Position numbers and translations under genes: made by a program
Notes under the pieces: model-generated
The model's input: only the letters and a program-made list of their open reading frames with translations
Databases searched by the model: none
What the model was told of the DNA's origin: nothing
Shown here: positions 1 through 64,000 of the stretch, in pieces
Layout of the letters: each line of letters starts with the position of its first letter
How positions within the stretch are numbered: the first letter of the stretch is position 1
Origin: Haloglomus litoreum
GTDB taxonomy: Archaea > Halobacteriota > Halobacteria > Halobacteriales > Haloarculaceae
DNA: 64,000 bases
Assembly (NCBI RefSeq): GCF_029338515.1
Contig: NZ_CP119988.1
Coordinates: 496,001 to 560,000, forward strand
Reading direction: 5' to 3'

Positions 1-44
1 CGGCGTGGACGCTCCCAGAGCGGTGACGCCAGTGAGGGTGGCCT

Positions 45-407
45 TCAGGGAGCCGTATCCTCGGCGACGAGCTGGCGGAACTGTTGCTCCCCGGAGGTAC
101 CATCGCCGGGCGCTCTTGCCCCGCTACTGGGCGCCCAGTCGTTGACTGACTTGAGCAGCACGGGCGACGCCTCTTCTTGCCCATCCGAGGGCGCCTCCCG
201 AACCACTGCGGGCACGGGACCGTCCGCATCCGGCCGATGCACCCGCCGCGTCCCGTCCGCGTCGGGCGCGGCGCCGGCGCCGTTCGCGAGCGCGGCCTGA
301 TTCGTACACCCCGGACACGCATGGAGCGCATCGTCCTGGTCGCCGAACACGCGTGCGTAGGCCATACTGACGGTTGCTCCACACCCCTGGCACTCAGCAG
401 AAGGCAT
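45..407 (-). CDS. Small haloarchaeal zinc-finger protein with disordered tail
   Basis: This 120-residue protein opens with two CxxC knuckles (CQGC near residue 6 and CPGC near residue 31). Between them is the segment AYARVF, the signature of a family of very short haloarchaeal zinc-ribbon proteins (I recall it as DUF7563). Family members are usually about 50 residues; here an Asp/Gly/Ala-rich, probably unstructured tail of about 75 residues follows. It may bind nucleic acid or protein, but no function can be assigned. It is the leftmost gene of the accessory island and is divergent from the AbrB gene on its right. Confidence 0.7.
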   Translation of the reverse strand: MPSAECQGCGATVSMAYARVFGDQDDALHACPGCTNQAALANGAGAAPDADGTRRVHRPDADGPVPAVVREAPSDGQEEASPVLLKSVNDWAPSSGARAPGDGTSGEQQFRQLVAEDTAP

Positions 408-487
408 AGCCCGCCGTGACGGGGCACGCCGAAAACCCCCGCCCGCCGAGTGACGGCTGTCCGGACGATGTCAAAACGGGATAGGGC

Positions 488-494
488 TTTAGTG
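488..494 (+). promoter_or_regulatory. TATA-like box of AbrB gene
   Basis: TTTAGTG is centred about 27 nt before the ATG at 518. This is the spacing expected for a leaderless haloarchaeal transcript. Confidence 0.5.
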
Positions 495-517
495 CGGGTC
501 CAGCCGTCCCCCTGTCC

Positions 518-721
518 ATGAGCCAGGCCGCGCCACTGGTCCTGCTCGGGTCGCGCCGCATCCAACAGACGGGCAACAGCCACGCCGTCACCATCCCGAC
601 CGAGGCTCTCGAAGCGATGGGTGTCGAGAAAGGCGACGAGGTGCTGTTGACCTACGACCGCGAGAACGAGCAGTTGCAGATCGAGCACGACACGGACGCG
701 TTCTTCGGAACATCACAGTAG
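518..721 (+). CDS. AbrB/MazE/SpoVT-type DNA-binding protein
   Basis: The 67-residue product fits a single swapped-hairpin AbrB domain. It has RRIQQTGNSHAVTIPTEALE followed by GVEKGDEVLLTYD, the usual pattern of G-N-S, a hydrophobic strand ending in IP, then a GD turn. Such proteins are dimeric repressors or the antitoxin half of toxin-antitoxin pairs. No toxin-like gene follows directly; the next gene (827) is unknown. The start is supported by the TATA-like box. In an island setting it is most likely a local repressor, which is inference. Confidence 0.85.
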   Translation: MSQAAPLVLLGSRRIQQTGNSHAVTIPTEALEAMGVEKGDEVLLTYDRENEQLQIEHDTDAFFGTSQ

Positions 722-792
722 GCCAGTCCGCCATCTTCCGCCTCGACCTCGAGGCCATCTCGACTGGCACAGCTCCATTCCACCTGAGGACA

Positions 793-800
793 GATATAAT
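793..800 (+). promoter_or_regulatory. TATA box of gene 827
   Basis: GATATAAT lies about 27-30 nt before the ATG at 827 and is one of the best TATA boxes in the window. The following TTTCGGCCGAAA is a 12-bp perfect palindrome lying between the box and the start, a possible operator. Confidence 0.6.
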
Positions 801-826
801 GGATTTCGGCCGAAAGCCGGGGATGG

Positions 827-1123
827 ATGTCAAAGACAGTCTATCTCATTATTCCAAAAGAGAAGGCTGCCAGGGTGATCGAAACCAAGCATTCCAAGTA
901 CGAGGTATATTCTGAAAGCTCGGATACAATCAAGATACGGCACTCAACGAATCATGGTTGGCGGGCGACACTAACCGACTACAAGTACACGGGCGAACGA
1001 ATCGAGTTCCCCGACGGGAGCGTAGAGACGGGCGTGGTTGGGACGAAGATGAGCTACGATACCGATATTTCCTCGTCTGTACTCGACGACACGCTCTCAG
1101 AGTACATCGAAATCGAGCCATGA
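827..1123 (+). CDS. Hypothetical protein, AT-richer than surroundings
   Basis: A 98-residue protein of unknown function, rich in Ser/Thr/Tyr/Ile and Lys, with a mixed strand-rich pattern and no signal peptide or membrane helix. Its codons are clearly less GC-biased than those of the chromosomal genes further right, consistent with recent transfer on a mobile element. The strong TATA box at the leaderless distance supports both the start and expression. It ends just before the convergent gene at 1137-1871. I recognise no family. Confidence 0.7.
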   Translation: MSKTVYLIIPKEKAARVIETKHSKYEVYSESSDTIKIRHSTNHGWRATLTDYKYTGERIEFPDGSVETGVVGTKMSYDTDISSSVLDDTLSEYIEIEP

Positions 1124-1136
1124 CCTCTCTCGACTA

Positions 1137-1871
1137 TTAGTCCGCCCCAACTGACACACCGCCCGCCACGTCGAGCGACACCTCCCCGGCGAACGAGCAG
1201 TCCTCAGCAGAACACTGCACCGTCACCCCACTGACCGCGTCCACCCGCGGTCCCTGCAACAGCCCGACACCGATAGCGCGCCCACAGTCCGGGCACGACA
1301 CCGGCTCCAGTTCGCGTGGCCGATGCCGCCGGGCACAGTCCATACAGGCTCGCTTCGCCGGATACACCGCGTTCACCCGGACGATACGATACTCCACGTC
1401 GGTCGTCCCGTTGCACCCACCACACGCGGGCTGCGCTTCTCCGCGGGCCGCAGCGACGGGCTCGGGGAAGTGATACACGTCCGAACTCCCGGTCGTCCGA
1501 CACACGACCCATGGTACCTGCGTGACCAACTCCTCGAGTGATTCCAGTGCGTACCGCCGGTCTGCCTCGTACCAGTTGGCGGCCTCGAGGACGTGGACGC
1601 CCGCCTCCTGCCGGTCGGCATAGGTCTCGAGGAGCAACCCACACGCGGTCGCGTCACCCTGGCCGCTCGTCCGAACCCGCACCGCGTGCTTGTGCTGGCG
1701 GGCGTCGGGCGTGTGCTGGAGGTCCTGTTCGACGACCTCCTGGACGGCCCAGGTCCGCCGGTCGCCGTTGATCACCACGAGGTCGTCCGCGGTGAGTCCG
1801 GTGAGCGTCTCGGCGAGCGCCGGCGCGACGGGCTGGGTGTCCACACCGTCGGGGAGCTGGTCGCCGTCCAT
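1137..1871 (-). CDS. Hypothetical protein with C-terminal zinc-binding cysteines
   Basis: The product is 244 residues from the ATG at 1871. The first 130 residues show no family I know. The last 100 carry cysteine knuckles: CGGC, CMDC, CPDC and a final CSAEDC, enough for two zinc-ribbon-like sites. The upstream HTH gene ends with TGA only two bases before this ATG, so the two are probably co-transcribed and translationally coupled. A longer reading frame is open upstream, but it runs antiparallel or out of frame through the HTH gene, so I chose 1871. A role in the element's regulation or DNA metabolism is a guess. Confidence 0.65.
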   Translation of the reverse strand: MDGDQLPDGVDTQPVAPALAETLTGLTADDLVVINGDRRTWAVQEVVEQDLQHTPDARQHKHAVRVRTSGQGDATACGLLLETYADRQEAGVHVLEAANWYEADRRYALESLEELVTQVPWVVCRTTGSSDVYHFPEPVAAARGEAQPACGGCNGTTDVEYRIVRVNAVYPAKRACMDCARRHRPRELEPVSCPDCGRAIGVGLLQGPRVDAVSGVTVQCSAEDCSFAGEVSLDVAGGVSVGAD

Positions 1872-1873
1872 GC

Positions 1874-2155
1874 TCAGTCCCCACCGATGGCGTCCGGGTC
1901 GGCCTCGTACAATCGCCGGGAGAGCCCGTTGCTGGGTGGTTGCCGTAACTCGAGGCCGTGCTTCTCGGCGGCCCGATACACCGTCCGCTTCGAGACGTCG
2001 TGAGCGGTGGCCAACTCGGCCACGTCGAACCCTGCCGCGAGCGCCTGTTCGAGATACGCCCTGTCGCGGTAGCCTCGTGCGGGGAACGCCTCCAACTCGA
2101 GGGCGTCGACGAGTTGCGCCTGCAGGGTGGTCGGTGCCTCGCGAGGCGGACTCAT
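1874..2155 (-). CDS. Small helix-turn-helix protein
   Basis: A 93-residue protein starting MSPPREAPTT. Residues about 45-75 (FDVAELATAHDVSKRTVYRA) form a helix-turn-helix of the resolvase/sigma-like type: an Ala-x-x-x-x-Val first turn and a S-x-x-T-V-Y recognition helix. It is probably a regulator of the element. A GTG 15 nt upstream (2170) is an alternative start. The ATG overlaps the stop of a 22-codon leader frame as ATGA, which supports starting at 2155 by coupling. The zinc-binding gene at 1137-1871 follows two bases after its stop. Confidence 0.75.
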   Translation of the reverse strand: MSPPREAPTTLQAQLVDALELEAFPARGYRDRAYLEQALAAGFDVAELATAHDVSKRTVYRAAEKHGLELRQPPSNGLSRRLYEADPDAIGGD

Positions 2156-2220
2156 CGTGACCACCGGCACGGTGAGGGCTGTGAGTCGGAGCGACCGGTC
2201 GTCGGTGTGCGCACGGGCAT
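2152..2220 (-). CDS. Possible 22-residue leader peptide
   Basis: An ATG at 2220 sits 26 nt from the centre of a good TATA-like box (2243-2249), the position expected for the first codon of a leaderless transcript. Its 22-codon frame ends in TGA overlapping the ATG of the HTH gene (ATGA). Either a short leader peptide couples to the regulator, or the mRNA simply has a 65-nt leader. The peptide resembles nothing known. Confidence 0.3.
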   Translation of the reverse strand: MPVRTPTTGRSDSQPSPCRWSR

Positions 2221-2242
2221 AGCTGCAAGCTTCGACTGCGGC

Positions 2243-2249
2243 TAGTAAA
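2243..2249 (-). promoter_or_regulatory. TATA-like box for the HTH operon
   Basis: On the minus strand TTTACTA is centred near 2246. A start of transcription near 2220 would place the HTH coding sequence after a 65-nt leader carrying the small frame 2152-2220. Confidence 0.45.
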
Positions 2250-2376
2250 CTCTTCTCCCAAACTAGTAATCCATGCCTGCTGAGGTAGATGGGGCCTCTC
2301 TGACAGATCGCTCGTGCTGAATATAGAGGATGGTTAGTGAGTCAGCGACTACAATGGATGCGTTCGGGACGTTCGC

Positions 2377-2709
2377 TCAGAACGACTCTGATTCTCCAGC
2401 GAGGACTCGGTAGCTTTCCAGCGTCCCAGCCATCGAGGGACTCTCCTCATCGTCTTTGCGCTGGGTCCCGTAATCCATCCACTGTCCACTGGTGAAGCTA
2501 TACATCTCGAACCCGGTGTTCGTCTCCAGAACGACATCGACGACCGCGTCGTCTGGTGACCCAGGTGGAATGACCACCGAGCGGATGTCGGTCGTATGGT
2601 CCATCACCCAAACAGCGACAACGTCTCCCTGGTCGGTGAGATGGGCTTTTGCTTCCGCCTCCGAGAGGGGTCTGTCGGGCCACCCCTCGGCGGGCTCGGG
2701 TTGCTCCAT
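2377..2709 (-). CDS. Hypothetical acidic protein
   Basis: A 110-residue acidic protein (MEQPEPAEGWPD start). It has an amphipathic region followed by strands such as VVAVWVMDH and VVDVVLETN, then a charged C-terminus. It is soluble, with no known motif. The frame stays open to 3105, and ATGs at 2718 and 3105 are alternatives. I placed the start at 2709 because upstream residues look less like haloarchaeal coding sequence; the true N-terminus is uncertain. No operon partner is evident. Confidence 0.5.
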   Translation of the reverse strand: MEQPEPAEGWPDRPLSEAEAKAHLTDQGDVVAVWVMDHTTDIRSVVIPPGSPDDAVVDVVLETNTGFEMYSFTSGQWMDYGTQRKDDEESPSMAGTLESYRVLAGESESF

Positions 2710-2719
2710 AGCATGCATA

Positions 2720-3079
2720 GCAGCGCGAGACGTATTGCCTTTGTCTCGACGGACCACTGCGATATGCGCTCTGTATTCAGCACCGTGTCCGGAACCTATC
2801 AGCAGCTCAGACCAGTGACTACGCCACCGATTTATGTCCTCCAATTCCCCTCGCCGCGAGCCCTGACGATCCCATCCGAACCCACTGTCGGGAGCACCCC
2901 CCTCGCCCTCGACATTCAACCACGCGCGCGTACGAGCGATGTCAGCGAACTGTGAGGAACTGCCCTGGAACCACCATCGGAATCGATGGGGGTGAGGTAT
3001 CGATTCTACTGTGCAAACACTGTCCGGACACTGTGCAGACGATTCGAGGGTCCTAGGGGGACGAAAACGTGGCCCTGGT
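2720..3079. other. Gap with possible N-terminal extension of gene 2377-2709
   Basis: The stretch is open on the minus strand in frame with the gene to its left. A conceptual 130-residue extension contains Trp/Arg-rich segments but no motif. It is slightly less GC-rich than the chromosome. I see no RNA gene or repeat here, so it is either the 5' part of a longer gene or a decayed sequence. Confidence 0.3.
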
Positions 3080-3448
3080 ATGGCAGCCACAGCGAACTGC
3101 TGCATGCGGAAGTACCGCCAACTCTCGACGCGAAACTACGGCCTCTCGCTGGTGTCGGAGTGGCTCGGGGCCGTCGACGTCGAGGTGGGCGACAGGATCG
3201 GCATCGACCGGGCGACGACCGATGCCGGCGACCCGTGCTTCGTCCTCCGGCTGGCCGACTACGATGCCGACCGTGTCGACTTCGAGGTGCAGGTTCGGGA
3301 CCAGCACGGAACGAGCATCATCTCGGTGCCGGAACTGGTCGCCGAGTGGGCTGCCCTCGAGCGCGGGGAGCGGGTGTATTTCGAGCGGTCGGCCGATGGT
3401 CGCGAGGTACGGATTCACGATACGCAGCAGTTGCGGCTGGAGGCCTGA
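3080..3448 (+). CDS. Small protein with AbrB-like N-terminal motif
   Basis: A 122-residue protein. Residues about 9-40 read KYRQLSTRNYGLSLVSEWL and then VEVGDRIGI, which resembles the looped-hairpin pattern of AbrB-type domains (charged strand, G-S/L hydrophobic strand, helix, GD turn). The second half is strand-rich and acidic. It is probably a small DNA-binding or viral regulatory protein; this is inference from pattern only. Alternative starts are the ATG at 3011 in the same frame and the internal ATG at 3104. Confidence 0.5.
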   Translation: MAATANCCMRKYRQLSTRNYGLSLVSEWLGAVDVEVGDRIGIDRATTDAGDPCFVLRLADYDADRVDFEVQVRDQHGTSIISVPELVAEWAALERGERVYFERSADGREVRIHDTQQLRLEA

Positions 3449-3549
3449 ATCGGCTCTATCGACACGTCTCCTGAAGGCGGACCCTCGCTCCGGCCTCTGA
3501 TTCCGCGGTCCCGAAGAGTACAACTAGGTGCGGCTGAAGCGCCTCACCC

Positions 3550-4023
3550 ATGACCAGTGGCGGGCGTGAGGAGCCGCCCTATGAGGTAATCGACTATCTC
3601 GATGCGAACGGCCCTGCACCAGGTGCGGACCTGCCGACCGAGACGAGTGGACGCCGACTGCTCGGTGGCGAGCCGCTACTTACGATTCGAGGCGCACGGA
3701 ATGGCGCTGGTGCGGACTTCGGGAAACAGGTCGTCCCGGTCTATCACCTCGCAGAGCACACGCCGACCGAGGTGATCGATGCCTTCCTCGACACGAACGA
3801 CCACCTCCTCGAGCACGGCACCGCGAAAGGCCTGGTCCGACGGTTCGGTGGGCACGGGCCGGACTGGCGAGACGCCGCCCGAATCGTATTGGAGGACGAG
3901 TACGGGATGTCGACTGGCGACACCGGTCCCGAGTCGAGAGGCGAACCACAGACGGTGAAATGCCCGCGCTGCGAGGAGTACGTCGACGACCTTGGTTCTC
4001 ACCTCCGAGACGTGTGTGAGTGA
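3550..4023 (+). CDS. Hypothetical protein with C-terminal CxxC...HxxxxC zinc finger
   Basis: The product is 157 residues. The first 130 show helices and a Gly-rich loop of unknown function. The C-terminal 25 residues contain CPRCEEYVDDLGSHLRDVC, a compact C2HC zinc-finger arrangement seen in many small haloarchaeal and viral proteins. A TATA-like GTACAACTA lies about 27 nt upstream, supporting a leaderless start at 3550. It is an orphan between unrelated genes and fits the island's pattern of small zinc-finger proteins. Confidence 0.65.
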   Translation: MTSGGREEPPYEVIDYLDANGPAPGADLPTETSGRRLLGGEPLLTIRGARNGAGADFGKQVVPVYHLAEHTPTEVIDAFLDTNDHLLEHGTAKGLVRRFGGHGPDWRDAARIVLEDEYGMSTGDTGPESRGEPQTVKCPRCEEYVDDLGSHLRDVCE

Positions 4024-4353
4024 GTTCTACCGCCGGGCTGCGGTCAGTAAGGGACATCGCGCAGCACGACTACTTGAACGCCCCCTGACTTCGGTGTGGT
4101 TGAAGACGAGGAGCCGACCTGTGTCAGCAGGAAGAAGCGGCCATGAGAGTACCTGTGTGCATATCCGGAATCGCGATGGACATCCACACGGCAGAATGTG
4201 GATGCGCTTCCGTCGACGCGAACCACCTTCCCTGTGAACCAAATCCTCGACACCGCAGCTGAGATGGAGGTGTAAACGACGGGCCGACGATAGGGTTGCC
4301 TAATCCTTACATCGGAACAAAGCAGGAATCTACACCGAGCACGCCGCGGTATC
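4024..4353. other. Intergenic stretch without clear gene
   Basis: No frame here has convincing haloarchaeal codon use. A frame of about 40 codons (EYLCAYPESRW to a TAA near 4275) is interrupted upstream by a stop and could be a decayed gene end. I see no repeat or RNA gene. Confidence 0.3.
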
Positions 4354-4584
4354 TCAATCGCCGAGACCGAGTCGAAGCGCCCCGCTACTCTGGGTACCCA
4401 GGGGCGCCCCGTCGCCACGAGACTCGATTATCGTCCCACACTCGGGACACTCGTAGTCGAGATGGTCGGCGTGGACTTCGATAATCCAGTCGCCATTGAT
4501 GCGACTTGCATGCGTACAATTGGGACAGTAGAGTGTCGCCTTGAGGGGCGGCTGTCGCTCGGCGGATGTATTGGAGGGAGCCAT
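4354..4584 (-). CDS. Small zinc-ribbon protein
   Basis: A 76-residue protein with two CxxC knuckles (CPNC near residue 20, CPEC near residue 47) around a core GDWIIEVHADHLDYECPEC. I recall this as a common haloarchaeal family of 60-80 residues (DUF8106 type) with no experimental role. A TATA-like TTATCAG lies about 27 nt upstream of the ATG on the minus strand, so the transcript is probably leaderless. The C-terminal extension after residue 55 is Gly/Leu-rich and probably unstructured. Confidence 0.8.
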   Translation of the reverse strand: MAPSNTSAERQPPLKATLYCPNCTHASRINGDWIIEVHADHLDYECPECGTIIESRGDGAPLGTQSSGALRLGLGD

Positions 4585-4646
4585 TCCATATTCTAGCGTT
4601 CGACGGCTGATAACGGTGCCGTCTGCCCCCGCGAGCCGACAGTAAC

Positions 4647-4895
4647 TTACTCCAGACCGACTCTCTGCTTGAGATACGATTTTGCCAGGCGAGCATCGCG
4701 ATGCAATTCAGCGAGCAGCTGCCGCTCAGCCGATTGATCAGGGTTGGAGATATACAGGATTGGGCCTGAAAACGGATAAACAGGAGGTATCACGGTGTCG
4801 GCCTCGCCGACGGACACAATCCTGGCCGCGACGCGGAACTGCCCGTATTCTTGAGGGCGCTGAGCGGTGTGGGGTATGGTTTTTCGCTCGCGCCC
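4647..4895 (-). pseudogene. Probable 3' remnant of an unknown gene
   Basis: On the minus strand a frame ending in TAA at 4647 reads as convincing protein (QFRVAARIVSVGE, then ILYISNPDQSAERQLLAEL, ending LKQRVGLE). There is no ATG before an in-frame stop at 4896-4898; the only plausible initiator is a GTG at 4817, giving 56 residues. The coherent sequence with no proper start suggests the C-terminal end of a gene truncated by rearrangement in the island. I recognise no family. Confidence 0.4.
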
Positions 4896-4916
4896 TTAGG
4901 CGCACTCCCTAAGGGG
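4893..4916. repeat. CCCTTAGG / CCCTAAGGG hairpin
   Basis: CCCTTAGG and CCCTAAGGG form an inverted repeat with a short loop, followed on the plus strand by GGTTTT. It could be a terminator-like hairpin or an operator. It sits exactly where the remnant at 4647-4895 loses its frame, so it may mark a rearrangement joint. Confidence 0.4.
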
Positions 4917-5071
4917 GTTTTCCCGCTCCCTGGGAACAGCAGACGCCGATCCAGCCGTCCACGGGCCTCGTGCAATATGGCGGGAGAACTGGACCAGCGT
5001 CTACAGGCGGTAAGAAGGATTATCGTATTTAAACGATTCTACTGCTGCCGAGTGTTGCCACTACCGAGTCG

Positions 5072-6703
5072 CTACGCCGAGTCGAGGATGACGCCGGGCT
5101 TCGAGGTCGTCGCATCGCCGCGATTCGACCACTGGACGAGCATCTCCCGAAACGCCGCCGCGTCGTGGCCGTCCTGGACCCAGGCCGAGTAGCCCTCGAG
5201 CAGCGCCTCCCGGATCGTCGGGTAGTGGTCGGCCTTCAGGTCCGAGAGAACCGTGTCGATTCGCACCCGGACCCGGCCGTCGTCCTTGCGCTGGAGCACC
5301 TCGACGGCGTACTCGTTGAGCCACTGCTGGAACGCCGAAGACTCGGCCCGCTGCTGGTTCATCGTCACCAGCTGGCTTGCCCGGTCGGCGGCGTTCCGGA
5401 TGTGGTGCTCGGTGGACTCGACGATGCCCCGGATCTCCTGGGCGATCTTCCGACTCCCGAACCGGATCTCGCCGTCGTCGCTCCGGAGGATATCACCCAT
5501 CCGTTCGAGCGCGCGATACAGCGTCGAGACCGAGTGCCCGGCCCCATCGGCTAGCTCGCGGTAGTCCTGGCCCTCGCCATCCTCGACGAGCCGCTCGACG
5601 AGGTCGACATCGGCATCGGTCATCTGCCGCAGCGCCGTGACGACCAGCGCCTCCTGCTGGGCCTCGACCTCGGGCGTCGGGTCGTCGTACAGCCGGACGT
5701 TGCGGTCCGTCGCCGCCGGCTCGAAGTGGTCGTCGGCGATGAACGTGGTCGCGTCGGGCCGCACCGGGATGCCGGACCAGCGCAGCGTGTTGAGGATCGA
5801 CTCCTCGAGTTCGGCGCCGAGGTCGTGGCGGTCCGACCACGACCACGCCGACCCGTCGAGCGACTTCCGGGCGAGCGCACCCACCTTCGGATGGTAGAGT
5901 GGGTCCTCGTCGGCACCGTCGTCCTCGGAGTCCCGGACGTGCTTCGGATGGTAGTGCTTGAGCTGCTTCCCGGCCGTGTGCCCATCGATCAGCCGCTGGG
6001 CATCGGCTCGCGGGAGGATGAGCCGGTGGTTGTACCCGACGACGTCCTCGTTATCGAGCTTCAGTTCGGCCTTCGAGCCGCGCTCGTCGGCACAGAGCAT
6101 CAGCAAGCGGCGCATGATGCCGTCGTTCGAGATGTACTTCTTGGCCATCCCGCGGCGCACCCGGACGTAGCGCTCGTACTCGTAGATGCTCGACCAGTCG
6201 TGCAGCGCCGCGAAGTAGTGGGGACTGACCTGCATGCCGGCCGCCTCGGCGAGGCCCTGGACGAACTCCCACAGCAGCCCAGGATACGCGTCGGGCTCGA
6301 TGTTCGACCCCTGGAAGTGGACCGCGACGCCCTCGTCCGGGCCGTCGTCGTGGTCGAACGGCGTGTTCACGTCCTGGCCCTCCCACGACTCCATGTCCGA
6401 CCACCGTGGTTTCACCTCGAACGTGACCTTGCGGCGGTTGTGCTCGCCGGCGCCGCGGGCTTTGAGCTGCCACTCGTTGAGCGGCTCGTCGACGGGATCC
6501 TCCTCGCGGGGTGCGAGCCCGCCGTCGGTGTCGGTCAGCATGACCTCCCAGGTCTCCCCGTCGACGGGCACCTCGAGGTTGCCGACGTACCCGCCGTGGC
6601 CCTCGATGAGGAGTTTCCCGAGCAACCAGTAGGGGCTGGCGCCGTGCTCGGTGTAGACGAGGTGGCCTTTCACCTCGTGGGGCGCGGTCTCGACCAACGC
6701 CAT
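5072..6703 (-). CDS. Large winged-helix protein of haloarchaeal mobile elements
   Basis: A 543-residue soluble protein and the last gene of a coupled minus-strand operon. Residues 1-200 are strand-rich (EVKGHLVYTEHGASPYWLLG, RYVRVRRGMAKKYISNDG). Residues about 365-430 look like a winged helix with a recognition helix in DYRELADGAGHSVSTLYRAL and a wing at DDGEIRFGS. The C-terminus is helical with Arg/Asp pairs. I recall similar 500-residue proteins in haloarchaeal proviruses and plasmids (DUF7845 type). A replication or partition role is possible but unproven. Its ATG overlaps the upstream stop as TGATG. Confidence 0.75.
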   Translation of the reverse strand: MALVETAPHEVKGHLVYTEHGASPYWLLGKLLIEGHGGYVGNLEVPVDGETWEVMLTDTDGGLAPREEDPVDEPLNEWQLKARGAGEHNRRKVTFEVKPRWSDMESWEGQDVNTPFDHDDGPDEGVAVHFQGSNIEPDAYPGLLWEFVQGLAEAAGMQVSPHYFAALHDWSSIYEYERYVRVRRGMAKKYISNDGIMRRLLMLCADERGSKAELKLDNEDVVGYNHRLILPRADAQRLIDGHTAGKQLKHYHPKHVRDSEDDGADEDPLYHPKVGALARKSLDGSAWSWSDRHDLGAELEESILNTLRWSGIPVRPDATTFIADDHFEPAATDRNVRLYDDPTPEVEAQQEALVVTALRQMTDADVDLVERLVEDGEGQDYRELADGAGHSVSTLYRALERMGDILRSDDGEIRFGSRKIAQEIRGIVESTEHHIRNAADRASQLVTMNQQRAESSAFQQWLNEYAVEVLQRKDDGRVRVRIDTVLSDLKADHYPTIREALLEGYSAWVQDGHDAAAFREMLVQWSNRGDATTSKPGVILDSA

Positions 6704-7227
6704 CAGTCGCCACCTCCGTCGGCGTCGCTGCGGCCCTGTACGCCGCCATCAGTGCGGGCCGCTGCCTGGTCGGTCGCATCAGAGCGATTGCCCTGCGTGC
6801 CGCTCGCACCGTTCTCACGGACGTCGACATGACCGCCCTCTAACTCGGCCCGGCGGCGATTGAGCGCCGCCATGACCTCCTCGCGTGGACACTCGGGGCG
6901 GTCGAGCTGGGCCTCGGCGCGCTGGTACCGCTGCACGGCTGCGACGGTCCGGAGCCCCCGGATGCGTTGCTGGAGCTTCTGCTTTGGCGGCATGGCCTCG
7001 GGCTCGTCGACGTAGGCCCCGCGCTCGAGCGAGACGTCCAGGAAGCGCTCGGGCTTGTCACGAGCCGGTGCGAGGGATTTGTCGTCGTCGCCGTGGCCCG
7101 CACAGAGGTCGGCGCCACACTCGGAACACCGATACACGAACTCCGAGCGGGCACCGCACACGGGACAGGGCGCGTCGGCATCGCCATCGCGGTCGGTTGT
7201 GAATCGGGCTTCGCGCCAGTCAGGCAT
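6703..7227 (-). CDS. Zinc-finger protein of the island operon
   Basis: The product is 174 residues. The N-terminus carries CPVC and CSEC...CAGH knuckles, a cross-brace-like zinc site at residues 21-45. The middle is basic and helical (MPPKQKLQQRIRGLRTVAAVQRYQRAEAQL) and the tail is a low-complexity Gly/Asp/Thr stretch. It starts inside the end of the methylase gene (8-nt overlap) and ends on the start of the next gene (TGATG), so it is translated as part of the operon. Its function is unknown, and nucleic-acid binding is likely. Confidence 0.75.
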   Translation of the reverse strand: MPDWREARFTTDRDGDADAPCPVCGARSEFVYRCSECGADLCAGHGDDDKSLAPARDKPERFLDVSLERGAYVDEPEAMPPKQKLQQRIRGLRTVAAVQRYQRAEAQLDRPECPREEVMAALNRRRAELEGGHVDVRENGASGTQGNRSDATDQAAARTDGGVQGRSDADGGGD

Positions 7228-8065
7228 CGGGCGACACCTCCGTCAGGGTCTGCTGGCTGGCATCGACGAACGTGGGCGCGTACTCGGGGTCGAAGTTACA
7301 CAGCAGCCGCTCGGTGACTTCCTTCGTGCGGCCGTCGTCTTTCCCGCTGTCGTGGTTGTACTCGCGGGTGACCTCGTCCCAGTCCGTGTACAGGTCCTGA
7401 GGCCGGTCGGTGTACGAGACCAGCGCGTACCCCTCGATATCGGTCAGCGCCGCGGCGAGGTCAGCGTGTTCGAAGCCATCGACGCGGTACGTACTCTCCT
7501 TGTCGAGATACGGCGGGTCACAGTAGAAGACGGTACTCGGCGAATCGTACCGCTCGATGAGCGCCTCGAACGAGTTGTGTTGAATCGAGACGCCCTGCAG
7601 CCGCTCGCAGGTCGCCTCGATGTGCTCGGGGACGTTCGCCCACGCCGAGGCCTCGCTCGAGAGGGTCGCGATGGTATCTCGCTTGAACCCGCTCGGGGTG
7701 TCGTACTTGCCGCCGAACTGGCTGTACCGCAAGAAGAGGAAGCGGCCGGCCCGCGCGACGGGGTCCTCGGGTCGCTCCCCGTTGTAGAACGCCTCGACGT
7801 ACTCGGCGTGCAACTCCTCGCTGAAGGGGGTCCGCCGCACCCACGCGAGAAGGTCGTCGGGCCGGTCCCGGGCGATCTCGAAGAACTGGACGATATCGCG
7901 GTCTAAATCGTTGTAGACCTCGATGGCGCTCCGGGGCTTGTTCAGCAGGACCGCCGCGCTGCCGCCGAAGGGCTCCACGTACGTGGTGTGGTTGGGCAGG
8001 TGGTCGGTCACCCAGTCGACGAGCCGCGTCTTCCCGCCGACGTACGGGAACGCACTCAGCGCCAT
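7220..8065 (-). CDS. D12-class DNA N6-adenine methyltransferase
   Basis: The product is 281 residues, the usual Dam/DpnM length. AdoMet-binding motif: FPYVGGKTRL at the N-terminus and YVEPFGGSAAVLLN near residue 30. Catalytic motif: FYCDPPYLDK near residue 185 (DPPY). It transfers a methyl group to adenine N6 in DNA. No restriction endonuclease gene is adjacent, so it is probably an orphan methylase protecting the element from host restriction or controlling its replication. The target site cannot be told from sequence. It is coupled to the upstream gene by TGATG and overlaps the downstream gene by 8 nt. Confidence 0.92.
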   Translation of the reverse strand: MALSAFPYVGGKTRLVDWVTDHLPNHTTYVEPFGGSAAVLLNKPRSAIEVYNDLDRDIVQFFEIARDRPDDLLAWVRRTPFSEELHAEYVEAFYNGERPEDPVARAGRFLFLRYSQFGGKYDTPSGFKRDTIATLSSEASAWANVPEHIEATCERLQGVSIQHNSFEALIERYDSPSTVFYCDPPYLDKESTYRVDGFEHADLAAALTDIEGYALVSYTDRPQDLYTDWDEVTREYNHDSGKDDGRTKEVTERLLCNFDPEYAPTFVDASQQTLTEVSPDA

Positions 8066-8496
8066 CAGGCACCACCTCGGTCAGGGTACTGCGTGTCGAG
8101 CAGCCGGTCGAGCACCTCACGCTCGACGCCGGCGATGGGATCCGCGTCGAACCCCATCGAGAGGGCGAGCGTACACCGCCAGCGGTCGGCGCGGGGCCGG
8201 TAGCCACTGTCCTCCTGGCACTCGTAGTCGCGATAGGTGGTGGCCGAGCGGTCGCCGGTGACGTACAGCACGCGGATGACGTGGCGGTTCCCCAGCTCGC
8301 CGTTCAGGCGCCCCCGAACCATCAGCACGGCGTAGCCGACGTGTTCGGTCGCCCGGCGGTCGGCCTGGTCGAAGCGGGCTGCGCGCCACGACTCGGGAAG
8401 CGTGCGGGGCTCGGTAAGTGCGCGGAACGCCGAGTCGTTGGGGAAGAACGTGGCGAGGACGGCCTGGTCGGTGGCCTCGTGACTACCGGTCGCCAT
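8065..8496 (-). CDS. Hypothetical protein of the island operon
   Basis: A 143-residue soluble protein of unknown function. It has alternating helices and strands (EHVGYAVLMVRGRL, NRHVIRVLYVTGDRSATTYRDYEC), plus two cysteines that do not form a knuckle. Both ends overlap neighbours as TGATG, placing it firmly in the methylase operon. I recognise no family; the context suggests an accessory viral or plasmid function. Confidence 0.65.
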   Translation of the reverse strand: MATGSHEATDQAVLATFFPNDSAFRALTEPRTLPESWRAARFDQADRRATEHVGYAVLMVRGRLNGELGNRHVIRVLYVTGDRSATTYRDYECQEDSGYRPRADRWRCTLALSMGFDADPIAGVEREVLDRLLDTQYPDRGGA

Positions 8497-8687
8497 CAGC
8501 GCTCACCCCCGTCCAGTGCTGTCCGGTCTGGGCCCCGAATCTCGATTTGTGAAATCGCCGGACGGCGGCGCCCCGCGACCAGAGTCTGGTTGGGCTCTCC
8601 TCTCAGAGAGGGGTTCTCAGATTCGAGAACTCGCCCGTCAGACTCTCTTGTGGGTTTATTCCGCGGTTCCGGGTTGGCCCGGAACAC
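8496..8687 (-). CDS. Possible short first gene of the operon, abutting the tRNA
   Basis: The frame ends in TGA overlapping the next ATG as TGATG, the same coupling seen at two later junctions, which argues it is translated. The only start between the tRNA and the frame is a GTG at 8687, giving 63 residues rich in Arg/Glu/Pro. It begins 14 nt beyond the tRNA 3' end, so it may be the remainder of a longer element gene cut off when the element recombined into the tRNA. Confidence 0.4.
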   Translation of the reverse strand: MFRANPEPRNKPTRESDGRVLESENPSLRGEPNQTLVAGRRRPAISQIEIRGPDRTALDGGER

Positions 8688-8700
8688 ATAAAATTTCTGA

Positions 8701-8812
8701 TGGGCCCTGCCGGATTTGAACCAGCGCTCACCCGGTCTCCCATTGAGCCCATCTTGTCGGATGGGCGTCAAGTATGAGCCGGGGGCTTTGAACCAGACTA
8801 AGCTAAGGGCCC
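8701..8812 (-). tRNA. tRNA-Met (CAU), elongator, with intron
   Basis: The 112-nt gene folds as a cloverleaf on the minus strand. The acceptor stem is GGGCCCT/AGGGCCC with A as discriminator (no encoded CCA). The D stem is GCTT/AAGC, the anticodon stem CCCGG/CCGGG, and the T arm contains GGTTCAAAT. The anticodon CAT is at 8774-8776. An intron of about 37 nt follows position 37; it has a strong GCCCATC/GATGGGC hairpin and flanking TTGA/TCAA helix, consistent with a bulge-helix-bulge cut by the archaeal endonuclease. Haloarchaeal elongator tRNA-Met is known to carry such an intron. Its 3' end faces the accessory island and is the likely integration site. Confidence 0.92.
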
Positions 8813-8988
8813 TACCGCAATCTGACGGACCGACCGTCTTGAACGTGCCGGAGGCGGCTGCTCTCCGACGGGGGTGAGCGGCTCGGCGCCACTCCCGATA
8901 CGCGACCGCCCGAACACCTTCGGGTGGCGTTCCCGTGTGTCGGGGAGCCGGCCCGAGATACTTCACCCATCCCGTGGCAGCCGGTCAT

Positions 8989-11268
8989 ATGCAGGTCTCC
9001 CGTCGAACGATCGCGAAGCTGCTCGCGTTCGCGTTCGTCGCGAACCTCGTCGTGATGGGTGCCGGGGCGTGGTACTCCTACGAGCACGCGCCGCCCATCC
9101 CCCGCGAGTTCGAGGGGCCCGACGGGGAGACGGTCGCGACCGCCGAGCAGGTGCGGGCGGGGAAGGTCCAGTTCCAGCGCAACGGGCTGATGAACCACGG
9201 GTCGATCCTCGGCAACGGCGCGTACTACGGCGTCGACTACACCGCCGACGCGCTCGACCTGAAGGTCGATGCGATGCGGGACTACTACGCCCGTGAGCGC
9301 TACGGCGACGAGTACGCGGCGCTCCCGGGGCCCGAGCAGGCCGCCGTCGACGACCGCGTCGAGGCGGACCTCGCGAGCACGGACACGACCTCGCCCGTCC
9401 AGCTGTCGGCCGCGGAGGCGTACGCCCACGAGCAGGTGCGCGAGACGTACGTCGAGCGGTACTACGAGGGCGACCGGGAGCGCGGTGTTCCGGCCGGGAT
9501 GATCGAGACGGCCGACGACGCGCGTCGGTTCGCGGACTTCGCGCTCTGGACCGCCTGGATCGCCCACACCGAGCGCCCGGGGAGCGAGCACACCTACACC
9601 AACGACTGGCCGTACAACCCCGTCGCGGGCAACGCGCCGACGGCGGCGGCGATGACGTGGAGCGTGCTCGCGATGGTCCTGCTCGTCGCGGCGGCCGGCG
9701 GTGGCATCTGGCTCTACCGCTCGCTGGACCTCCCCGACCCGGAGGTCGCGGGCATCTCGGTCCCGGAACCTGACGCGGTGGACCTGCTCCCGAGCCAGCG
9801 CGCGGCGACGCGGTTCATCCCCGTCGCGGCGGGGCTGTTCGCCGCGCAGACGTTGCTCGGCGGGTTGCTGGCGCACTTCTACATCGAGCGCGACGGCTTC
9901 TTCGGCCTGGGCGCGCTCGTCGGCGTCGACGTGTTGCAGGTCCTGCCGTTCGCGCTGGCGAAGACGTACCACATCGACCTCGCGGTGCTGTGGATCGCCA
10001 CCCTGTGGCTGGGCGCCGGCCTGTTCCTCCCGGCGCTGTTCACCCGGTTCGAGCCCTCGAACCAGGCGCGCTACGTGAACGTCCTGCTGGGCGCGCTCGT
10101 CGTCGTCGTGGTCGGCGGGTTCGCGGGCATCTACCTCGGGTCGAACGGCTACCTCGGGGACTGGTGGTGGCTACTCGGCAACGAGGGGCTCGAGTATCTG
10201 GAGGTGGGGAAGGTGTGGCAGTTCGGCCTGCTGGTCGGCTTCGGCCTGTGGACCCTGCTGGTCGCGCGCGGGTTCAAGCCGCTGCTGGACAACGAGCCGC
10301 GGTACGGGCTGGCGCACATGATCCTGTACGCCGGCGGCTCCATCGGCCTGCTGTTCGTCGCGGGGATGCTGTACACGCCGGGGACGAACATCGTGATGAC
10401 GGAGTTCTGGCGGTGGTGGGTCGTCCACATGTGGGTCGAGGGCGCCTTCGAGTTCTTCATCGTCGCCGTCGTCGGCCTGACGCTGGTCTCGATGAACCTC
10501 CTGCGGCGCGAATCGGCCGAGAAGGCGGTGATGGTCGAGGCCCTGCTCGTGATGGGGACCGGCGTCATCGGCGTCTCGCACCACTACTGGTGGATCGGCC
10601 AGCCCGACATCTGGGTCCCGCTGGGGAGCGTCTTCTCGACGCTCGAACTCATCCCGCTCGTGTTCATCCTGTTCGAGGCCATCGCGGAGTACCGCACCCT
10701 CGGGAACGCGGGCGAGTCGTTCCCGTACCGCCTGCCGTTCATGTTCATCGTCGCGAGCGGCGTGTGGAACTTCGTCGGCGCGGGCGTGCTGGGCTTCTTC
10801 ATCAACCTCCCGCTCGTCAACTACTACGAGCACGGCACCTACCTCACCGTCGCGCACGCCCACGCCGCGATGTTCGGCGCGTTCGGCTTCCTCGCCATCG
10901 GCCTCGCGACCTACATGCTTCGGCTCACGGTCGACCCCGGGCGGTGGACCGAACACCGGCTCCGGTGGGCGTTCTGGTGCTGGAACCTCGGGCTCGCCGT
11001 GATGGTGTTCGGCTCGGTCCTGCCGGTCGGCATCCTGCAGCTGGAGGCGGCCTTCACGCAGGGGTACGACGCCGCCCGGTCGCTGGCGTTCTACGAGGGC
11101 GGGCTGGTGCAGGCGCTGTTCTGGGCGCGCCTACCGGGTGACACGCTCATCATCGTCGGGACGCTGCTGTTCGGCTACGACGTGGTCCGCAAGCGGTTCC
11201 GGTTGCGCGCCGTGACGCCGGAGGACGAGCGCACGCCCGCCGACGAAGGGGTGCTGGCCGACGACTGA
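8989..11268 (+). CDS. norB: Quinol-dependent nitric oxide reductase (qNOR)
   Basis: A 759-residue heme-copper-superfamily membrane protein reducing NO to N2O with electrons from quinol. The N-terminal extension (one membrane helix, then about 200 extracellular residues with RNGLMNHGSILGNGAYYG) is the fused NorC-like part typical of qNOR. Likely metal ligands: H480 with E484 (HMWVE) and H531/H532 (HHYWW) for the non-heme iron; H328 (KTYHI), H623 and H625 (AHAHA) for hemes. Many hydrophobic helices follow. The ATG at 8989 is preceded by a TATA-like GATACTT at about -30; an upstream start at 8935 is unlikely. No other denitrification gene is adjacent, so NO detoxification is possible. Confidence 0.95.
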   Translation: MQVSRRTIAKLLAFAFVANLVVMGAGAWYSYEHAPPIPREFEGPDGETVATAEQVRAGKVQFQRNGLMNHGSILGNGAYYGVDYTADALDLKVDAMRDYYARERYGDEYAALPGPEQAAVDDRVEADLASTDTTSPVQLSAAEAYAHEQVRETYVERYYEGDRERGVPAGMIETADDARRFADFALWTAWIAHTERPGSEHTYTNDWPYNPVAGNAPTAAAMTWSVLAMVLLVAAAGGGIWLYRSLDLPDPEVAGISVPEPDAVDLLPSQRAATRFIPVAAGLFAAQTLLGGLLAHFYIERDGFFGLGALVGVDVLQVLPFALAKTYHIDLAVLWIATLWLGAGLFLPALFTRFEPSNQARYVNVLLGALVVVVVGGFAGIYLGSNGYLGDWWWLLGNEGLEYLEVGKVWQFGLLVGFGLWTLLVARGFKPLLDNEPRYGLAHMILYAGGSIGLLFVAGMLYTPGTNIVMTEFWRWWVVHMWVEGAFEFFIVAVVGLTLVSMNLLRRESAEKAVMVEALLVMGTGVIGVSHHYWWIGQPDIWVPLGSVFSTLELIPLVFILFEAIAEYRTLGNAGESFPYRLPFMFIVASGVWNFVGAGVLGFFINLPLVNYYEHGTYLTVAHAHAAMFGAFGFLAIGLATYMLRLTVDPGRWTEHRLRWAFWCWNLGLAVMVFGSVLPVGILQLEAAFTQGYDAARSLAFYEGGLVQALFWARLPGDTLIIVGTLLFGYDVVRKRFRLRAVTPEDERTPADEGVLADD

Positions 11269-11403
11269 CGGGCCTTCGCCGCCCGACACGGCCCCACCCG
11301 CCGACCGGCATCCACTGTCGGAAACGGAAGACACGTTTAAGTCCGCCGGCGACTGCTGCCGGAAGGCCTTCACGCGCCGAGCACGTACCTGTGAATACCG
11401 AAC

Positions 11404-11583
11404 ATGTCCGAAAGCACCCTTCCGCCGCCCCGGGACTCGGCCCCCGCTCCGCAGTCCATCTACGCCTGGCTCGCCTGCCCGGCGTGTGGCTCCCGTGAGG
11501 TCGTCCGTGGCCCACGCCACGCCGACGACACGGTCGAGATCACCTGCGAGGAATGCGGACTGACCGGTCGCTACGGCCTCTGA
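11404..11583 (+). CDS. 59-residue zinc-ribbon protein
   Basis: A short gene encoding a Pro-rich N-terminus (residues 1-20) and a compact CPAC...CEEC zinc ribbon (residues 25-53). It lies alone between qNOR and the sensor kinase. A GTTTAAG box near 11335 suggests a transcript with a leader of about 40 nt. Haloarchaea encode many such very small zinc-finger proteins; the role of this one is unknown. Codon use and conserved cysteine spacing support it as real. Confidence 0.7.
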   Translation: MSESTLPPPRDSAPAPQSIYAWLACPACGSREVVRGPRHADDTVEITCEECGLTGRYGL

Positions 11584-11629
11584 GCGGCCGTCGACTCTCC
11601 GTTCTCCCGCCCCGAGTAATCGGAATCCG

Positions 11630-11636
11630 TTTATAC
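11630..11636 (+). promoter_or_regulatory. TATA box of sensor kinase gene
   Basis: TTTATAC is centred 27 nt before the ATG at 11660, giving a leaderless transcript. Confidence 0.65.
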
Positions 11637-11659
11637 CGGTGCCCCCTGATTCCTGACGG

Positions 11660-13507
11660 ATGATCCAGGTCCCCGTCCCAGCAGCGCCGCTGCAGGCCGC
11701 GGGTTCGGTCCCCGTTCCGCTGCTGGCCTACGTCGGCGCCTTCCTGGCGGCGGCCCTGGCCTGTCTGGCGGGGCTCGCCCGCCTCTCCGTCATCGAGGAC
11801 GCCGACACCCGCCGAGGGATGGCCGGCCTCCTCGTCACGAGCGCCCTGTGGTCGCTCTCGCACGTCGTCTTCCTCGTCGTTCCCGTCGAGGCGGTCCGGC
11901 TGGGGGCCTACTACGCCGGCCTCGTCGCCGGCTTCGCGGCCGTCGGCGCGTGGCTCTACTTCTGCTCGGCCTACACCGGCCGCGGCCTCCACCGGAACAC
12001 GACCTACCGGCGCATCGGAGTCGCCGCCTTCGCCGTCGTCGTCGCGCTGAAGCTGACGAACCCGGTCCACGGGCTCTACTTCACCACGACGACCGCGACG
12101 ACGCCGTTCCCCCACCTCGCGGTCGAGCATCAGCTACTCCACTGGCTCGCGATGGGTCTCTCGTACGCGCTCGCGGCCGTCGGCGCGTTCATGCTGCTCG
12201 AGCTGTTCACGCTGACCGGCTACGACACCCGGTCGCTGGTGGCGCTGCTCGGGCTGATGGGGCTCCCGCTCGGCTTCGACCTCCTCGGCCGCTCGAGCCC
12301 CCTGCTGGTCGATATGACCTACGAGCCGCTAGGGGTCGCGGCCTTCGCGGTCGGGACCCTGTTCGTCTTCTCGGAACGCTTCCAGGCCGTCCGGCTGGCG
12401 GGCGACATCGAGGACCCCGTGGTCATCCTCGGCGAGGGCGGCGTCATCCGCGACACGAACGGTGCCGCGGTCGACCTGTTCCCCTCGCTGGAGGACGCCG
12501 TCGGCGACCGGCTGACCGAGCGGGTCCCCGAACTCGCCGGGGAACTGACGGAGGGGGCCGACGACATCATGCAACTGGAGCGCGGCGGCGAGACGCGCTA
12601 CTACCACGTGTCCACGAACCCATTCACCGTCGGGAACACGCGCCTCGGCCGGATGGTCCTCGTGAACGATGTCACCCGCGAGGAGCGCTACCGCCGCCAG
12701 ATCGAGGATCAGAACGAGCGACTCGGTCGGCTGGCCGGCGTCATCTCGCACGACCTGCGGAACCCGCTGAACGTGGCGTCTGGGCGGCTGGAGATGGTCC
12801 GCAACCAGCGCGACGACGAGAACCTCGAGGCCGTCGCGATGTCGCTCGACCGGATGCGCCGCCTCATCGAGAACCTGCTGACGATGACCCGGGAGGGGCT
12901 CGATGTCGGCGACCGGACGCCCGTCTCGCTGGCGACGCTCGCCGAGGACGCGTGGTCGACGGTCGATACCGACGGGGCCGAGCTCGTCGTCGAGGACGAC
13001 GTGCGCCTCCTGGCGGACCCGGACCGGCTCCGACAGGTTCTGGAGAACCTGTTCCGCAACAGCGTGGAGCACGGCTCCACGAGCAGTCGGCCTCCGGCCG
13101 ACGACAGTGTCGAACACGGTTCGGCGGGCAGTCGGACGGCGTCCGACGACGCCGCGGAGCACGGCACCGACACCGTCACGGTCACCGTCGGCGCGCTCGA
13201 TGTCACCGACGGCGACGATGTGGGCTTCTTCGTCGCCGACGACGGCCCCGGCATCCCGCCGGACGAGCGCGAGCGCCTGCTGGAGTTCGGCGAGAGCGGC
13301 GGCGACGGCAGCGGCCTCGGACTGGCCATCGTCGACACCATCGCCGAGGCCCACGGCTGGACGCTCACCATCACCGACGCCGCCGGCGGCGGCGCCCGGT
13401 TCGAGTTCACCGGCGTCGAGCCGGTCGAGCACGCGGCGACGACCGAGCCCGAGTCCGCTGATACGGGCGGTGCCTGGGAGCTGGCCGGCGGCGGGGCAGA
13501 CAGCTGA
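11660..13507 (+). CDS. Membrane receptor histidine kinase (7TM-PAS-HisKA-HATPase)
   Basis: A 615-residue sensor. Residues 1-225 contain about seven hydrophobic helices, the haloarchaeal histidine-kinase N-terminal 7TM domain. A PAS-like segment follows at about 245-345 (VVILGEGGVIRDTNGAAVDLF). The HisKA phosphoacceptor is H364 (ISHDLRNPL). The HATPase domain has N467, a DDGPGIPP loop and GSGLGLAIV. The N box is interrupted by a 15-residue tandem repeat (listed separately). No response regulator is adjacent, as is common in haloarchaea. A TATA box at -27 fixes the start. The C-terminal tail is low complexity. Confidence 0.93.
   Translation: MIQVPVPAAPLQAAGSVPVPLLAYVGAFLAAALACLAGLARLSVIEDADTRRGMAGLLVTSALWSLSHVVFLVVPVEAVRLGAYYAGLVAGFAAVGAWLYFCSAYTGRGLHRNTTYRRIGVAAFAVVVALKLTNPVHGLYFTTTTATTPFPHLAVEHQLLHWLAMGLSYALAAVGAFMLLELFTLTGYDTRSLVALLGLMGLPLGFDLLGRSSPLLVDMTYEPLGVAAFAVGTLFVFSERFQAVRLAGDIEDPVVILGEGGVIRDTNGAAVDLFPSLEDAVGDRLTERVPELAGELTEGADDIMQLERGGETRYYHVSTNPFTVGNTRLGRMVLVNDVTREERYRRQIEDQNERLGRLAGVISHDLRNPLNVASGRLEMVRNQRDDENLEAVAMSLDRMRRLIENLLTMTREGLDVGDRTPVSLATLAEDAWSTVDTDGAELVVEDDVRLLADPDRLRQVLENLFRNSVEHGSTSSRPPADDSVEHGSAGSRTASDDAAEHGTDTVTVTVGALDVTDGDDVGFFVADDGPGIPPDERERLLEFGESGGDGSGLGLAIVDTIAEAHGWTLTITDAAGGGARFEFTGVEPVEHAATTEPESADTGGAWELAGGGADS
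13061..13171 (+). repeat. 45-nt tandem repeat inside the kinase N box
   Basis: Two full 15-codon units and a third partial unit follow the catalytic Asn codon. Each begins SVEHG or AAEHG and the full units end in DD. Because 45 is a multiple of three the frame is kept. The units duplicate the N-box motif NxVEHG itself, so the ATP-binding domain carries extra copies of its own motif on a loop. Confidence 0.8.
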
Positions 13508-13617
13508 GCGCCGGCGTGGCGACCTCCTCCTCGGTCCGGCGGCGCACGCGGCGGTTGCGCTCCCACCGACGCCACCCGCGCCAACGTTGATTACCGCCCC
13601 GCCCGCGGGCCCGACAC

Positions 13618-14763
13618 ATGCAGTTCGAACTCACCGAGCACCAGCGGGCCGTCCGGGCCGACGCCCGCGAGTTCGCCCGCGAGCGGATCGCACCGCACGC
13701 CCGCGCCCTCGACGCGGCGGGCGAGCACCCGACCGAGGTCCTCGACGCGGCCGGGGACCGCGGATACGCCGGCCTCACCCTCCCCGAGCGGTACGGCGGC
13801 CAGGGCGAGGGGCTGGTCGAACTGGCGCTCGTGACCGAGGAACTCTCCGCCGAGTTGATGCCGGTCGCGAGCGCGCTCGCGCTCCACCTCGGCGTGGCCG
13901 AGGCCGTCCAGCGCCTCGGCACGGACGCCCAGCGCGAGCGGTTCCTCCCGGAGATGGCCGCGTTCGACACCGTCGGCGCGCTCGGCCTGAGCGAGACCAA
14001 CGCCGGCAGCGACAAGACGGGCATCGAGACGACCGCTCAGCGCGACGGCGAGGAGTGGGTCCTCGACGGGCACAAGCGCTGGGTCACCAACCTCCAGCAC
14101 GCCGACGAGGTGCTCACCTACGCCCGCACCGGCGAGCGCGGTGAGGGAGGTGAGGGCGACGGCATCACCGCCTTCCTCGTGCCCGCCGACGCGTTCGAGG
14201 TCGAGACGGTCTGGGATACGCTCGGTGCCCGCACCGTCAAATCGCCGAAGGCGACGCTCTCGGGGGTTCGCGTGGACGACGACCGGCAGGTCGGGACCGT
14301 CGGGGAGGGCCTGACCGAGCGTGGCCGCCTCCGGACCGGCATCAACGTCCCCGCCCGCGGCGTCGGCATCGCCCGCGCCACGCTGGACGACACGGTCGCG
14401 GAGACGAGCGGCCGCGAGCAGGGCGGCCAGCGCATCGCCGACCACCAGGGCGTCCGCTGGCGGGTCGCGGAGATGGCCGAGCGGGTCGACGTGGCGCGGC
14501 TGCTCGTGCTCCGGGCGGCCGCCCGTCTCGACGCGGGGACCGGCGCCGCCCGGGAGTTCGCCATGGCGAAGACGTACGCGACGGAGGCCGCCGTCGAGAA
14601 CGCCAACGACGCGCTCCAGTTGCACGGCGGCATCGGCTACACAACCGAGCGCGACGTGGAGCGCCACCTCCGGGATGCGCGGCTGCTGACCATCGCCGGC
14701 GGGCCGAACGAGGGGCACCTGGACAAACTCGCGGACGCGGTCTACGACCAGCACCCGCGGTAA
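13618..14763 (+). CDS. Acyl-CoA dehydrogenase
   Basis: A 381-residue flavoprotein of the usual family length. N-terminal helical domain, then the middle beta domain with GLSETNAGSDKTGIET (FAD/substrate signature) and KRWVTN. The C-terminal helical domain has LQLHGGIGYTTERDVERHLRDARL, ending in the typical GPNE segment. It oxidises acyl-CoA to enoyl-CoA, passing electrons to ETF. The catalytic base cannot be placed with certainty, so chain-length preference is unknown. A TTGATTA box at about -28 supports the ATG. Downstream lies a hairpin-repeat cluster, not an operon partner. Confidence 0.93.
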   Translation: MQFELTEHQRAVRADAREFARERIAPHARALDAAGEHPTEVLDAAGDRGYAGLTLPERYGGQGEGLVELALVTEELSAELMPVASALALHLGVAEAVQRLGTDAQRERFLPEMAAFDTVGALGLSETNAGSDKTGIETTAQRDGEEWVLDGHKRWVTNLQHADEVLTYARTGERGEGGEGDGITAFLVPADAFEVETVWDTLGARTVKSPKATLSGVRVDDDRQVGTVGEGLTERGRLRTGINVPARGVGIARATLDDTVAETSGREQGGQRIADHQGVRWRVAEMAERVDVARLLVLRAAARLDAGTGAAREFAMAKTYATEAAVENANDALQLHGGIGYTTERDVERHLRDARLLTIAGGPNEGHLDKLADAVYDQHPR

Positions 14764-14834
14764 CCGGTTCCGAGACCAGGAAGCGCGCGGGCGTCCGCTC
14801 CGCGGAGACCCCGAAGCGCTCGCCGCGAGGGGTC

Positions 14835-14910
14835 GGAACACCCGCGGCGCCCGCGCGGGGAGGTGTGGGGACACCCTGCTCGCCTGGAACCACCACGCGC
14901 GAACGCTCGG
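14835..14910 (+). repeat. Conserved 76-bp module upstream of hairpin A
   Basis: Reads GGAACAC, a GC-rich part ending GGGGAGGTGTGGGGACAC, then CTGGAACCACCACG and GAACGCTCGG. The same module in the same order and spacing (about 80 percent identical by eye) is on the minus strand at 42273-42349. It is part of the dispersed repeat family. Confidence 0.7.
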
Positions 14911-14934
14911 CGTGACGGGCCACAGGGCGGGACT

Positions 14935-15045
14935 GAAAGGGGCCGCCCGCTCGACCCGGCCCGGAGGAAGCAAGCACCGCAGGCCGAACGAAGTGAGGCC
15001 GAGGAGCGCAGCGACTCCCGGCCGGTCGAGCGGGCGGGGGCTTTC
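14935..15045 (+). repeat. Hairpin module A of dispersed family
   Basis: Arms 14935-14956 and 15024-15045: outer stem GAAAG/CTTTC, then GGG facing GGG (unpaired), then a perfect 14-bp inner stem. The loop holds the core GCAAGCACCGCAGG (14970-14983) and GAGGAGCGCAGCGA (15001). It lies between the convergent ends of the acyl-CoA dehydrogenase and mmsA genes. Confidence 0.85.
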
Positions 15046-15189
15046 AACAGGGTCTCATCGTCGCTGTCGTCGGTGTATTCGGAGTCGTCGCGGGGAGAGC
15101 GGGCGGGGGCTTTCAACAGGGTCTCATCGTCGCTGTCGTCGGTGTGTTCGGAGTCGTCGCAGGGAGAGCGGGCGGGGGCTTTCGACAGG
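15028..15189 (+). repeat. 69-nt tandem repeat of the module's 3' end
   Basis: The 3' end of module A (GAGCGGGCGGGGGCTTTC plus tail) is repeated at 15028, 15097 and 15166. The two full periods are each exactly 69 nt and the last copy is truncated. The tail is rich in TCGTCGCTGTCGTCGG. An AT-rich stretch (about 15228-15302) follows, possibly the transcription end of mmsA. Confidence 0.85.
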
Positions 15190-15302
15190 CCCCGGGGCGG
15201 CTCACAGCCAGACGGATTGGCGTTGAACTGGTTATAAAATTCGAATGGAGAACTCCCACGCTCAATTCCGAAAATATAATCTGAAAATGGGATATATCAG
15301 TA

Positions 15303-16811
15303 TTATTCGCCCGGCCAGCGCTCGATGTAGACCGTCTGGTCGGTGTAGAACCGCACGGCGTCGTCGGCCTGCGCGTGGAGGTCGCCGAAGAAGGAGGCCT
15401 TCTGGCCGCCGAAGTGGTAGAACGCCATCGGCGCCGCGGTCCCGGCGTTCACGGCCAGGTTGCCGGCCTCGGCCTCGCGGCGGAACTGCTGGGCCTCGCG
15501 GCCGCGCTCGGTGAACAGGCTGGCGGCGTTGCCGTACTCGCTGGCGTTCAGCGTCTCGATGGCCTCGTCGAACGACTCGACCCGGGAGAGCGCCACGACC
15601 GGGCCGAAGATCTCCTCGCGGGCGATCTCCATGTCGGGAGTCACGCCCCCGAGCACGGTCGGGCCCATGTAGATGCCGTCCTCGTGGCCCGGGACGGTCA
15701 CGTCGCGGCCGTCGCGGAGCAGTTCGGCCCCCTCCTCGATGGCGCGCTCGACGTAGCCGGCCACCTCGTCGCGGTGCTCGGACGTGATGAGCGCACCCAC
15801 GTCCGGGTCGTCCGGGCCGTAGCCCACCTCCGCGGCCTCGGCCTCGGCGACGACCGCCTCGGCGAACTCGTCGTACACCGCGTCCATCGTCAGCACCACG
15901 TCGTTGGCGAGGCAGCGCTCGCCCGCACAGGCACACGCCGAGGAGACGGTCTTCTCGGCGGCGAAGTCGAGGGCGGCCGAGTCGCTGACGATGACGTGGT
16001 TCTTCGCGCCGCCCTGGGCCTGGACGCGCTTGCCCGCGGCCGCGGCGCGCTCGTAGACGTGCCGGGCGACGCCCGTCGACCCGACGAACGACACCCCGGC
16101 GATGGCCTCGTGGTCGCAGATGGCGTTCACCGACTCGGGCCCGCCGTTGACGAGGTTGACGACACCCTCGGGGATGCCGGCCTCGTGGGCCAGCGCCACC
16201 AGCCGCGCGGGCGTGATCGGGTCGCGCTCGCTCGGCTTCAGGATGAAGGCGTTCCCGGTCGCGACGGCGTGGGGCAGGAACCAGAGGGGGATCATCCCGG
16301 GGAAGTTGAACGGCGTGATGGCGGCGAAGACGCCGAGCGGCTGGCGGACGCCGGCCTCGTCGATGTCGGGCGCGGCGCCCTCGACGATGCCCGAGCCCTC
16401 CTTCAGCAGCGAGGGCATCCCGCAGGCCACCTCGACGTTCTCGATGCCGCGCCGGAGCTCGCCGCGGGCCTCCGAGAGCGTCTTGCCGTGCTCGGTCGCG
16501 AGCGTCCGCGCGAGGTCCTCCTGGTGCTCCTCCAGCAGCGCCTTGTACCGGAAGAGGGGCTGGATGCGCTCCTCGACGGGCCGCTGTGACCAGTCCGCGA
16601 ACGCCTCGCTCGCGGCCGCGACGGCGTCGTCCACGTCGGCGGCGGTGCTGTAGCCGACCGTGCCGACCCGTTCGCCGGTGCCGGGGTCCGTGATGGGGTG
16701 TCGCTCGCCCGACGGGTCGCGCCACTCGCCGGCCACGCAGTTGTGGACGGTCGCGCCACCCTCGGCGGTCGGGTCGAGCGCCGGGTCCCCGGTCGTGTCG
16801 TGAAGTGCCAT
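15303..16811 (-). CDS. mmsA: CoA-acylating methylmalonate-semialdehyde dehydrogenase
   Basis: A 502-residue aldehyde dehydrogenase. It resembles MmsA in having ITPFNFPGMIPLWFLPHAVA, the NAD-binding FVGSTGVARHVYERAAAAGK and the catalytic-cysteine segment CAGERCLAND, where general aldehyde dehydrogenases have a different surround. It would convert methylmalonate or malonate semialdehyde to propionyl- or acetyl-CoA in valine, pyrimidine or inositol breakdown. The start at 16811 (MALHDTTGDP) is chosen because a TATA-like box lies 26 nt before it; an in-frame ATG at 16835 is too close to the box. It is divergent from rtcB. Confidence 0.9.
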   Translation of the reverse strand: MALHDTTGDPALDPTAEGGATVHNCVAGEWRDPSGERHPITDPGTGERVGTVGYSTAADVDDAVAAASEAFADWSQRPVEERIQPLFRYKALLEEHQEDLARTLATEHGKTLSEARGELRRGIENVEVACGMPSLLKEGSGIVEGAAPDIDEAGVRQPLGVFAAITPFNFPGMIPLWFLPHAVATGNAFILKPSERDPITPARLVALAHEAGIPEGVVNLVNGGPESVNAICDHEAIAGVSFVGSTGVARHVYERAAAAGKRVQAQGGAKNHVIVSDSAALDFAAEKTVSSACACAGERCLANDVVLTMDAVYDEFAEAVVAEAEAAEVGYGPDDPDVGALITSEHRDEVAGYVERAIEEGAELLRDGRDVTVPGHEDGIYMGPTVLGGVTPDMEIAREEIFGPVVALSRVESFDEAIETLNASEYGNAASLFTERGREAQQFRREAEAGNLAVNAGTAAPMAFYHFGGQKASFFGDLHAQADDAVRFYTDQTVYIERWPGE

Positions 16812-16833
16812 ACCGCGTGGCCGATTGCTCGCC

Positions 16834-16840
16834 ACATAAG
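16834..16840 (-). promoter_or_regulatory. TATA-like box of mmsA
   Basis: On the minus strand CTTATGT is centred 26 nt before the ATG at 16811. Confidence 0.5.
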
Positions 16841-16926
16841 GGGGGTGCCTAGGCCCCCGCTACGCCGTGTCATCCGGCCACGGGGTGACGACAGGTTCAA
16901 CCCTCCCTCCCGGCTACGCTCGGCCG

Positions 16927-18378
16927 ATGCCCATCGAACTGGCCGGCGAGTACACGACGGCACGCGTGATGGTGGAGGACGAGTCCCTCGTCGAGCAGGG
17001 CCTGCTCGACCAGGTGCAGGAGTTCGTCGACCACCCCGCGTTCACCGAGCCGGTCGTCGTGCAACCAGACGGACATATCGGTGCTGGAGCGCCGGTCGGG
17101 TTCACGATGCCGCTGGCCGAGCAGGTCGTCCCGAACGTCATCGGGGTCGACATCGGCTGCGGGATGACGGTCACGCGCCTCGGCGACGCGCTCCCCCTGG
17201 AGCACGCCGAGCGCGAGCGCCGCGTCCGCGAGGCCGTCCCGATGGGGCGGTCGGTTCACGAGTACGACGACGCGGTCCACCTCGTCGACGAGTTCCCGTT
17301 CGCCCGCGCGAACGAACGGTTCGAGCAGTTCGACCGCGCCTTCCGCGATCGGTTCGACGAGCCGGTCGACCCCGCGTTCGCGTTCGACGGCTACGACGGC
17401 GACTACTTCGAGACGCTCTGCGAGCGCGTCCTCGCGGACCAGCGCCAGGGGATGGGCCACGTCATCCGCTCGGCCGGCACCCTGGGCGGCGGCAATCACT
17501 TCGTCGAGTTCGCCCGTGCCCGCGACTCTGGCGACTACTACCTCGTCATCCACAGCGGCTCGCGCTACCTCGGCAAGGCCGTCGCGGAGTTCTGGCAGAA
17601 TCGGGCCACCCAGCTCCGGAACGCCGACCGCGTCCGCGAGCGCATCGACCCCGAGGACGCGCGTTTCCTGAAGTTCGACCCCGACGAGGTGAGCGACGCG
17701 GACCTGTTCCGCTGGGTCACCGGCGGGATGGGCGAGTCCCACATCCGCAAGGAGCGCGTCCGCGAGGAACTCGACGGGAAGGCCATCGAACACACCTTCG
17801 ACCGCCTGGGCGACCTCCGCCCGGCGACGGGCGACGAGGGCCGCAACACCGACCTCGACCCGCTCGTCGGCCGCGAGGCGCACGGCTACTACGTGGACAT
17901 GCTGTTCGCCCAGCAGTACGCCCGCTGGAACCGTGAGCTGATGGCCGACGCCATCTGCGACGCGCTCGGCGTCGACCCGGACGAGCAGTGGCACTCGACG
18001 CACAACTACATCGACTTCCGCGACCTGACCATCCGGAAGGGTGCCACCCCGGCCCGCGAGGGCGAGCGCCTCCTGATCCCCTTCAACATGGCGGAGGGTG
18101 CCGTCATCGCCCGCGGGAAGGGCAACGAGGAGTGGCTGTCGACGGCCCCGCACGGCGCCGGCCGGCGGATGGGCCGTCGCGACGCGCACGACCGCCTCTC
18201 GATGGCCGACTTCGAGGCCGCCATGGAGGGTGTCTACTCCGAGTCCGTCGTCGAGGACGTGCTCGACGAGGCGCCCGCGGCGTACAAGCCCGCCGACGCC
18301 ATCGAGCGGGCGCTGGAACCGACCGCGGAGGTGGTCGAGCGGCTGGCCCCCGTCCACAATCTGAAGGCGACGGAGTAG
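16927..18378 (+). CDS. rtcB: RtcB-family RNA ligase, GVDIGCGM type
   Basis: The product is 483 residues. RtcB joins RNA 2',3'-cyclic phosphate or 3'-phosphate to 5'-OH ends using GTP and Mn. Metal and guanylylation residues are present: Cys in GVDIGCGM, His in GTLGGGNHFVE, His in HSGSRYLG, and the guanylylated His in APHGAGR. The wording GVDIGCGM and HSTHNYIDF resembles the bacterial-type subgroup more than the archaeal tRNA-splicing RtcB (which has DINCG), so it may be a second, RNA-repair paralog rather than the tRNA-exon ligase. The start is the ATG preceding PIELAGEY. Confidence 0.88.
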   Translation: MPIELAGEYTTARVMVEDESLVEQGLLDQVQEFVDHPAFTEPVVVQPDGHIGAGAPVGFTMPLAEQVVPNVIGVDIGCGMTVTRLGDALPLEHAERERRVREAVPMGRSVHEYDDAVHLVDEFPFARANERFEQFDRAFRDRFDEPVDPAFAFDGYDGDYFETLCERVLADQRQGMGHVIRSAGTLGGGNHFVEFARARDSGDYYLVIHSGSRYLGKAVAEFWQNRATQLRNADRVRERIDPEDARFLKFDPDEVSDADLFRWVTGGMGESHIRKERVREELDGKAIEHTFDRLGDLRPATGDEGRNTDLDPLVGREAHGYYVDMLFAQQYARWNRELMADAICDALGVDPDEQWHSTHNYIDFRDLTIRKGATPAREGERLLIPFNMAEGAVIARGKGNEEWLSTAPHGAGRRMGRRDAHDRLSMADFEAAMEGVYSESVVEDVLDEAPAAYKPADAIERALEPTAEVVERLAPVHNLKATE

Positions 18379-18494
18379 CCGGGTTACAGGCCGACCCGGA
18401 TAATCGGGTAACGTGTCCCGTACCGTGGCTGTGGTGTACTTTCTGATGTTTTCGTGGGTCCTCTCGAGCAATGGTCGGATCCGTTTGCCGGGTC

Positions 18495-19400
18495 TCACGG
18501 CACCAGCTGCATCGTCGCCGCGACCGCCAGCACGAAGCCGAGCAGCAGGACGGCGCTCCCGGTCAGGTAGAGGCGGTGGCCGTCGGCGCTCTCGTCGAGC
18601 AGCAGCCGCTTCTCGCGCGTCGACACCAGCATCCGCGACCCGTCGACCGGATGCGTGACGACGGCGTCGTCGGTGGGGAAGCGGTCGTCGTCGCCGCCGG
18701 CCAGCAGCTCCGAGGAGCCGCCCGCGCGGCCGGTGTCGCGCCGGGCGTAGCCGAGGACGTACACCTCGTCGCCGGCCCGCAGGGTCGCCTCCTCGTAGGT
18801 CCGGTCCGCCAGCCCGTCGCCGGCACTCAGATGCGGGGCGTCCCGGACCCACTCGGTCAGCTCCGGGGGGGCCGCCTCCTGCGAGGGGACGAACACCTCG
18901 GCGTCGAACCCACCCAGGTCGATGGTCGCGCGCCCGGTCCGGACGGTCGAGGGGAGTGCGCCGAGTTCGCTGTCGAACTCGAGATCGCGGGTCGCCAGGT
19001 TGCCCGGGTCCACGAGCACCTTGCTGGTCCCGTCGTCGACGTAGAACGGCACGGAGCGGAACCCCGTCGCGACCCGTCGCGTGCCGGCGATGCCCGTCCC
19101 GCCACGCCCGCGGGTCGCCCGCCACGCCGTGAGGACCGCGCCGTCCGTCCCGGAGACGGGGGCCGTGAACGTCCCGTCCGGGTCGGGTTCGACCGTCCGG
19201 ACCGGCGCATCCGGCGCGGGGACGACGGTCCCGGTCAGCTCGACGAGCCCGCGCTCGGTCGTCCGGCCGGTCCCGGCCGGGAGGGTCGTGGCCAGCCGCG
19301 AGTGGCGCTTGCGGCGGCGGTCCCCGACCCGGCCCAGCATGAACCCGACCCCCATCACCCCCACGCCGACGAGCGTCAGCAGGATGTGGACCGTCGCCAT
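18495..19400 (-). CDS. GIDE-domain-like membrane protein
   Basis: The product is 301 residues. One N-terminal hydrophobic helix (residues 4-24, VHILLTLVGVGVMGVGFML) and one C-terminal helix (residues 280-298) bracket a strand-rich soluble domain. The pattern RGLVELTGTVVPA, then FTAPVSGTDGAVLTAWRAT and PFYVDDGTSKVLVDP resembles the GIDE domain of mitochondrial MUL1-type proteins. Prokaryotic members lack the RING finger, and none is visible here. Function is unknown; a membrane-stress or envelope role is only a guess. The gene is convergent with rtcB. Confidence 0.65.
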   Translation of the reverse strand: MATVHILLTLVGVGVMGVGFMLGRVGDRRRKRHSRLATTLPAGTGRTTERGLVELTGTVVPAPDAPVRTVEPDPDGTFTAPVSGTDGAVLTAWRATRGRGGTGIAGTRRVATGFRSVPFYVDDGTSKVLVDPGNLATRDLEFDSELGALPSTVRTGRATIDLGGFDAEVFVPSQEAAPPELTEWVRDAPHLSAGDGLADRTYEEATLRAGDEVYVLGYARRDTGRAGGSSELLAGGDDDRFPTDDAVVTHPVDGSRMLVSTREKRLLLDESADGHRLYLTGSAVLLLGFVLAVAATMQLVP

Positions 19401-19602
19401 CGAGCGGGGAGCCGGACGCCGGAGGGATAACGTTGCGCCCGTCGGTTACCGGCCTTACAGAAGCGCCGCCGGCGAGCGGTGGGTGGCCCCGACCGCGCAG
19501 CGTGTCCCCGGCCGCCCCGGCGGCGGGTTTCAAGCCTTCGCCGCGAGTAACGCCGCCCGTGCACATCGTTCGTTCCACGGGCCGGTCGCCGGAGGGACTG
19601 CC

Positions 19603-20814
19603 ATGACCGACGGTGACGACGACGCGGGGTTCCGGTTCGCGTACGAGCCGGGGGCGGTCGTCTACGGCGAGGGGCGGGTGGCCGACCTCGAACGGGAGCT
19701 GGCCGCCATCGGGGCCGAGCGCGGCCTGGTCGTCGCGGGCGAGACCGTCGGCACGACCGACGCCGTCGTCGGCCCCGTCCGCGAGGGTCTGGGCGACCGG
19801 CTCGCCGACGTGTTCGCCGGGACGACGCCCGAGAAGCGGCTGGCGCAGGCCGCGGCCGCCGCTGATGCCTTCGAGGACGCCGACGCCGACGCGTTCGTCT
19901 CCCTGGGCGGCGGCAGCAGCCTCGACGTGGTGAAGGTCGCGAGCACGCTCGTCGCCTCCGGGCAACCGTACGAGAGCGCACTGCGGGACCTCGAACGGGC
20001 AGGGACCGTCCCGGTGCCGGACGACGAGTTGCCGCCCATCGTCGCCGTCCCGACGACGCTCGCGGGCGCGGACCTCTCGGTCGTCGCGGGTATCACCGCC
20101 CGCCGCGACACGGAACCGGTCGTTCGCGGCGGCGTCTTCGACGGCCGGCTGATGCCCGAGGCGCTCGTCTACGACCCCGACCTGTTCCGCACGACGCCCG
20201 ACGGGGTGCTGTGCGCGTCGGCGATGAACGGCTTCGACAAGGGGCTCGAGACCGTCTACGCCCGGAACGGGACCCCCGTCACCGACGGGACCGCCCTGCG
20301 GGGCCTGCGGCTCCTCTCGCGGGGGCTCCCGGCGCTCGGCGCGGGCGAGCGCGACGACGACACCATGCACGACGCCATCGTCGGGACCGTGCTCGTCCAG
20401 TACGGCGCCTCCCGGGGCGACGGGACGACGCTGTCGGTCATCCACGCGTTCGGCCACGGCCTCGCGCGAGGGTACGACATCCAGCAGGGCGCCGCCCATG
20501 GCGTCATCGCCCCCCACGCCGTCCGTGATATCTTCGCGTCCGTGGACGGCCGGCGCGACGAACTCGCGGAGGCGCTCGGCGTCGCCGACGAGGCCGACGG
20601 GCCCGAGGCCACCGCCGACGCCGTGGTCGACGCCATCGACGGCATCCGCGCAGCGCTCGGCCTGCCCGAACGCCTGCGCGACACCGCCATCCCCCGCGAG
20701 GACCTGCCCGACATCGGCCAGGCCGTCGTCGACGACGGCTTCATGCCGAACCGGCCGCGCGGCTACGACCCCGACGCGGACGCCATCGAGGCCGTCCTGG
20801 AGCGGGCGTGGTGA
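19603..20814 (+). CDS. Iron-containing alcohol dehydrogenase-family protein
   Basis: The product is 403 residues. It has the group III alcohol dehydrogenase fold: N-terminal Rossmann-like part with DAFVSLGGGSSLDVVK (NAD(P) loop) and PTTLAGADLSVVAGIT. The metal region includes the Asp in SAMNGFDKGLE and histidines in VIHAFGHGLARGYD and QGAAHGVIAPH. It would reduce or oxidise an unknown alcohol, aldehyde or keto substrate. The start is the ATG before TDGDDD; the frame is open further upstream but lacks coding character. A 16-nt copy of its 3' end follows the stop (20826). Confidence 0.88.
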   Translation: MTDGDDDAGFRFAYEPGAVVYGEGRVADLERELAAIGAERGLVVAGETVGTTDAVVGPVREGLGDRLADVFAGTTPEKRLAQAAAAADAFEDADADAFVSLGGGSSLDVVKVASTLVASGQPYESALRDLERAGTVPVPDDELPPIVAVPTTLAGADLSVVAGITARRDTEPVVRGGVFDGRLMPEALVYDPDLFRTTPDGVLCASAMNGFDKGLETVYARNGTPVTDGTALRGLRLLSRGLPALGAGERDDDTMHDAIVGTVLVQYGASRGDGTTLSVIHAFGHGLARGYDIQQGAAHGVIAPHAVRDIFASVDGRRDELAEALGVADEADGPEATADAVVDAIDGIRAALGLPERLRDTAIPREDLPDIGQAVVDDGFMPNRPRGYDPDADAIEAVLERAW

Positions 20815-20841
20815 GGTCCGTGTCCGAGCGGGCGTGGTGAG
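20800..20841 (+). repeat. 16-nt direct repeat at the end of the dehydrogenase gene
   Basis: GAGCGGGCGTGGTGAG, which includes the stop codon, occurs at 20800-20815 and again at 20826-20841, a 26-nt period. It looks like a small slippage duplication. Confidence 0.6.
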
Positions 20842-20949
20842 CCACTCGCCCTCCCGGCGCCGACCCCCCGCCCGAGCCGGTTACACCCGCGTCACCCGCC
20901 GACACGGGCGTTCGCGCGAGTATTTCCGGCTCGCACTCCTACGTCTGGT

Positions 20950-21927
20950 ATGGCCGAAACCACGGGCATCCACCACGTGACAGCCATCGGTGGGGACCCG
21001 ACACGGAACGCGCGGTTCTACGTCGAGACGCTCGGACTGCGCCTCGTCAAGCGGACGGTCAACCACGACGACACCGGCACCTACCACCTCTACTTCGGTG
21101 ACGGCGAGGGGACGCCCGGTACCAACATCACGTTCTTCCCGTGGACCGACGACGGCCGACAGGGCGAGTTCGGCGCCGGGCAGACGCAGTACACGGCGTA
21201 CGCGGTCCCCGAGGGCTCGCTCGGATACTGGGCCGACCGGCTCGCGGCCCACGGCGTCGACGCCGAGCGCGTCGAGGTGCTGGGCCAGGAGCGGCTGCGC
21301 TTCTCCGACCCGGACGGCATCGGCCTGGAACTCGTCGCGACGGATGCCGAACGGCCCGGCGAGCCGTGGGCCGACTCGCCGGTCCCCGCGGAGCACCAGC
21401 TACTCGCCTTCGCGGGCGTGACGCTCGCGCTCGCGGACCCCTCGGTCACGGGCGAGGTGCTGGAAGCCATCGGCTACGAGCGGGTCTCGGGTGATACCGA
21501 CGCGGGCATCACGCGCTACGACACCGGCGCCGACGGCCTGGGAACCTGGGTCGACCTCGTGGGGACGGACACTCCGCGCGGCCGGATGGGCGTCGGGACG
21601 GTCCACCACGTCGCCTTCCGCCTCGCCGACGAGGACGAGCAGCGGGCGATGCAGGACGCTCTCGACGAGGTCGGGATGGACGCGACCGAGATCATCGACC
21701 GGACGTACTTCAGGGCGATCTACGCCCGGGAGCCGGGGGGTGTCCTGTTCGAGTTCGCCACGATGGGGCCGGGGTTCGACGCCGACGAGCCCGTCGAGTC
21801 GCTGGGCGAGCGCCTGGCGCTCCCGGAGTGGCTGGAGGACGAGCGCGAGGAGATCGAGGCCGCGTTGCCCGCGTTCGAGGCCCCTACCCCGGGGCCGGCC
21901 GCGAACGAGACCAGCGCGGACGACTGA
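20950..21927 (+). CDS. Ring-cleaving dioxygenase / glyoxalase-superfamily protein
   Basis: The product is 325 residues with two vicinal-oxygen-chelate modules: GIHHVTAIGGDPTRNARFY at the N-terminus and VHHVAFRLAD near residue 220. Likely iron or manganese ligands are the His of GIHHVT, the His of TVHHVAF and the Glu of GVLFEFAT. The layout matches the MhqO/PcpA-like group (catechol or hydroquinone ring cleavage), widely annotated in haloarchaea. The substrate is unknown. It ends 75 nt before the next gene, which has its own TATA box. Confidence 0.87.
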   Translation: MAETTGIHHVTAIGGDPTRNARFYVETLGLRLVKRTVNHDDTGTYHLYFGDGEGTPGTNITFFPWTDDGRQGEFGAGQTQYTAYAVPEGSLGYWADRLAAHGVDAERVEVLGQERLRFSDPDGIGLELVATDAERPGEPWADSPVPAEHQLLAFAGVTLALADPSVTGEVLEAIGYERVSGDTDAGITRYDTGADGLGTWVDLVGTDTPRGRMGVGTVHHVAFRLADEDEQRAMQDALDEVGMDATEIIDRTYFRAIYAREPGGVLFEFATMGPGFDADEPVESLGERLALPEWLEDEREEIEAALPAFEAPTPGPAANETSADD

Positions 21928-21973
21928 GGAGTGACCACTGCCCGGTCCGATTCTTCCCCGGGGGAGCAGCAGA

Positions 21974-21980
21974 GATATAC
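21974..21980 (+). promoter_or_regulatory. TATA box of membrane protein gene 22003
   Basis: GATATAC is centred 26 nt before the ATG at 22003. This favours that ATG over the ATG at 21997 and the upstream GTG at 21931. Confidence 0.55.
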
Positions 21981-22002
21981 TCTCCGCGACGTAGCCATGG
22001 GT

Positions 22003-22920
22003 ATGTCAATCGTCGAGCGGGTCCGCAAGCCGGAGTACACCGGCGAGAACCGCTGTATCCCCTGTACGCTCGCCAACAGTGTCATCGCGGTCGTCCTCGC
22101 GGCGGTCGTCGGGGCCGCGTGGTGGGTGCTGGTCGGGACCGTCACCGGGGGTGCGGTCGTCGCGGCCGTCGTCCTGGTCGCGAGCGCGCTGAGCATCTGG
22201 CTCCGTGGTTATCTCGTCCCCGGGACGCCCGAGCTGACGAAGCGCTACTTCCCCGACTGGCTCCTCGCGAAGTTCGACAAGGGGCCCGCCGCGGCTGGCG
22301 GGATGGCCGCGGGCGCCGGTGGGGCCGCCGGCGACGGGACCGACGACGAGCGCGAACTGCAGGGACAGGTGAACTCGGAGGCCGTCCTGCTGGAGGCGGG
22401 CGTCGTCGAGCCGTGCGCCGACGAGGACGACCTCTGTCTGTCGCCGGCGTTCCGCGGGTCGTGGCGCGACCGGATGGGCACTATCCGCGAGGAGGGCGCC
22501 GAGCGCGCCGAGCTCGCGAACCAGCTCGACCTGGACCCCGAGGAGGTGCGGTTCGAGGAGCACGGTGGCGCGTTCGTCGCCTTCTACGATGGCCGCCGAG
22601 CCGGCCAGTGGGAGTCCCGCGCGGCGCTCATCGCCGACCTCGCGGCCGCCCGTGTCCTCCCCGAGTGGGTCGGGGGCTGGGACGACCTCGCCATCGGTGC
22701 CCGCTCGCAACTGCTGGGCGGCCTCCGCATCTTCATCGACGAGTGCCCGGACTGCAGCGGCCCCGTGGTGGCGGGCCGCGAGACGGTCGAGTCCTGCTGT
22801 CGCTCCCACGAGGTCGTCGCGGCCAACTGCCAGGAGTGCGGGTCGCGGCTCCTGGAACTGCCGTATGAGGAGCCCGCCACGCCCGGGGGGCCCGGTGGTG
22901 ACCCGACGCTGTCGGACTGA
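22003..22920 (+). CDS. Membrane-anchored protein with C-terminal zinc-ribbon cysteines
   Basis: The product is 305 residues. A short cytosolic stretch with CIPC (ENRCIPCTLANSV) precedes two hydrophobic helices (residues about 24-67). Then comes an Ala/Gly-rich linker and a soluble domain of about 190 residues. The soluble part ends with CPDC, ESCC and CQEC cysteine pairs that could hold zinc. I recall this as an uncharacterised haloarchaeal family. The start at 22003 is set by the TATA spacing. It may be co-expressed with the DUF5783-type gene that follows by 54 nt. Confidence 0.7.
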   Translation: MSIVERVRKPEYTGENRCIPCTLANSVIAVVLAAVVGAAWWVLVGTVTGGAVVAAVVLVASALSIWLRGYLVPGTPELTKRYFPDWLLAKFDKGPAAAGGMAAGAGGAAGDGTDDERELQGQVNSEAVLLEAGVVEPCADEDDLCLSPAFRGSWRDRMGTIREEGAERAELANQLDLDPEEVRFEEHGGAFVAFYDGRRAGQWESRAALIADLAAARVLPEWVGGWDDLAIGARSQLLGGLRIFIDECPDCSGPVVAGRETVESCCRSHEVVAANCQECGSRLLELPYEEPATPGGPGGDPTLSD

Positions 22921-22974
22921 CCCGCCCGTTCGACACCCGACCAGTTTTCCCTGCCCGCATCCCCAGCCACGTGT

Positions 22975-23325
22975 ATGCCCGAGTTCGACGCCGACCGCTT
23001 CGCCGAGGCGAAGTACGTCGACTACCTGACCGACCTGCAGACGGCCTACAAGAACGCGTTCGACCGGATGAACGACCGCTACGACTCGAAACTGGTCCAC
23101 GCCATCGACCAGGAGGTGCTCAACGAGTCCGAACCGTTCTACGAGGGTGACGGGCGCTTCCGGCTGGAGGTGCCCGAGGACCCGCACGGGCGCGTGACGA
23201 GCGTCGTGGTCGGCGAGGAGAAGTTCGCGGGCGTGCTGGCGGCGTACCGCGAGACCGTCGAGCGCGAGATCGCCCGCCAGTTCGGCTTCGACCCGGACGA
23301 GGGGTCGGCGACCGCTGCGGAGTGA
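22975..23325 (+). CDS. DUF5783-type haloarchaeal protein
   Basis: A 116-residue acidic, helical protein. Its sequence AYKNAFDRMNDRYDSKLVHA with IDQEVLNESEPFYEGDGRF is very strongly conserved in haloarchaea as I recall (DUF5783). No catalytic motif or membrane helix is visible and no function is known. The spacing to the upstream membrane protein is short, but its own start region is plain. Downstream is hairpin cluster B. Confidence 0.8.
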   Translation: MPEFDADRFAEAKYVDYLTDLQTAYKNAFDRMNDRYDSKLVHAIDQEVLNESEPFYEGDGRFRLEVPEDPHGRVTSVVVGEEKFAGVLAAYRETVEREIARQFGFDPDEGSATAAE

Positions 23326-23393
23326 GTGCTGTTAGCGGTGTCGCGTGTCTGTAGCGAATTGGTCGGGGACGGAGACAACAGCGACAGGCTGTT

Positions 23394-23541
23394 GAAAGCC
23401 CCCGCGTGCTCGACCGTCCGCGGCTCGCTGCGCTCCTCACGGTCCGGGCATGCGGCGGGTTCGCTGGCGCTCACCCGCCGTTCCGGGCGTGCGTTGTGGT
23501 GCTAGCGTCGCCGGGGACGGGTCGAGCCCGCGGCCCCTTTC
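23394..23541 (-). repeat. Hairpin module B1 (minus orientation)
   Basis: The plus strand reads GAAAGCCCCCGCG at 23394 and CGGCCCCTTTC ending at 23541. On the minus strand this is GAAAGGGG...GGGGGCTTTC, the same ends as module A. The core is GACGCTAGCACCACA (23495-23509) and GAGGAGCGCAGCGAG is present. The inner stem includes GCTCGACC pairing with GGTCGAG. The tail beyond the 3' end (towards 23370) reads CAACAGCCTGTCGCTGTTG. Confidence 0.8.
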
Positions 23542-23631
23542 AGTCCCGCCCAATTCGACATTCCAGGGTCGCTCCACACCATTCTAGCTCGATGCGTGCG
23601 CTCCGTGGACCTGACAACATCGGGTGGGAAT

Positions 23632-23748
23632 GGAAGGGGCTGACCGGTCGACCCATCCCGGGCGACGCAAGCACCGCAGCCGAGCGACCGACGGGAGCGA
23701 GGCGAGGAGCGCAGCGAGCCCCGGATGGTCGAGCGGCCAGGGGCTTCC
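23632..23748 (+). repeat. Hairpin module B2 (plus orientation)
   Basis: Arms GGAAGGGGCTG and CAGGGGCTTCC: outer GGAAG/CTTCC pair, GGG faces GGG, then CTG/CAG and an inner GTCGA stem. The core is GCGACGCAAGCACCGCAG, followed by GAGGAGCGCAGCGAG. B1 and B2 point outward, forming an inverted pair about 355 bp long between the DUF5783-type gene and the NifU-domain gene. Confidence 0.8.
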
Positions 23749-23892
23749 AATCCGTTCGTTCCCGTCACAGAGGACCTCGAACCAATCGATACAGCCAGCC
23801 CCTCCCTGTACCGCTCACGAGGCGAACACGTCCCCGACTCCATCCCACGTCCCAACCAAAGGTCTAAGCGCCGTCGCCGCCAACCCCGGACC

Positions 23893-24270
23893 ATGAGCAC
23901 CCAGAGCGAGGACGGCGGCGAGGACGAGCTGCGCGAGCGCATCAGCAACTTCCTCCGCCGGAACTTCCCGCAGATCCAGATGCACGGCGGTAGCGCCGCC
24001 ATCCAGAACCTCGACCGCGAGGAGGGGTCGGTGACGATCATGCTCGGCGGCGCCTGCTCGGGCTGTGGTATCTCTCCGATGACCATCCAGGCCATCAAGT
24101 CCCGCATGACCAAGGAGATCCCCGAGATCAACACCGTCCACGCCGAGACCGGCATGGGCGGCTCGGAGGGCATGGCCGGCGGCGCCGGCGGCGGCAGCAT
24201 GTCCCCGTCGTTCCCCGGCGAGTCCTCCTCCTCGTCCGATTCGGACGAGGGGCCCGAGGCGCCGTTCTAG
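23893..24270 (+). CDS. NifU C-terminal-domain Fe-S scaffold-like protein
   Basis: The product is 125 residues. Residues 12-85 form a NifU-like domain with the paired cysteines C55-S-G-C58 in MLGGACSGCGISPMTIQAI, which in homologs bind a transient Fe-S cluster for delivery to apoproteins. The C-terminal 40 residues are a Gly/Met then Ser/Asp-rich disordered tail, longer than in bacterial NfuA. A GTCTAAG box at about -27 supports the ATG at 23893, against an open frame extending into repeat B2. Confidence 0.9.
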   Translation: MSTQSEDGGEDELRERISNFLRRNFPQIQMHGGSAAIQNLDREEGSVTIMLGGACSGCGISPMTIQAIKSRMTKEIPEINTVHAETGMGGSEGMAGGAGGGSMSPSFPGESSSSSDSDEGPEAPF

Positions 24271-24366
24271 CTTCCGTTCTTCCGCTTCTCGCTGTTTTCA
24301 CCGGTCGCGAGCGGCCGCCTTCTTGAAGAGAGTGGTCCCACCCCTCGGACCTCGCGGTCGGGGCTG

Positions 24367-24618
24367 TCAGCGATTCGCGTCGATCCACTCGCACCAGGCG
24401 CGGAAGTCCTCGGCACCGCACTGGTCCGCGATGGACTGGAGTGTTCCCGTCGGGATATCGTCGGCCGGGGCCATCGGCACCGAGACGACCCGTACCTCGT
24501 CTGTTTCGAGATGCTCGTAGCGCAGTTTCAGGTGGCTCCCTGTCCGGCCGACCGGGCGAAACCCGTGGCTCCGGAGGACGCTCGCGATCTCGCGACCGGA
24601 GAACGATGCCCGGACCAC
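24367..24618 (-). CDS. hicA: HicA-family mRNA interferase toxin
   Basis: An 83-residue protein from a GTG one base after the hicB stop. The double-stranded-RNA-binding-like fold is evident: SGREIASVLRSHGFRPVGRT, then GSHLKLR with the catalytic His (about residue 29). HicA cleaves mRNA when freed from HicB. The C-terminus (IPTGTLQSIADQCG) matches the family's IxxGTLxxIxxQ segment. The antitoxin gene precedes it, so the order is hicB-hicA. It lies downstream of hairpin cluster B. Confidence 0.88.
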   Translation of the reverse strand: MVRASFSGREIASVLRSHGFRPVGRTGSHLKLRYEHLETDEVRVVSVPMAPADDIPTGTLQSIADQCGAEDFRAWCEWIDANR

Positions 24619-24619
24619 G

Positions 24620-24880
24620 CTACCGCATGAACTCGGGGAGGTCATCGTCCCCGTCCCCGTCGGGGTCCAGCCCGAACTCCCGGAGGTCCTCATCGTCGAC
24701 AGGCTCACTGCCGCCCGCGTGCAGTTCCAGCGCCTCCGCCAGCATCGCCAGGGCCTCGGCCTTCGTCTCCCCGTAGGAGGCGACTCCCGTCTCGATGTCG
24801 CGGGCGGTGATGCGGCCGTCGTCCTCGTGGACGAACTCGACGCCCTCCCGACGGCCGTCGGACGGTTCGGAACGTGCCAT
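24620..24880 (-). CDS. hicB: HicB-family antitoxin
   Basis: The product is 86 residues. The motif IETGVASYGETKAEALAMLAEALELH is the partial-RNase-H HicB pattern (G-V-x-S-x-G-x-T-x-x-E-A-x-x-x-x-x-E-A). The C-terminus is short, acidic and lacks a clear HTH or ribbon-helix-helix DNA-binding domain, so autoregulation may be weak or use another protein. It would bind and neutralise HicA. The start ATG at 24880 is chosen from the conserved length; the frame upstream overlaps the divergent gene's leader. Confidence 0.88.
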   Translation of the reverse strand: MARSEPSDGRREGVEFVHEDDGRITARDIETGVASYGETKAEALAMLAEALELHAGGSEPVDDEDLREFGLDPDGDGDDDLPEFMR

Positions 24881-24968
24881 CTCGCGTCGGCGTTGGTCGG
24901 CTTCACGGATAAGGGTTCGTCGGGGGGAGCGCCCCCTCTTTTTTGTCGCCGCTCCCGGTGCTGCCGGT

Positions 24969-26465
24969 ATGGTCCCCGACGAGACCCTCCCCTCCCGGGT
25001 CGGCCGATACGCCGGCGAGGTGCGGGCCGCACTGACGGCGACGGGTGCGTGGCTCGCGGCCCGTCCGCCCGTCCTCGCGGCCGCGCTGGCGCTGCTCGCG
25101 CTGGGATACGCCGCCGCCCGCCTGTTCGCCCCGCTCCCCGCGGGCACGTGGCCGTGGCTGGGTGACTCGGTCATCTTCGAGTACATCGGCTGGTTCCTGA
25201 CCGAGGGGAACCGCCTCTACATCGACGTCTGGGAGGTGAAGCCACCGCTCGCCTTCGAGGTGACCGCCGCGCTGGCGCTGCTCGCGGGCGAGAACGTCGT
25301 GCGCTACCACCTACTCAACCTCGCGGCCAACGCCGCTGCCATCGCCGTCGGGGCCGCGGTCGCCGCCGGCATCGTGGACCACCTGACGGACGACGCGCTC
25401 GGCGCCGTCGTCGCGGGCGTCGCCCCGTTCGTGCTACCGATGTACTTCTACCGTGCGCTCGTCGGATTCAAGCCGAAGTACCTCATCGTCGCGGCGGGGC
25501 TGGGCTGCCTGTACCTCTCGTACCGCGACCGTCCACTCGCCGCCGGCGTCGCGGGTGCGGCGGCCGTCGGCCTCTGGCAGTTCGCACTGGTGTTTCCGGC
25601 CTGCGCGCTCGGTCTGTGCTGGCAGCGGGACGGGCGACGTGGCGCCGGACGGGTCGTGCTCGGCGGGCTCGCGACGGCCGCTGTCATCCTGCTGCCGGTC
25701 GTCTACTGGGGCGCGCTGCCGGCGATGGCCGCCGAGACGCTCCTGGTGCCGCTGTTGCTCGTCGGCGAGCAGCCCCTGCCAGCGCGGGTGCTGGCGCTCG
25801 CCGACGCGCTCTGGGTCTGGCTGCCGGTCGCACTCCTCGGGCTCGTCGGCCTCGTCCGGCACGGGTGGAGTCGGCTGGCCCGCACGTGGCCACTCCTCGT
25901 CGTCGCGGGCTGGTTCACCGTCCAGCTCCTCGCGCTCGACTACGACAACCCGCCCGACCTGTTCCCCTGGGTCGCGGTCGTCTCGGTCGGTGTCGGGCTG
26001 ACCATCGCCGACCTGCGGGACTGGGCATCCGCCGCCGACGTGCGGGGCTGGATGCCCGCCGCTGCTACGCGGTGGGCGCCCGCGGGTCTCCACGACCGCG
26101 ACGCGCCGGTCGGGAGGGAAACCGCCGCACGGGTCCTCGCGGCGGGCGTGCTGGTGCTGGCGACCGTCTCCGTCGCGACGATGGGCGGCTTCGGTGTCTG
26201 GTCGGGTCGGACCGACCCGAAGACGTACGACACCACCCGGACCCACTCGCCGAACGTGTCGGCCCCCGACGACCTCGACGGTGTCGAGTACCAGTACGTC
26301 TACTGGAACCGGGTGTCCATCTCGACCTGCCGCGCGTTCGGGGGCGCGAACCAGTTCCGGCTCGTCAAGCGGCTGGACCTGGCGAACGGTGGCCGATGGG
26401 AGACGGCACCCTGTGGCCGGTTCACCCCGCTGTGGGACGCCGTCCGGGCGCAGTACGGGCCGTGA
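24969..26465 (+). CDS. Polytopic membrane protein, DolP-mannose mannosyltransferase type
   Basis: A 498-residue protein with about 10-11 hydrophobic helices. An early extracytoplasmic loop reads WLGDSVIFEYIGWFLTEGNRLYIDVWEVKPPL, where the acidic residues after helix 1 (GD and WEVKPP) resemble the catalytic loop of GT-C dolichyl-phosphate mannosyltransferases. The C-terminal 90 residues are a soluble domain with two cysteines. It probably acts in N-glycan or S-layer glycan assembly, but no glycosylation cluster surrounds it. The ATG is preceded by a T-run (CTTTTTTG). Divergent from hicBA. Confidence 0.75.
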   Translation: MVPDETLPSRVGRYAGEVRAALTATGAWLAARPPVLAAALALLALGYAAARLFAPLPAGTWPWLGDSVIFEYIGWFLTEGNRLYIDVWEVKPPLAFEVTAALALLAGENVVRYHLLNLAANAAAIAVGAAVAAGIVDHLTDDALGAVVAGVAPFVLPMYFYRALVGFKPKYLIVAAGLGCLYLSYRDRPLAAGVAGAAAVGLWQFALVFPACALGLCWQRDGRRGAGRVVLGGLATAAVILLPVVYWGALPAMAAETLLVPLLLVGEQPLPARVLALADALWVWLPVALLGLVGLVRHGWSRLARTWPLLVVAGWFTVQLLALDYDNPPDLFPWVAVVSVGVGLTIADLRDWASAADVRGWMPAAATRWAPAGLHDRDAPVGRETAARVLAAGVLVLATVSVATMGGFGVWSGRTDPKTYDTTRTHSPNVSAPDDLDGVEYQYVYWNRVSISTCRAFGGANQFRLVKRLDLANGGRWETAPCGRFTPLWDAVRAQYGP

Positions 26466-26549
26466 TGTCCCGGGCCGGTGCGCAACCGCGGTGCGGCTGC
26501 CCGCCGGCGGACACCCAACGCTAACTACCCGCCCGCCGACGGTCGGGCC

Positions 26550-28022
26550 ATGACAGACGACGGGACCGGTGGGCGCATCGAGGGCGACCTCCCGGTCGAG
26601 TCCGCGACGGACGCTGCCGCCCGCATCGAGGCCGGCGACGTGCTCGGCATCTCGGGGTTCGGGAGCGTCGGCTACCCGAAGCTCGTGCCGGAGGCACTGG
26701 CCGCCCGCGGGGACGCCGCCGCCCTCGACCTGACGGTCATCAGCGGCGGGAGCGTCGGCCCCGAAGTGGACGAGGCGCTCGTCGAGTCGGACGCGATGGC
26801 GCGGCGCTACCCGTTCATCGGCCACGAGGCACTACGCGAGGCCATCAACGACGGCGTCATCGCGTTCCACGACCGCCACGTCGCCGGGGTGGCCGACGAG
26901 GTCCGGTTCGGCGGCCTGCCCGCGCCCGACTGGGCCATCGTCGAGGCCGTCGCCGTCGGCGAGGACTGGCTCGTCCCCTCCCCGTCGGTCGGTTCGACGC
27001 CGACGCTCGTGGACGCGGCCGACCGGCTCGTGGTCGAGGTGAACGCGGCCCAGCCACGCGACCTGGAGGGCCTGCACGACCTGCTGGTGCGGGCGGCGCC
27101 GCCCGGGCGCGAACCGCTCGCGCTCGACGCGGTCGACGACCGCATCGGCTCGACACGCATCGATTTCGACCCCGGGAAACTCGCCGCCGTCGTCCACACG
27201 GACCGCGCCGACACGACCTACACCTTCCGCGACCCGACCGCCGTGGACCGGGCGCTCGCGGACCAGTTCGCTGGCTTCCTCGACGCCGAACTCGACCGCA
27301 ATCCCGCGTTCGCCGACAGCCTGAATCTCCAGTTCGGGGTCGGGAGCGTCGGGAACGCCGTCGTCTCGGCACTCGACGCCGTCGACCTCGGGGCGGGGGA
27401 CGTGGCCTACTTCGGCGAGGTGGTGCAGGACGCCGTCCTCGACGCGCTCGACGACGGCACGCTCGCGGCCGCGAGCGCCACCTCGCTCGCACTCTCGGAC
27501 GAGGGGCAGGACCGCCTGTTCGCGAACCTGGACCGCTACGCCGAGCAGGTGGTACTCCGGCCGGTCGACGTCTCGAACGACGCCGGCCTCATCGACTCGT
27601 TCGGCGTGATCGCGGTCAACGGCGCCGTCGAGGTCGACCTGACGGGCCAGGTCAACTCCACCCACATCGGCACCGATGTCGTCGGCGGCGTCGGCGGCTC
27701 GGGTGACTTCTTCCGGGCGGCGCTGCTCTCGGTCGTCGCGCTCCCCTCGACGGCGGCCGGGGGCGACATCTCTCGCGTCGTCCCCCGGGTCGCACACGTC
27801 GACCACACCGAGCACGACGTGGACGTCGTCGTCACCGACCAGGGCGTCGCGGACCTGCGCGGCCTGTCGCCCCGCGAACGGATGCGTGCGATGCTGGACG
27901 TGGCCCATCCCGACTTCCGCGAGGCACTCACCGAGTACCACGAGCAGGCGCTGGAGCGGGGTGGTCACACTCCCGGCGGGTTCGACCTCGCGGCCGAGTG
28001 GCCGCCCGACGACGCGACGTAG
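26550..28022 (+). CDS. Acetyl-CoA hydrolase/transferase-family CoA-transferase
   Basis: The product is 490 residues, typical for succinyl-CoA:acetate CoA-transferase or acetyl-CoA hydrolase (Cat1 group). Features: an N-terminal GISGFGSVGYPKLVPEAL, a central LQFGVGSVGNAVVSAL oxyanion loop, the likely catalytic Glu in YFGEVVQDAVLD, and a late VGGVGGSGDFFRAAL. It moves CoA between acyl groups through a glutamyl-CoA intermediate; the physiological acyl pair is unknown. A CTAACTA box at about -28 supports the ATG at 26550. Confidence 0.88.
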   Translation: MTDDGTGGRIEGDLPVESATDAAARIEAGDVLGISGFGSVGYPKLVPEALAARGDAAALDLTVISGGSVGPEVDEALVESDAMARRYPFIGHEALREAINDGVIAFHDRHVAGVADEVRFGGLPAPDWAIVEAVAVGEDWLVPSPSVGSTPTLVDAADRLVVEVNAAQPRDLEGLHDLLVRAAPPGREPLALDAVDDRIGSTRIDFDPGKLAAVVHTDRADTTYTFRDPTAVDRALADQFAGFLDAELDRNPAFADSLNLQFGVGSVGNAVVSALDAVDLGAGDVAYFGEVVQDAVLDALDDGTLAAASATSLALSDEGQDRLFANLDRYAEQVVLRPVDVSNDAGLIDSFGVIAVNGAVEVDLTGQVNSTHIGTDVVGGVGGSGDFFRAALLSVVALPSTAAGGDISRVVPRVAHVDHTEHDVDVVVTDQGVADLRGLSPRERMRAMLDVAHPDFREALTEYHEQALERGGHTPGGFDLAAEWPPDDAT

Positions 28023-28087
28023 CCCTGGTTCTCAGGGGGCGGGAGGAACGTACCGGGGTTTTCCCCGCCGGCGACGAACGACCATCC

Positions 28088-28525
28088 ATGAGTGGTATCG
28101 TCCGGCTCGTCGACGCGTCCGACCAGGTGCTCGCGTGGCTGGCCCTGGCGTTCGCGTCGCTGATGGCGGTCGCGTGGGGGCTGTTCGACGGCTCGCCGTG
28201 GCGCCCGGAGCTGTTCTTCGGCCTCCAGTTCCTCGCCTGGACGACGACGGCGCTGGCGGTGGCGATGGCAGCTGCCGCGCTCCACCACCTCGGGAGCCCC
28301 GACCGGACCGGCCCCGGGACGCTGCTGGCCGTCGTGGCTCTGGTCCACGCACCCGTCCACCTCGTGCTGGTGTTCGGCCTCGTGGCCGCCCCGACGCTAC
28401 GGGGCCTCTCGACGCTCGCCGCGTGGGTGCTGTTCCCGCTGCTCGCGCTGTCGAGCGCGGTCGTCGTCCTCCGGCCGGTGCTGCGGGGCTGGCTTCCGGC
28501 GCTGACGCCACACGAGCGGTCCTGA
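28088..28525 (+). CDS. Four-helix membrane protein
   Basis: The product is 145 residues with four predicted transmembrane helices (about 15-32, 44-64, 81-100, 108-128). The loops are short and the tail positively charged. No motif is recognisable. It follows the CoA-transferase gene by 65 nt and precedes the GerW-like gene by about 40 nt, so a loose co-expression group is possible. Unknown function. Confidence 0.7.
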   Translation: MSGIVRLVDASDQVLAWLALAFASLMAVAWGLFDGSPWRPELFFGLQFLAWTTTALAVAMAAAALHHLGSPDRTGPGTLLAVVALVHAPVHLVLVFGLVAAPTLRGLSTLAAWVLFPLLALSSAVVVLRPVLRGWLPALTPHERS

Positions 28526-28567
28526 CCGGGCGCCCACCTTGATTAGGACACCCGGTCCAGAGTCGGT

Positions 28568-28942
28568 ATGAGCGACGACCGCACCGACACCCCGGCGGAC
28601 GGCTTCGACGCGATGCGCGACCTCGCAGGACAGCTCCCCGACGCCGACGCCCGGACGGTGTACGGCGACCCGGTGACACAGGGCGACCGGACGGTCGTCC
28701 CGGCGGCGCGCATCAGCCACCGGTTCGGCGGCGGGTTCGGTGGTAGTGGCGAGGGCCAGCCCGGGGGCTACGGTGGCGGTGGCGGCGGGGGCGTCACCGC
28801 CGAACCGGCCGGTGCACTCGAGGTCTCGCCCGACGGGACCCGGTTCGTCGATGCGGAGGCGGCTCCAGGCGATGGACGCCGGTGGCCACTCCTCGTGGCG
28901 TTCGCACTCGGTGCGCTCCTGGGGTGGCGCGGGCGGCGGTGA
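28568..28942 (+). CDS. GerW/YtfJ-like protein with C-terminal membrane anchor
   Basis: A 124-residue protein. The segment VVPAARISHRFGGGFGGSG, a Gly-rich run, then VTAEPAGALEVSPDGTRFVD matches the YtfJ/GerW domain. That family is named from spore proteins but is widespread in non-sporulating prokaryotes and archaea. Residues 107-120 form a short hydrophobic segment that may anchor it. A TTGATTA box 27 nt upstream supports the start. Function in archaea is unknown. Confidence 0.75.
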   Translation: MSDDRTDTPADGFDAMRDLAGQLPDADARTVYGDPVTQGDRTVVPAARISHRFGGGFGGSGEGQPGGYGGGGGGGVTAEPAGALEVSPDGTRFVDAEAAPGDGRRWPLLVAFALGALLGWRGRR

Positions 28943-29010
28943 GCGGATGCGAAAAACCAGTCGTGGCGTTCTCCGGATCGGTTCTCGATCGGTCGTAGCG
29001 CTCGGTCAGC

Positions 29011-30216
29011 TCAGCTGCCGAGCCACCAGCCGTAGAGCTGTGCCTGCTCGTCGGGGTCGGGACGCTTCTTCGACTGGCCGTAGGTCTTCCCCTTGAGCAG
29101 CTGGCGTTCGACGGCGTTCGCGGCCAGACGGAGGGCGTGGGAGGCCCCGTACCCCTCCCCGTCGGCCGTGAAGTACCCGCGGTCGGTGACCAGCCGGATC
29201 CGTGCCAGCACCAGCGGCACGCCACGCGTCTGCTCCTTGTGCTCCTGCAGTTCGATACTGGCCTTGATGACGCTCATCTCGCCGTACTTCGCGGTCATGT
29301 CCTCGATCAGCGCGGCGACGTCGTCGTAGTCCATCCCCTCCAGCAACTCGAGGCCGAACACCTGCACGGCGTTCCGGTCGTCGCGCTCCCAGGTGAGCGC
29401 CTCGATGACGTCCGTCTTCGTGATGATACCGACCGGGTCTCCGGTCCCGTCGGCCGTGACGACGAGCGAGGAGATCTCCCGCTCGAACATCGTCTCGACG
29501 ACCTCGTCGAGCGGCGCGTTCCGCGCGACGGTGACGACCGCGTCGGACATCAGGTTCCGTACCGGCAGGTCGAGCAGTCGATCGGAATCGCCCTCTCGCG
29601 CGCCCCCACCGCCACGACGCCCGCCACCGCCGCGGCCACCGCGGCCACCCGCCGAGCCGCCCTGGCTCTTGTTGCCGCCCCGCATCGTGAACTCGATGAC
29701 GTCGTACAGGCTCAGCATGCCCACGAGGTCGTCCCCGTCGACGACCGGCAGATGGGCGATTCCGGCCTCCCGAAGGAGATTGAGCGCCTTCCCGATCGTG
29801 GTATCGGGGGTCGCGCTGATCAGGTCCGAACTGTACGCGTCGTCGACGGTCGCCGCGTCGAGGAACGGACGGACGGCCTCGAGCACGGCATCCCCGGTCA
29901 CCACACCGACGACCTGGCCGTCGCGGAGTACGGGGAGCGTCCTGGCGTCGCTCCCGATCATGAGTCGCGCGACCTCGCGGACGTCCTCGGTGCGGTCGAC
30001 CGTCGGGACGTGCTGGACCTGTGAGCCGACCTTCGCGGACGGCTGGTTGGACGAGGACGCCAGCTGCCGGCGACTCACGATGCCGCGGTACTCGTCGCCG
30101 TCGGTTACGACGACGGCATCGAGTTCCTGATTCTCGAACGCCCCGGCGACTTTCGAGAGCGGGGTTCCGATATCGAACTCGGTAAACTTCGGAGAGAGTA
30201 TCTCGGAGATATCCAT
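29011..30216 (-). CDS. CBS-domain protein with RGG linker and HPF-like C-terminus
   Basis: The product is 401 residues. Two CBS pairs: residues about 1-180 and 218-285, recognised by repeated VVxxDGxxxGxVxxxD/L patterns. They are separated by a Gly/Arg-rich linker (residues about 182-212, RGG-type). The last 110 residues read as strand-helix-strand (DYDDVAALIEDMTAKYG, MSVIKASIEL, VPLVLARIRLVT, then GYGASHALRLAANAVERQL), like the S30AE ribosome-hibernation fold. CBS pairs bind adenine nucleotides, so it may be an energy-sensing ribosome-inactivating factor (inference). The ATG at 30216 gives the first CBS at the very N-terminus. Confidence 0.8.
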   Translation of the reverse strand: MDISEILSPKFTEFDIGTPLSKVAGAFENQELDAVVVTDGDEYRGIVSRRQLASSSNQPSAKVGSQVQHVPTVDRTEDVREVARLMIGSDARTLPVLRDGQVVGVVTGDAVLEAVRPFLDAATVDDAYSSDLISATPDTTIGKALNLLREAGIAHLPVVDGDDLVGMLSLYDVIEFTMRGGNKSQGGSAGGRGGRGGGGRRGGGGAREGDSDRLLDLPVRNLMSDAVVTVARNAPLDEVVETMFEREISSLVVTADGTGDPVGIITKTDVIEALTWERDDRNAVQVFGLELLEGMDYDDVAALIEDMTAKYGEMSVIKASIELQEHKEQTRGVPLVLARIRLVTDRGYFTADGEGYGASHALRLAANAVERQLLKGKTYGQSKKRPDPDEQAQLYGWWLGS

Positions 30217-30575
30217 GATGACTCCTAGTGTAAGGGGCGCAGGACGGTTATGCCTGTCCCAGCCCTGAAGGTGGGGCGGTGGGGTGTGGACCACCGAACT
30301 GCGCCGGCTGCATCGAGACGCCCACCGACGGGGGTTCCGGCGGATAAACCGGAGACGACGATACGAAACTCCGCTCTCCGGCTCCATCCGTCACGGCAGC
30401 GAACGCCCTGAGACGGCGCGCTCCGTACTCGTGGTAGTGACATCCGGACAGAAGGGCTCTGTTGCCCGCCTCGACCGCTGATCGGTTGTTGCGGCCGTGC
30501 TGAATACAGGGCGCATCTACAGCATGCCTACGGGTGGTAATTCTCCGGCGCGTCGTCCCGGTGGCCCGACTCTTC
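30217..30575. other. Leader of CBS gene plus empty intergenic stretch
   Basis: A minus-strand CATAACC box (30246-30252) lies about 33 nt before the CBS-protein ATG. The rest, to 30575, holds no convincing frame, hairpin or RNA gene. Confidence 0.4.
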
Positions 30576-30935
30576 TCAGCCCGAGTGAGCGGAATACGGT
30601 TGGTTGGAGAACATCTCGGCGAGTTCGGTCAGTAGTGACTCTGCCGAATCATGACCATGGTATCGGATCTGGTGAGTGCGAGTGTCGTACTCAACCCACC
30701 CGTTCGATTCGAGCTGCGGGAGGTGGATGTGCGTCAGTTCGAGAACGACTCGCTCTCGGTCCATCTCAGGGACGCGCCGGGTAATGTGCTCGGCCACCTC
30801 CTCCAGCGTGGCTGTATCCGTTGATTCGATGTTCTCGAAATAGTGGATGGCCTCCCGACGGAGGTGATGACGAAGGGTATCCAGCAATCTGTTGATCGTC
30901 GGGGCCTTGTCCGGATAACACTCTGCCTGTGACAT
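30576..30935 (-). CDS. Winged-helix DUF7344-type protein
   Basis: The product is 119 residues. The layout matches small haloarchaeal winged-helix proteins: NRLLDTLRHHLRREAIHYFE, ATLEEVAEHITRR, ERVVLELTHIHLPQLESNGW and VEYDTRTHQIRY. There is a first helix pair, a recognition helix ending in LPQLESNGW and a beta wing, as in the ArsR-like DUF7344 family. It probably binds DNA. ATG 30935 is chosen because an in-frame ATG at 30995 lies upstream of a TTATCAC TATA-like box. Its codon use is less GC-rich than neighbours. Confidence 0.8.
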   Translation of the reverse strand: MSQAECYPDKAPTINRLLDTLRHHLRREAIHYFENIESTDTATLEEVAEHITRRVPEMDRERVVLELTHIHLPQLESNGWVEYDTRTHQIRYHGHDSAESLLTELAEMFSNQPYSAHSG

Positions 30936-31106
30936 GGTAACAATGGGGTTGGCGGCCGACAGTGATAATCCCTCTGCCCACTCGAAATCGACCATTCGGT
31001 TGAGACCGATTTGCTGAATCCATCCCCTCTATTCAGCACACGACATCTGTCCGGTCCTGAGGGACTCAACAGAGCCGGCCGAAGGGGTCGCTCGGCGTAG
31101 TGGCGC

Positions 31107-31829
31107 TCAGCGCTCGGCGCGCTCGACGACCGCCGCGGCCAGCGCCTCGAACTCGGCCACGTCGGGTACCACGTCCACCTCGATACCCGCGCGCTCCGCG
31201 CGCTCGCGCGTGGGCTCGCCGATGCAGCCGACGACGGCGTCGTTCAGCCCGGCGATGGCGGGTGCCCGGATACCCCGGTCGTCGGCGGCCGCGAGGAAGT
31301 TCTCGACGGTCATCGAGGCGGTGAAGCAGGCGCCCGCGAGCTGGCCGCGGGCGGCGAGGTCGGCCGACGAGCCCGCACCCTCGGGCCGGACGAGCCGGTA
31401 GAGGACCGTCTCGTGGACGTACGCCCCCGCGTCCTCCAACCCGTCGAGTAGCACGTCGCTCCCGTGGTCCGAGCGCGCGACCTCGACACGGGCCCCGCCG
31501 ACCCGGTCGGCGAGCGCGTCGACCAGCCCCGCCGAGGAGTACTGCTCGGGCACCACGTCGACCGTGTAGCCGGCCTCGCGCAGCGCGTCGGCCGTCGAGG
31601 AACCGATGGCACAGACCATCGTCTCGCCCGCCGTCCAGCCCGCATCCGCCAGCAGCTCGACGCCGGAGGTGCTGGTGAAGACGGCGAACTCGGCGTCCTC
31701 GCGGGGCGCGTCCCCGGTCGGCTCGATGGCGAGCATCGGGTCGAGGACGGGTTCGGCCCCGAGGTCGCGGATCGTCTCGGCTGCAGCGGCCGCACGGCCG
31801 TCGTCCGGCCGGAAGACGGCGATCTTCAT
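31107..31829 (-). CDS. hemD: Uroporphyrinogen-III synthase
   Basis: A 240-residue bilobed enzyme closing hydroxymethylbilane into uroporphyrinogen III. Family features are weakly conserved but present: VFTSTSGVELLADAG, CAIGSSTADALREAGY, and FTASMTVENFLAA with CIGEPTRERAERAGI in the second lobe. Its place downstream of cobA and hemC makes the assignment secure. It is separated from cobA by 82 nt and could have its own weak promoter. Confidence 0.93.
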   Translation of the reverse strand: MKIAVFRPDDGRAAAAAETIRDLGAEPVLDPMLAIEPTGDAPREDAEFAVFTSTSGVELLADAGWTAGETMVCAIGSSTADALREAGYTVDVVPEQYSSAGLVDALADRVGGARVEVARSDHGSDVLLDGLEDAGAYVHETVLYRLVRPEGAGSSADLAARGQLAGACFTASMTVENFLAAADDRGIRAPAIAGLNDAVVGCIGEPTRERAERAGIEVDVVPDVAEFEALAAAVVERAER

Positions 31830-31911
31830 CGGGTCACCTCCGGGCCGGGGGTGGCCGCCCCGTCCGGATTCTGTATCGCGCCCACCGGTTTATCGGATGC
31901 GTGGCCCCTGA

Positions 31912-32715
31912 TCATGTCTCGTCCCCGTACTCTCCGAGTTCGTTGGCGAGGAACTCCCGAACGCGCTCTCGCGTGCCCGCGACCCCGCCGATGACGGTGA
32001 TGGCGGGCGGCTCGATGCCCTCGCGGTCGCGCACGTCGACGATGGTGTCCAGGGTGCCCGTGGCGACGCGCTGGTCCGGCCAGGTGGCGCGCTCGACCAG
32101 CGCGACGGGCGTGTCGCCGGCCATCCCGGCTTCCCGGAGGGCGTCGGTGTAGGCCGGGAGCTTGCCGACCCCCATCAGGACGACGATGGTGCCACCTGTG
32201 GCCGCGAGCGCCTCCCAGTCGACCATCGACTCCTCCTTGGTGGGGTCCTCGTGGCCCGTGACGAACGACACCGAGGAGGTGTGGTCGCGGTGCGTGACGG
32301 GGATGCCCGCGACGCCAGGGCCAGCGATGGCGCTGGTGATACCGGGGACGTACTCGAACGGGATGCCCTCGCTGGCGAGGTGTTCGGCCTCCTCGCCCCC
32401 ACGGCCGAAGACGAACGGGTCGCCGCCCTTCAGCCGGACGACTCGCTTCCCCTCGCGGGCGAGTTCGACGAGCCGGTCGTTGGTGTACTCCTGGGAGGTG
32501 CGCTCGCCGCCCGCGCGCTTGCCCACGTCCTCGCGCTTCGCCTCGGGGATGGAGCCGAGGATCTCCGGGCCCGGGAGCTTGTCGTGGAGGACGACGTCGG
32601 CCTCCTCGAGCAGGCGCTTCGCCTTCACCGTCATGAGTTCGGGGTCGCCGGGACCGCTGCCGACGAGGTAGACGGTGCCGACCGGCGGGTCCTCACCTTC
32701 GTCCGCCCCGCTCAT
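31912..32715 (-). CDS. cobA: Uroporphyrinogen-III C-methyltransferase (SUMT)
   Basis: The product is 267 residues. Signature VYLVGSGPGDPELMTVKAKRLL at the N-terminus, then VVLHDKL, RLKGGDPFVFGRGGEEAEHL, and YVPGITSAIAGPGVAGIPVTHR. It methylates uroporphyrinogen III at C2 and C7 to precorrin-2, feeding siroheme, cobalamin and the archaeal alternative heme route. Its ATG overlaps the hemC stop (ATGA), so the two are translationally coupled. Confidence 0.96.
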   Translation of the reverse strand: MSGADEGEDPPVGTVYLVGSGPGDPELMTVKAKRLLEEADVVLHDKLPGPEILGSIPEAKREDVGKRAGGERTSQEYTNDRLVELAREGKRVVRLKGGDPFVFGRGGEEAEHLASEGIPFEYVPGITSAIAGPGVAGIPVTHRDHTSSVSFVTGHEDPTKEESMVDWEALAATGGTIVVLMGVGKLPAYTDALREAGMAGDTPVALVERATWPDQRVATGTLDTIVDVRDREGIEPPAITVIGGVAGTRERVREFLANELGEYGDET

Positions 32716-33812
32716 CGGGCGCCCTCCGTCTCCTCGTGCTCCTCGGCGGTCTTGCGGGCTGCTTCGACCAGTTCCGCGCCGCCGCGGTCCGCGATGTCGG
32801 CCGCGAACCGGCGGGCGGCGTCGGCGTGGTCGTTCGCGGGCAGGTCCCGGGTCTCACGGATGGGCTCCTCGCCCGCGCGGTCGAGCACTCGTGCGACGAC
32901 GTGGACGTACTCGCCGCGGACGGTGGCGTAGACGCCCAGTGGCGCCACGCAGCCGCCGCCGAGTTCCTTCAGGACCGTCCGCTCGACCGTGGTCTCCACC
33001 CGCGTTCGCGGGTGGTCGATGGCCTCCCGGAACGACTCGGCGTCGTCGGCGAGCGCGGTCACGGCGATGGCACCCTGCCCCGGCGCGGGGACGAACTCGT
33101 TCGGCTCCAGCCGCTCGTGCGGGACGTGGTGCAGCAGGCCCATCCGTTCGAGGCCGGCCTCCGCGAGGACGATGGCGTCGTACTCCGTCTCGACCGGGTA
33201 CCGCGCCAGCGCGTCCTGCTCGAGCACCGACAGCGACTCGAACCACTCGTCGGTCGATTCGTCGAACGTCTCGTCCGGGTCCTCCTCCTCTTCCGCGGCG
33301 ACCCGGCGGTCGTGTTCGCGGCCGATGCCCGTCGCGAGGAGCTTCTCGACGCGCGTGTCGACGTTGCCCCGCAGCGGCTGGACGTCGAGGTCCGGACGTG
33401 CGGCGAGCAGCTGGGCCTGCCGCCGGAGACTGGAGGTACCGACGGTCGCGCCCTCCGGCAGTTCCTCGAGCCCCCGGCCGCCCGGCGTCAGGAGCACGTC
33501 GTTCGCGGGGGCGCGCTCGGGGACGCCCGCGACGACGAGGTCGTCCGGAAAGTCGGTGGGAACGTCCTTCATCGAGTGGACGGCGGCGTCGACCTCGCCG
33601 TCGAGGACGCGCTCGTCGAGCGCGCGGACGAACGCGCCGGTCTTGCCCAGCCGGTGGATGAGTTCGTCCTTGATGCGGTCGCCCTCCGTCTCCACCTCGA
33701 TTAGTTCGACCTCCGTGTGACGGTCCTCCAGTCGCTCGGCGACCGCGGCGGCCTGGCGTAGCGCCAGGTCGGAGCCCCGTGTCGCCAGCCGGACCGTTCG
33801 TGTCTCTGGCAT
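32712..33812 (-). CDS. hemC: Hydroxymethylbilane synthase
   Basis: The product is 366 residues. Porphobilinogen deaminase joining four porphobilinogens. Seen: ATRGSDLALRQA, the KDVPT segment, GTSSLRRQAQLLA, RGNVDTRV and the cofactor-carrying Cys in LGGGCVAPLG. After residue 165 there is an acidic haloarchaeal insertion (EEEEDPDETFDESTDEW), making it about 50 residues longer than bacterial HemC. It is the first gene of hemC-cobA-hemD. A 28-nt element (33881-33908) with a TTTACC box sits upstream. Confidence 0.96.
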   Translation of the reverse strand: MPETRTVRLATRGSDLALRQAAAVAERLEDRHTEVELIEVETEGDRIKDELIHRLGKTGAFVRALDERVLDGEVDAAVHSMKDVPTDFPDDLVVAGVPERAPANDVLLTPGGRGLEELPEGATVGTSSLRRQAQLLAARPDLDVQPLRGNVDTRVEKLLATGIGREHDRRVAAEEEEDPDETFDESTDEWFESLSVLEQDALARYPVETEYDAIVLAEAGLERMGLLHHVPHERLEPNEFVPAPGQGAIAVTALADDAESFREAIDHPRTRVETTVERTVLKELGGGCVAPLGVYATVRGEYVHVVARVLDRAGEEPIRETRDLPANDHADAARRFAADIADRGGAELVEAARKTAEEHEETEGAR

Positions 33813-33880
33813 ACGTCTGCCTCCGCGAGCGGGCGTGAAACCGCTGTCGGGTTGGAGAAAGGGTGTTCGAGGTATCCCAG

Positions 33881-33908
33881 GTGGTAAACCACATATCGCG
33901 ATAGCGAA
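33881..33908 (-). promoter_or_regulatory. 28-nt shared element with TATCGCGATA palindrome, upstream of hemC
   Basis: On the minus strand the element contains TATCGCGATA (perfect palindrome, 33894-33903), then TGTG and a TTTACC TATA-like box. It lies 70-95 nt before the hemC start. A second copy at 37244-37271 on the plus strand matches 24 of 28 positions. It looks like an operator plus promoter. Confidence 0.55.
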
Positions 33909-34029
33909 CCTCGCCGTGGCGCTTCAGCGGGCCGCTCGGAAAGAGACATATCTACAGAGATGACTCGTGGAGATTCACATTATAGAATAAATGGCGGGTT
34001 TGTATGGTTATGGAGACAATAATAGAATA

Positions 34030-34251
34030 TCAGCGAACTTCGAAGCGGATGTCGGGGTCGGCACCGGTCGTCCGGAGGTACGACAGCGTTCCGACCACGC
34101 CCACGAGCACGACCGTCACGAGCGCGGTGAGGCCGAGAGCGGTGTCGACGGCCATCAGCGCGAGGCTCGCGACCACGAGCGAGAGGACGAACCACCCCCC
34201 GACGAGGAGCAGGAACAGGTCGATGCGGCGGTAGAGGCGGTCGTCTAACAT
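34030..34251 (-). CDS. Small two-helix membrane protein
   Basis: The product is 73 residues with two hydrophobic helices (about 11-33 and 39-60), a charged N-terminus (MLDDRLYRRID) and a short acidic tail. No motif. It is divergent from the lipoprotein gene at 34334. AT-rich sequence follows its stop (33960-34029), consistent with transcription termination. Unknown function. Confidence 0.65.
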   Translation of the reverse strand: MLDDRLYRRIDLFLLLVGGWFVLSLVVASLALMAVDTALGLTALVTVVLVGVVGTLSYLRTTGADPDIRFEVR

Positions 34252-34333
34252 GGCCGTGATACGCTGCCCGACAGCATACCTCTAGCTGACCGGTCCCCCG
34301 CTACTTTTCCCGTGCGCCCGTGAGACGCCGACA

Positions 34334-34816
34334 ATGGTCCGACGACGACGATTCCTCGGCGCGGGGGCGGCTGGCGGTCTCTCGCTCCTGGCGGGGTGTG
34401 CCATCGGGCGACAGGAAGGGGGCGTGAGCTGGGTCTGTGCAGCGGGGCTCTCGGGCGGTGACGCCGTCTTCTCGCTCACCCCGCAGGTCAGCACGTACGG
34501 CACGACCGAGCCGCCGGTGGTCGAACTCACGATCCCGGTCCGGCGGCAGGTGCTCTCGAACCGGGAGATCGACCGCATCGAGGTCCGGAGCGGCGAGGAG
34601 ACGCACCACCGTATCCCCGTCGACCCGAACAACGACGAATCGGTCGGGGACGTCCAGCGCTACGAGGCCGACGACGTCATCGAGTACGCCCAGTCGCTGG
34701 GCCACGCCCCGCAGAACGGCCGCATCCGCATCGTCGCGCTCGACGGCGACGGCGAGTCGGTCGACGAGGTCGCACTCGACTTCCGGTGTTACCGCGACCT
34801 CGACGAGGGGAACTGA
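34334..34816 (+). CDS. Tat-exported lipoprotein
   Basis: The product is 160 residues. The N-terminus MVRRRRFLGAGAAGG has a twin-arginine motif and SLLAGC is a lipobox, so the mature protein is exported folded and lipid-anchored at the Cys (residue 23). The mature part is strand-rich and acidic, with a later single Cys. Similar small beta-sandwich lipoproteins are common in haloarchaea. Function unknown; tail-to-tail with the membrane protein at 34821. Confidence 0.8.
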   Translation: MVRRRRFLGAGAAGGLSLLAGCAIGRQEGGVSWVCAAGLSGGDAVFSLTPQVSTYGTTEPPVVELTIPVRRQVLSNREIDRIEVRSGEETHHRIPVDPNNDESVGDVQRYEADDVIEYAQSLGHAPQNGRIRIVALDGDGESVDEVALDFRCYRDLDEGN

Positions 34817-34820
34817 CGGC

Positions 34821-35150
34821 TCACGCAGTGCTCGGCGGGCGCTGCCGGCTCAGGAGGTAGCCCACGACCAGTGACAGGAGGAGGCCGACACCGAGCGCCG
34901 GCAGCAGGCCCCCGCTGAGCGCGAGTACGGCGATGGTGACGACGACCGTGAGGGCGAGCCCCGCGCCCGCGACCTTGGCCTCTTCGTCCAGGTCGGCCAG
35001 CTCGCCCGCGATGCCGACGCCGAGGCCGATGGTCAGGAACAGCAGGCCGACCGCCGTCGCCTCGAAGCCCAGCACTCGAACGTCGGCGGTGGTCACGAGG
35101 AAGCCGCCCGCGAGCACGAGCAACAGCGCGGTGGTGAACGTCCGGCGCAT
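34821..35150 (-). CDS. Hydrophobic membrane protein
   Basis: The product is 109 residues with four closely spaced hydrophobic segments (about 6-21, 30-49, 63-80, 84-101) and a basic tail. No motif is recognisable. It ends four bases from the stop of the convergent lipoprotein gene. Unknown function. Confidence 0.65.
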   Translation of the reverse strand: MRRTFTTALLLVLAGGFLVTTADVRVLGFEATAVGLLFLTIGLGVGIAGELADLDEEAKVAGAGLALTVVVTIAVLALSGGLLPALGVGLLLSLVVGYLLSRQRPPSTA

Positions 35151-35317
35151 GTCCCGGGGGCGCGGAGCGAGGACGGAAAACGGTACCGTCGGGCCCGGGG
35201 TGGGGTGTCGAGAGTGCGCGTTCCGTACAGAGAGCGCCCGTCTTCCCCAATCACGGCCGACAGAACGCCTGCCCGGCGGCAGGGTTATCGGGCCTGGAAT
35301 CGTTCACTAGCTATCTC

Positions 35318-35668
35318 ATGGAATATTTCGATGCAGACGCCGGCCGGGAGCTGCAGGAGGCGTTCGAGCGCGCCGTCGCTGACTGGCCGGACGTGACGAA
35401 CCGGACGATGTTCGGCTGCCCGTCGTATCTGGCCGACGGGACACTGTTCGCCGTCCTCGTCACCGACGGTGTGGCGCTCACGCGACTCCCCGACGCGGAG
35501 CGCGAGCGGCTGGCCGAGGCGTTCGAGACCGGCTCGTTCCAGGCCGGCGAGCGGACCGTGACGAAGTGGGTGCAGGTGCCTGTCGACGCCGACGGGCTCG
35601 ATGCCCTCCTCCCGTACGTCGAGGCGAGCTACGAGACGGCGCTCGCGGAAGCGGAGGCGGAGGCGTGA
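35318..35668 (+). CDS. TfoX N-terminal-domain protein
   Basis: The product is 116 residues. The pattern NRTMFGCPSYLADGTLFAVLVTDGVALTRL, with a terminal WVQVPVDADG helix region, matches the TfoX/Sxy N-terminal domain. That domain is a competence-regulator domain in Haemophilus, but stand-alone copies in archaea have no known role. It is translationally coupled to the hydrolase gene by a GTGA overlap at its stop. Confidence 0.75.
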   Translation: MEYFDADAGRELQEAFERAVADWPDVTNRTMFGCPSYLADGTLFAVLVTDGVALTRLPDAERERLAEAFETGSFQAGERTVTKWVQVPVDADGLDALLPYVEASYETALAEAEAEA

Positions 35669-36522
35669 GCCACGGTCTTCGGCGCGAGCGCACCGGCGGG
35701 ACCAGCTACCTGACGGGCGGCGAGGGCCCCACGCTCGTCTTCCTCCACGGCATCCCCGGCTCGGCGCTCACCTGGGCGCCCGTGGCTGGTCGGCTCGCGG
35801 ACGCGTACCACGTCGTCGTCCCCGACCTCCGCGGGTTCGGCCAGTCAGAGCCTGCCGACGACTACTATCTCGAAGGGCAGGCACAGGCAGTCCGTGACCT
35901 GCTCGACACGCTCGACATCGACTCGTTCTCGCTGGTCACCCACGACTTCGGCGGCCCCGTCGGGCTGACGATGCTCCGGCTGTTCCCCGACCTCGAGATG
36001 CGCGGCCTCGTCGTCTCGGACACGAACCTGTTCACGGACACGTACGTCCCGCCGCCGCTCCGGGTCGCCGGTGTCCCGGTCCTCGGTCGGCTCGTGTTCA
36101 CCGCGATGGTCGGGAACCGCCTCGGGCTCCGGCTCCTCCACCGGGCGGCGACGAAGCGTCGCGACACGGTGCCGTGGTCGGCGTTCCAGCGCCACCTCAC
36201 GCCATCGGGCATCACGACGACCCGGCGGATCTTCCAGCGGAGCCTCGCGGACCTCGAGGGGAACTACGGGCCCATCGAGCGGTCCCTCCCCGAGGTTGCG
36301 GTGCCGACGCTCGTGCTCTGGGGCGACAGCGACCCGTTCTTCGGGGTCGACGTGGGCGAGCGGACGGCCGCGGCGCTGGACGGGATGCTGACGGTGTACG
36401 AGCGGACGGGGCACTTCGTGCCCGAGGAACGACCGGCTGCGGTGGCGGCGGCGATCCGTGAGTTCTGTGAACAGGCGGCGGCCGACGGCTACCAGGGCTC
36501 GTCCTTCAGCCCGAGCACGTAG
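35665..36522 (+). CDS. Alpha/beta hydrolase with Asp nucleophile
   Basis: The product is 285 residues from a GTG overlapping the upstream TGA. Oxyanion segment FLHGIPGS, nucleophile elbow VTHDFGGPVG with D94 in place of Ser, acid in LWGDSDPFFG and catalytic His in RTGHFVPEE. An Asp nucleophile points to epoxide hydrolases or haloalkane dehalogenases. The HDFGG elbow is closer to epoxide hydrolases, but cap-domain tyrosines cannot be placed with certainty. The 3' end overlaps carS by 34 nt tail to tail. Confidence 0.85.
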   Translation: MSHGLRRERTGGTSYLTGGEGPTLVFLHGIPGSALTWAPVAGRLADAYHVVVPDLRGFGQSEPADDYYLEGQAQAVRDLLDTLDIDSFSLVTHDFGGPVGLTMLRLFPDLEMRGLVVSDTNLFTDTYVPPPLRVAGVPVLGRLVFTAMVGNRLGLRLLHRAATKRRDTVPWSAFQRHLTPSGITTTRRIFQRSLADLEGNYGPIERSLPEVAVPTLVLWGDSDPFFGVDVGERTAAALDGMLTVYERTGHFVPEERPAAVAAAIREFCEQAAADGYQGSSFSPST

Positions 36523-37034
36523 GCCCCCGCGTTCGTGAGCAGGTGGAGCGCGGGCGTGACGACCGTCACGACGAGGAGGCGTCCGGGCGTGAACGTCTCC
36601 CTCGTCCAGTCCGGGACGACGACGGCGGCCAGCGCGAGCGCGGCCACGACGAAGTCGAGCTGGTCGAGCCCAGGGAACGCCGCGCCCCGGTCCCGCCCCG
36701 TCCGGCGCTTCAGGAACGAGGCGAGGATGTCCCCAAGCATCGCGCCCGCCGCGAGCGCGACCGCCGCGGGCGCCGGGAACGACGGGAGCGCCACGCCCGC
36801 GGCCTCGCTCGCCCGCTCGCGGACGGCGTTGAGCACCCCGGCCAGCACGACCCCGGTCGTGATGCCGGCGACGGTCCCGCGCCAGGTCTTCCCGTCGCCG
36901 AGGATGCGGCGCTCGCCGAGGTTGCGGCCACCGTCGAGCGGCCGGCCACCCCCGAACAGCACGGCCGCGTTGTTGGGGACGTACGCGGGGAGCATCGCCC
37001 ACAGCGCACCGACCACCGTTCCGAGCAGCGACAT
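36489..37034 (-). CDS. carS: CDP-archaeol synthase
   Basis: A 181-residue membrane enzyme making CDP-archaeol precursor from CTP and digeranylgeranylglyceryl phosphate, a step in ether-lipid synthesis. The N-terminus has MLPAYVPNNAAVLFGG and the signature LGDGKTWRGTVAG; further on are GDILASFLKRR and PGLDQLDF, all characteristic of CarS. About five hydrophobic helices. The start is the ATG at 37034, before SLLGTVVGAL. Confidence 0.94.
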   Translation of the reverse strand: MSLLGTVVGALWAMLPAYVPNNAAVLFGGGRPLDGGRNLGERRILGDGKTWRGTVAGITTGVVLAGVLNAVRERASEAAGVALPSFPAPAAVALAAGAMLGDILASFLKRRTGRDRGAAFPGLDQLDFVVAALALAAVVVPDWTRETFTPGRLLVVTVVTPALHLLTNAGAYVLGLKDEPW

Positions 37035-37390
37035 TGGCGGACGTGTGTGGGGGTGCGGCTTAACCGCCGGGGGTTCCGGTCGTCGTGACGCCCCGGCCCC
37101 CTGATCTCGCGGCTGCGGGAGGCGTTCGGCCACACCCGGGGCTCCGCGAGCCATCCCGGAATCCCCTTCATCGGCTGTTCCGGGTACGCTCGACCCCACG
37201 AGACGGCCGCTTGCCGTGGGCTGGGTCGGCTGCTGCCAGTGGATTCGATATCGCGATATGTGATTTATCGCACCGGGGCCAACCGACCCGAGAGGGACGC
37301 CGGGAGACGCCGAAACCAGTAGCTCAGGTCGTAGCGGGAGCGGAAACGGTGAAAACGGAGGCGAGTGCCGGGACGTCGAGCGCGAGCGGT
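37035..37390. other. Intergenic stretch between carS and katG
   Basis: There is no convincing reading frame. It contains the 28-nt element (37244-37271) and, near 37190-37235, an imperfect inverted repeat around GGCCGCTTGCC. The element's TATA-like part points rightwards, into the 3' end of katG. Confidence 0.4.
37244..37271 (+). promoter_or_regulatory. 28-nt shared element, second copy
   Basis: Contains ATATCGCGATAT (perfect 12-bp palindrome, 37248-37259), TGTG and a TTTATC TATA-like box. It matches the hemC-upstream copy at 24 of 28 positions in the same relative order. On the plus strand it would transcribe towards, and antisense to, the end of katG. Confidence 0.5.
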
Positions 37391-39658
<2,268 letters not shown>

Positions 39659-40720
39659 TCACTCGACCCGCGCGTCCACCACGACGTGCTGGACGCCCTC
39701 GGCGTAGCTCTTGACCTCGCGCACCGCGAGCACCTCGCAGTCCCGGTCGGCGTCCGCGACCGCCCGCTCCAGCCGCCCGACCGGGCGGTCCGGGAGTTCG
39801 GCCTCGGGTGTGGCCTCGTGCAGGTGGAGGGTCCCGCCCTCGCGCACGGCGGCGACGCCCGCGGACAGCCGCTCGTAGGCGTCGTAGTGGCCCATCACGA
39901 CGCGGTCGACCGGGGCGAGTTCCACGTCCGCACAGTCCGCCCGCACCGCGCGGAAGCGGTCGGTCACGTCGTTGAGGACGGCGTTCTCGACGAGGTACTG
40001 GTACGTGGTCGGGTCGAGTTCGGCGGCGACGACCTCGGCACCTGCCCGGGCCATCGGGAGCGCGAAGTAGCCCACCCCGGCGAACATGTCGAAGACGCGC
40101 TCCTCCGGCCCCGTCACGTCGCCCATCCGCGCGCGCTCGGCCTTGTTGCCCGGCGAGAACATCGTCTTCGCGAGGTCGAGCGCGTACCTCGTGCCGTACT
40201 CGGTGTGGACCGTCTCCGTGTCGCCCGCGCCCGCGACGACGGTCACGTCGGGGTCGCGGGTGCGCCCGGCGATGCCGCCGCGGTCGAGAACGGTGTCGGC
40301 CTCGCCGTGGAGTTCGAGCAGCGCGTCGCCCACCTCGCCCGCCCGGGGGCAGCCGTCGAAATCGGCCAGGAGGACGGTCCCGACGACGGCCCACGACGCG
40401 GGGGCGGCGTCGATCTCGGCCTCCGTGAACCCGCGTGCCCGCAGGCGGTCGGCCAGCGTCGTGTCCCGCGAGGGCAGGTCGTACGCGACGACATCCTCGA
40501 CCGCGGCGACCGCCTCGACGGTCCCCTCGCGGTCGGTCGGGGCCTCGCCGACGACGGGGAGCGCGACCCGCTCGTCGTCGTAGGAGGCGATGCCGCGGCT
40601 GTCGTCGTAGACGCCCAGTGCCGACAGCTCGCGCTCGGCGCGCTCGGCCGCGGGTTTGGGAACGAGCGCCGCGAGCCCGGGTGCTCGGCTGGGGTCGGCC
40701 GCGCCGTCAGTCTCGGTCAT
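39659..40720 (-). CDS. taw2: Taw2-type tRNA wyosine aminocarboxypropyl transferase
   Basis: The product is 353 residues. The Trm5/Taw2 class: an N-terminal RNA-binding part, then LAKTMFSPGNKAERARM, DMFAGVGYFALPMARAG (AdoMet loop) and VVAAELDPTTYQYLVEN. MFSxGN, rather than the Trm5 FNPRLSTER pattern, favours Taw2, which moves an aminocarboxypropyl group from AdoMet onto the wyosine base at G37 of tRNA-Phe. It starts 14 nt inside the end of nmd3, so both are on one transcript. Confidence 0.87.
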   Translation of the reverse strand: MTETDGAADPSRAPGLAALVPKPAAERAERELSALGVYDDSRGIASYDDERVALPVVGEAPTDREGTVEAVAAVEDVVAYDLPSRDTTLADRLRARGFTEAEIDAAPASWAVVGTVLLADFDGCPRAGEVGDALLELHGEADTVLDRGGIAGRTRDPDVTVVAGAGDTETVHTEYGTRYALDLAKTMFSPGNKAERARMGDVTGPEERVFDMFAGVGYFALPMARAGAEVVAAELDPTTYQYLVENAVLNDVTDRFRAVRADCADVELAPVDRVVMGHYDAYERLSAGVAAVREGGTLHLHEATPEAELPDRPVGRLERAVADADRDCEVLAVREVKSYAEGVQHVVVDARVE

Positions 40721-41867
40721 CGGCCTCGTCGTCGTCCGCCGGCAGCACGTGCAGGCCCGCCCGCGAGCGCAGCACGGGCACCTCCTCGGCGTCCGGATCC
40801 ATGTAGTCGGGCCGCGGGATGGTGCGGGCCTCGTACGTCTCGGGGTCGAGCACCTGCACGGCGTGTTCGTCCTCGACGGTGACGACGGTGGTGCGCTGGC
40901 CGTCCTCGCGGGTTCCGAGGCGGCGCGCGTCCGGGTCGATGCCCTCCTCGTAGCTCGCCTCGTACCGCTCGCCCGTCGTCAGCCGGACCCCCTTCAGGTT
41001 CCCGTGCGCGCTCGTGACGAGCACCGGTCCCGCGTCGTCGTCCGGGTCGATGATATCGCCCGGCGTGTAGGGCGGCAGGCGTGCCACGAACGTGACGCGG
41101 TAGAGTTCGTTCCCGTCGGAGTCCTCGGTCGCGAGCGTCTCCGCGGCGCTCACCTCGCCGCCGAACTCGCGGACGATGCGGTGGGCGATGGCCTCGCCCA
41201 TCTGGTTCGCGCTTATCTTCATGTTCACGCCGCTGTCCGTGCGGTCGACGGAGGTGATGAACGCGTTCCGGTCGCCCTTCTGCTCGCGCTCGGCGATGTA
41301 GGCCTCGGCGATCTCGGTCGCCCGGTCGCACTCCGCGTCCGTGGGCGTGCGTTCGGTCGCGCGGACCTGGACGAGCGCCTCCCAGTAGTCGCCCGCGATG
41401 CGCCCGCAGCGGTCGCACGTTCCCCGGGAGATGTAGACCGGCACGGTGGCCTCCTCCTCGACGGGGGTGCCACGGATGACGCCGGTGAACATCGTGTGCA
41501 TCCGGATGGTGTTCTCGTCGACCTGTTCGGGGTCGACGACCCACTCGACGGCCTGGGCGTCGATGTGGACGCCCAGCGCGCCCGTCACCTCCTCGATGGC
41601 GATGTCGGTGTAGTCGCGCGCCCCGACGTCGACCCAGCGGTTGCCGCGGTGGACCGCCCCGCAGTCAGAGCAGACCTGCACCTCCACGCGGTCGGGGGCG
41701 TCCACGAGGTCGAAGTCCTCGAAGTAGCAGGCGTCACAGAGGACGGCGTCCCGACTGCTGGGACTCCCGGGCAGGTCCACGCCGGGCGGCCGCTCGATGG
41801 GGTCGCCACAGCGCGGGCAGAACCCCCGCTCGCCCCGGTCGTCTCGTTGCTCGTCCGATTCGCTCAT
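40707..41867 (-). CDS. nmd3: NMD3-family ribosome-associated protein
   Basis: The product is 386 residues. The N-terminus has four CxxC knuckles (CPRC, CDAC, CSDC, CDRC) typical of NMD3 zinc ribbons, followed by the eIF5A-like and OB-like parts with DRTDSGVNMKISANQMGEAIA. Eukaryotic NMD3 exports the 60S subunit; the archaeal protein is thought to act in large-subunit maturation. An acidic C-terminal tail is haloarchaeal. The start at 41867 is supported by a TTTAAA box about 28 nt before it. Operon with taw2. Confidence 0.95.
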   Translation of the reverse strand: MSESDEQRDDRGERGFCPRCGDPIERPPGVDLPGSPSSRDAVLCDACYFEDFDLVDAPDRVEVQVCSDCGAVHRGNRWVDVGARDYTDIAIEEVTGALGVHIDAQAVEWVVDPEQVDENTIRMHTMFTGVIRGTPVEEEATVPVYISRGTCDRCGRIAGDYWEALVQVRATERTPTDAECDRATEIAEAYIAEREQKGDRNAFITSVDRTDSGVNMKISANQMGEAIAHRIVREFGGEVSAAETLATEDSDGNELYRVTFVARLPPYTPGDIIDPDDDAGPVLVTSAHGNLKGVRLTTGERYEASYEEGIDPDARRLGTREDGQRTTVVTVEDEHAVQVLDPETYEARTIPRPDYMDPDAEEVPVLRSRAGLHVLPADDDEADDRD

Positions 41868-41892
41868 TACCACGAGGTGGGTCGCTCTGCCG

Positions 41893-41898
41893 TTTAAA
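41893..41898 (-). promoter_or_regulatory. TATA box of nmd3-taw2 operon
   Basis: TTTAAA is centred about 28 nt before the nmd3 ATG on the minus strand. Confidence 0.6.
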
Positions 41899-41954
41899 GT
41901 CCGCGTCCGGACGTTGGGTGTTGGGTGGGCGTGTTCCGCGGTCGAGACTCGGCT

Positions 41955-42060
41955 GTAGGATAACTCACTAAAATAATATCTCATATGGTTTGGGCATTAT
42001 AATCTGATTAAGTCTCGGATAATTATTCTATATTGAATTTTATTATTTTATTGTGGGGTA
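41955..42060. other. AT-rich patch beside hairpin cluster C
   Basis: About 105 bp with runs such as AATAATATCTCAT and TTTTATTATTTTATTG in an otherwise GC-rich genome. Similar AT-rich stretches border clusters A (about 15228-15302) and D (55690-55790). There is no gene in it; it could be a terminator or promoter zone or a preferred insertion target. Confidence 0.5.
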
Positions 42061-42130
42061 TTAGCAGCGAAGTCTCGGAACTCCTCGCGCTCTCTCACTA
42101 CGACAGCAACAACCACAGGGGAACCACTTA

Positions 42131-42246
42131 CGAAGCCCTCGCGCTCTCGACCACTCCGGGCCTCGCTGCGCTCCTCACTCGCTCCCTGCGGTCGCTCGTT
42201 GCGGTGCTTGCGTCGGCCGGGAGGGATCGAGAGCGCTCGCCCTTCG
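42131..42246 (-). repeat. Hairpin module C1 (minus orientation)
   Basis: Ends CGAAGCCCTCGCGC (42131) and GAGCGCTCGCCCTTCG (to 42246). On the minus strand this is CGAAG, a 5-nt mismatch block with GGG facing GGG, then a 10-bp inner stem GCGCTCTCGA. The core GACGCAAGCACCGCA is at 42201-42216 (complement), with GAGGAGCGCAGCGAG. A degenerate copy of the 3' end occurs further left near 42075-42100. Confidence 0.85.
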
Positions 42247-42272
42247 AGTCCGCCAGGAGACGCTTGACCAGC

Positions 42273-42349
42273 CGAGCGTTCTGCCGTGGTGGTTCCAGTG
42301 GGTTGCGTAGTGTCCCCACACCTCCCCGCGCTCGCGCCGGGCGTGTTCC
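42273..42349 (-). repeat. Conserved module between C1 and C2, shared with cluster A
   Basis: The complement reads GGAACAC ... GGGGAGGTGTGGGGACAC ... CTGGAACCACCACG ... GAACGCTCGG, the same order and spacing as 14835-14910. It is followed, as in A, by a hairpin module in the same orientation (C1). Confidence 0.75.
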
Positions 42350-42376
42350 GGCACGCTCCCTCCGGTCGCGGTCGTC

Positions 42377-42430
42377 CGAAAATCGGAGATTTTCGTGATC
42401 ACGAGAGAGCTTCGCTCTCTCGAACGACCT
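42377..42430. repeat. Double-hairpin module shared with cluster D
   Basis: Two perfect hairpins: CGAAAATC-GGA-GATTTTCG (42377-42395) and CGAGAGAGC-TTC-GCTCTCTCG (42402-42422), joined by TGATCA. Cluster D has the same 54-bp block at 55463-55516, with the second stem intact and its loop changed to TCC. Confidence 0.85.
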
Positions 42431-42587
42431 CCACGGGGATGGCGCGAGCGCGCTTCCTGATTTCCGGAACCGGCCGGCCGAGCAACCGCTCTCCGGCCGG
42501 GAGCGCGTGCCGAGCGCAAGCGAGGCCGCGCGACTCGGGGAAGGGCAGGGGAACCGCGCCGTGACACATCTGATTTCCTGGCGGACT

Positions 42588-42732
42588 CGAAGGGCGAGCG
42601 CGCTCAGCGGTTCCCGGACGACGCAAGCACCGCAGGGCATGCCCGGAACGGCGGCGACCGAAGGGAGCCGCCGCAGTCCCGGAACCCGAGGAGCGCAGCG
42701 AGTCCCGGAACCCTGAGCGCGCGAGGGCTTCG
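42588..42732 (+). repeat. Hairpin module C2 (plus orientation)
   Basis: Arms CGAAGGGCGAGCGCGCTCAG and the complement of it ending GAGGGCTTCG: CGAAG/CTTCG, GGCGA facing GAGGG, a 10-bp GCGCGCTCAG stem, then GGTTCC/GGAACC. The core ACGACGCAAGCACCGCAG is at about 42617-42634. The inner stem differs from C1 yet still pairs. The tail GTAGGTCGTTCTGTTGTCGG follows. Confidence 0.85.
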
Positions 42733-42851
42733 TAGGTCGTTCTGTTGTCGGAGTCGCTGTCATCGTGAAGAGGAGAGCATAGTGGCCGATTCCGTCGCTG
42801 TCGCAGCCGTTCCGGCCGCTGAGATTGTCCCTCCATCCCCGACCCGCACGG

Positions 42852-42858
42852 CTTATCC
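42852..42858 (+). promoter_or_regulatory. TATA-like box of engB
   Basis: CTTATCC is centred 27 nt before the ATG at 42882. Confidence 0.5.
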
Positions 42859-42881
42859 CCACCAACCAACTCCACTCGTAC

Positions 42882-43502
42882 ATGTTCGAGACACGCCCGG
42901 ACCGCGACGCCGAGGTGGCCCTCCTCGGGCGGTCGAACGTGGGCAAGTCGACGTTGATGCGGGAGATCACGGGCCACAAGTTCGACACCGGCGGGAAGCC
43001 GGGCGTCACGCGCGAGCCGAACCACTACGACTGGGCCCCGGAGGACTTCGTCGTCACCGACCTGCCCGGGTTCGGGTTCATGGCCGGCGTCGACGAGGGG
43101 CGCCGCGAGGCCATCAAGACCGACATCGTCCGGTACGTCGAGCAGTACGCCGAGCAGATCCTCGTCGGTGTGGTCGTCCTCGACGGGAAGGCCGCGGTCG
43201 ACATCATCGACCGCCACTCCGGCCCGGACGAGATCCCGCACACGGTCGAGCTGTTCTCGTTCCTGCAGGAGGTCGGCATCCCGGCGGTGCTGGCGGTCAA
43301 CAAGATGGACAAGGTCGATGACCGCGACGAGCGCCTCGACGCCATCGCCGACCGGTTCGGCCTCTACCCGCCGTGGCAGCAGTGGGAGGAGGAGGTCATC
43401 GCGCCCATCTCCGCGAAGCGGGGGAACATCGAGCCGCTGAACCAGGCCGTCCGCCACCACCTCCACGAGGCCAAACGCGACGACCTGTTCAAGTTCTTCT
43501 GA
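42882..43502 (+). CDS. engB: EngB-family GTPase
   Basis: A 206-residue small GTPase. G1 [10 protein letters not shown]2 threonine in KPGVTREP, G3 DLPGFGFM, G4 NKMD, G5 SAKRG near residue 180. EngB/YihA proteins assist large-ribosomal-subunit assembly in bacteria; archaeal members are assumed similar. The C-terminal [15 protein letters not shown] is typical. A TATA box at -27 fixes a leaderless start, ruling out the longer frame from 42825. Confidence 0.95.
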
Positions 43503-43555
43503 GACGGCGTGCGTCCCCGACCCCGGCCCGGCCGCGGTCGGGGCGGGGCGAGGGC

Positions 43556-44458
43556 TCAGCGGAGGCCCGTGCGCGGGGCCGCGATGCGACGGGCGGCGGC
43601 GTTCCGGGCCTCGCGGCTGTCGTTGACCGCCCGGTCGAACCAGGCCGGCCGCGTGACCTCGGGCGCGTCGCTCCGGTAGATGATGCGCCGGGTGACGCGG
43701 ACCCGTTCACCCTCCGGGAGCCGGCCGCTGTACGAGAGGTGCAGCGACCGGACGATGCCGCGCTCGGAGACGATGGCCTCGAGGGAGACGTTCGTCGCCC
43801 GACGGAGCCCGCTGGTCGCACCGAACGTCGCCGGGTCGCGCAGCGTCTCGCCGACGACACGGTACCGGGTCGGGGCCCCGTCGACCCGGCCGACGGTCCG
43901 GGTCTCCACGGACGAGAACAGCGCGTAGTGGTTGAGCCAGGGCCGGGGGCGCCGGAGCGAGGTGTAGAACCCGGCGGCATCCGCGTACGCGACCCCGTCG
44001 GCGTAGCGGTAGCTGACCCGGCCATCCCGCTCGACCCGGGTGGCGAGCGCCGTCCGGTTCGACCAGAAGACGGCGGTCGTCTCCGCGCCCGAGGTGATGA
44101 ACCCCGGACGGCCGACGGCCGCCACGCGGGCGACGAAGGCGTCCGGCGTCACCGTGGCCGACTGGTCGGCCCGGGCGAAGACCGTGCCGTTGGGGTACCG
44201 GACGGTCCAGTTCGAGGTGAAGCGGTACCGGGCACCCAGGGCCTCGCCGTGGGCGTTCGCGAGCGCGAGCGGGTCCGTCACGCCGTCGGTCGTGAGCCCG
44301 GGGGCCAGCTCCTCCGGCGCCTCCGTGGGCTCGGGAACCGGCGCCGGGGTCAGGGTGGGCGTCGGGCCGCCGGGGTCGTCGGGACCGCCACCGGGGACCG
44401 CGCTGCAGCCCGCGAGGACGAGCAGGCCACAGAGCGCGACGGTCCCGAGCCGGTGCAT
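43556..44458 (-). CDS. Haloarchaeal lipoprotein (DUF7537 type)
   Basis: The product is 300 residues. Signal peptide MHRLGTVALCGLLVLAGC with lipobox LAGC (no twin Arg, so probably Sec-type). It is followed by a Pro/Thr/Gly-rich linker (residues 20-50) and a large strand-rich domain with repeated TSNWTVRYPNGT and YRYADGVAY features. This matches a family of haloarchaeal surface lipoproteins I know as DUF7537, resembling LolA/LppX-like folds. Role unknown. ATG 44458 gives a proper signal peptide. Confidence 0.8.
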   Translation of the reverse strand: MHRLGTVALCGLLVLAGCSAVPGGGPDDPGGPTPTLTPAPVPEPTEAPEELAPGLTTDGVTDPLALANAHGEALGARYRFTSNWTVRYPNGTVFARADQSATVTPDAFVARVAAVGRPGFITSGAETTAVFWSNRTALATRVERDGRVSYRYADGVAYADAAGFYTSLRRPRPWLNHYALFSSVETRTVGRVDGAPTRYRVVGETLRDPATFGATSGLRRATNVSLEAIVSERGIVRSLHLSYSGRLPEGERVRVTRRIIYRSDAPEVTRPAWFDRAVNDSREARNAAARRIAAPRTGLR

Positions 44459-44567
44459 ACCCGGTATCCGGATGCACGCGGCATACCGGTTCCGCCGCGG
44501 GTGCGACTCCGACCCACCCGACGATGGGAGGGGAACAGGCAAGTGGGGGTAGCAAGAATTGCCGGCC

Positions 44568-45563
44568 ATGCAGACGCTCCTCCTGAACCCCGCGGACGTG
44601 CGCGAGAACGCCCAGATGCCGGAGGTCATCCGTGCCGTCGAGGAGGCGTTCGGCGCGTACCAGCGCGGCGACACGCAGATGCCCGCCAAGTCCTACATCG
44701 ACCTGCCGGAGTACAACGGCGACTTCCGGTCGATGCCGGCGTACATGCAGGCCGAGGACTGGGACGCGGCCGGCATCAAGTGGGTCAACGTCCACACGGA
44801 CAACGTCGAGCAGTACGACCTGCCGACCGTCCTGGGGACGATGATCTACTCCGACCCGCGCAACGCCTTCCCGCTCGCGATCATGGACGGCACGACGCTC
44901 ACCCGCCTCCGGACGGGCGCCGCCGCCGCCGTCGCCACCGACCACCTCGCCATCCCCGAGGCGCGCTCGCTGGGCATCGTCGGCGCGGGCGTCCAGTCCT
45001 ACACGCAACTGGAGGGCATCGCCTGCGTCCGCGACATCGAGGAGGTCGTCGTCGCGGACGTGCGCGAGGCGGCCGTCGCCGCGTTCGTCGAGCGCTACGA
45101 GGACGAGTTCGACGTGCGTGGCGGGAGTATCGAGGAGGCCGCGGAGTGCGACGTGCTCTCGACCGTGACGCCGGTCGAGGAGCCCATCGTCCCGCGCTCG
45201 GCGCTCGGCGAGCACACCCACATCAACGCGATGGGCGCCGACGCGCCCGACAAGCACGAGCACGACGACCAGACGCTGCTGGACGCGAAGGTCGTCATCG
45301 ACGACTACGAGCAGTGCACTCACTCCGGCGAGATCAACGTCCCCTGGGCCGCCGGGATACTGGACGACGACGACCTGTACGGCGAACTCGGGGAGATCGT
45401 CACTGGCGAGAAACCCGGCCGCGAACCCGGCGACGGCATCACCCTGTTCGACTCGACCGGACTCGCGATCCAGGACGTGGCGACCGCCCACGTCGTCTAC
45501 GAGCACGCCGACGACAACGACAACGGCTACCCCTTCGAACTGGTGGACACGCGGGTTCGGTGA
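44568..45563 (+). CDS. Ornithine cyclodeaminase / alanine dehydrogenase-family protein
   Basis: A 331-residue NAD-dependent mu-crystallin-family enzyme. Substrate-side residues in WDAAGIKWVNVHTDN, Arg in TLTRLRTGAAAAVATDHLA, and the Rossmann loop LGIVGAGVQSYTQL. The late HINAMGADAPDKHE matches the conserved GAD segment. It could be ornithine cyclodeaminase (to proline) or an archaeal alanine dehydrogenase as in Archaeoglobus; sequence alone does not decide. A TTG three codons earlier is an alternative start. Confidence 0.88.
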   Translation: MQTLLLNPADVRENAQMPEVIRAVEEAFGAYQRGDTQMPAKSYIDLPEYNGDFRSMPAYMQAEDWDAAGIKWVNVHTDNVEQYDLPTVLGTMIYSDPRNAFPLAIMDGTTLTRLRTGAAAAVATDHLAIPEARSLGIVGAGVQSYTQLEGIACVRDIEEVVVADVREAAVAAFVERYEDEFDVRGGSIEEAAECDVLSTVTPVEEPIVPRSALGEHTHINAMGADAPDKHEHDDQTLLDAKVVIDDYEQCTHSGEINVPWAAGILDDDDLYGELGEIVTGEKPGREPGDGITLFDSTGLAIQDVATAHVVYEHADDNDNGYPFELVDTRVR

Positions 45564-45603
45564 AGAAATCGGCGGATATATCTCGCAGTTCAGGAATTAC
45601 TGT

Positions 45604-45638
45604 AAAATATAGTTGATAAGCTTAAAACATAGCTGATA
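45604..45638. repeat. AT-rich 15-nt direct repeats
   Basis: AAAATATAGTTGATA and AAAACATAGCTGATA (13 of 15 identical) are spaced by five bases within an AT-rich patch between two converging genes. This could be a terminator region or a protein-binding site. Confidence 0.5.
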
Positions 45639-45648
45639 CGCTGCTAAT

Positions 45649-45915
45649 TCAGCGACCCTGCGCCCGGCGTCGCGCCTGCCGCTGGCGCACGTCGTCGCCG
45701 GGGCGGACCGGCTCGCTGCCGCCGACGGTCCGGCGGACGATTACGTAGGCCCGCCAGAGGAGCCAGCCGACCGCCACGAACGGGAGCAGCGGCAGGGCGA
45801 GGATGGCCATGATGGCGACCATCAGCAGGCCGAATCCGTGCATCTCGACGTTCAGGTGGCGGCCGAGGGTCTCGGAGACGGTGCGGGGCGGTTCCGGGAG
45901 CTGTTCTGGGCTCAT
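45649..45915 (-). CDS. Small membrane protein
   Basis: The product is 88 residues. A soluble N-terminus (MSPEQLPEPPRTVSETLGRHL), one long or two short hydrophobic helices (about 27-62, GFGLLMVAIMAILALPLLPF onward), then a basic, Arg-rich tail. No family recognised. ATG 45915 is preferred over a GTG two codons upstream. Unknown function. Confidence 0.65.
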   Translation of the reverse strand: MSPEQLPEPPRTVSETLGRHLNVEMHGFGLLMVAIMAILALPLLPFVAVGWLLWRAYVIVRRTVGGSEPVRPGDDVRQRQARRRAQGR

Positions 45916-45992
45916 ACCCACTGTACGCGCGCTGAGGATATCAATACAGCAGTGGAGGGTCTCTGGCGGCCGTGAGGGGGCCGCTCAGCCGA

Positions 45993-48842
45993 TCACTCGA
46001 TGTGGATGGCCGGGCGGAACGGCACCGCGTCGCCGGCCTTCCCGCCGGGGTCCTCGGGGTCGGCGCCCTCGTCGAGCACCTGCACGTCGGCGTCGAACTC
46101 GCGCTCGTAGAAGCCGACGGCGTCGGCGTACACCTCGGCCTCGTCGGCGTCCTCCAGAATCGAGAGGCGGCCTTCGTCCTGCTCGCGGACGAACTCCACC
46201 AGTTCCTGCACCAGCTGGTTGACCTCGTTGCCGCGCTCGCGCAGGTCCGGGTCCGACATCACTTCGGACATCACCGCGCCCACGTCGGGACCGGTCTCGA
46301 CGACCTGCTCGAACACCGAGCGCTTCCACTCCGCGGCGGTGTAGACCCGAACCACGTCGGGGTCGGTGCCGGTCACATCCACGATGTCGTTGATGTCGTC
46401 GGTGAGCGACTCGACCAGCGACTCCCGCACCTCGACGGTCGGGTCCTCGCGGGCCTCGTCCACCTCGGGCCAGCCCGCGTCCTCGGCGGACTCGCCGGTC
46501 AGCTCCTCGTGCAGTTCGTTCGCCAGGAACGGCGTGAACGGCGCCAGCAGGCGCAGGCGCTGGCCCAGGACGTGCCGGAGCGTCCAGCGTGCGCCCTCGC
46601 GGTCCTGGTCCGCGCGGCGGCGGTACCAGCGCAGGTGCTCCTCCATCGCGTAGAACGCGGCCTGCGAGGCCGTCCGGGTCTCGAAGCCCTCCAGCGCCGC
46701 CGTCGCCTCGCGAATCACGCCCTGCAGTTTCGAGAGCAGCCACTCGTCGATGGGGCGCAGGTCGGGCTGCTCCTCGGGCGCATCCTGCTCGATCACCTCC
46801 GTCGCGCGGTTGTAGAACCGGCGCAGCTGCCCGTGTGCCGAGGAGACGGCCTCGTCGCGCCAGTCGTAGTCCTGCCACGGCTCCGCGGAGTTCAGCAGGA
46901 AGAACCGGACGGTGTCGGCCCCGTACTCGTCGATGGCCTCGCCCGGCAGGACGACGTGGCCCTTCGAGGAGGACATCTTCTGGCCCTCCAGCAGGCCCAT
47001 CCCCATGATGGTGATGCCCTCCGGCCAGTTGCGCTCGTCGAACAGTTCGGCGTGGTGATACAGGTAGAACGTCAGGTGGTTCGAGATGAGGTCGTTCGCG
47101 GAGACGCGGTAGTCGACGGGGTACCAGTGGTCCCACTCCTCGCGCAGGTCCAGCGCCCGCTCGTCCGGCTCGTCGACGGCGTCGGCGCCGTAGAACAGCG
47201 TGTCGAAGAACTGCTGGTCCATCGCCTCGGGTGGGATGTCCTCCAGCCGGTGGGCGATGGTGTAGTAGGCCATGTAGATGGTCGAGTCGCTCAGCGGCTC
47301 GATGACGAAGTCCTCGTCCCACGGCAGGCGCGTGCCCAGCCCGTAGTTGCGGATGCAGGGCCACTCGTTCAGCCAGTCGACGGTGTGGGTGTACTGCTCG
47401 CGCGTGTTCTCCGGGATGGCGTCCAGGTCCTCGACGAGGCGCTTGGTCTTCTGCTTCCAGTCCGCGTCGTTGTAGCGCAGGAACCACGTCTCCTGTTTGG
47501 CCACCTCGACGGCGCCGCCACAGCGGCAGACGACCTCCTCGGTGAACTCCTGCATCGAGCCGAACGCGCCACGACCCTTGTAGTCCTCGCGGAAGCGCTC
47601 GCGCACGTCCTCGACGGTCTCGCCGGCGTACTCGCCGTAGGCGTCGATGAGCTTCCCCTGGTGGAACTCGCGGTTGTACAGCTCCTGGGTCGCCTCCTCC
47701 AGCGCGGGGTCGTTCTGGCTAGCCACGTCGTACTCCTCGACGGCGTCGCGGGCCGGAACCTCGCCGTACCCCTCGATGGTGAGGATGGGGACCGGCTCGA
47801 TGGCCCGTACTTCGTCGGGGTCGATGCCGTACTGCGTCATCTCGTCGGCGCGCTCCTTGGCCTCCCGCAGGGCGACGTAGTCGTCCGGCGAGTGCGCCGG
47901 GACCGACATCACCACCCCGGTCGCGTTGTCCGTGTCGACGAACGACGCGGGCAGGATGAGCACCTCGTCCTCCGTGATGGGGTTGGTGACGCGCTCGCCG
48001 ACCAGTTCGGCACCCGACAGCTCCTCGACGACCTCGACGTCGTGGTCCTGCAGACGCAGTTTCTCGGTCGCCTCCCGCGAGACGACCCACGTCTCGCCGT
48101 CGACCTCGGCGCGGACGTAGTCGCCCTCGGGGTCGACGAACGCGTTCGTCACGCCGCGCACCGTCTCCGGGCGCAGGGTCGCCATCGGCAGGACGGTGCC
48201 CTCCGAGTCACGGAACCGGACCAGCGTGTACTCCTGGAACTCGGCCTCCTCGCCCTCCAGCAGGTCGTGCGTGGTGACGGGGTTGTTCTCGTTCGTGCAG
48301 AACTTGACCGGGTGGAGGCCCTTCTCCAGCAGACCGCGCTCCTTCAGGGTGCGGTACTGCCAGGTGATGAACCTCGAGTAGCGCTCGTCGTTGGTGGTGA
48401 ACTCCCGGCGCCAGTCGACCGAGAGCCCCAGCTGCCGCATCCCCTTCTTGTAGTGCTCCTCGATGAAGTAGCGCGCGAACCCCATCGGCGTCTCCAGGTC
48501 CTGCAGGGTGTCCTCCGGGACGTTGTACGTGTCACGCAGGACCGAGAGCTGCTCCTCCTCGCCCTTCTTCAGGCGCTCGACGGCGCCGATGATGGGTGTG
48601 CCCGTGACGTGCCACGCGATGGGGAACAGGACGTTGTCGCCCTGCAGCCGCCGGTAGCGGGCGTACACGTCCGGGACCGTGTACGTGCGGGCGTGCCCGA
48701 CGTGCATCCCGCCCGAGGGGTACGGGTACGGGACGGTGATGAACGTCGCGTCCCCGTCGTCCTCGGGGTCGGCCTCGTAGTAGCCCTGCTGGCGCCAGCG
48801 ATCGCGCCACCGGGCCTCGATACTGGCGGGGTCGTAGCTCAT
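45993..48842 (-). CDS. leuS: Leucyl-tRNA synthetase
   Basis: A 949-residue class I synthetase. HIGH motif as HVGH (residues 47-50) in PYPYPSGGMHVGH; KMSKS as KMSSS in LEGQKMSSSKGH. The CP1 editing domain lies between, with TLRPETVRGVTNAFV. The C-terminal anticodon-binding and extension parts are present, and the length is normal for archaeal LeuRS. It charges tRNA-Leu. Monocistronic by position. Confidence 0.98.
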   Translation of the reverse strand: MSYDPASIEARWRDRWRQQGYYEADPEDDGDATFITVPYPYPSGGMHVGHARTYTVPDVYARYRRLQGDNVLFPIAWHVTGTPIIGAVERLKKGEEEQLSVLRDTYNVPEDTLQDLETPMGFARYFIEEHYKKGMRQLGLSVDWRREFTTNDERYSRFITWQYRTLKERGLLEKGLHPVKFCTNENNPVTTHDLLEGEEAEFQEYTLVRFRDSEGTVLPMATLRPETVRGVTNAFVDPEGDYVRAEVDGETWVVSREATEKLRLQDHDVEVVEELSGAELVGERVTNPITEDEVLILPASFVDTDNATGVVMSVPAHSPDDYVALREAKERADEMTQYGIDPDEVRAIEPVPILTIEGYGEVPARDAVEEYDVASQNDPALEEATQELYNREFHQGKLIDAYGEYAGETVEDVRERFREDYKGRGAFGSMQEFTEEVVCRCGGAVEVAKQETWFLRYNDADWKQKTKRLVEDLDAIPENTREQYTHTVDWLNEWPCIRNYGLGTRLPWDEDFVIEPLSDSTIYMAYYTIAHRLEDIPPEAMDQQFFDTLFYGADAVDEPDERALDLREEWDHWYPVDYRVSANDLISNHLTFYLYHHAELFDERNWPEGITIMGMGLLEGQKMSSSKGHVVLPGEAIDEYGADTVRFFLLNSAEPWQDYDWRDEAVSSAHGQLRRFYNRATEVIEQDAPEEQPDLRPIDEWLLSKLQGVIREATAALEGFETRTASQAAFYAMEEHLRWYRRRADQDREGARWTLRHVLGQRLRLLAPFTPFLANELHEELTGESAEDAGWPEVDEAREDPTVEVRESLVESLTDDINDIVDVTGTDPDVVRVYTAAEWKRSVFEQVVETGPDVGAVMSEVMSDPDLRERGNEVNQLVQELVEFVREQDEGRLSILEDADEAEVYADAVGFYEREFDADVQVLDEGADPEDPGGKAGDAVPFRPAIHIE

Positions 48843-49075
48843 ACCTCCACTGCGTGGGGCGGGGCCTAAATACTCGTCTCATCGTCGGGAACGCGTGACA
48901 GGGGGCGCGGGCGGAGCCGGCGGCGGGTGGGCCCGGCCGGGTCCGACGGACGTGGTCCTGCGGTCGCCACTGCAGTCGTGGCGGTCGGGCACCGTGGCTG
49001 GAGTCGCGCCGTAACTGCCCCGGAGCCGAGCTACGCTCGGACGACCGGCGCTCCGAATCCAGCCTCCGACCCGCC

Positions 49076-49513
49076 TCAGAGCGACCGCGCGTCCTCCAGC
49101 ACCTCCTGGGCGTGCCCGGCGGGGTCCGCGAGTTCGGGGTCGTAGCTGGCGACGACCGCGCCGTCGTTCAGGAGGAAGGTGACGCGGTCGGTGTACCCCT
49201 CGCTGGTGTCGATGCCGAACGCGGCCGCCACCTCGCCCTCGGGGTCGGCCAGCAGTTCGAAGGTGACGCCCTCCTCCTCGGCGAAGTCGGCGTGGCTCTC
49301 CACGTCGTCCATCGAGACGCCGTAGACGGAGACGCCGGCGTCCTCGAACGCGGGGAGGTGCTCCTCGAAGTCGTTGGCCTCGATGGTGCAGCCGCCGGTG
49401 AAGTCCTTGGGGTAGAAGTAGACCACCGCCGGGTCGGAGAAGTCGAGGGTGACGGTGTCGCCGTGCTGGTTGGGTGCGCTGACCTCGGGTGCCGGGTCGC
49501 CGGATTCGAGCAT
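49076..49513 (-). CDS. PrxQ/BCP-type peroxiredoxin 1
   Basis: The product is 145 residues. Thioredoxin fold with the peroxidatic Cys in FYPKDFTGGCTIEANDF. The PrxQ resolving Cys usually five residues later is absent (ANDF), so it is probably a 1-Cys type needing an external thiol. It reduces hydrogen or organic peroxides. A paralog lies 60 nt upstream (49574-50020), about half identical. The two probably arose by tandem duplication. Confidence 0.92.
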   Translation of the reverse strand: MLESGDPAPEVSAPNQHGDTVTLDFSDPAVVYFYPKDFTGGCTIEANDFEEHLPAFEDAGVSVYGVSMDDVESHADFAEEEGVTFELLADPEGEVAAAFGIDTSEGYTDRVTFLLNDGAVVASYDPELADPAGHAQEVLEDARSL

Positions 49514-49573
49514 GGCCCCCGCTTCGGTCGGGGGTTGTATAGTTGTGCATCCCTCGGTCGTCGCCGTGCGCCC

Positions 49574-50020
49574 CTACAGCGACACCACGCCGTCGTCTAT
49601 CAGGTCGAGCAGCAGGTCCCGGGCGTGGCCGTCCGGGTTCACGCCCTCGTAGACGCGCTCGACCTCGCCGTCGACGACGACGAACGTGGTCCGCTTCGCG
49701 CGGCCCGTGATGCGCGGGACGCCGAACGCCTCGCACACGTCCTCGTCGGGGTCGGCCAGCAGGTCGAACTCGATGCCCTCGGCCTCGGCGAAGTCCGCGT
49801 GGCTCTCCACATCGTCGGTCGAGACGCCGTAGACGGTGACCCCAGCGTCGGCGTAGCTCTCGGCCTCGGTCGTGAACTGCTGGGCCTCGACCGTGCAGCC
49901 GGGCGTCTCGTCCTCGGGGTAGAAGTAGACGACCGTCACGCCCGCCCACTCGGGGCTGACGGTCTCGCCGTGCTGGTTGGGCGCACTCACGTCCGGTGCC
50001 GGGTCACCCGGTTCGAGCAT
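49574..50020 (-). CDS. PrxQ/BCP-type peroxiredoxin 2
   Basis: The product is 148 residues. FYPEDETPGCTVEAQQF contains the peroxidatic Cys; the +5 resolving Cys is missing, but another Cys occurs in DEDVCEAFG. Starts at MLEPGDPAPD, the same N-terminus as its paralog; an upstream in-frame ATG at 50047 is possible. Probably in one transcription unit with the downstream paralog. Confidence 0.92.
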   Translation of the reverse strand: MLEPGDPAPDVSAPNQHGETVSPEWAGVTVVYFYPEDETPGCTVEAQQFTTEAESYADAGVTVYGVSTDDVESHADFAEAEGIEFDLLADPDEDVCEAFGVPRITGRAKRTTFVVVDGEVERVYEGVNPDGHARDLLLDLIDDGVVSL

Positions 50021-50289
50021 GGGCGGTGGTTCCCCCGGCATCGTCATACGACTGCCGGTCCCGCCCGGGATGGGCGAACGCGTGCCCGGTTCCTCGGCCG
50101 GATTCCGTGGGTCGTCCAATCCGCCAGCCCGAACCGACCGGGAACCGGACGGCCGTCCAGCAACCTCCGTCTGTAATTTTCTATAATTTTCATAAGTTGC
50201 GTTTTTCGGCGCCATACAAGAACTTCTAGAGCATATTAACACCATTATGCCCAAGATTTATGCGTATCAATCGATGTTCGTCAAGTGTA

Positions 50290-50421
50290 ATGTCCGCGTC
50301 ACTGCCCCCATCGGGCCCATCTGCGAGTTACGCGCCGTGCTACGAGTGCAACGAGGGTACGCTGGTCTGGGACCACGAGGCCCGGGAGAGCCGCTGCTCG
50401 ATCTGCAAGGAGGGGATCTGA
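50290..50421 (+). CDS. 43-residue zinc-ribbon protein
   Basis: A short leaderless gene. After a Ser/Pro-rich start, CYECNEGTLVWDHEARESRC and then CSIC form a single compact zinc site. A GATTTATGC TATA-like box lies about 27 nt upstream. The 120 bp before it are AT-rich. It resembles the very small CPxCG-type zinc proteins frequent in haloarchaea, some of which affect swarming or biofilm in Haloferax, but no specific role can be given. Confidence 0.7.
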   Translation: MSASLPPSGPSASYAPCYECNEGTLVWDHEARESRCSICKEGI

Positions 50422-50885
50422 CCGTGGTCGGCCCACATCCCATCGAACTCCACACCGTTCCTGCAGGGACGGGCGTCCGTCAGTGGCGCCCGTCCACCCG
50501 CCGGCGCTCCCACCGCGCCGGCACCGAAGTCCATGCCCGGCGCTCCCGCGCCGATTCCTGCTGTCCACCGCCGGCGGCGTTCTCCGCCGGCACGCCATCG
50601 CACCGCAGAGCGCCGCCGCGACCGACCCCCGTGTGGACTGTGTCCGGTTCGGGAAGGTGGAGGGCCGGCCCGAGACGGGTGACGAGTACGCGTTCGCCGT
50701 CGGCGGTTCCACCGTCCGTATCGCGGTCGAGGAGGTCCGCTACGAGGACGGGCGGCCGTGGGCATGGTGGGCCGCCGTCCGGTCGCGGGTGGGGCCGGTA
50801 GCGGCTCCCTCCCCTCGCGACTCGCGGCGGCATCGACGGGAGCGCTGCCCCGCTCGGCGTTCCGACCTCCCCGCAGGACCTCACC
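50422..50885 (+). other. GC-rich stretch with doubtful reading frame
   Basis: A plus-strand frame here has a protein-like middle (PRRFLLSTAGGVL, then VEGRPETGDEYAFAVGGSTV and EVRYEDGRPWAWW), including a Tat-like RRFLL. Its ends look like out-of-frame GC-rich sequence and it runs into the convergent aminopeptidase gene. It could be a decayed or frameshifted lipoprotein gene. Confidence 0.3.
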
Positions 50886-51974
50886 TTAGAATCCGTCCTC
50901 GAAGACGAACGCGCCGTCCTTCTGGACGACCTCACCGTCGAACTCGATGCGGGAGTCCTCGCTCATGTCGACGATCATGTCCTCGTGGACGGTCGACTCG
51001 TTGCGCTCGTTGCCCTCGCCGACGGTCTCCTCGTATCCCCGGCCGATGGCCATGTGGACGGTATCGCCCATCTTCTCGTCGAACAGCATGTTGCCGGTGA
51101 ACCGGTCGATGTCGCGGTTCATCCCGATGCCCAGCTCGCCCAGCCGGCGCGCGCCCTCGTCGGTCTCCAGCAGGCTTGTCAGCAGGTCCTCGTTCTTCGA
51201 GGCCGCGTGCTCGACCACCTTGCCGTCCTCGAAGACGAGCCGGACGTCGAGGATCTCTCGCCCCTGGATGATGACCGGCTTGTCGAACAGCACCTCGCCC
51301 TCGACGCTGTCCGGGATGGGGGCGGTGAACACCTCGCCGCCGGGCATGTTGTTGTCGTCGGCGTCGTTCTCGGCATGGTTGCCGGCGACGGACATCGTCA
51401 CGTCGGTGGTGTCGCCGGAGACGATGCGGACCTCCTCGGCCGGGTCCAGTAGCTCGACCAGCTGTGCCTGGTGCTCGCGGACGGCGTCCCAGTCCTTGTT
51501 GATGGCGTTCCAGACGAAGTCCTCGTAGGCCGGGGTGGACATCTCGGCCTTCTGGGCGTACCCCGTAGAGGGCCACTGGGTGAGCACCCACTCCGAGTCC
51601 AGCAGCGCCTCCTGGACCGCCTGGTTGGCTCGCTTGCTCGTCGCGTTCTTCTCGGGTGGGATGTCGCCCGTCTCGCTGAGGTTCTCGCCGCCGCGAATCT
51701 GGACGACGGCGTCGGCCGCCTCGTACTTCGCGCGCGCCATCTCGTTCTCCATGGCGAGCGTCTCCTCGGCGGCGGCGAGCTTGTAGGCGCGCTGGCTCCG
51801 CTGGCTCCCGAGGGAGGTGCTGACGACACCGCCGTGCTCGCCGACGAGTTCGGCGACCGCGGTCACGAGCGGTTCGGCCGCCGGCGGAGCCACGATGGCC
51901 ACCTGGTCGCCGGCCTCGATGCCGGTGCAGTCGTCGACGAGTACCGCGGCGTGGTCACGGATGCGGGGATCCAT
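50886..51974 (-). CDS. M29-family aminopeptidase, copy 1
   Basis: The product is 362 residues. M29 (AmpS/aminopeptidase T) features: MDPRIRDHAAVLVDDCTGIE start, SGDTTDVTMSVAGN, PGGEVFTAPIPDSVEG (metal-ligand Glu), GELGIGMNRDIDRFTGN, and HMAIGRGYEETVGEGN with VHEDMIVDM. It removes N-terminal residues from peptides using two metal ions. A paralog of identical length lies 266 bp upstream; the C-terminal halves are much more alike than the N-terminal halves. Confidence 0.92.
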   Translation of the reverse strand: MDPRIRDHAAVLVDDCTGIEAGDQVAIVAPPAAEPLVTAVAELVGEHGGVVSTSLGSQRSQRAYKLAAAEETLAMENEMARAKYEAADAVVQIRGGENLSETGDIPPEKNATSKRANQAVQEALLDSEWVLTQWPSTGYAQKAEMSTPAYEDFVWNAINKDWDAVREHQAQLVELLDPAEEVRIVSGDTTDVTMSVAGNHAENDADDNNMPGGEVFTAPIPDSVEGEVLFDKPVIIQGREILDVRLVFEDGKVVEHAASKNEDLLTSLLETDEGARRLGELGIGMNRDIDRFTGNMLFDEKMGDTVHMAIGRGYEETVGEGNERNESTVHEDMIVDMSEDSRIEFDGEVVQKDGAFVFEDGF

Positions 51975-52240
51975 GCACGGGTGGTCGGAGCCATGCGCGA
52001 AAAAATTGCCCGAAGCGTCCGGGCGGGCGCCAGGGTTCGGCCGGTCCCCGCCCCCGGCCTCCTGGCGACATCACCCGGGCAGGCGGGTCGCCGCTACGCC
52101 TCGACCCCGGCCTCGCGGCTCACTTCGTTCGCCGCTCGCAGTGCCGGGGCTCGTTCCCGTCGCTCACTGCGCCCCTTCACTGCTCGCGGGTCGCTTCGCT
52201 CCCCGCTCGCCATGTGGTTCCTCGCTGCGCTCGGAACCAC
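51975..52240. other. Hairpin-rich intergenic stretch
   Basis: Contains GTGGTTCC-TCGCTGCGCTC-GGAACCAC, an 8-bp perfect stem near 52212-52238, and runs like CTCACTTCGTTCGCCGCTCGC. These resemble the purine-rich loops of the dispersed hairpin family but lack its core GCAAGCACC. No reading frame. It may be a diverged relative or a simple terminator structure. Confidence 0.45.
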
Positions 52241-53329
52241 TCACTCCTCGAACACGAACGTCCCGTCCCGCTGGACGACCTCGCCGTCGACCTCGATTCG
52301 CGAGTCCTCGCTCATATCGACGATCATGTCGACGTGCTGGGCGGACTGGTTCTGCTCGTTGCCCTCGCCGACGTTGGCCTCGTAGGCCCGGCCGACGGCC
52401 ATGTGGACGGTGTCACCCATCTTCTCGTCGAACAGCATGTTGTAGGTGAACCGGTCGATGTCGCGGTTCATCCCGATGCCCAGCTCGCCCAGCCGGCGCG
52501 CGCCGGGGTCCGTATCGAGGATGCTCCCGAGGAACGACTCGTTCTTCTCGGCGCTGTAGTCGACGACCTCGCCACCCTCGAAGACCAGGCGGGCGCCGGT
52601 GACCTCCTTGCCGCGCCGGTAGACCGGCTTGTCGAACAACACCTCGCCCTCGACGCTGTCCGGGATGGGGGCGGTGAACACCTCGCCGCCGGGGATGTTG
52701 TTGGAGTTGGTGTCGTTGATGGTGTGGTTGCCCGCGACGGACATCGTCACGTCGGTCGTCTCGCCGGAGACGATGCGGACCTCGTCGGCGTCGTCGAGGA
52801 TCTCGACCATCTGCTCCTGGAACGCGCGCTGCTCGTCCCAGTCCTTGAGGATGGCGTCGTAGACGAAGTTCTGGTAGGCCTCGAAGCTCATCTCGGCGAG
52901 CTGGGCGTCCGCCGGGGCGGGGTGCTGGGTGAGCGTCCAGCGGTCGCCGAGCCGCTCGTTGAGGATGGGGCTGTGGGCCTTCTCGTAGTCGGCGTTCGTC
53001 TCGTCGTCCACGTCGACCATCTCGGTCACGTTCTCGTGCGAGCGGATGATGACGTGGCAGTCGGCCTCGTCGATGAGTGCCTGCTGGTGAGCGGGCGTCT
53101 CGAACTCCGTGCCGCGCTCCTCGGCGGCCCGGAGGTAGTTGCGGATGGCGCGGCCGCTCCGGTTCGTCGTGATATGAAACGGGTTCGCGCCGCGGTCGCC
53201 GGCCACCTCGTACAGCGCGACGACGAGGTCCTCTGCGACGGGTTCGGACTTGATGACGAGGTCGTCCCCCTCGTCGAGGTCGATGGCGTCGGCGAGGGTC
53301 TGCGCGTGCTCTCGGATACGGGGGTCCAT
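52241..53329 (-). CDS. M29-family aminopeptidase, copy 2
   Basis: The product is 362 residues. It has the same motif set as copy 1: SGETTDVTMSVAGN, PGGEVFTAPIPDSVEG, GELGIGMNRDIDRFTYN, HMAVGRAYEANVGEGN. Runs of about 50-60 nt are identical to copy 1 in the C-terminal half, while the first 170 residues are clearly diverged, suggesting different peptide preference or gene conversion. The start at MDPRIREHAQTL aligns with copy 1; an ATG nine codons upstream is less likely. Confidence 0.92.
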   Translation of the reverse strand: MDPRIREHAQTLADAIDLDEGDDLVIKSEPVAEDLVVALYEVAGDRGANPFHITTNRSGRAIRNYLRAAEERGTEFETPAHQQALIDEADCHVIIRSHENVTEMVDVDDETNADYEKAHSPILNERLGDRWTLTQHPAPADAQLAEMSFEAYQNFVYDAILKDWDEQRAFQEQMVEILDDADEVRIVSGETTDVTMSVAGNHTINDTNSNNIPGGEVFTAPIPDSVEGEVLFDKPVYRRGKEVTGARLVFEGGEVVDYSAEKNESFLGSILDTDPGARRLGELGIGMNRDIDRFTYNMLFDEKMGDTVHMAVGRAYEANVGEGNEQNQSAQHVDMIVDMSEDSRIEVDGEVVQRDGTFVFEE

Positions 53330-53449
53330 GCGCCCGGATTCGACGGGGCCCGCCATACCGTTTCCGCAACGCTGCGTCGCACGTCGCCGGGAGTCAGCAG
53401 GAACCGACGAGACTCACCGCGGCCCACGCGGCCCCCCGGGAGCCGGCGG

Positions 53450-54187
53450 TCAGGGCACGAGGTACGCGCCCACCAGTAGGACGACGTTGTACGTGGCGTG
53501 GGCGACGACCGGGACCGTCAGGTTGCCGGTTCGCTCGTAGAGCCCGCCCATCACCGCGCCGACGACGGAGACCAGCAGGACGCCCGCGACCACGGGCCCG
53601 AGCGTGCCGACGTAGTTGCCGAGGTGGAGCGAGCCGAAGAGGATACTCGCCCCCACGATAGCGGCGACCGGCCCGAACGCGCGCCGGAGCCGTGTCTGGA
53701 TCACGCCCCGGAACAGGAACTCCTCGGCCGGCGCGACGAGGACGACCGAGAGGAGCGCGAGCCACAGTAGCAGCGTCGGGTCCGTCTCCGCGACCCCACC
53801 GATGACGGAGTCGGGGAGCAGCCCGAGCACCGAGACGACGGCCGCCAGCACCGACACGAGGAGGAGCGAGAGGAGGGTGCCACCGAGCGCGTAGCCGGCC
53901 TCGCTGGCGCTCGGGACCGCCACCCGGACCCGGACGCCCGCGTACCGGGCGTAACCGTAGCCGACCACGAGGAACCCGAGCTGGCCCACGACAGCCAGCC
54001 CGAGGAAGACCGGGAGGCTCTGGACCTCCAGCCCGAGGACGAGCACCGGGACGACCAGCGCGACCCCGCCGACGAGGGAGGCGACCAGCCCCGCGACGGT
54101 CAGCGCCACGCTCGCCGCCACGGCCCGCAGCGGCTGTGCAGCTGTTGGCTCTTCGTCCGTGGGGTCCGCGTCCGTCAGCACGCTCAT
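53450..54187 (-). CDS. CPBP-family intramembrane metalloprotease
   Basis: A 245-residue membrane protein with about seven to eight helices. CPBP/ABI motifs: APAEEFLFRGVIQTRL (EExxxR), FGSLHLGN, and HATYNVVLL near the C-terminus, giving the Glu and His metal ligands. Related proteins process CAAX or bacteriocin substrates or serve as immunity factors; the substrate here is unknown. ATG 54187 follows a 70-residue non-coding gap from the divergent aldolase gene. Confidence 0.9.
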   Translation of the reverse strand: MSVLTDADPTDEEPTAAQPLRAVAASVALTVAGLVASLVGGVALVVPVLVLGLEVQSLPVFLGLAVVGQLGFLVVGYGYARYAGVRVRVAVPSASEAGYALGGTLLSLLLVSVLAAVVSVLGLLPDSVIGGVAETDPTLLLWLALLSVVLVAPAEEFLFRGVIQTRLRRAFGPVAAIVGASILFGSLHLGNYVGTLGPVVAGVLLVSVVGAVMGGLYERTGNLTVPVVAHATYNVVLLVGAYLVP

Positions 54188-54271
54188 GGCGGCCGTCCGC
54201 TCGCGGGCGGCAAAACCGTTCCCACGCGGATACCCGACGCGACTTTGCCACTCGACCCGAAACGGTGGCCC

Positions 54272-55309
54272 ATGCCCGCCGCCGACACCGACCACGACGA
54301 CCCCATCGACTGCCGCTCCGATACGGTCACCCGCCCGAGCGACGCGATGCGCGAGGCCGCCCGCGACGCCGACGTGGGCGACGACGTCTACCGCGAGGAC
54401 CCCACCGTCAACGAACTCGAACGGCGCGCGGCCGACCTCGTGGGGATGGCGGCCGCGCTGTACGTCCCGACGGGGACGATGGGCAACCAGGTCGCCGTTC
54501 GGACCCACACCGAGCGGGGCCAGGAGGCGCTCGTCGAGCGCGACAGCCACGTCTACCGCTGGGAACTCGGCGGCCTCGCCCAGCACTCGGGCCTGCAGGT
54601 CCGCACCGTCGACGGCGGCGACCGCGGCGTCGTGGCGCCCGAGGCCGTCCACGAGGGGTACGTCGAGGCCGACGGCCACCGCCCGGGAACGGGCCTGCTC
54701 TGCCTGGAGAACACGCACAACGCGAAGGGGGGCACTGCCATCGCCCCCGAGCGCATCGACGCGGCGGCCGAGGCCGCCCACTCCCACGACGTGCCGGTCC
54801 ACCTCGACGGGGCGCGCCTGTTCAACGCCGCCGCTGCGCTGGACGTGCCGGCCGCCCGCATCGCGCGCGAGGTCGATTCCGTGATGTTCTGCCTCTCGAA
54901 GGGGCTCGGCGCGCCCGTCGGCTCGATGCTCGCGGGCGATGCCGAGTTCATCGAGGCCGCCCGCCGGCACCGGAAGCTGTTCGGTGGCGGGATGCGCCAG
55001 GCCGGCATCATCGCCGCGCCCGGCCTCCGTGCGCTGGAGAACCGCGACCGGCTGGCCGAGGATCACCGGAACGCCGAGCGCCTGGCCGCCGGGCTGGACG
55101 AGCTGGCCGGGCTCTCGGCGCACGACCCCGAGACGAACATCGTGCTGGTCGACACCGACGAGCCGGCCGAGGACGTCCTGGCGCGCTGTGCGGACGCGGG
55201 CGTGCTGGCGGTCCCGTTCGACGACCACCAGGTCCGGTTCTGTACGCATCTGGACGTGAGCCGTGCGGACGTGGAGACGGCCGTGGAGCGGGTCTTCGAG
55301 GTGGTGTGA
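54272..55309 (+). CDS. Threonine aldolase-family PLP enzyme
   Basis: A 345-residue fold-type I enzyme. CRSDTVTRPSDAMREA at the N-terminus, YVPTGTMGNQVAVRTH, the Asp in PVHLDGARLFNAAAAL and the Schiff-base Lys in MFCLSKGLGAPVGSM. It cleaves threonine or allo-threonine to glycine and acetaldehyde (low specificity type). Start at MPAADTDHDD; a longer frame from 54245 lies in leader sequence. Followed by hairpin cluster D. Confidence 0.93.
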   Translation: MPAADTDHDDPIDCRSDTVTRPSDAMREAARDADVGDDVYREDPTVNELERRAADLVGMAAALYVPTGTMGNQVAVRTHTERGQEALVERDSHVYRWELGGLAQHSGLQVRTVDGGDRGVVAPEAVHEGYVEADGHRPGTGLLCLENTHNAKGGTAIAPERIDAAAEAAHSHDVPVHLDGARLFNAAAALDVPAARIAREVDSVMFCLSKGLGAPVGSMLAGDAEFIEAARRHRKLFGGGMRQAGIIAAPGLRALENRDRLAEDHRNAERLAAGLDELAGLSAHDPETNIVLVDTDEPAEDVLARCADAGVLAVPFDDHQVRFCTHLDVSRADVETAVERVFEVV

Positions 55310-55322
55310 GGCAGGTCGGATT

Positions 55323-55446
55323 TCGAAGCCCTCCGGCCCCCTCGTCCTCTCTCACGGTGACAGCGAAGACGACGGAGACGGCTACGAAGCCCTCGCGCTC
55401 TATCACGATGGCGACGACGGAGACAGCTACGAAGCCCTCGCGCTCT
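55323..55446 (-). repeat. Amplified 3'-end tails of module D1
   Basis: On the plus strand CGAAGCCCT occurs at 55324, 55385 and 55430 (periods 61 and 45), each with GC-rich continuation and spacers rich in GACGACGGAGAC. This mirrors the 69-nt tandem tails of module A in the opposite orientation. Confidence 0.8.
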
Positions 55447-55678
55447 CGACTCGGGGGTGGTTCGAAAACCGGAGATTTTCGTCATCACGAGAGAGCTCCG
55501 CTCTCTCGAACGACCTCGCTCCGCTCCTCGGGTTCGCTTCGCTCACCCTGCGGTGCTTGCGTCGTCCACCTTCGTCGAGCGCGCTCCACCCGTCCCCGAC
55601 GACGCAAGCACCACAGCGACCGCAGGGAGCGAGGAGCGCAGCGAGGCGCGGACGGTGGAGCGCGCGAGGGCTTCGTAG
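55427..55678. repeat. Inverted-pair hairpin element D (D1 minus + D2 plus)
   Basis: Bounded by CTACGAAGCCCTCGCGCTC (55427) and its complement ending at 55678 (GCGCGCGAGGGCTTCGTAG), with one mismatch. It contains both cores in opposite directions: GGTGCTTGCGTCGTC (about 55552-55566) and GACGACGCAAGCACC (55598-55612). D2 keeps a strong inner stem (GAGCGCGCTCCACC with its complement). The 5' arms of D1 and D2 appear merged. The double-hairpin module lies at 55463-55516. AT-rich DNA follows to 55790. Confidence 0.85.
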
Positions 55679-55770
55679 GTCTCTCTGTCGCCTGTTGTGG
55701 AATAATCATCTAAAGCTGAAAAATAGCGTGTAAAGTCGCCCACCTGGGATTTATAACTCGAATAATCAAA

Positions 55771-56532
55771 TTATCTGTCTTTTTCGGGCCAACCGGCGGG
55801 CACGTCGTGGCCCTCGTCCGGCCGCGGCCCCAGCCGTTCGCCCCGGTCCGGCGGGTCCCAGTCGGTCGTCAGGTCCAGCAGCGTCCGGACGATGAACCCC
55901 GTCAGCCCCCAGACGACGTGCCCGTCGACACGGAAGAAGGGGAGGCGCGCGGTGCCGCGGTCCGGGTGCGAGCGGGTCTCGCTCTCGTAGACGCCCGGCG
56001 AGGTCAGGTCCGACACCGAGATGACAACGACGGCGGCGACCTCCCGCTCGTCGGGGTCGTAGGTCCGGTCGGGGACCCGCGCGACGAACGGCCGGACGAC
56101 GTGGCCGTAGGGCCCCGGCAGGTCGTCCAGCGGGCCGACGACGTCGGCGGTCATCGGTTCGAGGCCGACCTCCTCGCGGGCCTCCCGCAGCGCGGTCGTC
56201 TCCAGGTCGCCGTCGTCGGCCTCGTAGCCGCCGCCGGGGAAGCTCATCTCGCCGGCGTGGTTGCGCATGTCGGCCGCGCGCTCCGTGAACAGGAGGTGGT
56301 GGCCGTCCTCGCGCTCGATGACCGGGACGAGGACGCCGGCCCACTCCGCGCGCTCGACGCCGCTCACCTCGCGGGCCCGGTGGGCGGTGACCGCGTCGAG
56401 GTCGAGGCGAGCGACGTGGGGCGGGCCGTCGTCGGCGTCGGCATCGTCGCCGGGCGGGTGGGGCGGCTCCGGTTCGTACGGACTCCGGCCGCCGTCGGTC
56501 CCCTCGCCCGTCCCGGGGTCGTCACCCGTCAT
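55771..56532 (-). CDS. Nudix hydrolase, CoA-pyrophosphatase-like
   Basis: The product is 253 residues. Complete Nudix box GGGYEADDGDLETTALREAREEVGLE preceded by MRNHAGEMSFPGG, the extra motif of NUDT7/YeaB-type CoA pyrophosphatases. It would hydrolyse CoA or related nucleoside diphosphate derivatives. Residues 1-45 are an acidic, Pro-rich haloarchaeal extension. Its first 11 nt overlap the end of the upstream hydrolase gene, so they are co-translated. Confidence 0.9.
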   Translation of the reverse strand: MTGDDPGTGEGTDGGRSPYEPEPPHPPGDDADADDGPPHVARLDLDAVTAHRAREVSGVERAEWAGVLVPVIEREDGHHLLFTERAADMRNHAGEMSFPGGGYEADDGDLETTALREAREEVGLEPMTADVVGPLDDLPGPYGHVVRPFVARVPDRTYDPDEREVAAVVVISVSDLTSPGVYESETRSHPDRGTARLPFFRVDGHVVWGLTGFIVRTLLDLTTDWDPPDRGERLGPRPDEGHDVPAGWPEKDR

Positions 56533-57307
56533 CGTCCACCTCGTCGAAGAAGGCGGTCAGCGCGTCGTTGACGGGTCGTGAGGACTCGACGTGGGCGAGC
56601 CGGCGGCCGGCGATGGCCTCGAACCGGCCGCGCGGCAGGTCCTCCGCCAGCGCCTCGGCCGTGGGCCGGTCGACGGCGGGGTCGTCGGTTCCGCGGAGAA
56701 CGAACGCGGGCTCGGTCAGCTCGTACAGGGGCTCGGGGGTGAAGCCGAGCCAGGCGTCGACCTGTGCCGAGCGGACCCGGGGTGGGGCGTCCTCGGCGCG
56801 GCGCCAGTCGACGACCCGCTCCAGGAGCGAGGGGTCGGCGTCGCGGAAGGCGTCGGAGAACAGGGCCGGAAGGGTCGCGCGCACGGCGGCCTCGTCGGCG
56901 CCGTCCGGGTAGCACCGCGCCAGGCCGTCCACGTCGACATCGCTGCCCGCGCAGGTCCCCACGAGCACGAGCGAGCGGATGCCCCGGTCGCGGGCGTAGC
57001 GAAGCGCCACCGCGCCCCCCAGCCCGAAGCCGACGAGGTGGGCGGGCTTGGCGTCGGCGGCCGCGAGCACCGCGCTCAGGTCGCCCGCAAGCGTGTCGAT
57101 GTCGACGGCCCCGTCGGTCCCGGAGTCGCCGGTGCCGCGGTGGTCGAAGGTGACGACGCGACGGCGGCCCGCCAGCGGCTCGTGCTGCCAGCCCCAGGCC
57201 CACGCCCCGAAGCCGGCGTCGTTGACGAGCGCCACCGGCGGGTCCTCGCCCTCGCCAGCCACGGCGTAGCGCAGCGTCGTCCCGTCGTCGGTGGTTGCGG
57301 TCGGCAC
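56522..57307 (-). CDS. Alpha/beta-hydrolase-fold protein lacking the Ser nucleophile
   Basis: The product is 261 residues from a GTG. The fold is clear: VVTFDHRGTGDSG, the nucleophile-elbow position LVGFGLGGAVALRYA, acid LRGTDDPAVD, His in RLAHVESSRP. The elbow should read G-x-S-x-G, but residue 95 is Gly (GGG codon), so normal hydrolysis is unlikely. It may be a pseudoenzyme or binding protein, or use another residue. Upstream of, and coupled to, the Nudix gene. Confidence 0.82.
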   Translation of the reverse strand: MPTATTDDGTTLRYAVAGEGEDPPVALVNDAGFGAWAWGWQHEPLAGRRRVVTFDHRGTGDSGTDGAVDIDTLAGDLSAVLAAADAKPAHLVGFGLGGAVALRYARDRGIRSLVLVGTCAGSDVDVDGLARCYPDGADEAAVRATLPALFSDAFRDADPSLLERVVDWRRAEDAPPRVRSAQVDAWLGFTPEPLYELTEPAFVLRGTDDPAVDRPTAEALAEDLPRGRFEAIAGRRLAHVESSRPVNDALTAFFDEVDDDG

Positions 57308-57427
57308 GTCCCGTACGTGGGACGGGTCGGCACATACCGCTTGCGGGGGCCCCCCGTGGTGGGCCGGAGCATCGCTCGCCGCCGCTGGTCTGATAATGGT
57401 CGCTTTTTGACCGAGCATACAGGGTGA

Positions 57428-57434
57428 TATTTAT
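57428..57434 (+). promoter_or_regulatory. TATA box of sensor kinase 57464
   Basis: ATTTATA is centred about 33 nt before the GTG at 57464. It lies too close to the upstream GTG (57440) for that to be the start. Confidence 0.55.
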
Positions 57435-57463
57435 ACGGGGTGGGCCGTTACGGCCGCTACTCC

Positions 57464-58945
57464 GTGACCGACGACACGCCGCGGGTGCTGTACGTCGACG
57501 ACGGTCCTGCGATGCGCGAACTCGTGAGCCGTGGCTTCGAGCGGCGCCCCGGCGTGACCAGTTGGGCTGCGCTGGACGGGGCGATGGCGCTGGCGGCGGT
57601 CGAGGCGACGCGGTTCGACTGCGTCGTCGCGAGCCACGACCTGCCCGAGATGAGCGGCCTGGACCTGCTCGACGAGATCCGTGCGACGCACACGGAGCTC
57701 CCGTTCGTCCTGTTCGCCGCCGACGGCGACGAGCAACTGGCCGCCGAGGCGCTCGGGCGTGGCGCCACCGACTACCTCCGCCGGAGCGGTGCCAACCCCG
57801 TCCCGCTGGTGGTCGACCGGGCGACCGACTACGCCACCGAGCACTTCGAGCGGGCGGCGCTGGAGCGGGTCCGCGAGCGCTACGAGATCGTCGGGCGCAC
57901 CGTCTCGGACGTCGTCTGGGAGTGGGACCTCGAGACGGGTGCCGTCCGGTGGGGTGCCGGGGTCGAGGCCGCCCTGGGCTTCGACCGCAGCGGCTCCTAC
58001 GACCGTTCCTGGTGGCTCGAGCGCGTCCACCCGGAGGACCGCGAGGCCCTGCGGGCGGCCTGCCGGCCGGTCCGGGAGGGTGACGAGCAGGGCTTCGAGT
58101 GCCGTTACCGCCTCCGGCGCGCGGACGGCTCCTACGCACACGTCGTGGACGCCGGCGAGGGCGTCGGCGACGGCGAGCCCGGTCGGCTGGTCGGGGCGCT
58201 CCGGGACGAGACCGAGCGGATCGAGCGCGCGGCGGCGCTGGAGCGTCGCAACGAGCAACTCGACCAGTTCGCCACGGTCGTCAGCCACGACCTCCGGAAC
58301 CCGCTCGGCGTCGTCCGCGGGCGCATCCAGCTCGCCCGCGAGACGGGCGACCTCGACCACCTGGCGGACGCCGTCGACGCCACCGACCGCATGGGGGAGC
58401 TCATCGACGATCTCCTCGCGCTGGCCCGCGAGGGGCGGACCGTCGAGGAGCCCGAGCCGGTCGCGCTCGGGCCCATCGCCCGGACGGCCTGGGCCTCCAT
58501 CCCGGACCGCGAGGCCGTCGACGCCACACTCGAGGTCGAGACCGATGTCGGGGAGCGACTGCTGGCCGACCCCGACCGGCTCCGACAGCTCCTGGAGAAC
58601 CTGTTCGCGAACGCGGTCGAACACGGATCGAGGGGCGTCGACTCGGAGGGCCGACAGGACGCCGACGGACCCGCCCTCACCGTCCGAATCGGCTGGCTCC
58701 CGGACGGTGACGGCTTCTACGTGGCCGACGACGGCCCCGGTATCCCACCCGACCGACGCGACGAGGTGTTCGACCTCGGCGACACCGACGGCGGCACCGG
58801 GGTCGGGCTGGCCATCGTCGAGGAGGTGGCCACGGCCCACGGCTGGGAGCTCGAGGTCGTCGAGAGCGACGAGGGGGGCGCGCGCTTCGAGGTCCGGGGA
58901 GTCACCCCCGGCGGCGAGGACGGCGCGGACGGGGCGGCTTCTTGA
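57464..58945 (+). CDS. Histidine kinase with degenerate receiver, PAS domain
   Basis: A 493-residue soluble protein. Residues 5-120 are a receiver fold (VLYVDDGPAMREL, LPFVLFAADGD), but the phosphoacceptor Asp is replaced by Ser57 (ASHDLPEMSG) and the usual Lys is absent. Residues 130-255 form a PAS domain (WEWDLETGAVRW, VHPEDREAL). HisKA H275 (VSHDLRNPL), HATPase NAVEHGS, DDGPGIPP, GTGVGLAIV. The GTG at 57464 is chosen from the TATA position. Probably co-transcribed with the following aminotransferase gene (22-nt gap). Confidence 0.9.
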   Translation: MTDDTPRVLYVDDGPAMRELVSRGFERRPGVTSWAALDGAMALAAVEATRFDCVVASHDLPEMSGLDLLDEIRATHTELPFVLFAADGDEQLAAEALGRGATDYLRRSGANPVPLVVDRATDYATEHFERAALERVRERYEIVGRTVSDVVWEWDLETGAVRWGAGVEAALGFDRSGSYDRSWWLERVHPEDREALRAACRPVREGDEQGFECRYRLRRADGSYAHVVDAGEGVGDGEPGRLVGALRDETERIERAAALERRNEQLDQFATVVSHDLRNPLGVVRGRIQLARETGDLDHLADAVDATDRMGELIDDLLALAREGRTVEEPEPVALGPIARTAWASIPDREAVDATLEVETDVGERLLADPDRLRQLLENLFANAVEHGSRGVDSEGRQDADGPALTVRIGWLPDGDGFYVADDGPGIPPDRRDEVFDLGDTDGGTGVGLAIVEEVATAHGWELEVVESDEGGARFEVRGVTPGGEDGADGAAS

Positions 58946-58967
58946 CCCACCCGTCCGAACCCCCGGC

Positions 58968-60059
58968 ATGGACCCCGCCGACGTCGCCGCCGATATCGAC
59001 CTCGACGACATCGCGTACCTGAACTGGGGCGCCAGCGGGCCCTCGCCCGACCGGGTGCTCGCCGCTGCCCGCGACGAGCAGCGTCGCCACGAGCGCCACG
59101 CCCACTCGACGGCGGACCCCTACGAGTACGCCGCCGAGCAGTTCGCCGCGACCCGAGAGTCGGTCGCGGGCCTGCTCGACACGGCGTCCGAGCGCATCGC
59201 GCTCACGGATTCGACCGCCGACGGCATCTCGCGGGTGGCGAACGCCATCGACTGGGCCGACGGCGACACCGTCGTCCGGACGGACATGGACCACCCGGCG
59301 GGGACCCTCCCCTGGGGGCGCCGCCAGGACGACGGGCTCGTCGTCCACGAGCTCGACTGTCCCGGTGGTCACCTCGACTTCGACGCGCTCCGCGACGCCG
59401 CCCAGGGGTCGAAACTGGTCGTCCTGAATGCCATCTCCTGGCTCCACGGCACCCATCTCGACATCTCGCGTGCGGTCGACATCGCACACGACGCCGGGGC
59501 CCTCGTGCTGGTCGACGCCGTCCAGTCCCCGGGGCAGGCGCCGCTCCCGGTCGAGACGTGGGGGGCCGACTTCGTCGCCGCGGCCGGCCACAAGTGGCTC
59601 GCGGGCGTCTGGGGCGCGGGGTTCCTCTACGTCCGGGACCCGGAGCGGTGGCGGCCGCGCCACTTCGGCTACTACGCCGCCTTCGACTACGACGATGCCC
59701 GCGTCGACTACATGCCCGGCGCCCAGCGCTTCGAGGTCGGCACCAACTCGCTCGCACCCTACGCTGCGCTCCGCGAGGCCATCGACATCCACCACGAGGT
59801 CGGCCTCGACGTGATCCGCGAGCGCCAGCGCGGGCTGGTCGAACGCCTGCAGGACGCGGTGGGCGAGCGCCGCATCTCGCCCCGGGAGCCCGAATCCGGG
59901 CTCGTGACGTTCGCGGTCGACGACGACGAGGCGTTCGTCGAGCGCGCCCGCGAGGCCGGCGTCGTCGTCCGCTCGGTCCCCCGCGACGGCTGGGTCCGGG
60001 CCTCCGTCCACGCGTTCAACACCGAGGACGACGTCGAGCGGCTGGGCGAACTGCTCTGA
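58968..60059 (+). CDS. Class V aminotransferase / cysteine desulfurase-like protein
   Basis: A 363-residue PLP enzyme. YLNWGASGPSPDRVLAA at the N-terminus, LTDSTADGISRVANAI, the Asp in LVLVDAVQSPGQ and the Schiff-base Lys in AAAGHKWLAGVWGAGFLYV. The cysteine-desulfurase active-site Cys loop is not evident, so it may be an aminotransferase or a selenocysteine-lyase-like enzyme of unknown substrate. Follows the kinase gene by 22 nt. Confidence 0.88.
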   Translation: MDPADVAADIDLDDIAYLNWGASGPSPDRVLAAARDEQRRHERHAHSTADPYEYAAEQFAATRESVAGLLDTASERIALTDSTADGISRVANAIDWADGDTVVRTDMDHPAGTLPWGRRQDDGLVVHELDCPGGHLDFDALRDAAQGSKLVVLNAISWLHGTHLDISRAVDIAHDAGALVLVDAVQSPGQAPLPVETWGADFVAAAGHKWLAGVWGAGFLYVRDPERWRPRHFGYYAAFDYDDARVDYMPGAQRFEVGTNSLAPYAALREAIDIHHEVGLDVIRERQRGLVERLQDAVGERRISPREPESGLVTFAVDDDEAFVERAREAGVVVRSVPRDGWVRASVHAFNTEDDVERLGELL

Positions 60060-60062
60060 GCG

Positions 60063-60518
60063 ATGTGCCGGGCCGCCCGAATCGCCCTCGTCGCGTGCCT
60101 CGTCCTCGCCGGCTGTGGTGGGCTCGGGGGGTCGACGCCCGACTGCACGACCACGCCCTCTCCGACGCCACGCGCCGAGCCGCCGGTGTACGTCGTCATC
60201 GACAACGAGGACGTGTCGACCCACTCGCTGGAGATCCGCGCGACCCACCTGCGCGAGAACGGGAGCCGGGCGGTCCTGTTCGACTCGACCGTGGGGCTGG
60301 CACCCACCCAGCACCTCGAGACGCGGGCGACGGTCCCCTCGCGCGACGGGCGCTACCGCGTCCGCGCGACCGTCGGGAACGTCACCGGCCGGGAGACGTT
60401 CACCGTCCCCGACGGGCGGCTCCGGCAGGTCCGCGTCCACATCGTGGTGAACCGCTCCGACGCGTCCGACCCCGTGGCCATCGACGCGACCGTCCAGCGG
60501 CCGACGCCGGCCTGCTGA
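60063..60518 (+). CDS. Small secreted lipoprotein
   Basis: The product is 151 residues. Signal peptide MCRAARIALVACLVLAGCGG with lipobox LAGC, a Thr/Pro-rich linker, then a strand-rich domain with VYVVIDNEDVSTHSLEIRAT, a beta-sandwich pattern resembling Ig-like haloarchaeal lipoproteins. It starts three bases after the aminotransferase stop, suggesting one mRNA, though a functional link is not apparent. Confidence 0.78.
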   Translation: MCRAARIALVACLVLAGCGGLGGSTPDCTTTPSPTPRAEPPVYVVIDNEDVSTHSLEIRATHLRENGSRAVLFDSTVGLAPTQHLETRATVPSRDGRYRVRATVGNVTGRETFTVPDGRLRQVRVHIVVNRSDASDPVAIDATVQRPTPAC

Positions 60519-60581
60519 GTCGGGCCTGTCGCGACGGACCTATGCCCCAACGGTCAAGCCGGCGCCGCTCGACACCCGTCC

Positions 60582-61592
60582 ATGGCAGACACAAACCGCC
60601 AGTGGCACCTCGCGGAGCGTCCGACCGGTGAACCCGACCACGACACCTTCGAACTCGTCGAGGCCGACGTTCCCGAGCCCGGTCCGGGCGAGGTCCTCGT
60701 CCGGACGGTCTACCAGTCCGTGGACCCGTACATGCGCGGGCGGATGCGCGACGCCGAGTCCTACGCCGAGCCGTGGGAGCCGGGCGAGCCGATGCGCGCA
60801 GGCGTCGTCGGCGAGGTGGCGGCGAGCGAGCACGGCCGCTTCAGCGAGGGCGACATCGTCACGGGCGACCTGCTGTGGGCCGAGTACGCGGTCGCCGACG
60901 GCGACGAGTTGCGGAAGGTGGACCCGTCGCTCGCACCCATCTCGACCGCGGTCGGCGTCCTCGGGATGCCCGGCGTGACGGCGTTCTACGGGTTCACCGA
61001 GAAGGGCCAGCCGGAACCGGGCGACACCGTCGTCGTGAGCGCGGCCGCGGGCGCGGTCGGCAGCGTCGTCGGCCAGCTCGCCCGCGCCCAGGGCTGTGAC
61101 GTGGTCGGCATCGCCGGCGCCGAGGAGAAATGTGACTGGCTGACCGACGAGCTGGGCTTCGACGCCGCGGTCAACTACAAGCAGGAGGACGTCCGGAGTG
61201 CCGTCCGCGAGGCGGCCCCGGGCGGCGTCGACATCTACTTCGACAACGTCGGCGGCCCCGTCACGGACGCCGTGTGGCCCTCGCTCAACGACTTCGCGCG
61301 CGTGGTCGCCTGCGGGCAGATCTCGCTCTACAACGCGACCGAACTGCCGACCGGACCCCGCAAACTGACCGACGCGGTCCAGAAGCGCCTCCGCATCGAG
61401 GGGTTCATCGTCAGCGACTACGACCGCTGGGCCCACGCGCTGGGGCGGCTGGGCGGGCTCATCGCGAGCGACGACCTGCGGTACCGCGAGCACGTCGTCG
61501 AGGGCTTCGAGAACGCACCCGACGCGTTCCTCGGACTGTTCGAGGGCGTCAACATCGGGAAGACGCTGGTGCAGGTGGGCGAGGAGCCGTAA
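60582..61592 (+). CDS. NADP-dependent medium-chain oxidoreductase (CurA/LTB4DH type)
   Basis: The product is 336 residues. N-terminal RQWHLAERPTGEPDHDTFEL is characteristic of the zinc-free CurA/PTGR1 subfamily. SVDPYMRGRM follows and the nucleotide loop is SAAAGAVGSVVGQLARAQG. YFDNVGGPVTDAV and LYNATELPTGPRKL complete the match. It reduces alpha,beta-unsaturated carbonyls with NADPH. The ATG at 60582 gives the family's standard N-terminus. Confidence 0.93.
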   Translation: MADTNRQWHLAERPTGEPDHDTFELVEADVPEPGPGEVLVRTVYQSVDPYMRGRMRDAESYAEPWEPGEPMRAGVVGEVAASEHGRFSEGDIVTGDLLWAEYAVADGDELRKVDPSLAPISTAVGVLGMPGVTAFYGFTEKGQPEPGDTVVVSAAAGAVGSVVGQLARAQGCDVVGIAGAEEKCDWLTDELGFDAAVNYKQEDVRSAVREAAPGGVDIYFDNVGGPVTDAVWPSLNDFARVVACGQISLYNATELPTGPRKLTDAVQKRLRIEGFIVSDYDRWAHALGRLGGLIASDDLRYREHVVEGFENAPDAFLGLFEGVNIGKTLVQVGEEP

Positions 61593-61763
61593 GCGGACGA
61601 GTTAATCTCTTAAGCTCGAGATTCGGTCGAAAATCCCCCATTATTGGAGATATGTCGTAGCGAAATTGTAACCGAACCTCCCGCTGTCGTCGTTATCGAG
61701 GGCCCGTTCATAGACGGTGATTGATATGTAGTGGGCTGCAATACCTACGAAACTGCTCGGCTA

Positions 61764-63887
61764 ATGAACATCGTCATCGCACAGGAGGGGGAGTTGGGCC
61801 ACCTTCGCGACCGTCTCACGCAGGCGTTTCCGACCGCCGATGTCTCGGTCACGACCTCGACAGCGGCAACGCTCGAACAACTCGAGCAGCGACGCATCGA
61901 CTGGCTCGTCGTCGACTCCGCCGACGCCGGGCTCTCCACCGATTACCTCACCACCGTTCACGACAGGGCGCCGGACTGTTCGGTCCTGCTCCTCGCAACG
62001 GAGCCACTCGACAGCCTCGTCGCGCCCGTCACACTCGAGGTCACCATCGTCCGTCCGGCGAGCGATGACCCCGATTCCCGGTCGGACCTGGCAGACCGTG
62101 TCGTCGATGCCATCCGACGGCGCACGGGCGACAGTCAGGCGCCGCTCGATTCACTGTTCGAGGCACACGCCCTCCCCATGCTCCTTATCGACCCGGAGAC
62201 CGGCGCCATCATCGATGCGAACCGGGCCGCGGTCGCCTTCTATGGGTACACGATCGCCGAACTCACCGCGATGTCGATCGACGATATCAACACCCTCGAC
62301 CCTGCCGAAGTGGCCGACCGGCGCCGCCAGGCCGCCGACTCGCCGGGCAAACAGTTCATCTTCGAGCACCGGACGAAATCCGGGGACCTCCGCATGGTCG
62401 AGGTCAACTCGACGTCCATCCAGTACGGTGACCGGACGGTCCTGTTCTCCATCATCCAGGACATCACCGCCCGGACGGAGGCCGAACACCATCTGCACAG
62501 CGCGAGGAACCACTACCAGCGCCTCGCCGAACAGAACGTCGTCGGCGTGTACGTCATCGAGGACGAGGTGTTCACCTACGTCAATCCGAAGATGGCCGAG
62601 ATCTTCGGGACGACACCGGCGGCGATGATCGGGACCTCGGTCTTCGAGTACGTCGCCGCCACCGACAGGGACCGGGTCCGCAGCCGTCTCGCTGCACGGG
62701 AAACCGGGGACCAGGACTCGGTCCATTACACGTTCGCGGGCGAACGCACTGACGGGGAGCCGCTGGTCCTGGAGGCTCACGGGGGGCGGGTCGAGACACC
62801 GGACGGCGTCCAGATCATCGGCACGCTGCTGGACATCACGGAACGTGAGGCCCAGGAGAGTGAACTCCGACGGCTCTCGCAGGCCCTCGAGTACGCAGCG
62901 CCGGCCGTCTACATCACGAACGCCGACTCCATCATCGAGTACGTGAACCCGGCGTTCGAGCGCATCACCGGCTACACCGAAGCGGAGGCGCTCGGCGAGA
63001 CCCCGGCGATCATCAACTCCGGCCGGATGAGCGACGACTACTACCGACGGCTCTACCGGACCCTCCAGCGTGGCGAGGTGTGGGAGGAATCGATCATCGA
63101 TCGGCGAAAGAACGGCGAGCTGTACTACGCGTACCAGACGATCGCCCCGTATCTCGACGAGGACGGGGTGGTCGAGGGCTACGTCGCGATCCAGTCGGAC
63201 GTGACCGACGAGCGCATCAACCACCAGGTGATCGAGGTCTATCAGCGGATCCTCCGGCACAACCTGCGGAACAAACTGAACATCATTCGTGGCCATACGG
63301 AGCTCATGGAGCCGGCGGTGCTGGAGACGCCCCTCGAAGAGCACGTCGAGGCGATCGACCGGGCCGCCGCGACACTGGCGGAGCTGAGCGAGAAAGCCTA
63401 CATCGCGAGACACGTGCTGGAGGTCGACGACGAGACGCCGGCCTCGAATCTGGTCGAGGTGCTCGCTCGCGAGCAGGACGTCCTGGGGGACCAGTACCCG
63501 GACGCGACACTCGTACTCGAGGCACCGGACGAGCTGTGGGTGTACGGGGCCGGACGCGTGGAGGTGTGCGTCCGTGAGGTCCTCGAGAACGCGATCATCC
63601 ACAACGACACCTCCGCTCCGCGTGTCGAGGCGGAGCTGCGAGTGGACGAGACGGAATCGATGGCGGAACTCGTGATCCGCGATACCGGGCCCGGACTCAC
63701 GGACCTCGACCGGAAGCCGATCGAACTGGGGGGCGAAACGTCCCTGCTCCACGCGGAGGGTATCGGACTCTGGGTCGTCAACTGGGTGATGACGAGCCTC
63801 GGTGGGGAGGTCGAGTTCGCGGACAACGATCCCCGGGGCCTGGTCGTCACGCTCCGCTTCCCGTACGTCGACGACGCTGCAGAGTGA
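61764..63887 (+). CDS. Multi-PAS sensor histidine kinase
   Basis: A 707-residue soluble sensor. Residues 1-120 look like a degenerate receiver (MNIVIAQEGELGHL, DWLVVDSADAGLS). Three PAS domains follow: about 140-255 (PMLLIDPETGAIIDANRAA), 260-375 (GVYVIEDEVFTYVNPKMAEIFG) and 385-490 (YITNADSIIEYVNPAFERITG). Phosphoacceptor H499 is in the haloarchaeal ILRHNLRNKLNII motif, then HATPase with ENAIIHND and DTGPGL. An in-frame GTG at 61731 is possible; ATG 61764 is preferred because a GCAATACC box lies at about -22. Ligand unknown. Confidence 0.9.
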   Translation: MNIVIAQEGELGHLRDRLTQAFPTADVSVTTSTAATLEQLEQRRIDWLVVDSADAGLSTDYLTTVHDRAPDCSVLLLATEPLDSLVAPVTLEVTIVRPASDDPDSRSDLADRVVDAIRRRTGDSQAPLDSLFEAHALPMLLIDPETGAIIDANRAAVAFYGYTIAELTAMSIDDINTLDPAEVADRRRQAADSPGKQFIFEHRTKSGDLRMVEVNSTSIQYGDRTVLFSIIQDITARTEAEHHLHSARNHYQRLAEQNVVGVYVIEDEVFTYVNPKMAEIFGTTPAAMIGTSVFEYVAATDRDRVRSRLAARETGDQDSVHYTFAGERTDGEPLVLEAHGGRVETPDGVQIIGTLLDITEREAQESELRRLSQALEYAAPAVYITNADSIIEYVNPAFERITGYTEAEALGETPAIINSGRMSDDYYRRLYRTLQRGEVWEESIIDRRKNGELYYAYQTIAPYLDEDGVVEGYVAIQSDVTDERINHQVIEVYQRILRHNLRNKLNIIRGHTELMEPAVLETPLEEHVEAIDRAAATLAELSEKAYIARHVLEVDDETPASNLVEVLAREQDVLGDQYPDATLVLEAPDELWVYGAGRVEVCVREVLENAIIHNDTSAPRVEAELRVDETESMAELVIRDTGPGLTDLDRKPIELGGETSLLHAEGIGLWVVNWVMTSLGGEVEFADNDPRGLVVTLRFPYVDDAAE

Positions 63888-64000
63888 AACCGCACGACCA
63901 CGACGGTCGAGCGGCGGCTGTCCGGCCCGAGTGCGCGCCGCCCCGGCCTCGGGAGGCGGCGGCGAAGAGAAAGGGTGGTTGCCGCGGGGGTCGGCCGCGA
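63888..64000. other. Right edge, no feature seen
   Basis: After the kinase stop there are about 110 bp of GC-rich DNA with a CCGCCTCGGGAGGCGG-like inverted repeat near 63940-63962. No gene start or end can be supported. Confidence 0.3.

Follow-up and report, generated by a model that had tools for sequence, protein, structure and literature searches.

A paired, covarying hairpin module in Haloglomus and other Halobacteria, possibly a REPIN-like non-autonomous repeat

What kind of element is a long hairpin that recurs, apparently non-coding, at several intergenic sites within a single stretch of a haloarchaeal chromosome? The window considered here is a stretch of 64,000 nucleotides (G000:C1:496001-560000) from the 4,695,480-base chromosome of a member of the genus Haloglomus. 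A sequence-only reading of it had described seven copies of a core dispersed over four clusters (A to D), each copy enclosed by long complementary arms and none with a coding frame. Matches to the core with up to three mismatches number 9 in the window against 1.39 expected, none of 100 dinucleotide shuffles reaching 9, and the downstream motif is present 32 times against 9.06 expected from dinucleotide shuffles. A covariance model built from 22 copies of the same genome finds exactly seven modules, a repeat search recovered the long complementary arms around each of them, and the open reading frames that cross the clusters gave no Pfam match. The clusters are real and the family is indeed dispersed, but the unit proves to be a divergent pair of modules. 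Cluster A has a single module, one end of which is repeated in tandem, and the sites in the window represent only four of the 74 loci in the genome. The features of the window, with strand and basis, are as follows.

14850..14918, plus strand: remnant of the conserved centre (GGGGAGGTGTGGGGACAC...GGAACCACCACGCGCGAACGCTCG); sequence compared with aligned centres
14919..15049, plus strand: module A, a singlet of the GGGCGGGACT/GAAAG...CTTTC type; cmsearch 130.2 bits, E 6e-27
15021..15189, plus strand: three tandem 69-bp copies of the module A 3' arm with pyrimidine-rich tail; repeat search
23347..23788, no strand: whole unit B; near-identical copy at genome 938 kb
23390..23557, minus strand: module B left; cmsearch 96.6 bits
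23616..23752, plus strand: module B right; cmsearch 116.7 bits
42127..42262, minus strand: module C left; cmsearch 121.8 bits, complementary arms I1-I4
42263..42571, no strand: centre of unit C, conserved and asymmetric; alignment with the centres of other units (27 in all)
42572..42736, plus strand: module C right; cmsearch 113.9 bits
55431..55586 (about), minus strand: module D left, broken by a nested hairpin element; cmsearch 52.9 bits (the model match itself spans 55487-55606) and sequence
55458..55513, no strand: nested small two-hairpin element (TGGTTCGA...TCGAACGA); sequence
55565..55679, plus strand: module D right; cmsearch 86.5 bits

Nested two-hairpin elements of about 56-62 nt are found also at window positions 42372-42427, and the insert of module D left recurs in modules L002, L003 and L026. 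Tandem arrays of a module end and its tail, repeated two to three times, also occur at genome positions 897530, 897914 and 3624459.

The module is an imperfect hairpin of 115-168 nt in which an invariant core, GACGCAAGCACCGCAG...CGAGGAGCGCAGCGAG, lies within a variable but compensating stem. Reading outward, a 5' flank (GGGYGGGACT or CTGGYGGACT) is followed by an outer stem of 5 bp and an internal loop rich in G. A long, variable stem then leads to GACGCAAGCACCGCAG, after which come a variable hairpin that may be absent, CGAGGAGCGCAGCGAG, the complementary strands and finally a pyrimidine-rich tail. The outer stem exists as GAAAG/CTTTC, CGAAG/CTTCG or GGAAG/CTTCC, with CAAAG/CTTTG in Halorubrum, and the core contains a clean compensatory switch in which AAGCACC pairs with GGAGCG and AAGGACC with GGACCG. 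Among 106 copies from the Haloglomus genome there are 605 two-sided changes with 95% of cells paired, and the covariation score of 0.479, compared to 0.142 for shuffled alignments, was equalled in none of 500 shuffles; a repetition with 99 modules from other haloarchaea yielded 0.508 compared to 0.130. Stem covariation is thus very strong and the structured nature of the module is fully supported; the single-strand fold of module A has a z of -4.88. Pairs of the G-U type outnumber A-C pairs: the counts are 66 and 31 over the whole set of own copies, 25 and 4 over the best 60 of these, and 32 and 5 over plasmid copies, although these copies are related by ancestry rather than independent and p-values drawn from the counts are optimistic. 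Since an excess of G-U over A-C is strand-specific, it points to selection on one strand of the module, either as RNA or as single-stranded DNA.

The four G-tracts of the flank and of both loop strands vary in step between two subtypes of module. The GGGYGGG flank goes with four and at least four loop G in the 94 modules with both loops read, one exception having three, and the TGGYGGA flank goes with three and three in 44 of 44 scorable modules, only modules showing both patterns being scorable. It is possible that the linked lengths reflect a potassium-stabilised quadruplex at the base of the hairpin, in molar potassium, but they could also have come down from two old lineages. As the inclusion of G-quadruplex terms in ViennaRNA left the fold of the module unchanged, it is the linked tract lengths that carry the quadruplex idea.

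Within the Haloglomus genome the core with no more than one mismatch occurs 62 times, compared to once for a reversed control, and at least 117 modules at 74 loci were counted, a lower bound from a covariance search in which 150 candidates were scored. Of 42 adjacent pairs of modules 39 are divergent (head-to-head), two are ++, none is -- and one is +-. The unit is therefore two copies of one hairpin module, facing apart, around a non-coding spacer. In this genome spacer lengths cluster near 59, 255, 290-310 and 350-460 nt, and in other genera they are 13-16 nt; the longer spacers carry a conserved asymmetric centre, and the ends of units are often tandemly repeated. The gene context of the units, tallied from gene calls based on a simple composition score, is unbiased (42 tandem, 14 divergent and 14 convergent), and this random context rules out a terminator or a marker of convergent genes.

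A class-wide search of 194 sampled genomes of Halobacteria gave at least one match in 168 of them; the family is class-wide and recurrence of the core in other genomes is not a matter of chance. Copy number ranges from 0 to more than 100 between related genomes, with some relatives having none and some more than 57, and many genomes hold a single module. Outside the haloarchaea, the full model matched none of 27 loci carrying a chance 16-mer. None of 17 viral contigs with the 16-mer fits the full model and no phage record matches unit C, observations which rule out a viral origin. A known RNA family is ruled out by Rfam, which yielded only a tRNA in the window and nothing for unit C at E up to 1. 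The tRNA (8701-8812, minus strand, 112 nt, probably intron-containing) was found by Rfam and missed by ARAGORN. No description of the module was found in the open-licence papers searched, and the earlier statement that no named family was known holds for Rfam and for this literature. The paired hairpin family is previously unlisted; a structured repeat present in most Halobacteria, with more than 100 copies in some genomes and absent from Rfam, would be one of the largest archaeal families of covarying non-coding sequence so far known.

Comparison of orthologous intergenic regions, which had been proposed as a check, shows that sites gain and lose modules between congeners. At site B congener G001 keeps one module and G002 none, the congeners differ also at window 18.4 kb, and a stretch of about 470 bp at 1,385 kb in G001 corresponds to one of about 30-35 bp in G002. 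Unit B and a copy 419 kb away (at 938 kb) are identical over about 440 bp save for one indel (99.6% over 447 bp); weak similarity continues outside the identical part, so that an older copy may have undergone gene conversion. Orthologous modules are either near-identical, sometimes whilst nearby genes are about 91% identical, or differ by swapped tips with compensatory changes. Units also share about 17 mosaic identity blocks, and the combination of tip swaps and partial identity between units indicates that recombination between copies is frequent. Clusters C and D flank a 12.6-kb block (42.8-55.4 kb, within window 37,388-57,000) that both congeners carry at a distance of about 0.55-0.7 Mb from the sequences now adjoining it, so that the arrangement in the window is derived and at least one rearrangement has its breakpoints marked by units.

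Random gene context, gain and loss of sites, a near-identical distant copy, mosaic exchange and breakpoints together make the non-autonomous transposable element the best supported of the candidates that had been listed. The other side of the account is that no target duplication is visible at two sites, where the intergenic sequences have diverged too far to define an empty site exactly, that no exact empty site was found, and that neither an autonomous copy nor, in the loci read, a transposase between or beside modules was seen. Pairs in (+,-) orientation 3.5-3.9 kb apart enclose ordinary genes; the presence of hef, hisS, UspA and NUDIX genes there rules out an autonomous transposon between convergent modules. 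Near-identical orthologous copies are, moreover, more conserved than would be expected of dead inserts. Our preferred, if still tentative, explanation is that the module belongs to a REPIN-like, non-autonomous repetitive (mobile) element of Halobacteria. As to its mode of movement and its recogniser, we infer that a protein reading the invariant loops would recognise the module as a folded single strand, either of RNA or of DNA, in the latter case at a fork or in the course of transfer; that the pair may be copied or mobilised in trans by a separate factor; and that recombination and template switching between copies would swap hairpin tips and shuffle neighbouring DNA. The majority of copies is probably selfish or neutral.

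The situation on plasmids may well be different. When the context of 30 single-module genomes was examined, 11 proved to have a homologous gene on the 5' side of the module, reading away from it, with a product of about 300 aa carrying a C-terminal OB fold like that of replication factor A. This RPA/SSB-like protein is present in 188 plasmid records and a similar locus in 170, including pNRC100 and Haloferax mediterranei pHME132. Among 18 megaplasmids that all have the gene (14 sampled across the similarity range and four chosen by best match), the module stands 430-640 bp upstream of it in one fixed orientation in about 12, whilst 5 have the gene without a clear module. In alignment the plasmid module borders a conserved non-coding stretch whose terminal tail resembles that of chromosomal units; homology between plasmid and chromosomal centres was otherwise rejected, since the plasmid profile matches just two loci of the Haloglomus genome (3.161 and 4.254 Mb). 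Genes for a HerA-type ATPase and a primase-like protein lie nearby and several locus-bearing plasmids are typed MPF_T; the plasmids are typed non-mobilizable, with no oriT or relaxase annotated. Both subtypes of module are found at the plasmid spot, which suggests that the module as such is wanted there, and the strand under selection is the one that serves as template for the RPA/SSB-like gene. The plasmid copy looks as if it is kept for a putative function, and it offers a concrete sequence for testing megaplasmid gene expression or the start of replication after transfer. On many haloarchaeal megaplasmids the RPA/SSB-like gene is preceded by a highly conserved, non-coding leader with several hairpins (L254:1505-2200; L292:14203-15740; L293:11240-12900; L295:11083-12639), of which the conserved centre, GACCGACCATTCC, is kept even where the module is missing. 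The Haloglomus chromosome has an island (G000:C1:3,134,505-3,183,959; 61% GC, measured at 3.138-3.157 Mb) that contains the only TnpA of the genome and most of its tnpB genes, together with a second orc1/cdc6 and a plasmid-type SSB-leader remnant; it is probably an integrated plasmid.

An important consideration is whether any other explanation would account for these observations better. The module could be a structured non-coding RNA or transcript element whose loops bind a conserved protein and whose copies multiply by duplication and recombination, and the compensating stems with invariant loops, the strand-specific tolerance of G-U and the compensatory changes between orthologous copies all speak in its favour. 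The structural half of this earlier candidate stands, whether the strand acts as RNA or as single-stranded DNA, but Rfam has no match even at E up to 1, position relative to genes is not fixed, no promoter was recognised by eye in the GC-rich centres, paired modules are on opposite strands and some genomes have no module at all, so that it must be thought somewhat unlikely. A single-stranded DNA signal of haloarchaeal conjugative plasmids, either a promoter or primer site of the Frpo/ssi type or part of an oriT, with chromosomal copies derived from it or sharing its machinery, would fit the recurrent locus, its fixed upstream orientation on plasmids of which several are MPF_T, the HerA-type ATPase and primase genes, the template-strand selection, the two subtypes at one spot and the placement of bacterial Frpo upstream of ssb genes (PMC11541004). 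We consider it unlikely: most chromosomal centres show no homology to that of the plasmids, 5 of the 18 plasmids have no clear module, TATA/BRE elements were not identified, more than 100 chromosomal copies are left unexplained and the locus may be one captured insertion. The more far-reaching proposal that this is the first archaeal ssDNA conjugation signal (promoter, primer site or oriT part) on megaplasmids, and that its chromosomal copies, in their hundreds, form a mobile family exploiting the same recognition factor, is rather unlikely.

The remaining explanations turn on position and on mutational process. Own units become sparser away from the main orc1/cdc6, which lies at 4.69 Mb (KS p 3e-6), and are absent from 0.93 Mb roughly opposite to it (G000:C1:1,680,967-2,607,653). 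The only part of this gap tested, a 19-kb segment at 2.10 Mb, shows a normal GC content and is both conserved and collinear in two congeners. Such unevenness is what the earlier suggestion of a chromosome-organising or nucleoid-binding site has to offer, but the suggestion is weakened to the point of being improbable by a copy number that falls from over 100 to 0 between related genomes, by the many single-copy genomes and by the turnover of sites. The arms might also stay complementary through template switching during replication, with no selection acting on structure; the correction of palindromes is known as a mutational process, and tip swaps and mosaics are present. Mismatched internal loops, however, would be erased by it, yet they are invariant between genera and between families of Halobacteria, which disfavours template switching and makes it very improbable. 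Least probable of all is that the modules are degenerate ends of IS605-type transposons, as in PATEs, non-coding elements of haloarchaea that are built on a palindrome and attract small repeats nested within them (PMC3119063), since modules are several times larger, are arranged as inverted pairs and are rare where tnpB genes cluster. The genome has one TnpA and 10 TnpB, mostly where modules are scarce; there are few modules in the tnpB cluster at 3.02-3.18 Mb, and only one of the 10 tnpB genes lies within about 1.2 kb of a module. IS605/TnpB ends are rejected on these positions, and with modules not marking IS605 genes they have not turned out to be fragments of a known IS or MITE.

The preferred explanation, a REPIN-like mobile repeat, invites comparison with several known systems. 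REPINs are inverted doublets in extragenic DNA that show compensatory changes and occur also as remnant singlets and in tandem clusters (PMC3116915). The module shares with REPINs and BIMEs the extragenic inverted doublets of a conserved palindrome (39 divergent pairs to 3 others), the compensatory changes, the remnant singlets, the tandem clusters and the lack of a transposase of its own. It differs in its size of 115-168 nt, compared to 20-40 for REP, in its conserved internal loops and nested hairpins, in showing no tag of the GTAG type (the REP tag being GTAG or CGTC), and in being archaeal and class-wide with no adjacent RAYT (Y1 transposase); the one PF01797 match in the genome, at 3,183.6 kb, has a tnpB 1 kb away and the closest module at 22 kb. 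Because of the RAYT and of the REP size it has not been filed as a REPIN, and it is likewise not assigned to MITE, PATE or Rfam RNA. With the MITEs, PATEs and SMRs of Haloquadratum it has in common that non-coding haloarchaeal repeats contain smaller ones nested in larger palindromic ones, the two-hairpin inserts resembling SMR-A inside PATEs, but in the loci read it has no terminal inverted repeat common to a known or autonomous transposon, at two sites no target duplication is visible, and it has no link to IS605 genes. In bacteria, Frpo promoters lie upstream of ssb genes (PMC11541004). Plasmid copies of the module, and these only, are similarly long, imperfect, strand-specific hairpins upstream of a leading-region type of gene, ssb, on conjugation-type plasmids, whereas the module is archaeal, has no identified promoter boxes and is mostly chromosomal, paired and far from any ssb; the resemblance is one of position and form, and a promoter role is putative. 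The sso of rolling-circle plasmids and the attC of integrons are folded single strands with variable stems and invariant unpaired positions, and variable stems with invariant unpaired positions are likewise found in the module.
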